Source: a virus. Taken from it: a stretch of DNA of 30,221 nt. Position 1 is the stretch's first letter. Each line of letters begins with the position of its first letter. The stretch spans positions 1 through 30,221 of the IMG/VR virus record IMGVR_UViG_3300044675_000918; one strand, written 5' to 3'. This document shows positions 1 through 30,221 of the stretch, in pieces. A program made the position numbers and the translations under genes. The notes under the pieces were generated by a model. The model was not told the DNA's origin and made no database searches. It saw nothing but the letters and a program-made list of their open reading frames with translations.

Positions 1-884
1 ACAATACCATTTAGTTCTGCGGTAGTAACCAAATCACCAATGGTATCAAGACCAATATCGTCACCTCTAAAATAAAAATCATACTCACCAGACTGGAACC
101 CTGGAGAGGTTTTGGAGAACTGGAGTTCCCACTTAATAGTTCTACCAACTTTTTCTTCAATTAATTTGTCTCCTACCTTAATTTTTCCTTTAATCGCTTG
201 ATTGTCGGACTCGGAACTAAATAACTTAACAATGCAAGAAGAATAAAACTTAGTAGCCTGACCACCAGAAGGCTGCTGGCTAGTATACATAGCGTTAATA
301 TTATTACGAGACTGGGAAATAAGAACAAGAAGAGTAGGCTTAACTTTGTTGTTAGCATAATTAAGCATTTTCCATGCGTTACTAAAGTCACGAGACTCTG
401 CTCCAATCTGTTTGGTATTTTCTAATGCCTTCATTTCATCTGTATCTTTTTCAAAATAGATTGCTGGAAGCATTGATGTAATAGAGTCTACCACGATTAA
501 GTCAACGCCAGCGTTCATTAATCCAACGCCTACATCTACCATATCACTAATCGTCCTTGCTTGTGAGTAGATTAGTTTTTCTGGATCTACCCCAAGAGTT
601 CTAGCCCAGTCTTCAGAGTATGACATTTCCGAGTCAATCCAAGCACACAGTTTTCCCTCTGCTTGGGCTAGGGCAATCATCTGAAGGCACATAGAAGACT
701 TTGCAGAGGACTTTGAGCCCCATATAAGTACTTGTCTACCGTAAGGCAGTCCGCCTCCCAGAGCACGGTTTAAGCCAAAACTAGGGGTGGGCTGATACTC
801 ATAGTTGACACCAACTCCACTGCCTAATCTTTTTCTCAACTTAGGATCAAGTTGTGCTAACGCTTCTTCTATACTAACCGACAT
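1..884 (-). CDS. recA: RecA-like recombinase, 3' end cut by window edge
   Basis: My own translation gives an open frame of 294 codons from ATG at 884 to the window edge. It starts MSVSIEEALAQLDPKLRKRL. RecA landmarks appear in order: a Walker A variant GSKSSAKSS (residues 56-64, Lys62), the segment WIDSEMSYSEDWARTLGVD matching the RecA region with the catalytic glutamate, a Walker B strand DLIVVDSITSM, and QQPSGGQATKFYSS matching the L2/strand region of RecA. Such proteins polymerise on ssDNA and drive strand exchange with ATP. In phages they serve recombination-dependent replication and repair. The second Walker A glycine is Ala61, a departure from GPESSGKT-type loops. GGAGG lies 6 nt before ATG 884. 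An in-frame ATG at 890 is too close to that site. The start overlaps the polymerase stop by 11 nt, so the two are probably co-translated. The C-terminus is not visible. Confidence 0.93.
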   Translation of the reverse strand, partial: MSVSIEEALAQLDPKLRKRLGSGVGVNYEYQPTPSFGLNRALGGGLPYGRQVLIWGSKSSAKSSMCLQMIALAQAEGKLCAWIDSEMSYSEDWARTLGVDPEKLIYSQARTISDMVDVGVGLMNAGVDLIVVDSITSMLPAIYFEKDTDEMKALENTKQIGAESRDFSNAWKMLNYANNKVKPTLLVLISQSRNNINAMYTSQQPSGGQATKFYSSCIVKLFSSESDNQAIKGKIKVGDKLIEEKVGRTIKWELQFSKTSPGFQSGEYDFYFRGDDIGLDTIGDLVTTAELNGI

Positions 885-3800
885 GTACATCCTCCAATGT
901 TACTGTTCCGTCTTTTGTCTTTCCAAAATCAAACTTGTAAGATTTTCCTTCTTCAATATTCATATACGCCTTTGCAAACGATGTAGGAAAAACAGTGATA
1001 GAGTGAAGGTCTCTGCTTGTATCTGCAAGCGTAAGAGATGCCATCTTCTTTCCTGTCTTTGTAATCCTTGGTTTAAATGAAACTACAAACATCTCATCAT
1101 CCTTGTATGGTAGTTGCTTATAACTTAAGAACTTCACAAGCGCATGAGACGATTCTTTTATTTCGTCAGATGGAATGAAAGATACAATCCTGTTATCATT
1201 ACAAAGAAGCAGATAAGAACGACCTGTCTCAATAGTCGTATTCTCATCATCAAATATACCGACACTGCCAGTTTTGTCCAAAACTTCAACTCGTGACCAT
1301 CCTGTTCCTCGCTTAATTGATTTTACCATACCCATAAAAATGTATGATCCCTTTTCCTCAAAGTCAACAATATCCTGAATAAAGGCGTAGTAATGAGAAG
1401 GTATTGTAATATTAAACTCTGGAAGGTTTAAGTACTCATATAGATTCTCTTTAATTTCCTGATCATTTCTAGGATTATCATTAAAGGTTGCAGCACCAAT
1501 AACTCTTAGTGCTTGAAGTGCACGACTATTTACTCCGTTACCCTTGGTAAATGTAAATTCTTCAAGTTCTTTGTACGAACGGAATGGTCGTGCCGATATG
1601 TATCGTTCACCAATCTTGTCAGATATGAACTTGATAGCACTGAGTCCAAACCTAATGCCTTTACCCTCAATTTTAAAATCGATATCCGAATCGTTAATGT
1701 GAGGTAACTTAACGCTAATGCCCATTCTTTTTGCTTCAATAAGATATTCAGTTCTCGCATCTTTGTCCTTTTCATTCTTTAGCACTGAGTACATAAACTC
1801 AAGTGGGTAATAATACTTTAGCCATGCTGTCCAATATGATAGCGTTGAGTATGCTACTGCGTGAGACTTATTGAATGAGTACCCTGCGTGAGCCTCAAAG
1901 TCATGCCAAAGATCACGAGCAAGGTTTGGAGAGATGAACTTAGATGCACCCTCTACGAACTTCTCTTTAAACTGATCAAATTCTTTAGCATCTTTTTTCT
2001 TTCCAATGATCTTTCTAACTTTATCTGCTTCCGACATGGACATACCGCCAAGGTGTACGCATGCTTGCATAACTTGTTCCTGGTAAAGAATACAGCCATA
2101 AGTGTCCTCCGTAAATTCCTTTAGTACTTGGTGTGTGTAAGATATATTTTGACGACCATGTTTACGATCAACATAATCCTTTCCAATAGTATTCATTGCA
2201 CCTGGCCGAACAAGAGCGTTTGATGCTGCGAGTTCGTTTAAGTTTTTAACGCCCATCTTAATAAGAAGGTTTGTGTATGGTGCTGCTTCACACTGGAACA
2301 CACCTTTTGTGTGTCCGTCTGATAACATCTGATATACATTTGCATCATCCATCTTGATCTTGAGAAGGTCAATCTTCTTGCCATCTCGCTCTTTGATTAT
2401 GTCGATTGTATTCTTAAGAACAGACAAAGTTTTAAGACCCAAAGCATCAATCTTAATTAAACCAATTCTTTCAGCCTCCTCCATGTCAACACCAACTACA
2501 GGAATTCTTTCATCAGATCCAGTAGATGATCTTGTTTCAAGTGGTGCATATCTAAAAATTGGTTCCTTTGCAGTTACAACACCTGCTGCGTGAATGCCTG
2601 TTCCACGGATTCGACCACGAAGTTGTTCTCCATAAACCTCTACCTCTGGATACTTCTCACGAAACTCTCGTGTTGATTTAGATGTGCAGAAGTCATCCCA
2701 AGTGTCTACGGTCTTTAGTACTTTATTAACATCTGAAAGAGGTATGTTTAGTACTCGTGCAACATCTCTTACAATTCCTTTTCCAGTAAACTGTAAGAAT
2801 GTAGCAATAGATGCAACATGTCGATACTGTCTAACAAGATAATCTTTAACTTCTTCACGACGAGTATCCTGAATATCTGTATCGATATCTGGAAAGTCGT
2901 TACGCTCTGGATTAATAAATCGGAAGAACAAAAGATTGTGTTCAATAGGATCAATATCTGTAATCTTTAATGCATAACAGACAAGAGAACCAGCAGATGA
3001 TCCACGACCTGGCCCAACCATAATCTCTTCCTTCTTAGCCCAGTTAATCATGTTACTTACAACAAGGAAGTATGGGGCAAACTTCTTGTCCTTAATAATC
3101 TGTAATTCTTCTTCAAGTCTATCAAGGTACTCTTGGTTTTCTGACAAACCTCGCTCTGCCAAACCTTCAAGCGCAACCTTGGCAAGTTCTTTATCAGGAC
3201 TCTTGTACTGTACTGGAAGAAGGTTTAGTCCTTCTTGAATGCCATAGTCTCCTACTGTCTCTGCTAATAAGAGTGTGTTTGAGTAGATGTCTGGTCGATC
3301 AATACCCTGCGATTCCATGGCTGCCTTGATCTCTTCGTATGATAGTAGGTGGATATCAAACTTATTAAATGTTATCTGACGGTCTTCGCCATAAAGATAG
3401 TCAAGGCGTTCCATCATGTTGCCTTTTTTCTTTGACTTTTCATATGTTGCATCTTTTACGAACTTGCCGTGTGTGTTCATGAGCAACTTAAACTCTTGAA
3501 CTTCTTTTTGCGACGGATCAACATGGTGGCAGTCTGGTGTTACAACAACTTTGATTCCAAACTCATCTGCTAGTTCAATTAAATATTTGTTAATGTGTGC
3601 TTCGTTGTGAGGCATGACTTCAATGTAGTAGTCATCTTCAAAGCGTTCCTTAAACCAAGATATGTATTTCTTAGCAAGAGCAAACTCTTCTTCCTCTAAT
3701 GCCTTTACAAGTACACTACTTGGACAAGCAGAGGTTACTATAATTCCTTCTTTATACTTTTCAAGAATCGTAAAGTCAAATCTTGGCTTCTTAAAGAAAC

Positions 3801-4149
3801 CATCTGTCCACGATAGTTCACTAATCTTGTTAAGGTTTTCCAAACCAATTTGATTCTTGGCTAGAAGGATAATGTGGTTGTAGACAAGATCTTGTTGACC
3901 TTCTCTTTCAGACTTATCTCGTGTATCAGATATGTCTGCACACATGTATCCTTCTAGACCTAGAATTGGCTTAATGCCCTTTGCTTTTGCAATACGGTGC
4001 AGTTCCCTATGCCCAGACAAAGTACCGTGGTCAGTGATGGCAATTGCTGGCATCCCTAACTCAACTGCACGGTCAACATATTCTTCTGGAGTAGCAATCC
4101 CATCAAATAAACTAAAATGGGTATGGACATGTAAGCCTACGTAGTTCAT
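874..4149 (-). CDS. dnaE: DNA polymerase III alpha subunit (DnaE type) with PHP domain
   Basis: This 1091-aa protein is the likely phage replicative polymerase, a C-family enzyme. The PHP domain is at the N-terminus (HVHTH at residues 7-11, ITDHG near 38-42, GLEGY near 64-68, TPDCHH near 204-209). The palm carries GPGRGSSAGS (379-388), PDIDTD (catalytic Asp421 and Asp423) and IKIDALGLKTL with the third Asp568. Downstream come YQEQVM and FNKSHAVAYS typical of DnaE. An OB-like segment near the C-terminus starts around YIFMGMVKSIKR. The length is slightly below the roughly 1160 residues of bacterial DnaE. The open frame extends upstream to 4251, but the PHP domain begins right after ATG 4149, which lies 1 nt past the SSB stop, so that start is chosen. 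No strong ribosome binding site is seen and coupling to the upstream gene is likely. No separate DnaQ exonuclease is visible in the window, so PHP proofreading is plausible. Confidence 0.95.
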   Translation of the reverse strand: MNYVGLHVHTHFSLFDGIATPEEYVDRAVELGMPAIAITDHGTLSGHRELHRIAKAKGIKPILGLEGYMCADISDTRDKSEREGQQDLVYNHIILLAKNQIGLENLNKISELSWTDGFFKKPRFDFTILEKYKEGIIVTSACPSSVLVKALEEEEFALAKKYISWFKERFEDDYYIEVMPHNEAHINKYLIELADEFGIKVVVTPDCHHVDPSQKEVQEFKLLMNTHGKFVKDATYEKSKKKGNMMERLDYLYGEDRQITFNKFDIHLLSYEEIKAAMESQGIDRPDIYSNTLLLAETVGDYGIQEGLNLLPVQYKSPDKELAKVALEGLAERGLSENQEYLDRLEEELQIIKDKKFAPYFLVVSNMINWAKKEEIMVGPGRGSSAGSLVCYALKITDIDPIEHNLLFFRFINPERNDFPDIDTDIQDTRREEVKDYLVRQYRHVASIATFLQFTGKGIVRDVARVLNIPLSDVNKVLKTVDTWDDFCTSKSTREFREKYPEVEVYGEQLRGRIRGTGIHAAGVVTAKEPIFRYAPLETRSSTGSDERIPVVGVDMEEAERIGLIKIDALGLKTLSVLKNTIDIIKERDGKKIDLLKIKMDDANVYQMLSDGHTKGVFQCEAAPYTNLLIKMGVKNLNELAASNALVRPGAMNTIGKDYVDRKHGRQNISYTHQVLKEFTEDTYGCILYQEQVMQACVHLGGMSMSEADKVRKIIGKKKDAKEFDQFKEKFVEGASKFISPNLARDLWHDFEAHAGYSFNKSHAVAYSTLSYWTAWLKYYYPLEFMYSVLKNEKDKDARTEYLIEAKRMGISVKLPHINDSDIDFKIEGKGIRFGLSAIKFISDKIGERYISARPFRSYKELEEFTFTKGNGVNSRALQALRVIGAATFNDNPRNDQEIKENLYEYLNLPEFNITIPSHYYAFIQDIVDFEEKGSYIFMGMVKSIKRGTGWSRVEVLDKTGSVGIFDDENTTIETGRSYLLLCNDNRIVSFIPSDEIKESSHALVKFLSYKQLPYKDDEMFVVSFKPRITKTGKKMASLTLADTSRDLHSITVFPTSFAKAYMNIEEGKSYKFDFGKTKDGTVTLEDVHVG

Positions 4150-4150
4150 A

Positions 4151-4807
4151 TTACCAATCAGCGTTAGTTGCTGAGGTGGCAGATGGGCCATCAAAGCCCA
4201 AATAGAACGCTTCTTGTTCTGCATAAGGAATCTTCTTGAGTGCTGACTCAAGAGGATAAGGCTCTATGGCCTTCCAATCAAATGGTTCCTTATCTGGTGC
4301 AGATGGAATAAGTGTGTAATTGGTTTCAGTTCCCTGACCATTACGCTTTAACTTCCATAGTACGTTTGAGATGCTTCCTGTTTCAAGAGCATACTCACGA
4401 ATTGTGTTGAATGATGACTGCTTGCTGATACCCATTGACCAAATTGCAACATATGGTGCTTCGATACCATCGTCAACTAGGACATTGCAATAGAAACGAA
4501 GACGGCCACGCCATCCAGCCTTTGGATCCTTACGGTGCATTTCTTCTGCCCAGTCACGACCTTCTGATTCCATTGTATCTACAGCCTTACGCTTGTAGTC
4601 CTTTGGGTTTACGTGTTCCTTAACAACTAGTGCTAGTCCACGATTTTCATTATAGTTTGCTGAGTCTTCATCAAGTTCTTCGATAAATCGAATCTTAACT
4701 GATTGTCCATCAGCGAGTTTTAGCCACTTTAACTTTGGCCCGTCGTTTTCATACTTTGGCTTGTCGAGCAGGGCATTAATGTTCTTGAGTCCCTTTACTA
4801 CGCTCAT
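4151..4807 (-). CDS. Probable phage single-stranded DNA-binding protein
   Basis: This 218-aa protein begins MSVVKGLKNINALLDKPKYE. It has the look of gp32/gp2.5-style phage SSBs: a short basic N-terminus, a beta-rich body (SVKIRFIEEL, GWRGRLRFYCNVLVDDG, APYVAIWSMGISKQS) and the segment VLWKLKRNGQGTETNYTLIP, a pattern common in phage ssDNA-binding proteins. The C-terminus ends in NADW with one acidic residue and an aromatic, only loosely like the acidic SSB tail. It would coat ssDNA at the fork and contact the primase, polymerase and RecA encoded around it. The start ATG 4807 has an excellent AAAGGAG 6 nt upstream. The stop is 1 nt before the polymerase start. The identity rests on fold-like features and position, not on an invariant motif. 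Confidence 0.6.
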   Translation of the reverse strand: MSVVKGLKNINALLDKPKYENDGPKLKWLKLADGQSVKIRFIEELDEDSANYNENRGLALVVKEHVNPKDYKRKAVDTMESEGRDWAEEMHRKDPKAGWRGRLRFYCNVLVDDGIEAPYVAIWSMGISKQSSFNTIREYALETGSISNVLWKLKRNGQGTETNYTLIPSAPDKEPFDWKAIEPYPLESALKKIPYAEQEAFYLGFDGPSATSATNADW

Positions 4808-4830
4808 ATATTTCTCCTTTGTTTGTTATA

Positions 4831-5775
4831 TTAGTTTAGCATAAGAGATATAGATTTGTCAAACTGGAACTCTAAATTCTTAAGTTCTTCATCTGGCATA
4901 TCTCCAATATCCTTATACTGATTGTTTAGTTTAATAACAGAAACACGAGTAGAAAGTTTTTCAACTATCCTATCTTTCATGTTTCCTCCTGCCTCATCAT
5001 TATCAGCAATAACAATAATGTTATTGAAATACTTCTGAAGCAATTCTATTTGTGTACTTGATACGTTTGCACCAAGTGTTGCTACTGCTGGGAGTCCTAC
5101 CTGGTCAAGTCTGATAGCATCAAACGAAGACTCTACTACATACACTCTATCAGATTTCTTAACTCTATGCAGGTTAAACAGTGTTTTACTTTTTGGAAGT
5201 CCTGGAGTATTCTTAAAATCTTTTCCTTCAATAGACCTACCAACAAATCCTAAAGGGATCCCATCTGGACTATGAACTGGAACGGTTACCATGTCTTGCT
5301 TTTCTGAATAACCCAATGAGAATTTTATGCAAGAAGGCTTTTCAATTTTTCTGTATGTAAAATAATTTCTTGCTCTTTCTGAACCGACTAACCCATTGTG
5401 TAATCTTTTAATAATAAGTTCATCAAATGTTTTATAAACTTCTTCTTTTACAAGGACTTTGTCAATCTCTGTAGTAATATTAGTTAACTTCTCTTTACTC
5501 TTTATAAACCTTGCAGATTCAAAATATGTTCTACCAGAAGTATGCATAACTAGTTCTATTAGGTCTGCAGATTTTTGGCAAGAAAAACAAAAGAACATTC
5601 CGCTTCCTTTTTGTACTTCTCCTGCTGGGGTTCTGTGATTATTGTGAAATGGACAAAAGATCATGAAGTCTGCATCAAGTTCAGACTCTACGGTAATACC
5701 CGATCCTGTAAGTACTCGCTTGACTTGGTCTGCTGAATAAAGATGGGATTGGCTCCGTCTATTCCTGCTATCCAT
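4831..5775 (-). CDS. dnaG: DNA primase, DnaG type (CHC2 zinc finger plus TOPRIM)
   Basis: This 314-aa primase makes RNA primers at the phage fork. A CHC2-type zinc site is formed by Cys41, His44, Cys63 and Cys66 (CPFHNN ... FFCFSC). The central segment carries the usual basic catalytic-core elements, including FVGRSIEGKDFKNTPGLPKS. The TOPRIM domain shows VVESSFDAI (Glu215) and ADNDEAG (Asp258, Asp260), the metal-binding acidic residues. It is shorter than bacterial DnaG (about 600 aa) and lacks a C-terminal DnaB-binding domain, as in many phage primases. The helicase is a separate gene upstream. Start ATG 5775 has AAAGGA about 8 nt upstream. The family-like N-terminal segment YSADQVKRVL begins at residue 13, so a start much further downstream is unlikely. 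The gene overlaps the upstream gene by 88 nt, which is long for this genome. Confidence 0.92.
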   Translation of the reverse strand: MDSRNRRSQSHLYSADQVKRVLTGSGITVESELDADFMIFCPFHNNHRTPAGEVQKGSGMFFCFSCQKSADLIELVMHTSGRTYFESARFIKSKEKLTNITTEIDKVLVKEEVYKTFDELIIKRLHNGLVGSERARNYFTYRKIEKPSCIKFSLGYSEKQDMVTVPVHSPDGIPLGFVGRSIEGKDFKNTPGLPKSKTLFNLHRVKKSDRVYVVESSFDAIRLDQVGLPAVATLGANVSSTQIELLQKYFNNIIVIADNDEAGGNMKDRIVEKLSTRVSVIKLNNQYKDIGDMPDEELKNLEFQFDKSISLMLN

Positions 5776-6044
5776 TCGCTTTTCCTTTTCCCTGCGTAAA
5801 CTGCATGTATCGATAGTTCAAATTCAAAATAGTTCTTTATATCATTATACCTTATTGTGAAGTCTGGGTCAAGATCAATTCTTGGCACATACCCACTTAA
5901 TTTCATTTCTGATATCAATAATCTTATATACTCTTGTTTGAGTCTTCCGATCATTGAATCGTCATAGATTACTCCGTCAAGGCAAAAACGCTTAATCGAC
6001 TTATGATGATAAGACTTATGAGTGGTAGCATTCTTTTCTGACAT
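5688..6044 (-). CDS. Conserved-looking unknown protein between helicase and primase
   Basis: This 118-aa protein has no function I can name. It has a basic N-terminus (KSYHHKSIKRFCLDG) followed by a compact alpha/beta body: YDDSMIGRLKQEYIRLLISE, then DFTIRYNDIKNYFEFELSI. No catalytic motif, zinc site or membrane segment is visible. It follows the DnaB stop by 12 nt and runs 88 nt into the primase gene. Its position inside the replisome operon suggests an accessory replication role, perhaps contacting helicase or primase, but that is inference from context only. There is no Shine-Dalgarno sequence before ATG 6044. Instead a TATAAT hexamer lies 5 nt upstream, so translation may be coupled to the helicase or may use a leaderless transcript. 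The part that overlaps the primase may be a non-conserved tail. Confidence 0.75.
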   Translation of the reverse strand: MSEKNATTHKSYHHKSIKRFCLDGVIYDDSMIGRLKQEYIRLLISEMKLSGYVPRIDLDPDFTIRYNDIKNYFEFELSIHAVYAGKRKSEWIAGIDGANPIFIQQTKSSEYLQDRVLP

Positions 6045-6049
6045 ACCAT

Positions 6050-6055
6050 ATTATA
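6050..6055 (-). promoter_or_regulatory. Possible -10 element for a leaderless start
   Basis: TATAAT on the minus strand lies just past the helicase stop. Five bases (ATGGT) separate it from ATG 6044. No ribosome binding site is present, so a transcript could begin at or next to the start codon. No clear -35 and no TG extension were seen, which makes this the weakest of the promoter calls. Confidence 0.3.
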
Positions 6056-6056
6056 A

Positions 6057-7277
6057 CTACTTATCTTCAAAGTCTTTATATCTATAATATCCCTTGTCAA
6101 AGTCACACTGGACTAGGAAATCTCCCATAAATCCATTACGGTTTTTACGGAATGCACATTCAATGATATCACTGTTTGTTCCACGGCCCAATGCAAGCAC
6201 CCAATCAGCATCATAAGCAATCTGTCTAGACCAGGATGTTTGACCAAGTGTTGGAACACTGTTTAGGTCGTTGGCATCGTCAGGTGTTGCAGATGAAATT
6301 GCAATAATTGGAACTTCTTCACCAATAGCCATTAGTTTTAATTCTCTTGAGAGGTTCTTCATTCGTACCGTTTCATTGTCTGACTTCTGGTTAGGAGCCA
6401 TCAACTGAAGGTAGTCAACGATCACAAAATCTGGCTTGTACTGATCAATCTTTCCACGAAGAACAGAAGGGTTGATTTCTCCGCCACTATCATTTGATAT
6501 GATGTGGAATTCTGGCTTTCCTGCAAGATTCTTTGCATGCCATTCCTTTAGCATGTCAATTTCAATCTCACCATTGCTAATCTTCCTGTGAGACCATCTA
6601 CCTTCACCCATAATAGTAAACACACGATTACGAACTTCAGTCTCAGACATTTCAAGAGAGATTACCATTGGGGACTTTCCTTGCTTCCATGCTTGAACAG
6701 CAAAGTAAAGTGCAAGCCACGACTTTCCAATTCCTGGATAAGCAAGAAACACTCCAAGTTGTCCTGGCATAATTCCAGAAGGAAGATAGTTGTCAAACCC
6801 TGGAAGACCTGTTTTGATTCCAGAAAGTCCTAGCGCTTGTTGTTTCTTAACATTTTCAAAATATGCAATAGCAGACTCAAGATCCGTTACATCAATATCA
6901 CGAATAGCAGAAGTATTCTTTTTTAATTCTGAGGTCTTTGTTATTAGTTCGTTAAGGGCACCGTTTCCATTATTGTTTTGGATCTCACTTGCAGCAGATC
7001 TAATTATATCTTTAAGGCTGTCGGTAAGGTACTCTCCCTGAAGTTCTTCAAGATGATGCTTGGTTGCTCCGATACCTGACACTGGCTCAAAGTCTCTAAA
7101 CTTTTCAGTAACTAATTCTGTTGGAGGAAGAACAGAGTTATTTTCAAAATACAACCTAATAAAATTCCAGATGTCTCCGTGAGTTCTTAAAAGATTATCA
7201 ACATTAGCCTGAAGAAGAACATGGATTTGCTTATCGCTTAAAACAGCCGTAAGTAGTTTTGCTTCTGCATTATTCAC
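6057..7277 (-). CDS. dnaB: Replicative DNA helicase, DnaB family
   Basis: This 406-aa RecA-fold helicase would unwind DNA at the phage replication fork as a hexamer. The N-terminal helical domain (about 1-110) is followed by a linker and the ATPase core starting at SGIKTGLPGFDNYLPSG. Walker A is AYPGIGKS (179-186, Lys185), the ISLEMS motif carries Glu209, and Walker B is DFVIVDYLQLM with Asp288. Later come SSATPDD and the arginine-bearing LALGRG and FRKNRNG segments typical of DnaB motif 4. The start is GTG at 7277: AAAGGAG lies 7 nt upstream, and no in-frame ATG fits as well. It overlaps the preceding gene by 8 nt. The length (406 versus about 470 in E. coli DnaB) reflects a somewhat shorter N-terminal domain. 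Confidence 0.95.
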   Translation of the reverse strand: MNNAEAKLLTAVLSDKQIHVLLQANVDNLLRTHGDIWNFIRLYFENNSVLPPTELVTEKFRDFEPVSGIGATKHHLEELQGEYLTDSLKDIIRSAASEIQNNNGNGALNELITKTSELKKNTSAIRDIDVTDLESAIAYFENVKKQQALGLSGIKTGLPGFDNYLPSGIMPGQLGVFLAYPGIGKSWLALYFAVQAWKQGKSPMVISLEMSETEVRNRVFTIMGEGRWSHRKISNGEIEIDMLKEWHAKNLAGKPEFHIISNDSGGEINPSVLRGKIDQYKPDFVIVDYLQLMAPNQKSDNETVRMKNLSRELKLMAIGEEVPIIAISSATPDDANDLNSVPTLGQTSWSRQIAYDADWVLALGRGTNSDIIECAFRKNRNGFMGDFLVQCDFDKGYYRYKDFEDK

Positions 7278-7578
7278 TTAGCCACTCCTTTGCTAGTCTT
7301 CTGCGCTCTGTGCGCTCCTCTATGTCTTTAACTTTATCTCTTTGTGCCTGCAATATTTTTTCTGCATTATATGCAAAGTAATTCCAAGAAGGATTCTCTG
7401 CAACTGAAAAGTAGTACTCAAGTATATCGTAGCATCCTGGCAGTGTATATGACTCTACAAGGGCATCAGAAGCCCACTGCTCTACATTTAAATTAAGAGA
7501 TGGCTTTGATTCGTACCTTGCGGTATGATACTTGCTGTATCTTGAAAGCAAAGCCATACGGTCTTTGCGTTCGGCCAT
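7270..7578 (-). CDS. Small helical protein directly upstream of DnaB, unknown function
   Basis: This 102-aa protein, MAERKDRMALLSRYSKYHTA onward, looks mostly alpha-helical. The central part reads WASDALVESYTLPGCYDILE and is rich in aromatics. The C-terminal third is a charged helix with many Arg, Lys and Glu residues (QRDKVKDIEERTERRRLAKE). There is no ATP-binding motif and no zinc site. Its start overlaps the previous stop as TAATG and its stop overlaps the helicase start by 8 nt, so it is made together with DnaB. A helicase-loading or helicase-regulating role is one idea, since many phages carry a small loader next to DnaB, but nothing in the sequence proves it. Confidence 0.8.
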   Translation of the reverse strand: MAERKDRMALLSRYSKYHTARYESKPSLNLNVEQWASDALVESYTLPGCYDILEYYFSVAENPSWNYFAYNAEKILQAQRDKVKDIEERTERRRLAKEWLSE

Positions 7579-7787
7579 TATGCTTCGGCAGCCTCTTCTT
7601 GTGCTTCCTTGATCTTATCTGTAAGTTTATCTTCAACAAACTTGTAGACACGCTCAAAAGCCTGATCTATATTTTCTCCATTGCGTTTTGAATCAACAAC
7701 TCCAAGATCAAGTCTTAGTGATTGAAAGTTACCGAGGTTAAGCGTGTATCCTAGTGTAACAGATACTTTTGTCTCTTCGTTTTCCAT
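7578..7787 (-). CDS. Small acidic protein, unknown function
   Basis: This 69-aa protein, MENEETKVSVTLGYTLNLGN onward, has a beta-hairpin-like N-terminal half (KVSVTLGYTLNLGNFQSLRL, then DLGVV) and an amphipathic helix (FERVYKFVEDKLTDKIKEAQ) ending in an acidic Ala/Glu tail. A longer open frame reaches 7868, but the first 27 codons overlap the HTH gene. ATG 7787 has GAAGGG 6 nt upstream and sits 13 nt after the HTH stop, so it is preferred. The stop overlaps the next start as TAATG. I recognise no enzyme family. Its place in the replication operon is the only clue. Confidence 0.8.
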   Translation of the reverse strand: MENEETKVSVTLGYTLNLGNFQSLRLDLGVVDSKRNGENIDQAFERVYKFVEDKLTDKIKEAQEEAAEA

Positions 7788-7800
7788 TTTATACCCTTCG

Positions 7801-8343
7801 TTAAATAGATTCATTCCAAATTGGAACAAATCGACCATCTTCTGTTTTCCTATAAGTAAGTATACCATCGCCCATTCTGCGTGTCAACTCTTGTTTGCTG
7901 GGCGTAATATCATTTGTTATTAATTTATCTTTTCTTGGTCTACCAATATGGTATGAAGCAAGTATATCACGAATCTCTTTTACTTGCGATTCCGAGTAAT
8001 ATGACCTTACTTGAAAACCTCTTGCCCCACCTTTTTGTGATCCAGTTGGAAATGGGATGACTCCTCGTTTCATTAGTGATGGCATATATTTTTTATGACG
8101 GTTAACTAAATCAGCAGTCTGACCCACTGTATATGCTCGCTCTCTTTTATTTTTAAAATCACTAATTAAACAACTTTCAATTTGATCTTTTGTAATATTA
8201 TAAACAGACATTACTCCATTAGAGTGATTGTAGTGATGTGTTCTAACAAGGTCTCCATTAAGAAACCAAACCTTTTTGTTTCCTGGTATTACAGGTAACT
8301 CATTGTATTTTTCGCTCTCAATAGTTCCCTTTTTAGTAACCAT
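7801..8343 (-). CDS. Helix-turn-helix DNA-binding protein (MerR/excisionase-like) with AT-hook-like motif
   Basis: This 180-aa protein probably binds DNA. Residues about 70-130 form a MerR/excisionase-type winged helix pattern: AYTVGQTADLVNRHKKYMPS reads as the helix-turn-helix, and RSYYSESQVKEIRDIL as the trailing strand and helix. Directly after it, GRPRKDK (134-140) matches the AT-hook core, which inserts into the minor groove of AT-rich DNA. The N-terminal 60 residues (WFLNGDLVRTHHYNHSNGVM) may be a separate small domain. ATG 8343 has GGAGGGACA just upstream, a strong site located inside the preceding zinc-ribbon gene (55-nt overlap). It lies between the late tail genes and the replication genes, so regulating expression of one of these blocks is a reasonable inference. 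Targets cannot be seen. Confidence 0.65.
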   Translation of the reverse strand: MVTKKGTIESEKYNELPVIPGNKKVWFLNGDLVRTHHYNHSNGVMSVYNITKDQIESCLISDFKNKRERAYTVGQTADLVNRHKKYMPSLMKRGVIPFPTGSQKGGARGFQVRSYYSESQVKEIRDILASYHIGRPRKDKLITNDITPSKQELTRRMGDGILTYRKTEDGRFVPIWNESI

Positions 8344-8480
8344 TGTCCCTCCAAAGTGTGGCTAGGTGGATGAAAAAATACTCTCACTCCGCAAGTCATG
8401 CAATATACTTCCAGGTGATTAATTTCCGTATATTGCCTATCTATAAACATTCTACCTTTGCATTTTTTGCACGACATCAT
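8289..8480 (-). CDS. Zinc-ribbon mini-protein
   Basis: This 63-aa protein contains two CxxC knuckles, SCKKCKG near the N-terminus and YCMTCGV about 23 residues later. This is the classic zinc-ribbon spacing found in small nucleic-acid or protein-binding modules. A basic helix follows (LLKRELLRAK). The start overlaps the preceding stop as TAATG, with a second in-frame ATG 3 nt later (TAATGATG), so either Met is possible. It runs 55 nt into the HTH gene. No function can be assigned. A regulatory or transcription-associated role is plausible given the HTH neighbour. Confidence 0.75.
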   Translation of the reverse strand: MMSCKKCKGRMFIDRQYTEINHLEVYCMTCGVRVFFHPPSHTLEGQWLLKRELLRAKNTMSYL

Positions 8481-8923
8481 TAGTTGGGTATTCCAACTAC
8501 GATTAGGTTAATTCCAATGCTTGTGTCTCCACCAGTATTAAATTTAACTGTTCCTTCTACTTTAGAAGTTGAAACACTATTAATTGTTACCGTAACATCT
8601 TTTCCAGCATCAGTGCTTCCAATATTAATTGGGGTTGCTGTAACTACTGGGGCAAACTTAAAGTCTGTTCCAAAAGCATAAGAAAATGGTTTAGATGATC
8701 CTGCAGTTTGTGTTGTACTTGTTGTTACCTGAACATATCCACCTATTACACGGGCTTCTGAGGCTTTTACGCTTTGCTTTCCAGATGTTGGTGTATCCAC
8801 GGTGACATATTTATATACTCCTGGAGATATTTGTTCAGACAAATCATTAACAGCCTTAACAATCTGATAGATATATGTAACATCTAGCGGTTGTCCTCTT
8901 TCGGGTACAGGTAAAATAGCCAT
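8480..8923 (-). CDS. Putative tail-associated structural protein
   Basis: This 147-aa protein begins MAILPVPERGQPLDVTYIYQ. A short helical N-terminal segment (DVTYIYQIVKAVNDLSEQIS) may form a trimeric stalk. The rest is beta-rich and low in charge (FKFAPVVTATPINIGSTDAG, then TVKFNTGGDTSIGINLIVVG), like the H-type-lectin-like or jelly-roll tips of small phage fibres. It is the last gene of the tail block, so a receptor-contact or decoration role is likely but inferred. No ribosome binding site is seen before ATG 8923. A TGGTATAAT element ends 6 nt before the ATG, which suggests a leaderless mRNA. That would let this gene and the regulators behind it be transcribed separately. Confidence 0.7.
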   Translation of the reverse strand: MAILPVPERGQPLDVTYIYQIVKAVNDLSEQISPGVYKYVTVDTPTSGKQSVKASEARVIGGYVQVTTSTTQTAGSSKPFSYAFGTDFKFAPVVTATPINIGSTDAGKDVTVTINSVSTSKVEGTVKFNTGGDTSIGINLIVVGIPN

Positions 8924-8929
8924 AATACA

Positions 8930-8938
8930 ATTATACCA
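8930..8938 (-). promoter_or_regulatory. Extended -10 promoter element, leaderless arrangement
   Basis: TGGTATAAT on the minus strand is a perfect TGn-TATAAT extended -10. Six bases (TGTATT) separate it from ATG 8923, so transcription would start at or next to the start codon. The TAATG-type coupling used elsewhere is absent here. The -10 overlaps the TAA stop of the preceding gene. No good -35 is visible, which is normal for extended -10 promoters. Confidence 0.55.
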
Positions 8939-9362
8939 GAGACTTAACTATAGATTCATAAATTTTGAGAGCAGGCTTTACTGTTGGATTTATAGATGCT
9001 AATTGTACTAATACTTTTACAGAAGTAGTCCCAGTTTTTAAAAATGAATAACTTGTGCCAGTTGCAATGCCTACATTTGAGTAGTCTCCACCATCAAATG
9101 AAGCAAAAACATCGTACTTTTCTTCTGCAGAAGTTTTAGATCCTTTGGACCAGTTTACAAGGATTGTATTACCAACAACATTAATGTCTCCTGGAAGGAC
9201 TTGGACTATTTCAGAATTAACTGCAAATATTTGAGACCATGCAGACTTCCTGTTTTTGTCTTCTGATACCAATCTAAATCTTGCAATTCTTCCATTTTCT
9301 GTAGTTACTTTACCAAGTAATTCTTTTTTTACAATAATATTTTTTATTCCCGAATCTGCCAT
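8931..9362 (-). CDS. Small beta-sandwich (Ig/FN3-like) minor tail protein
   Basis: This 143-aa protein appears to be all beta. The middle and end (NTILVNWSKGSKTSAEEKYD, then VFASFDGGDYSNVGIATGTS and SVKVLVQLAS) look like a fibronectin type III fold, where strand B carries a Trp and a YDVFAS-type strand follows. The N-terminal part (ARFRLVSEDKNRKSAWSQIF) may be a second, partial module of the same kind. FN3-like domains are common in tail tip proteins and may bind surface glycans weakly. The start overlaps the stop of the upstream tail protein (TAATG), and the ribosome binding site is weak, consistent with coupled translation. No catalytic residues were noticed. Confidence 0.7.
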   Translation of the reverse strand: MADSGIKNIIVKKELLGKVTTENGRIARFRLVSEDKNRKSAWSQIFAVNSEIVQVLPGDINVVGNTILVNWSKGSKTSAEEKYDVFASFDGGDYSNVGIATGTSYSFLKTGTTSVKVLVQLASINPTVKPALKIYESIVKSLV

Positions 9363-10741
9363 TACACCACGTCCAAACCAAATCTAAATTCAATATAGTT
9401 TGTTGTATTTGCTGACTTAATAATTGTTTTTGCTTCTGGAGTTTTCATAACCGAGTACCCAGTCAATCCATATATAGAGTTATTGGCTGTAACATTTTCA
9501 AGCCTAAGACCGTCTAAACAAACATAAAAGTCAGAAGTTGGAATTGGAGTTAGGCCATCTTCTCTTAATACACAAGCATATATTCTTACAGTATTTATTT
9601 CTGACCAGGAAAATTCAGTACTCTTCTGTAACTGCTGAAGTTGTTTCTTTACAACAAAATATCTATTGGTTGCAAAATTAGTTTCAGTATCATTTACAAC
9701 TGCTTCGAATGTTGCCCATTTTCCACTTTTAAAAGTTCCTGTAGAAGCAAATTCAACTATAATTCTTACAGACTTTGGAAGTGTCGATGCTGAACCGACT
9801 TTGTTAATAACAGAAAAAGCAAGTCTTAACTCGTCTGTTGGAGAATTTTTACTAAAGTCAACAGATGCATTTGTTAGTTGTATAAAGTTTGATCCTGCTG
9901 CTGCTGTTAAGTTGCCACCTGAATCTATTGAAATGTTTGCATTGTTTCCAGATATTGCAAAAATGTTATTTAGGAACCTGCACCTTTCATATCTGTTGGC
10001 TCGGTTTGAGTTTGTAAAAATTTTATTATCTGCATTTGTTTGAAATACTGGATATGCTTGACTAATAATATTTGTGTCAACATCATTAATTAAATATCCT
10101 GAAGAAACAAATGTTCCTGTAATACTGGTATTGGAAGAAATTGTAAAAGATGTTGAATTTGGAACCGTAACTATACTAACATCTGCAAGATTAAATACTG
10201 TTGGCGTGATCCCAGATATAGATATTTTTGTTCCCACTGTAAGTCCATGCTCTACATCTGTAGTATATGTTAAAGTAGAACCTGAAGGAGTTTTTGGAAC
10301 AGTAGTAGCATTTGTTATTTTAACAACACGATCATCTAGTGGTTCATAAATTGAGGGAATTTCTTTGCCTTGAGAAGAATACTTCCAAGACTCTCCTTCA
10401 GAAAAAGAATAAATACTTTTACTATCAAATGCTCCAGCAGAAGGATTAGATGCTGCAGAAAATAGTCCTACCTCTGTAATTTCATATCTTTCTTGGGTTG
10501 GAAGTTCTGCTGTTAGAACAACCTTTGAAACCCCACCCTCATCTACAAATCCACGGGAAATTATTGGCACACGAAACATTTCAAATTCAAGAGAAGACTT
10601 ATTTGAATAGTCTGGCATTGTAGTAGTGTTATCAGCCACTAGTGGTTTAGGGCCACAGCCTACTGCTATATGTGATGCATACGATGGTGTTTGCCCTACA
10701 AGGTACTTTGCTAAAATATTTTTACCTATATTAGTTATCAT
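9362..10741 (-). CDS. Minor tail protein / tail fibre
   Basis: This 459-aa protein begins MITNIGKNILAKYLVGQTPS. Residues 1-140 resemble the N-terminal attachment part of phage fibre or tail-collar proteins (SHIAVGCGPKPL, PTQERYEITEVGLFSA). Residues about 150-220 form a compact beta module around VEHGLTVGTKISISGITPTV, a mobile domain type seen in many tail proteins. Residues about 255-420 look like a jelly-roll (carbohydrate-binding-like) domain rich in Asn, Ser and Thr, with RIIVEFASTGTFKSGKWATF and DFYVCLDGLRLENV. It likely contributes to host recognition. Strong GGAGG lies 6 nt before ATG 10741, which overlaps the previous stop as TAATG. Exact ligands cannot be deduced. Confidence 0.78.
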   Translation of the reverse strand: MITNIGKNILAKYLVGQTPSYASHIAVGCGPKPLVADNTTTMPDYSNKSSLEFEMFRVPIISRGFVDEGGVSKVVLTAELPTQERYEITEVGLFSAASNPSAGAFDSKSIYSFSEGESWKYSSQGKEIPSIYEPLDDRVVKITNATTVPKTPSGSTLTYTTDVEHGLTVGTKISISGITPTVFNLADVSIVTVPNSTSFTISSNTSITGTFVSSGYLINDVDTNIISQAYPVFQTNADNKIFTNSNRANRYERCRFLNNIFAISGNNANISIDSGGNLTAAAGSNFIQLTNASVDFSKNSPTDELRLAFSVINKVGSASTLPKSVRIIVEFASTGTFKSGKWATFEAVVNDTETNFATNRYFVVKKQLQQLQKSTEFSWSEINTVRIYACVLREDGLTPIPTSDFYVCLDGLRLENVTANNSIYGLTGYSVMKTPEAKTIIKSANTTNYIEFRFGLDVV

Positions 10742-11310
10742 TAATTTCCTCCAGTATATATTGTATCACTAAAGGTTGCTCCACTTGTTAATACTTGAAC
10801 CTCTGCCTGCTCGCCATCCTTTAAGTTAATTAAGTTAATCACTAGATCTCCAGTTATGGGATCTACGTATATTGACTTACAGTTTGGAGTCTTTATCCAC
10901 TTAGTTAGATCTTTTTCAACATACCCTGGATTATTTTCTGGTGGGGGTGGTGCTGATATGGTATAGCCTGTACCGCATTTTGGCAGGTGGTCTAAGATAG
11001 AAAGTGAAAGAGATTTAAAGTATGAATCTGATGACTGAAGACTTAGCATATTGTTTGGATTATACTGTAAATAAAGATCTGTTAGATTTTTTATTGGGCT
11101 ATAGGAGATTGCTTGACCATTAACCAAATCATGCCTAGAAATTGTTGCAAGTTCTCGCCCACCAATATTTTCAAATATGAGATCTGTCATTATCTCAATA
11201 GACATAACCTCATCACCTTTAATAATTAAATCAGGTGTAGCAATTTTTATTGATTTATTGTCTGTTGTTGTTTTTGGATCTGGAAGATTTGGAGTTGCTG
11301 GTGTTGTCAT
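10741..11310 (-). CDS. Minor tail protein, unknown fold
   Basis: This 189-aa protein starts MTTPATPNLPDPKTTTDNKS, a Pro/Thr-rich flexible leader. It continues with a mixed segment (YSPIKNLTDLYLQYNPNNML, then SLSILDHLPKCGTG), a proline stretch APPPPENNPGY near residue 120 and a beta-rich end (SIYVDPITGDLVINLINLKD). It is placed between the hub-like protein and the fibre, with TAATG overlaps on both sides and GAGGT before its start. That supports a structural role in the tail tip, probably as a connector or short fibre. I recognise no specific family. Confidence 0.7.
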   Translation of the reverse strand: MTTPATPNLPDPKTTTDNKSIKIATPDLIIKGDEVMSIEIMTDLIFENIGGRELATISRHDLVNGQAISYSPIKNLTDLYLQYNPNNMLSLQSSDSYFKSLSLSILDHLPKCGTGYTISAPPPPENNPGYVEKDLTKWIKTPNCKSIYVDPITGDLVINLINLKDGEQAEVQVLTSGATFSDTIYTGGN

Positions 11311-14300
11311 TAAATTACCTCACTTAAAAATACTGTCATTTCTGGTCCATCTGAACTTTTAGAATAATCTATATTGTATATAACAAATCTACTTAGGGGA
11401 GACGAAGCCATACTTATACCATTTTCTTCATAGTCTAGTGTAACAATATCTCCTAACTGTAATGTTGGTATTGCAAATATTCTAACACCTACAGACTTTC
11501 TTGGCTTTGTTATTTTTTCAACAAGCCACTTCATTAAACTATTTGCTTCATCATAAGACTGAATGTATGGTGCATTTAAAGAAAAATCTTTTTTACCGTA
11601 AGTCATTCTGCTTAGTTTTATGTCTTGATAGTCTTGTTTAAATTTATATGGATTAGAAATTAATTTGTCTGCAACAAACTCTGGGTTTGAGGTTAAACTG
11701 TTTTTATTAAAATAATCATCAACTGTTAGTCTATTTTCTGATTGCTGGGTAAAGGTTACTCCCTGTACTCTTAAATAGTTACCTGTTGTTTCGTCTAAAC
11801 TTATTGCAGTATCTGTTGCATTAAATATCATAAACTCTGCACCGTAAGATCCTGCTCTAAACCCTGAAACAACATATCCTTTAATTTTGTTAAATGTTGG
11901 AGATATTTTTGCAGTTAATGCTGGGAAAGCCTTATCATATTTAAAATTAAATGTTGCTGCTTCCCTCATGATGCTTCCAAATTCTTCAAAAAATATATTA
12001 TACTTTGGTGCTTCTGATGTTCCTATTCCAGAAAGATATGTATTTTGAATTAAACCACTTAAAGCATACTTTCTAAAAGATTCATTTGCGTCAATATCAG
12101 AGTCTCCAAATACTGAGTTAACTGGAGCACCCAAAGAGAATGTAGTATTTTGTGAATAGTTATTACAAAGTGCATAAACATTTTCAAACATAATCCTTGA
12201 AGAGCCTCTTGAAAATAAAGCAATTCCAGAATAAACTGGTAGAGGGTCTAGATCATCAACTGTTTTAATAAGGCTACCATTTAAATACAAATAAAATCTT
12301 CTTGTTTTTCCTATATCTTGATACTCAACTGCAAGGTCGTATACTGTTGGATTTTCTTCAGCAACAATTCTTGCCTGCCCAGTAAACTTTCCATCATCTA
12401 CTGTTATTTCTCCAAGACCTTCCCACAACTTGACTGGTACTGCTTTTCCATTGTCTGATTTAACCTTATAAAAGAAAACATTGCTTACGCTCTCTCTTTC
12501 ATCTTTAGATAAATTTCCCATTCCTAGCGCTGCAATTTCAAAATAGTATCCGACATTTGTTGTAGAATTTAACATAAATGCAAGACCACCAGATCCACCA
12601 GAAATATTTATATTCTTGTCTGGTGTACTTCCATTAACAACATAATATGTTGCAGACCCATTAGATGTTTGACCTCTATCCGAACTGTTTTCTATTTTAC
12701 CAACAATTCTCATTCTTGTACCAAAGTGTTTATATTTGTTTTCTTCTAAAGATTTATGGACATATGATATGAAATCTCTTGGATTTTCTTTAGTAGTAAA
12801 ATTTGGTCCAGTGAGAGATAGTGCTGAAGACTGAATAGTCCCGCTTTCTACAGTTGTTGCTGTGCTAATTTCTTTTATAAAAGATGTTGACATAAAGTTC
12901 TTAATAATTCCACTTCTAGAAGAAGTTTTTGCAAGAGTGTCAGAAGACACTCCAGAATTAGTTAACTTTCCAGATGAAGCAACCGTTGTTGGTGGTAAGG
13001 TTAAATCTTTGCTAAACAAATACTCTGATGACATGTAGCAGCCTTTAATGTTGTTATCTGATTTCCAGTAGTCTGCTATGCCAGCAGAGTGTGCAACAAT
13101 GGCAGTTCCAAACTGACCACGACCATGTTTTTGTACTTCTCCATTTTGTAGTTTAACAACCCCGTCTTTTTCAAAATATTTTGGTTCAGAATATATTCTA
13201 ATAAGACCCGTTGGGTATATCTTTCCATTAAAAGGAAGTTTAGCAAAATAATTTTGATAGTCTTCTGTAGATGTTATCCAAACATTTCCAAATCCAGAAA
13301 CATTGTACTGAACGGCATCATACTTTATAATCTCACCTTGCGAATAAAAATATCCATTATATCTTGTAATCCAGTATACCGCTTCTCCTAAACTAAATGT
13401 ATTATTAATTAAAATATTATTAGCAACTATTGGAACATCTGCTTTTAGATCTGAGTTAAGAGGTATTGCGCTAAGAACATAGGCAGACTGTGTTGCAACT
13501 TCATTGTTAATAGATTTTGTGTTTTGAGTTCCAGAAACTTCCCATAGCAGTGCTGGCTTGTAGGTATAGTATCTTTCGTTATCTACAAGACTTGCCTGTC
13601 TGAGAGATCCAATAGATCTCTGTATATATCTTGTACTGTAATTAATTGCTCCATCATTATATGCCGAATTTTCCTGAGTTGACACAGAAATAACATTTGC
13701 AAGTTTTGGTTTATTTGTTTTGTTTTTTATTTCACCATATTGCGTAGAGTCTTTAGTTCCAGTTAAAGAAAAAGAAGTTGGTCTTTCTGTTGCGGTTGGC
13801 ATTATATAGTTTTTGCTCATCATTACAAAATTGTTATACTCATCAAAAAACATTGCTGTTTGTGTTGATACTGCCAAATCTTGAAGTACTTGGGCTACGC
13901 TATTTTCTGGAGCAACAAAAAAATATGGAATAATTATTTCTTTTTCATTTGCAACTCTTTTAAATGTATAGTTAGAAAACCCAACATGGTCTAATAGCAA
14001 AGATACTGCAGAACTAACAGAAACTTCTGTCATTAAAATCTCTGGTGCAGTAATTGATTCAAGATACCAGTAAAGATCTCTTAGTCCTACAGACACAGTC
14101 TTTGTCATCAAATCTTGTTTTGGAAATGCATCAGAATATAATGTTTTAATTGGTACATAGTAGTCCCACCCATCTACATCAACAATTACTTCATAAAATT
14201 TAAACTGAATGTGTCTTGAAATATATTTAGAAATAATGCTGTCTTTGTTATTAGAATTAAATGCCTGGTCATGATCAAAAATATTTATAGTACCATTAGA

Positions 14301-15698
14301 GGCTATTAATTGACCAACTGGTAGGCCCGATAACCCTAGGTCTGAAGCACTTTTATTGATAGAATAGTCTAAAGTTTTATCAGAAATATTAAGGACAAGT
14401 CTTGGAGAAATTTCAATAAGATCAAAAGTTGAATCTTTTGCGTTCATTGTGTCAACGACAATCCTAATTCCGCTTATATATTCAAACTCTCTAAATTGCA
14501 ATTTTTTATCAATAGTTTTAATAAAAACATCTGGAGAAGTAACATCAGTGACAAAATTTGTTAGCCTATCAACTGTTTCATCTTGGATATACCACCCATA
14601 CTTTGGTGCAAGAACTGTATACTCTGTCCCATTCCAAATATGAAAAGTTCCTATATCAGTATCATTTTGCTTAATCAAGTAAGCATAACCAAAGACAGAT
14701 TTTTCAGGAAGTAATGCTATGTTTGTATAGGTTTCCTGAAGCACAAAAGTATTTCTCCACTCATCTGGAACAACTAGCCCATAGGCAATCTCTACATAGC
14801 CATCGCTTTTTATAACTGATGAGCCATCTTTCCTTGTAACTGATGGGTCAAAAGATATAATATTTTCCCAATTACCATTTTTTAAAAACTGAATCTTCCA
14901 CTTACTTGGAGTCTTTTTATTTAATTCTCCATAAAATGGATCCGCAGTACTGCCAGTAGAAGAAGAAAATGGCCCAAGGTTCTCTGTTCCTATGTGAGTT
15001 TGCATTTTAACTACAACCCTGTTAGTAGGAATTTTTTCTTTATAAACAACAAAAGGGCAAGCGTCTTCTATTAAATATTGTGATTCACGAACCTTTGATG
15101 CAATTCCATATTCAGAAAGATTTTCTGCTACTCCATTTTTTTCTTTTTGATCTTTATCAATAAATGTTTTATTAAATCCATAAGAAATAGATGCGTCGTT
15201 ATATGTATATTTATATCGACCCTCTGTTCTGTATGATGTCCAATATTTAAATTTGTCATTTTTATCTGGCATATAATATCTAGGTCTATCTGCCATAAAT
15301 AAATTAGGATGATGAACTTTCCTATTTTCAAAGAATGCTGCTTTGTTAATTCCAGATCTTGGTCTAAACTGTGCAAAGCAATCTTCTAGAGAATACAGAG
15401 TTTGCAATTTTTCTTTTTTATTTAATAGAGTAGTTGGAATATTATCATTATCAAAAATTCCATCTACGAGAACATCTGCATCTGTTGCCCCAGTATAAAA
15501 ACTTCCAGTATCATTAACATCAAAACTGGTAGGCAAAGATGAGTAGGCTGATCCTGTTTGTGTTGGTCTATACCTATAGTTTCCTATATGCTTAATATTG
15601 GTAGGAACATTCATATTCCATTCAGCAGTTATAACTGATTTATTTTTTATGGTAGAAGAAGTTTCTAAAAAATTTTGCAGTTCTTTATTTTCAAACAT
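11310..15698 (-). CDS. Large tail hub / tail-associated protein with embedded lectin-like domain
   Basis: This 1462-aa protein is the main tail-tip component. Residues about 450-650 resemble the gp27/Tal-type hub (VSVGLRDLYWYLESI, SSAVSLLLDHVGFSN, SVAQVLQDLAVSTQTAMFFD). The C-terminal 80 residues return to a hub-like pattern (ANSLMKWLVEKITKPR, PTLQLGDIVTLDY), as in baseplate-hub proteins that close the tail tube. Residues about 968-1178 look like a concanavalin/LamG-type beta sandwich (GGLAFMLNSTTNVGYYFEIA, RRFYLYLNGSLIKTVDD, YSGIALFSRGSSRIMFENVY), which would suit glycan binding. No lysozyme or peptidase motif was noticed. It starts at ATG 15698 (TAATG overlap, GAGGT just upstream) and follows the Dit-like gene, the usual siphovirus order. 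Confidence 0.82.
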   Translation of the reverse strand: MFENKELQNFLETSSTIKNKSVITAEWNMNVPTNIKHIGNYRYRPTQTGSAYSSLPTSFDVNDTGSFYTGATDADVLVDGIFDNDNIPTTLLNKKEKLQTLYSLEDCFAQFRPRSGINKAAFFENRKVHHPNLFMADRPRYYMPDKNDKFKYWTSYRTEGRYKYTYNDASISYGFNKTFIDKDQKEKNGVAENLSEYGIASKVRESQYLIEDACPFVVYKEKIPTNRVVVKMQTHIGTENLGPFSSSTGSTADPFYGELNKKTPSKWKIQFLKNGNWENIISFDPSVTRKDGSSVIKSDGYVEIAYGLVVPDEWRNTFVLQETYTNIALLPEKSVFGYAYLIKQNDTDIGTFHIWNGTEYTVLAPKYGWYIQDETVDRLTNFVTDVTSPDVFIKTIDKKLQFREFEYISGIRIVVDTMNAKDSTFDLIEISPRLVLNISDKTLDYSINKSASDLGLSGLPVGQLIASNGTINIFDHDQAFNSNNKDSIISKYISRHIQFKFYEVIVDVDGWDYYVPIKTLYSDAFPKQDLMTKTVSVGLRDLYWYLESITAPEILMTEVSVSSAVSLLLDHVGFSNYTFKRVANEKEIIIPYFFVAPENSVAQVLQDLAVSTQTAMFFDEYNNFVMMSKNYIMPTATERPTSFSLTGTKDSTQYGEIKNKTNKPKLANVISVSTQENSAYNDGAINYSTRYIQRSIGSLRQASLVDNERYYTYKPALLWEVSGTQNTKSINNEVATQSAYVLSAIPLNSDLKADVPIVANNILINNTFSLGEAVYWITRYNGYFYSQGEIIKYDAVQYNVSGFGNVWITSTEDYQNYFAKLPFNGKIYPTGLIRIYSEPKYFEKDGVVKLQNGEVQKHGRGQFGTAIVAHSAGIADYWKSDNNIKGCYMSSEYLFSKDLTLPPTTVASSGKLTNSGVSSDTLAKTSSRSGIIKNFMSTSFIKEISTATTVESGTIQSSALSLTGPNFTTKENPRDFISYVHKSLEENKYKHFGTRMRIVGKIENSSDRGQTSNGSATYYVVNGSTPDKNINISGGSGGLAFMLNSTTNVGYYFEIAALGMGNLSKDERESVSNVFFYKVKSDNGKAVPVKLWEGLGEITVDDGKFTGQARIVAEENPTVYDLAVEYQDIGKTRRFYLYLNGSLIKTVDDLDPLPVYSGIALFSRGSSRIMFENVYALCNNYSQNTTFSLGAPVNSVFGDSDIDANESFRKYALSGLIQNTYLSGIGTSEAPKYNIFFEEFGSIMREAATFNFKYDKAFPALTAKISPTFNKIKGYVVSGFRAGSYGAEFMIFNATDTAISLDETTGNYLRVQGVTFTQQSENRLTVDDYFNKNSLTSNPEFVADKLISNPYKFKQDYQDIKLSRMTYGKKDFSLNAPYIQSYDEANSLMKWLVEKITKPRKSVGVRIFAIPTLQLGDIVTLDYEENGISMASSPLSRFVIYNIDYSKSSDGPEMTVFLSEVI

Positions 15699-16333
15699 TA
15701 TACCTCTTCCAAAGTAACTGAGACATTCCAGTAGTCAAAATTAGTTCCTCTTTTTTCTACAGAATAGGTAAAACTAGAAATAAACATCTCAACAATTTGG
15801 TTGTATTGAGAAAGGTGGTCATAAGGATCTTCTGTTCCTTTAAAAATATCTTTTCTGTCGTATGCAAGGAATACCCAAAAAGAACCTTTATGTGAGTCAT
15901 ACCATTCAAGCATATCTGCTCCACCAGCACCAGAGTCAGTTGTGTATGACTTTGATAAAGATTTTCCAGTGGTTGTATTAAAATTAGGATTGTGGTCATG
16001 TGATCGTGAAGGAATCATGCTCCAACTAGTGCTAAGTTTCATTTTATCTGCAGTATGATATGATCTCATACGGCCATTGATCATTCTCTCCCGTTTTTCA
16101 ATACGCTCATCTGAAAAATCTAATGGAGATCTATTATCGTCTGTAAGCATTAAAAACTGATCTACAGTGTTTGGATTTGCATCTGTCAGATCTGCACCAA
16201 CTTCTAATCCGTATGGGATGTACAAACCATTTATCAGGGTTCCAGAGTTTTCAGACCAAAGCATGCCACTAGGTCTATTATACTTTTTGCGACTCTGCAT
16301 ATAGGTAAATCTTGGGTCTGGACTATCTGGCAT
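15698..16333 (-). CDS. Distal tail (Dit-like) protein
   Basis: This 211-aa protein lies directly after the tape measure gene, where siphoviruses keep the distal tail protein that joins the tube to the hub. The sequence has a long N-terminal arm (MPDSPDPRFTYMQSRKKYNR), a beta-rich body, then FWVFLAYDRKDIFKG and a terminal strand pair FISSFTYSVEKRG / YWNVSVTLEEV, as in other Dit-type or minor tail proteins. ATG 16333 overlaps the tape measure stop by 11 nt. AGGGGG lies about 10 nt upstream, within the end of the tape measure gene. The assignment is mainly positional. A minor tail protein of another fold is possible. Confidence 0.6.
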   Translation of the reverse strand: MPDSPDPRFTYMQSRKKYNRPSGMLWSENSGTLINGLYIPYGLEVGADLTDANPNTVDQFLMLTDDNRSPLDFSDERIEKRERMINGRMRSYHTADKMKLSTSWSMIPSRSHDHNPNFNTTTGKSLSKSYTTDSGAGGADMLEWYDSHKGSFWVFLAYDRKDIFKGTEDPYDHLSQYNQIVEMFISSFTYSVEKRGTNFDYWNVSVTLEEV

Positions 16334-19300
16334 TTATTCCAATCCCCCTAATTCTTCTATCTTCTACTTGCTTGATTGTTGACATTACTGCCTGTGCAAT
16401 TTCATTTGGATTAGCATCTGTTCTTGCATTAACTGTTAATGTATATGTATTATTATACACTGCTGCGCCAGTTGCATCACCATTATTAATCTTTTTGAGA
16501 TTATCTACCCCGTAAGAATCCACAGCATACTTGCTCATAATAAACTCTCCTGGGGTTAACATTGCTGGAACAATGTCTGTACCTCTAGCAAATCCTCCAG
16601 CAGCAAAATATTTTGGAACCATACCACCAGAAGACATAAGTCCGATTGCCTTAAGTTTGCTTAATACTCCTTGTGGGGTGGTCCTTGATGGCGGGACTAC
16701 TGCTGGCTTAAAGGTTGGTGCATTATTTTGTCCATAGTTAAAGTTAGATGGCGTTGGTTTATTTACTGCAGGTGGTTTCGCTGCAGGTGGTTTCGCTGCA
16801 GGTGGTTTCGCTGCAGGTGGTTTCGCTGCAGGAACTTTTGCTACTGTTGCTGTTGCTACTGCTGGTTTTGTTTCTGAGGCTGGGGCACCAACAACTTCTG
16901 CAGGTGTTGGTGGAGTGTATGCAGATCCAAGGATTGGATCATTTCCAACTGTTTGTTCAGCAGCAAAGGCTGCCTTTAAATCAGGAACAGTTGCAAGAGC
17001 AAGTTTCATTGACTCTATGAATTTGTTGCTATTTATCATAGCAAGATCTACTTCATTCTTAATCTTTTCCCAAGCATCTCTTGTATTTCCAAGAACAGTA
17101 AGGCCTGCAATATCTTTGTCTAGTTGTATTTGTCTTAAACGAACAAACTCTTGTGCTGGTTCAATTCTGTCTTCTTCAATTTGAAACACTTCATCTTGAA
17201 GAGTTTTAATTTCTTTTTCAAGTTCTTTTCTAGTTTTTGTTTTCCAGAGAGACTTGTCGGTACTGCCCATTTTGTCAACTCCAGTTACTCCATCTAATTC
17301 ATATTGTCTGGACTGCTCTATAGCATCCTTTTGCTTTGTAACCGCATCGGCTGCCTGTTGTGCTCGCATGTCTTGCGCTGCTCGTGCTGCTGCAGCGATG
17401 TCTCCAGATGTTAATGCTTCTGCAAGTGTTAGTTGACCCCTTTGCTGATTAGAAATAGCAGCATTGGCTTTTTCTACTTCATCAAGAGCCTTAATTCTTT
17501 CGTCATATTTGTCATTAATCTTTTGCTCTTGGTCTTCAATAGCCTTTAGTGCTGCTTCTTTGTCATCAACTTTATACTGAATTAATGCAATGTCTTCTTG
17601 TGCTTTTTTCATTACATCTTCTTGTGATTTTGTATCTAATTTAAATTTAATATTAAGGGCTGTTTCTTGAACATCAAAAGCCTCCATTGCATTGCCAAAC
17701 CCGTCATTAAACATATCTTGCATAAATTCAATAGTACCTTTTAACTGTTTAAGTCTTGTATCAAAATCAGTTATCAACTTGTTTAACTCAGCCTGTGCAG
17801 TCGCAATAACTTCTTTATCAGCACCTTTTTTAATTAAACTATTAACTTTTGATTGCTGAGTGCCAATTTCAGTTTCCATCAGGCTTAAGTTTTCATCAGA
17901 ATTAATTGCTCTTGCAGTTGAGGCACTATATTTCTTTCTAATTCTTGCCTCTTTAGTTCTATCTTTTTTGAATTGATCTATGTCTGTTCCTACTCCCTTA
18001 ACCGCTGCTGATCTAAGTTGTGCCTTAGTTAAAACATTATAATTCTTTGCTAAAGTAGCAACTGACTTTGAATTTTTTTCCATAGCAATTGCTTGAGCAA
18101 GTCCAGCGTTTTCAACCATTGCGTAAGCATCTGCAACTGGAACTCCTATAGAAGACAACTTGGCAAAGGCTATTGCTTGATCTTCAATCACGTTAGTTTC
18201 TGCTTCTGTCTTTGAATTAAAGTCTCCCATTGCTATAGAGTTTAACGCTTCTTGAATGTTTTTGGCATCCTTCTTTAAACCAATAATGTTATCCTTATTG
18301 TCAAACTCAAATAAAGACCTCTTCTTGCTTTCATACTCTTTTGGATCCATTCCAACTATAAGAGAAATGAGGTCTTCACTTCCACCTATCTTTCTTATAT
18401 CATTCTCTATACCGCTGAAAGCATCAAGGGTCTTCTTGCCTCCAAACAGGCCATCTAAAGCCTTACGAGAGGCACTCCAGCCCTCTGTGACCTTAATCTG
18501 GTTCTTACGTACATCCCTTAGTTTTTTGACTAGATCATCTAGGGGTGAGGACTGAACCTTACTTCCCCCGCCAGTTGGAGTTGTTCCTGTTGGAGCCTTT
18601 GTGTCTACAGCAACACCTTCAGTTACAGCCTTAAATCCTTGATCTTCTTTGTAGTGAGCAACTTGTGTTGCAATAGGAAGTGATGCATAATCTGCTCCAC
18701 CATATGCTTTTCCTTGAATCATTGTAGTTGGAGATTTTTGCCAATCAATAAAGTCTTGAGTTGCTACTATCTCTGGATCTGGAATATTAATTATAGACGC
18801 AATAGTCTGTGTGTAAGTCTTTTGCTGATCTTCTGTTAGAGTATTAAAGTATGCTTCATCAAAAGCAGCAGTGCCCTCAATGTTTGGAATAATGTTATAG
18901 ACAATTTCTGCAGTTAGGTCTTTGTTTCCTTCAATGCTGTCTAACATTGTGTTTAACTTTTCATATTGCTCTTTATTCTTTGGGTCTACATAGTAACTAA
19001 CCAGAACATCAGATGGAATAACTGCGTTAAGGTTGTTTAACTTAATCATATTTTTTGTAAAATCAAGAGCATCTGAATCTTTTTCAAATGCTTCAACCTT
19101 TGTAACAAACTTGGTCTGTACTGTCTTATTAACTACGCCTTTAGAATCAAGAATGTTTTGGGCTGCAACACCAATTGACTCAGAAGTTGCACCGCTAAAC
19201 TTAGTAATAATATTCATCATCTTTGGAGCAATATCTTTGTTGTCTGCTGCTAGACCTAAAAGACTTCTAAATACTGCTGGAGGTATATCTCCACTTGCCA

Positions 19301-22300
19301 TCTTTGCCTGAATTAAAAATTCTTGTCCGCTGTCAATAAGGCCATCTTTTCTTAGGTTTGCTGCTTGCTGATCAACAACATCTATATATGCTAACTGATT
19401 AGGATCGTCTTTATATTTTGCAGTAACAGCCTTTTTCATACCGCCCATCATTGCTTCTTGCATAGCGCCAGCGCCATTGTATTGTGTTACAACGTCTGCC
19501 TGTAGTTGTCCTTGTGCTGCTGTTAATTTATCTCTTTCACCAATATACTTAGTTTGCATTTCTTCTGCTTCATTAATTTTGCCTTGAAGTTTTAGTTGAT
19601 CAATTTTCTTTTGGTAGAACATATCAAATGAATCTAGCATTTGTTTGTTTTGTTCCATGGCGATCTTGGAATCTACTGCATAGGCTGCTCCAAGTGCTCC
19701 TGCTTGTTTTGCAAATCTTTTTGTTGCAAAATATCCTCCAATTGCTCCTGCTGCTGCGCCGATGCCACCACCAATAATGGCACCAACAGCGGTACCCAGA
19801 ATTGGAACTACGCTTCCTATGGCTGCCCCAAGTGCTGCTCCACCTAAAGCAGCGGCTCCAATTCCTGCTTTTTGAACAGTACTTTGTCCAGCAAGTTTTG
19901 TCATTGTTCCTGCGTTGTTTACATTTTTAGCACTTGCTTGCATTCTCTTACTATTTTCTGCAACCATATCAGTTCTTACCTTTAAAGGATTTTTTTCTAA
20001 GTCTTCTCCATTAGGTCCAAGCACTTTTTCCATTTGAGCAATTACTCTAATTCCCATAGACACATCTCCTGCTTGTCTTGCAGCATTCATTGCTAAACTT
20101 TTTGCTTGATTTATATCCATTGCGCCAGACATAACTGAAGTAGTTAACTGGCTTGACAAATCTCCAACTGCTTGCCCACCTTTTCCAGCAGCATTTTGTT
20201 CTGCAAGTCTTTTTGTTATTCCCTTGCCTTCTTCTGTTTGAACAAATGCTTCTCCATAAGTTGTTTTTCCAGTTGCTGAAGGGGTCATATTGAAAGAGTT
20301 TTTCCTCTTAAGATCCATCTGTTCTGACGCTGTTACTTTACCGCTGAACTTTGCTATAGCATTAACAGCAGAAGTAGATCCTCTAAATTTTTCATTTTCT
20401 TCTAAAACTTTATTTGCTGCTGCATCAAAGGCCATTCTTAAAGCAACAAATGATCCAACGGTTGCTGCCAAACCAACTGCAACTGCGCCCATAGGACTCT
20501 TTAACATTGGAAGAACCATAGAAAGACCCATCAAAGGCATCATAACTTTTTGTGAAATTTCTCCAACCTTGCCTGGTGCCATAGAACCAACCATCGCTGC
20601 GCCTGCTGCAACTCCAAGTCCACCAGCCATACCCATTCCACCCTTGCCTGCTGCTCTTGCTTGCTGTCTTTTACTTATCATTGATCCAGCCTTTAGTTTG
20701 GCTTTATCAAGTCTTGTTGGAGTAAAGTTTCCACTTGGCAATAGAGGGCCTTGCATTGGTCCTGCAGGTTGGCTCTGGAAAATCTTTTTTTGATATCCTA
20801 CAGAGTTGGCTAATTTAGTTCTTTTTTCTTCTTGACGACGCAAAGACTTTGCATCTGCATCCATTGGTCCAGTGCCGTATAGTTTAGTTCTTGATGCTGT
20901 TATCTTTGCTTGTGTTCTTGCTTCTTCTCTTTGACGCTTTTCCATTTGACGGCGTACAGATTTAGCGTCAGCATCTATTGATCCCCCGCCATAAAGGGCA
21001 GTTCTAGATGCTGCTGCTGCAGATTGAGATAGCGTTGTTCCAATTGTACTTCCAACTGTCTTTGCTTCTGCTATAGAGGACTTTGCTCCAGCAACTACTG
21101 CTCCCGCTGGGTCTACAAGTCTTTTTACTCCTCTTGGATAATTACGAGCAAGATCTTGTTCTGAAATATTAATATCTGGAGCATCTGCTTTTCCAACAAT
21201 TCTTCCTTTAGGACCTTGACGAACTGCCTTGACTACGCTCTTTGGAGCAAGTCTACTATCATCTGTTTTACCAGAAGTTGATTTTAAGTTTACAGTATTT
21301 GGTTCTGTAGGTATTGGCTTTATATTGCCATTTTTATCTTGAAGTACTTCATCTGGTTTTACCAAGATTGAACGGTGGAAGTGATAAACTTTTTTCCAAT
21401 CTGCTTCTAGGCCAGCCTGAAGTCTCTTATACATGTCCTCATAAACCTTTTTGGCTGGGTCTCCATCAGCAAGTTTAAAACCGTCTATAGTCTTTCTTAG
21501 TTTTGGAAGTGTTTTGTTGATCTCATCCTTTATTGTTTTTTCATATTGGTCTGCAGACTTAATTCCTTGAGGAATATCTGCTGTCGCATTTCCAAACCAG
21601 AATGGTGATGCATTTGCGTTTGCTCCTGGAACACCCTTCAAGTTGTGCATTGCAATTTCTTGCATAGATGGAAGCCCTGCGGAATAAGATCTTGTGCCAG
21701 ATGCCTTATCAAATACACCAGCAGCGCCAACATCTGCTATAACATTTCCTCCCAAGTTTCCTTTTTTAAGATCTTTGTCTGCACGAAGGCTTGACGCTAC
21801 TAGTTGTCTAAAATAATCTCTTTCGGTAAATGTCTTTGGCATTGTATTTGGATCAAACCTTGGATCAAACTTAGATTCTAAAACAATAACTTTTCTCTTT
21901 TTATTAACATCTGGCTCATCAATATCTGTAGGGTCAATCATTGTTGTGATTTTTTGTTTTGGCGCTACCAGTCCGTGAACATTTCTTGCAATCTCTGTTG
22001 CTCTTTTTTCTGCTATAGCATCTAACTCGCTTAGCATTGGTTTTACAAATACCTTTGAACCATCTGGCTTTGTGTATACTCCACCAATAGTAGACATAAA
22101 ATTGCTTCTTCCAGAACTTTGTGTTTCCTGCTTACCAAAGTTTGTTGGTTTCTTTGCCCCATAGGTAGTTTGAGATGCTTCAATTGCAACTGCTCTTAAT
22201 TTTTCTTTATGCTCCATTGCTTTTTCAAGATCAACTAATTCTGGAGCCTTTAAAGGAACTGATATTTTTGTTTTATCTTTTGATTTTGCGCCTTGAGAAA

Positions 22301-25205
22301 ACTTAGGAGTTGTTCCCGATCCAAGTCTATTCATGTTTACAGTTGTTGGCTCTTTAATTTCAAACCCATCATAGATGCCTGGATTAAGTGTTACAGTTCC
22401 AGAGGATGTTACTGTTTTCCCTTGGCTTTCTGAAAACCTAGTCTTAATTTCATATCCTGCAATATAAGGTTTTCCAGTTGCTGGATTTATTGTTGATGCT
22501 GCTTTGTCAAGTATTGCCTTACTTGTTTCTGGAGTTGTTCCTAGTCCTTGCCCCATATTAAATCTAACATCTGCTGCATATAGTTGTCTAGACTTTATAT
22601 ATCCTGGATCATTTGGGCTTATTCTTTTTGGAAGTTCCTTTTCATATAAATGTTTCAGTAGGTCATCATTAACCATTTTTGAAGGAGATTCTCTAACTAA
22701 CTTTAAAAGTTCTCTGTCTAGTGCTTCTGCTTGTACAGGAGACATTCCAGATGGATGCCATTTTGATGGACCATTTTTTAGCCATTCGTCTATAAATGCT
22801 TGTTTAGGAATTCCTTGTCCGTACATTTTTTTATTGATCTCAAGAGGGAAATCAAACATCAATCCATGCTTTACGGTTGTTACTGCTGGCAAACCTTGTG
22901 ACAAAAGAACCTGTTGCATTGTTATAAGTTTTAGTCTTTGATTCTCACTCATTTCTGGATGAGCCTTGAGTATGTCTGAAATTAATTTAGGTTCGCTTTT
23001 ACCTCCTACGTGAGTTTCACTCATTGCAACAGGTTGAGCGTTTGTTGTACCTCCATTAAATCCTTGTACCGTTCCACCTGCAACCATATGAGCAATGAAA
23101 GGTCTATTCGCTGGATCTTGTGCAGCCTCTGCTGGAATTACTGCTTCTCCAGGAGTAAGTACTGATGGAACAGTATCTTTATTTCCAGTTCCTGGAACTC
23201 TTGTTGTTCCAGTAGAATATTTAAGTTTAGGCATTCTTTTACCAGCAGGTGGGCCAGTAAATCCTGCCTGTGCTGCAATGGCTCTTCTATATGCATTTGC
23301 CAACATGTTAACTGCTGTGGTTTCAGATGTAAAGGTTTGCTTAAGTTTAGTGTGAACTTGATCAAGAGATGCTGCTACTGCTGAGGCTTCTAGTTGTTCT
23401 TTAGTTAAATAGTTTGTTTGCTCGCCTAAAACTTTACTAGCGTTTCCTGTTCTGTTGTACATAGACTTCATCCCTGCAAACATTTTAATTATGTTAGCAA
23501 CAGCGTTTGCAATCAGACCAAATGTCATAAGTAGAACTGGACCTATTCCTGCAACTGCAACAGTAAAGATTGTTAAGAATTTTTTACTACCGTCTCCTAG
23601 ACCATTAAATTTTTCAAGAATCTTTCCAACAAACTCAACAATAGGTGTTAGTGCTTTTAAGAACTGTTCTCCAACTGGAGCAATAGCCAACTTAAGATCT
23701 TCCATTGACTTTTTAAATTTATAAGTTGTTGTATTTTGAATCTTATCTAATTCTCGCTGTGACAAGATTGCAAGTTCTTCTGTGGTTGCTTGTGTTAGTT
23801 GAAGAACTCTGTTTGCTTGCGTACCCTGGGCTACTACGTTTTGAAATAATGTAGAAAGTCTTGAGAACTGAAACTTACCAAACAGTTGCTCAATAGCACG
23901 AGCACGGTTAAGGGGATCAAGAGTGTCTAGTGCCTGTGCAAATCCAACAACAGTTGCTTTGATGTCACCCTTATTGGACTCAACAATTCCTCGAATGTTT
24001 ACACCAAGGTCTCCAAGAAATGCACTGGCTTTTGCAGAAGGATTAATTAATGAAGCAAGACCAGACTTAAGTGCGTTAGCGCCTTCTGATGCATTGATTC
24101 CACCTTCTTTCATTGCTGTAAGGAAGAATGCTAAATCTTCTACATCTCCACCAAGTTGTTGAATAACTGGTCCAGCCTTTGGAATTGCTATGGTCAAGTC
24201 TTCAATTGATACAACGGTCTGGTTTTCAACTGCGTTAAGGAAGTCAATCTTTTTAGCAAGATCTTCTGTTGCTACTCCAAATGCATTAGTTACTGATATT
24301 GTTGTTTCTAATGCTTGTTCTTGTTCTACTCCACCAAGAACAGCAAGTCTTGTTGCTTGTGCAACTTGAGCCATAAGGGCTGCGCCCTGTTTACCCATTG
24401 CTGCTGCATCTGCAGCCATTTTCATTGTATCTTCTATTGCAACGCCGTACTTAGTATATTCTTTTGCAAGACTTTGAATCTGCTTAATCATTGCATCGGT
24501 TTCTTCTGTAGATGTAAACATTTCTCCGTATACACGCTTAAATCTAATTGCCTGCTCTTCAAGTTTCATGAATGTCTTAGAAGCAGTTACTCCAAGCATT
24601 GTCAGTGGAACTGTAAAACCAACCATCAACTGGCGACCTGCCCACTGAGTATTCTTACCAAAATTTAGAAGGTTGGTTGATCCTTGTTTTAATAATTGAT
24701 TGAGTAGTTGCTGTCTTTGTGCAGCAATGGCAGTTTGTGTGCCAAGATTTTTCATGTCAAGAGTTAGAGGTCTTACTGCAATTGACTGTAGGGCTCCGTT
24801 GGCCCCTCGACCCATCTTAATATATTGGGTCTGTAGATCCTTTACACGCTCTCGTGCAACTTTATTTAATGTGTCAAACTCAGATCTAAATAGTCTACCA
24901 AAAGTTTTTGTTGCAGCGCCAGTGTATCTAAAGTATTCTCTTGAGGTTAACTTATTTCTTTCTAAGGCATCAGTAAAAGACTCTGTACTCGATGTTACTG
25001 TTCGCATTGATGCTTGGAATTGTCCAGTAGCATTTATGCTGTTCATCAAGTTTTGTGCTTGATTTGCTGCCACTGCTGATGCTGCAGTGCCAGACTTTGC
25101 CATCTGTGTATGGAAGGCTGATATTTGACGTTGTAGAAGTTTTAGACTTGCTAAAGCATCGGACGTATCAATATTTACATGAATATTGGATTCTACATCA
25201 GCCAT
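16323..25205 (-). CDS. Tail tape measure protein, 2960 aa, with large accessory region
   Basis: It sets tail length and is threaded through the tube. Residues about 160-505 form a TP901-type tape measure core (TMLGVTASKTFMKLEEQAIR, TTISVTNAFGVATEDLAKKI, KAGPVIQQLGGDVEDLAFFL). Hydrophobic stretches lie at 545-575, 1525-1590 and 1779-1825, the last a glycine-rich zipper. Coiled-coil rich segments span about 2420-2720. Two TPGE motifs occur: VPSVLTPGEAVIPAEAA (679-695) and VPAMLTPGEFIM (2879-2890), the second in the usual C-terminal place. Between about 730 and 1480 lies a region unlike tape measures, including a kinase-like stretch (1036-1290). At roughly 1.5 angstroms per residue the whole chain would span about 440 nm. 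ATG 25205 has GAGGTG about 7 nt upstream. An alternative ATG at 25209 is out of frame. No muralytic domain was recognised. Confidence 0.95.
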   Translation of the reverse strand: MADVESNIHVNIDTSDALASLKLLQRQISAFHTQMAKSGTAASAVAANQAQNLMNSINATGQFQASMRTVTSSTESFTDALERNKLTSREYFRYTGAATKTFGRLFRSEFDTLNKVARERVKDLQTQYIKMGRGANGALQSIAVRPLTLDMKNLGTQTAIAAQRQQLLNQLLKQGSTNLLNFGKNTQWAGRQLMVGFTVPLTMLGVTASKTFMKLEEQAIRFKRVYGEMFTSTEETDAMIKQIQSLAKEYTKYGVAIEDTMKMAADAAAMGKQGAALMAQVAQATRLAVLGGVEQEQALETTISVTNAFGVATEDLAKKIDFLNAVENQTVVSIEDLTIAIPKAGPVIQQLGGDVEDLAFFLTAMKEGGINASEGANALKSGLASLINPSAKASAFLGDLGVNIRGIVESNKGDIKATVVGFAQALDTLDPLNRARAIEQLFGKFQFSRLSTLFQNVVAQGTQANRVLQLTQATTEELAILSQRELDKIQNTTTYKFKKSMEDLKLAIAPVGEQFLKALTPIVEFVGKILEKFNGLGDGSKKFLTIFTVAVAGIGPVLLMTFGLIANAVANIIKMFAGMKSMYNRTGNASKVLGEQTNYLTKEQLEASAVAASLDQVHTKLKQTFTSETTAVNMLANAYRRAIAAQAGFTGPPAGKRMPKLKYSTGTTRVPGTGNKDTVPSVLTPGEAVIPAEAAQDPANRPFIAHMVAGGTVQGFNGGTTNAQPVAMSETHVGGKSEPKLISDILKAHPEMSENQRLKLITMQQVLLSQGLPAVTTVKHGLMFDFPLEINKKMYGQGIPKQAFIDEWLKNGPSKWHPSGMSPVQAEALDRELLKLVRESPSKMVNDDLLKHLYEKELPKRISPNDPGYIKSRQLYAADVRFNMGQGLGTTPETSKAILDKAASTINPATGKPYIAGYEIKTRFSESQGKTVTSSGTVTLNPGIYDGFEIKEPTTVNMNRLGSGTTPKFSQGAKSKDKTKISVPLKAPELVDLEKAMEHKEKLRAVAIEASQTTYGAKKPTNFGKQETQSSGRSNFMSTIGGVYTKPDGSKVFVKPMLSELDAIAEKRATEIARNVHGLVAPKQKITTMIDPTDIDEPDVNKKRKVIVLESKFDPRFDPNTMPKTFTERDYFRQLVASSLRADKDLKKGNLGGNVIADVGAAGVFDKASGTRSYSAGLPSMQEIAMHNLKGVPGANANASPFWFGNATADIPQGIKSADQYEKTIKDEINKTLPKLRKTIDGFKLADGDPAKKVYEDMYKRLQAGLEADWKKVYHFHRSILVKPDEVLQDKNGNIKPIPTEPNTVNLKSTSGKTDDSRLAPKSVVKAVRQGPKGRIVGKADAPDINISEQDLARNYPRGVKRLVDPAGAVVAGAKSSIAEAKTVGSTIGTTLSQSAAAASRTALYGGGSIDADAKSVRRQMEKRQREEARTQAKITASRTKLYGTGPMDADAKSLRRQEEKRTKLANSVGYQKKIFQSQPAGPMQGPLLPSGNFTPTRLDKAKLKAGSMISKRQQARAAGKGGMGMAGGLGVAAGAAMVGSMAPGKVGEISQKVMMPLMGLSMVLPMLKSPMGAVAVGLAATVGSFVALRMAFDAAANKVLEENEKFRGSTSAVNAIAKFSGKVTASEQMDLKRKNSFNMTPSATGKTTYGEAFVQTEEGKGITKRLAEQNAAGKGGQAVGDLSSQLTTSVMSGAMDINQAKSLAMNAARQAGDVSMGIRVIAQMEKVLGPNGEDLEKNPLKVRTDMVAENSKRMQASAKNVNNAGTMTKLAGQSTVQKAGIGAAALGGAALGAAIGSVVPILGTAVGAIIGGGIGAAAGAIGGYFATKRFAKQAGALGAAYAVDSKIAMEQNKQMLDSFDMFYQKKIDQLKLQGKINEAEEMQTKYIGERDKLTAAQGQLQADVVTQYNGAGAMQEAMMGGMKKAVTAKYKDDPNQLAYIDVVDQQAANLRKDGLIDSGQEFLIQAKMASGDIPPAVFRSLLGLAADNKDIAPKMMNIITKFSGATSESIGVAAQNILDSKGVVNKTVQTKFVTKVEAFEKDSDALDFTKNMIKLNNLNAVIPSDVLVSYYVDPKNKEQYEKLNTMLDSIEGNKDLTAEIVYNIIPNIEGTAAFDEAYFNTLTEDQQKTYTQTIASIINIPDPEIVATQDFIDWQKSPTTMIQGKAYGGADYASLPIATQVAHYKEDQGFKAVTEGVAVDTKAPTGTTPTGGGSKVQSSPLDDLVKKLRDVRKNQIKVTEGWSASRKALDGLFGGKKTLDAFSGIENDIRKIGGSEDLISLIVGMDPKEYESKKRSLFEFDNKDNIIGLKKDAKNIQEALNSIAMGDFNSKTEAETNVIEDQAIAFAKLSSIGVPVADAYAMVENAGLAQAIAMEKNSKSVATLAKNYNVLTKAQLRSAAVKGVGTDIDQFKKDRTKEARIRKKYSASTARAINSDENLSLMETEIGTQQSKVNSLIKKGADKEVIATAQAELNKLITDFDTRLKQLKGTIEFMQDMFNDGFGNAMEAFDVQETALNIKFKLDTKSQEDVMKKAQEDIALIQYKVDDKEAALKAIEDQEQKINDKYDERIKALDEVEKANAAISNQQRGQLTLAEALTSGDIAAAARAAQDMRAQQAADAVTKQKDAIEQSRQYELDGVTGVDKMGSTDKSLWKTKTRKELEKEIKTLQDEVFQIEEDRIEPAQEFVRLRQIQLDKDIAGLTVLGNTRDAWEKIKNEVDLAMINSNKFIESMKLALATVPDLKAAFAAEQTVGNDPILGSAYTPPTPAEVVGAPASETKPAVATATVAKVPAAKPPAAKPPAAKPPAAKPPAVNKPTPSNFNYGQNNAPTFKPAVVPPSRTTPQGVLSKLKAIGLMSSGGMVPKYFAAGGFARGTDIVPAMLTPGEFIMSKYAVDSYGVDNLKKINNGDATGAAVYNNTYTLTVNARTDANPNEIAQAVMSTIKQVEDRRIRGIGINAR
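16768..16830 (-). repeat. 15-bp tandem repeat encoding PAAKP units
   Basis: Just over four perfect copies of a 15-bp unit (plus strand GCAGGTGGTTTCGCT) encode Pro-Ala-Ala-Lys-Pro repeats at about residues 2792-2812 of the tape measure protein. They sit in a longer Pro/Ala/Lys/Val-rich linker just before the C-terminal TPGE region. Perfect identity implies recent expansion by slippage or selection against drift. The repeat probably forms an extended flexible spacer. Confidence 0.9.
20820..21008 (-). repeat. Duplicated ~25-residue module in the tape measure protein
   Basis: Residues about 1400-1424 and 1438-1462 share the pattern SRTxLYGxGxxDADAKSxRR followed by QxEKR. The two copies are 38 residues apart and are separated by a charged helix. 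Both are basic and end in short helices. They mark the end of the accessory region, just before the tape measure resumes. Their role is unknown. Confidence 0.75.
21336..22100 (-). other. Kinase-like domain embedded in the tape measure protein (tentative)
   Basis: Residues about 1036-1290 show an order of motifs like the HipA / type II PI4K / protein-kinase superfamily. There is a glycine-containing hairpin STIGGVYTKPDGSKVFVKP with Lys1055, a helix LSELDAIAEKRATEIARNVH with Glu1066, and GLVAPKQKITTMI as the following strand. A hinge-like strand KRKVIVLESKF comes next, then a catalytic-loop-like RADKDLKKGN (Asp1145, Asn1150) and an acidic strand end at IADVG (Asp1158) or GVFD (Asp1166). The segment after that is helical. 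The Asn1150-to-Asp1158 spacing is tight for a kinase hairpin, so Asp1166 is the better metal-ligand candidate. This is pattern recognition by eye. A different fold remains possible. Confidence 0.4.
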
Positions 25206-25223
25206 CCATTAACACCTCTTTAT

Positions 25224-25550
25224 TTAGTTATTTGCAAGGTTGCCAAGTAGTGATGCGTCAGAAAGTTTAATTCCTGATGCCTCTTCGACAATCTTGTATA
25301 CTGTTGGAAGGTCTAGGTTTTCTTCTAGGGCTTCCTTGTCTTCTGCCAATTCTGGCTTGTATTGTTTCATTGCGATTTGAACACAGTCCATAAGTAAGTC
25401 CATAGACTTTTCGTTATCATCTGCAACTTTTGCAATGTCTTCAAACTTCTTCATAAACGGACGAAGTAGTGAAATTTTAAGTGGTCTGACCTTGATCTTA
25501 GTACCATCAATTAGTGTTACGGTCTTCTCTTCTGTTGTGGCAGTTGCCAT
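25224..25550 (-). CDS. Tail assembly chaperone, short paralog (G-like)
   Basis: This 108-aa protein lies between the long chaperone and the tape measure gene, the classic place for tail assembly chaperones that hold the tape measure while the tube forms. The body (IKVRPLKISLLRPFMKKFED, DLLMDCVQIAMKQYKPELAE, ENLDLPTVYKIVEEASGIKL) aligns closely with residues 1-95 of the neighbouring long protein, so the two genes are paralogs. It ends soon after the shared part and has no T-like extension. AAGGAGG lies before ATG 25550 at good spacing. An extended -10 is 27 nt upstream of the start, so the gene may have its own promoter. Confidence 0.82.
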   Translation of the reverse strand: MATATTEEKTVTLIDGTKIKVRPLKISLLRPFMKKFEDIAKVADDNEKSMDLLMDCVQIAMKQYKPELAEDKEALEENLDLPTVYKIVEEASGIKLSDASLLGNLANN

Positions 25551-25576
25551 TTAGTCCTCCTTATAAGGTTTAGTCA

Positions 25577-25585
25577 ATTATACCA
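25577..25585 (-). promoter_or_regulatory. Extended -10 promoter element before the short chaperone
   Basis: TGGTATAAT on the minus strand lies between the stop of the long chaperone (25606) and the start of the short one (25550). The leader would be about 20 nt and contains AAGGAGG. The element is followed by TG, as at 8930-8938. No clear -35 was seen. It could provide extra transcript for the short chaperone and tape measure. Confidence 0.5.
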
Positions 25586-25605
25586 TAGCGGAGCGTTATT
25601 TTTGA

Positions 25606-26286
25606 TTAATCGTAAACCTCATAGTCTAGCCCCATTCCAATTCCAAACCCCGCTCTTTCGGCGTTGGCGCCCTGCAATGCAAGAATATCTCTTCCATCTT
25701 GCGTTTTCCCTCCACTAAAGACTCTAGCCTTCATGTCTTCCCATTCATTTCCACTTCCAGAGTTCTTATCTAAATCTACCCCTTGCATCGCAGCAACAAA
25801 TTTTTTATCACTATAGTCTAATTCTCTTTTTATTTTTAATGTGGCTGTCAGTTCTTGCATTGACATTGATGATTCTAGTTGATCATAGTCTTTCCATATA
25901 CCGATTAAAAAAACCTCTGCTTCTAATTTTGCTAAATCTAATGTGTCCCATGTGGATCCGCTTTCAACTGCCTGATCCTTAACAGTATCTTCTGACTTTT
26001 GGTTAATTTTAATTCCCGCTGCTACATCAATTACTTCATATATGGTTGGCAAGTCAAGGTTATCTTCTAGATCTTCTATTGTTTTAATTGATGGGCAATA
26101 CTGTTGCATTGCTATTAAAGCGCATTTGGCCAAGACTGATATTGATTCATCATCTGTTTTTGCTTCTTTTATTGTTTCAAAAGTTTCTAGGAATTCTCTT
26201 AGATATTTTATTTTTAGTGGAGCAGCAACAACTACTCTATCGTCTACTAATGATATTTTTTTTGTGTCATATATTTTAGTTGCCAT
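25606..26286 (-). CDS. Tail assembly chaperone, long paralog (GT-like, in-frame)
   Basis: This 226-aa protein begins MATKIYDTKKISLVDDRVVV. Residues 1-95 (PLKIKYLREFLETFETIKEA, VLAKCALIAMQQYCPSI, EDNLDLPTIYEVIDVAAGIK) are paralogous to the whole short chaperone. Residues 96-226 form a T-like extension with a helical part and a Gly-rich end (AERAGFGIGMGLDYEVYD). In lambda-like phages the extended product comes from a programmed -1 frameshift. Here it is one continuous frame. A U UUU UUA heptamer lies at codons 125-127 (25912-25906). The open frame begins at 26316, but those codons fall in a terminator hairpin, so ATG 26286 is chosen. It has no ribosome binding site, and TATACT lies 6 nt upstream, suggesting a leaderless start. 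Confidence 0.82.
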   Translation of the reverse strand: MATKIYDTKKISLVDDRVVVAAPLKIKYLREFLETFETIKEAKTDDESISVLAKCALIAMQQYCPSIKTIEDLEDNLDLPTIYEVIDVAAGIKINQKSEDTVKDQAVESGSTWDTLDLAKLEAEVFLIGIWKDYDQLESSMSMQELTATLKIKRELDYSDKKFVAAMQGVDLDKNSGSGNEWEDMKARVFSGGKTQDGRDILALQGANAERAGFGIGMGLDYEVYD

Positions 26287-26292
26287 TATATA

Positions 26293-26301
26293 AGTATACC
26301 A
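26293..26301 (-). promoter_or_regulatory. Extended -10 promoter element with leaderless start
   Basis: TGGTATACT on the minus strand is a TGn-extended -10. Six bases (TATATA) separate it from ATG 26286, and no Shine-Dalgarno sequence exists. It lies right after a hairpin terminator, so transcription is probably stopped and restarted here, separating capsid/tube expression from chaperones and tape measure. Confidence 0.5.
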
Positions 26302-26333
26302 AACAGAAAGGCCCAACCCCGAAGGATTGAGCC
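26300..26333 (-). terminator. Rho-independent terminator after the major tail protein gene
   Basis: On the minus strand GGCTCAATCC and GGGTTGGGCC (26333-26310) pair over 10 bp with two G-U wobbles around a TTCG tetraloop closed by C-G. The U-rich tract TTTCTGTTTG follows. It lies 18 nt past the stop of the major tail protein gene, a usual site for limiting read-through from a very highly expressed gene. Confidence 0.85.
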
Positions 26334-26350
26334 TCTCATATTAAGTTGTA

Positions 26351-27025
26351 TTATGCTAGGGAACGGTCTACGATCTTACCATATGACGCATTGTCATTTG
26401 GAAGAAGACGGAATGAAACCTCAAACATTGTTGCTTCATCGCGCTTTGCAGATACTGTTACATTCTCAATTGAGAGTGCACGGTATGCTACATAGATTCT
26501 TTCCTTTGGATCTAGAGAAGAACCAGAACCTGGTCCTACTGCTACAATACCACGCTCTAGTGGAACGTCACCAATGTCGCCTGCAGACATCTTGAGAGTC
26601 TGTAGACCTGATGCCTCTGGAGATAAGTCTCCACCAACTCCACCTTTTCCTGCAATCGCAACTAGAAGATTTTCTAGTGTTGATTCAGCAAAAGATGTAT
26701 TTAGATTAACTGTCATACCTTGCTTGAATAAACGAGCAACGTCGAGAAGTTGATCTACTGCTACGTCACCAAAATCTGGTTGGAATGCGAGTTCCAAACC
26801 ATTTGATGTGTAACCGATGTTTGTATAGCCAGCGCCTGTTACGGAGTCTGACAAAGTATCCTTGTAGGATGTTGAGGATGCTGTAAGTGCTGGAAGGTCT
26901 GTTGCTGCTTGAGCATCAGTGATCTTGCCATCTACTTCATTGTATCCGATTGGACCTGCATTATGTGTAAAAAGTGCTGCTGCACCCACGATAATGTTAC
27001 TACTTGAACCACGGCTGTATGCCAT
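26351..27025 (-). CDS. Major tail (tube) protein
   Basis: This 224-aa protein begins MAYSRGSSSNIIVGAAALFT. It likely forms the tail tube rings. The sequence has typical tube-protein features: small residues, many strands, and GYTSNGLELAFQPDFGDVAV followed by a helix (DQLLDVARLFKQGMTVNLNT). It ends with a strand pair (ENVTVSAKRDEATMFEVSFR). It is followed by a terminator and the chaperone and tape measure genes, the standard order. The open frame extends to 27070, but ATG 27025 has AAAGAGGTGA at good spacing and starts the tube-like sequence. A promoter-like TTACCA-17-TATAAT precedes it, fitting a strongly expressed structural gene. Confidence 0.82.
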   Translation of the reverse strand: MAYSRGSSSNIIVGAAALFTHNAGPIGYNEVDGKITDAQAATDLPALTASSTSYKDTLSDSVTGAGYTNIGYTSNGLELAFQPDFGDVAVDQLLDVARLFKQGMTVNLNTSFAESTLENLLVAIAGKGGVGGDLSPEASGLQTLKMSAGDIGDVPLERGIVAVGPGSGSSLDPKERIYVAYRALSIENVTVSAKRDEATMFEVSFRLLPNDNASYGKIVDRSLA

Positions 27026-27074
27026 ATATCTCACCTCTTTCATTTTATTAAAAGGGGGTTGTTTCCTCAAATCA

Positions 27075-27103
27075 ATTATACAGCCTTTTTATTATGCTGG
27101 TAA
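27075..27103 (-). promoter_or_regulatory. Candidate promoter for the major tail protein gene
   Basis: On the minus strand TTACCA (27103-27098) and TATAAT (27080-27075) are 17 bp apart. The -35 matches TTGACA at 4 of 6 bases. The region overlaps the end of the tail terminator gene and lies about 50 nt upstream of ATG 27025, leaving a leader with a good ribosome binding site. Confidence 0.55.
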
Positions 27104-27628
27104 TTCTAGTGGGTGCCAGTCGTAGTCTATAATTATCTTATTCCCCGCATAGGTACGGGCTGTGCCAAAGTCTACAATATCTCTGGTTTCTTCTAGTTGA
27201 TAGATCTTGAAGTTATGAAAGAATACAGGCTTAGAGTCTATGGTCTGATAATCTAGGTTTGCTTGGGCCCATTCATTAAGGTCTTTTGCTGAGTCGTCAC
27301 CATTGTCAAGCAAGTCACTTACCTGTTGTTGGGTTATAACCATATTTCTCTGTGCGTTGTCTCCTACTGAATAAAAATAGTAAAGAAGTTGCTCACACTT
27401 AATATATGGAAATGGAGTTCTTCTCATTTTAAACATTCTGTCATATACCCCAAAGACCCCATTGCTTTGTGGAAATGTTTCAGTCAAAGCATCAATTTCT
27501 GTTGGAAGTGTTGGGAAAAAATATGTTGTTCCAATGCTTGTGTTTGTATCTGGGTTAAAGTTTGGACTTATCTTTGCTGCCAGATAAGCATTAATAATTG
27601 TAGGTGGATGATGAATTACTGCAGCCAT
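27092..27628 (-). CDS. Probable tail terminator protein
   Basis: This 178-aa protein begins MAAVIHHPPTIINAYLAAKI. It has an alpha/beta body with the segments RTPFPYIKCEQLLYYFYSVG and QQVSDLLDNGDDSAKDLNEW, then a terminal strand pair ending GNKIIIDYDWHPLELPA. It sits between the tail-completion gene and the major tail protein, where the tail terminator (the ring that caps the tube and joins the head) is usually encoded. The call is based mostly on position and size. ATG 27628 overlaps the preceding stop as TAATG. No motif is diagnostic by eye. Confidence 0.5.
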   Translation of the reverse strand: MAAVIHHPPTIINAYLAAKISPNFNPDTNTSIGTTYFFPTLPTEIDALTETFPQSNGVFGVYDRMFKMRRTPFPYIKCEQLLYYFYSVGDNAQRNMVITQQQVSDLLDNGDDSAKDLNEWAQANLDYQTIDSKPVFFHNFKIYQLEETRDIVDFGTARTYAGNKIIIDYDWHPLELPA

Positions 27629-28302
27629 TATGCACCCATCCCTGCGTTAGCAATCCATCGGTATCCAGTTGATAGGCCTTTTGCCTTACCCATTCTTTTA
27701 CCTGCTGGCATATTCTTTTTATATACCTGTGGATTTTCAAGATATTTTGCTATACCACTTGTTCTTAAAAATGCTTGTGAAAAATACTTATTGAAAAACA
27801 TATCAAAGGCTTTTTCAAAACCACCTTCTACTTCTGTTCCTCCAGGATTCATTACCTGCACTGGACCTCTAGTAAATATAGTTTCTCCACCATCCTCAAA
27901 TGCTAAAACCTGTGCAACCTTTGGTCTAATTGTAACTGGAATTCCATACTCCATAATTCTTGCTTTGTCATAGAATGGTGTACGAGATCCATCCTTAATA
28001 GATGTTGACTGTCTAAATGATGACCGAAAAGATAACCCTAGATTGCTAGTTGTGTAAGATATATCATACAGTCTTGCATCTGGGCTTCCAGTCATAGTCC
28101 ACTCATAAACATGGTGAAGCATTTCAGGATTAACTCTTGCGTTAGAGTCTATAAATTCTTTCATTACCTCTACTGTTTCCATGCCTAATGTTTTTAGAAA
28201 TACAGTCTTTCCTCTTTGAACTCCTTCTAGAAATCCTATAGAGTAGTCAATAATATTGCTCATATCTTTCTTAAATTGTTTTGAGTTAAATGTTGTTATC
28301 AT
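27628..28302 (-). CDS. Probable tail-completion / neck protein (HK97 gp10-like)
   Basis: This 224-aa protein begins MITTFNSKQFKKDMSNIIDY. A helical N-terminal half is followed by RIMEYGIPVTIRPKVAQVLA, FEDGGETIFTRGPVQVMNPG and a long helix (GFEKAFDMFFNKYFSQAFLR), an arrangement typical of HK97 gp10-like completion proteins. It acts at the head-tail joint. The C-terminus is basic (KKNMPAGKRMGKAKG). ATG 28302 overlaps the preceding stop as ATGA, with GGTGATG just upstream. The family assignment is moderately sure and the exact neck position is inferred from order. Confidence 0.6.
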   Translation of the reverse strand: MITTFNSKQFKKDMSNIIDYSIGFLEGVQRGKTVFLKTLGMETVEVMKEFIDSNARVNPEMLHHVYEWTMTGSPDARLYDISYTTSNLGLSFRSSFRQSTSIKDGSRTPFYDKARIMEYGIPVTIRPKVAQVLAFEDGGETIFTRGPVQVMNPGGTEVEGGFEKAFDMFFNKYFSQAFLRTSGIAKYLENPQVYKKNMPAGKRMGKAKGLSTGYRWIANAGMGA

Positions 28303-28748
28303 ACATCACCTGACTGATTCTCTGATCTTCTTATTACCAACTTGTAAGATTCAACTACGCCAAATGGGCCAGTAAAAGGTTCGTAGGTCGCTACTTCAAA
28401 CAAGGTGCCTTTGCCAGATCTAGGACCTGAAGTCTCCATATAAATAAGGTTTCCTTCTTGATCTTTAATGTCAGATATTAATATGTTAGTTAAAGCATTT
28501 TTGCTATCTAGCAAAGAAATTCTAATGTCTGATTTTGCTCTTCCAATAAGGATTGAGTTTTGAGTTATGTTTACATTTGGTTTTACTTCTTCTTTAAATG
28601 CTGATCCTCCTGAAGAAAAACTACAAGCAAAAACTCTGTCAAGCACCCAATGTTTTTTTATTGCACCAAATTCACCTTGATCAACTATTGGATGATACAC
28701 AGATGCTTGCATTGGAAACATAAAGTCTGGTGTTTCACAAACTGTCAT
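28299..28748 (-). CDS. Probable head-closure (stopper) protein
   Basis: This 149-aa protein begins MTVCETPDFMFPMQASVYHP. It is beta-rich (DIRISLLDSKNALTNILISD, YKLVIRRSENQ) and of the size and position of stopper proteins, which plug the portal channel after DNA packaging. It follows the adaptor-like gene (TAATG overlap) and precedes the completion protein (ATGA overlap). No diagnostic motif is visible, so the call is positional with supportive composition. Confidence 0.55.
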   Translation of the reverse strand: MTVCETPDFMFPMQASVYHPIVDQGEFGAIKKHWVLDRVFACSFSSGGSAFKEEVKPNVNITQNSILIGRAKSDIRISLLDSKNALTNILISDIKDQEGNLIYMETSGPRSGKGTLFEVATYEPFTGPFGVVESYKLVIRRSENQSGDV

Positions 28749-29644
28749 TATAACACCCCAAGTTTTGTAATAGACTTAGTATACTTTGAAAGTATCTTGT
28801 CTACAATTATGTTTCCTGTTCCTTCGAAAAGACCCTTATCAAACTGAATTCTATATTGATCTGTGTTATAAGAAGAAATAAATCTCTTGTAGTAATCTAA
28901 TTTTCCGCACTCTAGGTCATGGATTAACATCTCTGTTGCTCTAATAATGTCTGACGGCACTGCTGTATATCCATATTCAACAGTTATTAGGTAATCCCAT
29001 GTTTTACCAAACCCTCTGTATATAAACTGTGGGTCTAGAGAATCTGATGCTGCAGCAGGTAAAACTAATGGGGAAGACTCTGCACGATTAATGTTGTCTG
29101 ATGACTTCTCAATGATTGCTGTTTTGTCTGATGATACTTCGTATTCTCTATCTTCTACTAATTTGTTGTTTTCGTATACCGCTAAAACCTTTTTTACGTC
29201 ATCCCAGATTGGCAGATAGTCTGCTCCAGTTCCCGTAAAATGTAAAACTTTTTTCTTATAATAAAATCCTTCTATAACTATTGAGTCAATAATTGCTCTT
29301 GCAATTTCTTCATTTGCTGTATAGGTAGCAATGTCTGATGCTGTAGATGCTTTTCTTGATGGATCTACGTATGGTCTTACGATTTCATAAGTTTCATCTT
29401 GAAGAATTACTTCTCCAACTGCCCCAAGATTTTTAACAATTTCAACCCTATATGAAGAGTCGTATTTTCCTGACAAAGATATATCAATAGTATTCCCTGC
29501 TGATTTGTTTAAAAATGTTAATGTCGATATTGAAAGATCCGCCATATCTGTTATGTTAACAGTTATTGTCGATGATGTTATTCCCGCAGGAACCACAAAA
29601 TCAACAGATATGTCTGCATATGGCGAAACTCTCAATATCTCCAT
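28748..29644 (-). CDS. Probable head-tail connector (adaptor) with extra N-terminal domain
   Basis: This 298-aa protein begins MEILRVSPYADISVDFVVPA. Residues 1-95 look like an Ig-type beta sandwich (STITVNITDMADLSISTLTF, then YRVEIVKNLGAVGEVILQDE). The C-terminal 70 residues (YTAVPSDIIRATEMLIHDLE, then YYKRFISSYN) have the helical pattern of gp6/gp15-like adaptors, which dock on the portal. The total length is about twice that of simple adaptors, so an added domain is likely. ATG 29644 lies 6 nt after the preceding stop, with a weak ribosome binding site, so translation may be coupled. Confidence 0.6.
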   Translation of the reverse strand: MEILRVSPYADISVDFVVPAGITSSTITVNITDMADLSISTLTFLNKSAGNTIDISLSGKYDSSYRVEIVKNLGAVGEVILQDETYEIVRPYVDPSRKASTASDIATYTANEEIARAIIDSIVIEGFYYKKKVLHFTGTGADYLPIWDDVKKVLAVYENNKLVEDREYEVSSDKTAIIEKSSDNINRAESSPLVLPAAASDSLDPQFIYRGFGKTWDYLITVEYGYTAVPSDIIRATEMLIHDLECGKLDYYKRFISSYNTDQYRIQFDKGLFEGTGNIIVDKILSKYTKSITKLGVL

Positions 29645-29650
29645 CTTTAA

Positions 29651-30094
29651 TTACCCTAAACTCTTTTGGACTTCTTCGGGTGTTGCTAAGCGAACATGTG
29701 AGCGAGTAAGCCACTTGTCTGCTTGATCTTTTGTTACAATATTAACACCTTTGTAAATGGCTCCACTTGCTTCTTCCCAACGAACATTGCTTGTTGAGTA
29801 AATAGCAACTTTGTCTCCATTTTGATTTTCTGGTTTAATATTTTTTTGTTTACCATCTGCTGCCATGGAGCCAATAGCGCCTGTCTTTGTAAAGCCTAGC
29901 GACTGAACTGGTTCTTCTACTGCAGGTGCTTCAACAACTGCTTCGGCAACTGGTGCCTCAACAACTGGTGCTTCTGCTTCTACTGCTGGCTCAACAACTG
30001 ATTCTGCTGCCTGAGCAACTTGCTCTGGAGTTGACCAATAGCCTGTAGAAATTTTTTGTTCTTTATCTTCTGAAAATGAATTATTATTTTCCAT
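29651..30094 (-). CDS. Capsid-adjacent protein with Glu/Ala/Pro/Val-rich region, function unknown
   Basis: This 147-aa protein begins MENNNSFSEDKEQKISTGYW. Residues about 23-65 are a low-complexity run of short Glu, Ala, Pro and Val repeats such as VVEAPVAEAVVEAPAVEEPV, probably extended and disordered. The C-terminal part (YSTSNVRWEEASGAIYKGVN, DQADKWLTRSHVRLATPEEV) looks folded and ends in a helix. Being the first gene after the capsid terminator, it could be a capsid decoration, head-fibre or neck accessory protein, but no function is provable. ATG 30094 has a strong AAGGAGG upstream, and an extended -10 lies before it. Confidence 0.75.
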   Translation of the reverse strand: MENNNSFSEDKEQKISTGYWSTPEQVAQAAESVVEPAVEAEAPVVEAPVAEAVVEAPAVEEPVQSLGFTKTGAIGSMAADGKQKNIKPENQNGDKVAIYSTSNVRWEEASGAIYKGVNIVTKDQADKWLTRSHVRLATPEEVQKSLG

Positions 30095-30113
30095 TTGTAT
30101 CCTCCTTGTTTGT

Positions 30114-30122
30114 ATTATATCA
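30114..30122 (-). promoter_or_regulatory. Extended -10 promoter element after the capsid terminator
   Basis: TGATATAAT on the minus strand is a TGn-extended -10. It lies 19 nt before ATG 30094 and right behind a hairpin terminator. The short leader contains AAGGAGG. The pairing of terminator and promoter suggests that expression of the head-tail genes is reset after the capsid gene. The spacing to any -35 would fall inside the hairpin, where no match is seen. Confidence 0.5.
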
Positions 30123-30124
30123 TT

Positions 30125-30164
30125 AAAGTATTAAGGGGGACAGGAGAGTGAACTCCCGCCCCCC
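30125..30164 (-). terminator. Hairpin terminator after the capsid gene
   Basis: On the minus strand GGGGGGCGGGAG (30164-30153) pairs with CTCCTGTCCCCC (30146-30135) over 12 bp with two G-U wobbles, around the 6-nt loop TTCACT. It is followed by TTAATACTTT, a modest U-rich tract. It lies 21 nt past the stop of the upstream gene. Confidence 0.8.
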
Positions 30165-30185
30165 ATTAAAGGTACTGTTTACAGA

Positions 30186-30221
30186 CTATGCGTCTGCTGC
30201 AGCGTCAGCGAATGCGATTGC
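30186..30221 (-). CDS. C-terminal end of a gene, probably the major capsid protein (partial)
   Basis: The window edge holds 11 codons and a TAG stop (30188-30186) on the minus strand, reading AIAFADAAADA. The small-residue, Ala/Asp-rich end and the strong terminator after it, ahead of the head-tail genes, fit the 3' end of a major capsid gene. Only 36 bases are visible, so the frame is chosen because it gives a clean ending just before the hairpin. Identity is inferred from position. Confidence 0.5.
   Translation of the reverse strand, partial: AIAFADAAADA

Follow-up and report, generated by a model that had tools for sequence, protein, structure and literature searches.

This locus raises the question of how the region between an abundant tail tube protein and the tape measure protein is divided into messages, and how the short and long forms of the tail assembly chaperone encoded there (G and GT, respectively) are kept in proportion. 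In phage lambda the G:GT ratio is about 30:1 and crucial for tail assembly, according to PMC5009743. The window, by which we mean the whole stretch of 30,221 nucleotides that was analysed (IMG/VR record IMGVR_UViG_3300044675_000918), shows the following order of transcription: the tube gene (P0003), a hairpin, a promoter, the long chaperone gene (P0001), a second promoter with the Shine-Dalgarno (SD) sequence AAGGAGGA, the short chaperone gene (P0002) and the tape measure gene. An initial annotation had read a terminator and a leaderless promoter, placed back to back, as stopping the tube message and restarting a low-level message for chaperone and tape measure. The tube-chaperone junction itself was borne out by our analysis, whereas the paralogy of the chaperones and the loss of a frameshift had been omitted from that reading. 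Taken together, we find it probable that a transcriptional junction and a two-gene, two-promoter layout set the G:GT ratio in this group of phages.

Terminator and leaderless-type promoter at the tube-chaperone junction

The upstream neighbour of the junction (P0003, 224 aa, positions 26351 to 27025 on the minus strand) is the major tail tube protein gene, as indicated by a match to phrog_2175 (E 3e-29) and by relatives annotated as major tail protein; the Pfam family Phage_TTP_17 gave a weak hit under the family cut-off (E 0.0014). All elements of the junction, i.e. the hairpin, the -10 sequence and the ATG, are located on the minus strand, a point that the initial annotation did not mention. 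The hairpin core GGCTCAATCC-TTCG-GGGTTGGGCC occupies positions 26333-26310. A hairpin of 10 bp with a C(UUCG)G loop and a U tract had been claimed and is present, with pairing that reaches 14 pairs (26337-26306) and a U tract UUUCUGUUU that is interrupted, overlaps the foot of the hairpin and ends at 26301. Folding of the junction strand gave -24.6 kcal/mol compared to a shuffle mean of -10.63 kcal/mol (z -6.05); nothing remarkable was seen when the plus strand of this region was folded, the element sitting on the minus strand. The hairpin is the longest among nine terminator-like sites found by a scan of the window, where 11.0 were expected from shuffles, and because the promoter/terminator consensus scan shows no excess over shuffles it is conservation that bears the weight of the terminator call. 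An Rfam search gave no match, and a tRNA search found none.

Relatives were collected from five IMG/VR scans (best 80 matches each), ten phage records and two window loci. Among the matches listed there were 406 loci, which were classed by their G and T profiles: 382 were GT-G or G-T, with 309 carrying a GT gene followed by a G gene and 73 a G gene with T in the -1 frame, a ratio that reflects the best 80 matches per scan and from which the natural frequency is not estimable. The other 24 were partial, odd or unclassed. Removal of identical loci from the 379 with usable starts left 229, of which 161 are two-gene and 68 frameshift-type, and the tube gene or spacer was readable in 152 and 65 of these, respectively. 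Identity to the tube protein of the window is as low as 48% among the relatives. In two pairs of loci (L079/L166 and L139/L232) the GT reading frames look broken or deleted.

A hairpin with a T tail was found in the tube-chaperone spacer of every two-gene relative (152/152) and of every frameshift-type relative (65/65) with a readable spacer. With a strict cut-off of -15 kcal/mol or lower, 38 of 40 sampled two-gene loci passed against 0 of 80 shuffles, as did 40 of 40 sampled frameshift loci, with 0 of 160 shuffles passing over both sets; at a looser cut-off of -7 kcal/mol, 27 of the 160 shuffles pass too. Across the two-gene set there are 70 different 5' arms, showing that the hairpin has been retained despite changing letters. 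The locus has what is expected of an intrinsic terminator, a G+C-rich hairpin and an (imperfect) U tract closing a transcription unit, and the proposed stop of the tube message is in agreement with this conservation.

The extended -10 promoter TGGTATACT lies at 26301-26293 on the minus strand, followed by 6 nt and the ATG at 26286-26284, and just as claimed there is no ribosome binding site: the SD duplex energy at this start is -1.1 kcal/mol, compared to -11.1 kcal/mol at the next gene. The combination of a TANNNT motif about 12 bp before the start, counted from its first T, and the lack of an SD is that of TA-led leaderless genes. Two copies of TGNTATAMT-N6-ATG are present in the 30-kb window against 0.04 expected, and no shuffle contained two; when 5-8 nt are allowed before the start, TGNTATAMT precedes 2 of the 22 gene starts but none of the 1052 other ATGs (Fisher p about 4e-4, calculated by hand).

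It is clear from the relatives that this promoter has been maintained. A -10 sequence stands 6-9 nt from the GT start in 158 of the 161 two-gene relatives, and in a profile of 31 diverged relatives the T, A, A and T of the -10 hexamer and the G of the TG are invariant. Of the 158, 9 + 16 have the -10 at a distance of 8 or 9 nt, which makes a leader of a few nt possible in those. Three GT genes are without the leaderless -10 (L267, L050 and L123); in L267 the -10 region is cut by the contig end and in L123 a GTG start was misread. In L050, which shares its contig with L093, one base is deleted after the leaderless ATG and the ATG is out of the GT frame, reflecting either a sequencing error or a real change. 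An SD below -4 kcal/mol was found at 6 of the 161 GT starts, all of them weak. Hence, as far as sequence goes, the leaderless restart is favoured: there is no SD, and the extended -10 predicts a 5' end at the start codon or 0-3 nt from it.

The same -10-like string could in principle be incidental, with the long chaperone being translated from tube messages that read through a weak terminator, from an upstream in-frame start or by re-initiation. The interrupted U tract fits this, as does a frame that in the window is open upstream as far as TTG 26316, but we consider it very unlikely, since the -10 and its spacing are kept in 158 of 161 relatives while the hairpin arms vary, 34 of 152 relatives have an in-frame stop no more than 20 nt before the start, and in the alignment the long-chaperone protein begins where its paralogue and the single-copy genes have their SD-led MAT start. 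A new message beginning at or close to the ATG of the long chaperone gene is the reading that we prefer.

Two chaperone genes with different initiation signals

The long chaperone P0001 (226 aa) is encoded at 25606-26286 and the short chaperone P0002 (108 aa) at 25224-25550, both on the minus strand. P0002 is a paralogue of residues 1-98 of P0001 (42% identity, E 2e-23; E 3.5e-39 in a profile comparison). The N-terminal part of P0001 belongs to phrog_10504 and the C-terminal part to a different PHROG, phrog_10474, both without a function name in PHROGs. Because these domains correspond, in Streptomyces phages, to a G gene and a T frame that overlaps it, P0001 is, on its domain content, a permanent in-frame fusion of G and T, and P0002 a copy of G alone, i.e. 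a short gene next to a longer gene that fuses the short and the downstream parts. The tape measure gene (2960 aa, 16323-25205, minus strand) lies 18 nt downstream of the short chaperone gene, and the gene at the same place in Streptomyces phages is annotated as tape measure. In the 151 relatives for which this spacer was measured its length is 15-30 nt, and so the short copy has no T frame behind it. Further downstream on the same strand (874-7277) we noted a set of replication genes: a DnaB-like helicase, a primase, a single-strand binding protein and a DNA polymerase III alpha.

Both chaperone genes sit between the tube and tape measure genes. P0001 matches 128 phage records (127 Streptomyces and one Rhodococcus), one place in each, and at most of the places listed the annotation is tail assembly chaperone. 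Structure models of the chaperones had pLDDT values of 70-73, and comparison of the short form with a viral structure library gave a chaperone match with E 1.6e-6 and TM 0.74. The HK97 chaperone 2ob9 was a weak match (Z 4.0, with 84 aligned residues and rmsd 4.6, and Z 4.2) amid unrelated rows, a search of solved structures by sequence with the G profile gave a chance-level match only, and Pfam held no usable family for the chaperones. PF12322 (T4_baseplate) was tried as the family and rejected as too weak, with 1 of 38 members at E 0.0036. Position, homology to annotated chaperones and the viral-library match support the predicted identity as tail assembly chaperones.

The short chaperone gene has signals of its own, a second extended -10 promoter TGGTATAAT at 25577-25585, 26 nt 5' of its start, and the SD AAGGAGGA at 25555-25562 (-11.1 kcal/mol), both on the minus strand. 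All 161 relatives have an extended -10 ahead of the short gene, in most of them at 25-27 nt from its start, compared to 0 of 161 shuffles, and the SD of the short copy is below -4 kcal/mol in all 161; leaderless starts at short copies amount to 0/161. A terminator between GT and G was found in 0 of 152 two-gene relatives, and transcripts from the GT promoter could read through into the short copy. The idea of one restart for the chaperone and tape measure message finds no support in this form: the leaderless promoter directly serves only the long G+T chaperone, and the short chaperone and tape measure have the second promoter TGGTATAAT and SD sites, with no terminator between.

The single-copy relatives, which comprise isolated Streptomyces phages and IMG/VR contigs, have one SD-led G gene with an SD below -4 kcal/mol and a -10-like motif upstream in 68 of 68 cases, and a leaderless -10 in 0 of 68. 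Judged from these sequences, the short gene retains the leader and SD kind of the single-copy gene, and the predicted leaderless start is new in the fused copy. The same relatives bear on a more ordinary explanation, that the junction only insulates the tube gene from tail-assembly transcription and that the leaderless start is a style of this group with no role in the G:GT ratio. Their SD-led gene is preceded by a terminator as well (65/65), showing that the predicted terminator is independent of the leaderless start, and this together with the upstream -10-like motif is what simple insulation would look like. However, a leaderless start restricted to the fused copy, with none in the short or single-copy genes, does not agree with a mere style of the group, and we regard this explanation as possible but doubtful compared to a layout that sets the ratio.

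Loss of the frameshift site and history of the duplication

In the frameshift-type relatives T is found in the -1 frame at 73 of 73 loci, and the frame overlap starts about at a slippery heptamer. Of the 68 frameshift genes, 66 carry CCCAAAY or CCCGGA and the remaining two AAATTTA. The sequence TGGGA at the G end was at one point considered as the slippery site and dropped, as the overlap start pointed to CCCAAAY. The G/T frameshift is annotated as joined in TunaTartare and in Rhodococcus phage NiceHouse; eight of ten phage records (L237, L238, L240-L245) have it annotated without a join, and several of these eight label T as hypothetical protein. The single-copy relatives would thus make both forms from one G gene by -1 frameshifting.

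The two-gene loci are different in this respect. The short copy of the window has neither CCCAAAY nor CCCGGA and no T frame behind it, and where the single-copy relatives have the slippery GAC CCA AAY it has GAC GCA TCA (25251-25259, minus strand). Neither CCCAAAY nor CCCGGA occurs in any of the 161 short copies, and among the 161 GT copies only two (L391 and L392) have one of them. In these two GT genes a CCCAAAT is still in the slippery register, apparently left over from the former frameshift site. Because the single-copy loci all have an SD and a slippery site (68/68) and none has a leaderless start, and none of the short copies has the site, it seems that duplication and two promoters took over from programmed frameshifting, probably once.

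Trees were built from 32 two-gene and 28 frameshift representatives. In the G-domain tree the frameshift G proteins form one clade (96) and the GT N-domains another (100), with the short G proteins between them, and in the T-domain tree the two-gene set is one clade (99). The tube tree has one frameshift group inside the two-gene set and needs two changes, but a single two-gene clade is not rejected by the tube data (p-AU 0.226). There was probably one duplication, followed by rapid change in the fused copy. The near-perfect association of the leaderless start with the fusion is therefore to be taken as a single origin that was maintained for a long time, and not as many independent cases.

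The stem branch of the GT N-domains is long (0.9 changes per column), and such fast change in one copy is what one would expect if the two chaperones had diverged in role, GT being for example a baseplate or initiator factor, and the pair did not replace the G/GT isoforms. We find this improbable: the fused C-terminal part is the T domain of the frameshift product (phrog_10474), one T profile finding both and one tree holding both, the order of tube, chaperones and tape measure is preserved, and both copies resemble tail assembly chaperones in predicted structure. Replacement of the G/GT isoforms by the gene pair is the account that we pursue below.

Expression of the two forms and comparison with known systems

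A codon index built on tube genes gave 0.727 for the tube, 0.639 for G, 0.565 for the tape measure and 0.483 for GT genes, with GT below G in 151 of 152 loci and below the tape measure in 134 of 141. The codon usage supports a GT that would be scarce and a G that would be abundant, and this identical GT/G split is a further point against an insulator unrelated to the ratio. The low-level message proposed to follow the restart fits the codon usage in the case of the long chaperone. A leaderless start does not always mean low expression: according to PMC7148126, leaderless reporters in M. smegmatis had lower mRNA and protein, their translation resembled that of one leadered construct, and the M. 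tuberculosis data gave no slope difference for leaderless genes.

Leaderless-type starts seem common in these phages, a frequency that by itself would suit a group style with no bearing on G:GT. TGNTATAMT-N6-ATG was found at 85 sites against 4 ending in CAT, with up to 14 per record, in 13 phage records (L001, L032, L037, L051, L237, L240, L250, L256, L289, L349, L351, L382 and L384). The window has a second leaderless-type gene (147 aa, 8923-8480, minus strand) with CTGGTATAATTGTATT directly 5' of its ATG and no SD; a family search with it gave no match, and in the 8480-8938 region the motif is present with the exact 6-nt spacing in 43 of 43 distinct relatives. A 118-aa ORF at 5688-6044 on the minus strand, which lacks an SD and has a TATAAT 5 nt upstream of its ATG, is perhaps a third. 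The conservation of the second gene and the 85 versus 4 sites suggest that the host is able to handle leaderless mRNAs. Relatives in bacterial genome contigs were not found in two scans for a host or prophage, and the host group is guessed from the Streptomyces phage kin alone.

Our model of the locus is as follows. At this late-operon junction the intrinsic terminator would end the abundant tube message, and the extended -10 fused to its 3' side would initiate transcription anew, with the A of the long-chaperone ATG as the first nucleotide. Leaderless initiation and poor codons would then yield little of the fixed in-frame fusion GT, while the G-only paralogue, with its own extended -10, strong SD and good codons, would be made in quantity, the tape measure coming next. 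In this way two genes and two promoters would set the G:GT ratio, a job done by -1 frameshifting in the relatives. As for the wider claim, that a terminator and leaderless promoter on GT and a promoter and SD on G replaced frameshifting as ratio setter throughout the clade, we lean only slightly towards it.

The anatomy of the locus, its conservation, the paralogy of the chaperones and the disappearance of the slippery site can all be read from the sequences, and with a clade devoid of the frameshift beside close relatives that have it, before and after can be compared and the replacement followed through its steps: duplication, in-frame fusion, slippery-site loss and a split in promoters and initiation. 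This opens a direct comparison on what makes phages retain the frameshift and on whether the ratio is all that counts. If the model is true, leaderless versus SD-led initiation does the job of a recoding signal, and leaderless phage mRNA is given a concrete job. For annotators there is a caution that a frameshift should not be forced on two-gene loci.

The G/GT frameshift is widely conserved in long-tailed phages, with T4 as the exception, as stated in PMC5009743. The locus resembles the gpG/gpGT system of lambda in its place between tube and tape measure and in having a short G and a long GT, and the direct relatives of the window shift by -1 in the lambda manner, at a slippery heptamer of the canonical kind; in contrast, the window has two genes and two promoters, and its short gene has neither a slippery site nor a T frame following it. 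Also comparable are the Stanwilliamsviridae Streptomyces phages (Circinus, Gilson, Samisti12, TunaTartare and others), which have homologous tube, G and T genes and, as here, a terminator and then a promoter before G, but differ in having a single SD-led G gene with a frameshift.

As for the initiation signals, actinobacterial leaderless genes are described in PMC3160421 as having TANNNT about 12 bp before the start. In the window the distance from the first T of TATACT to the A of the ATG is likewise 12 nt, with no SD, but here the setting is a phage structural operon, an abutting terminator and one paralogue of two. A literature search for leaderless or duplicated tail chaperones, with most subscription journals outside its reach, did not find this arrangement. 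Some T4-like phages are reported to have a short chaperone gene and a long, fused one instead of frameshifting (PMC10885494), and as described there they share with our locus the replacement of the frameshift by two separate genes, of which the longer is a fusion. Compared with that description, the present pair belongs to another lineage with frameshifting relatives at hand, consists of adjacent tandem genes and has its long copy under a leaderless promoter behind a terminator. A pair of short and long fused genes was thus already known from T4-like phages, and the present case is apparently independent; what is new is the terminator and the putative division of labour between leaderless and SD-led initiation, with frameshifting relatives available for comparison.
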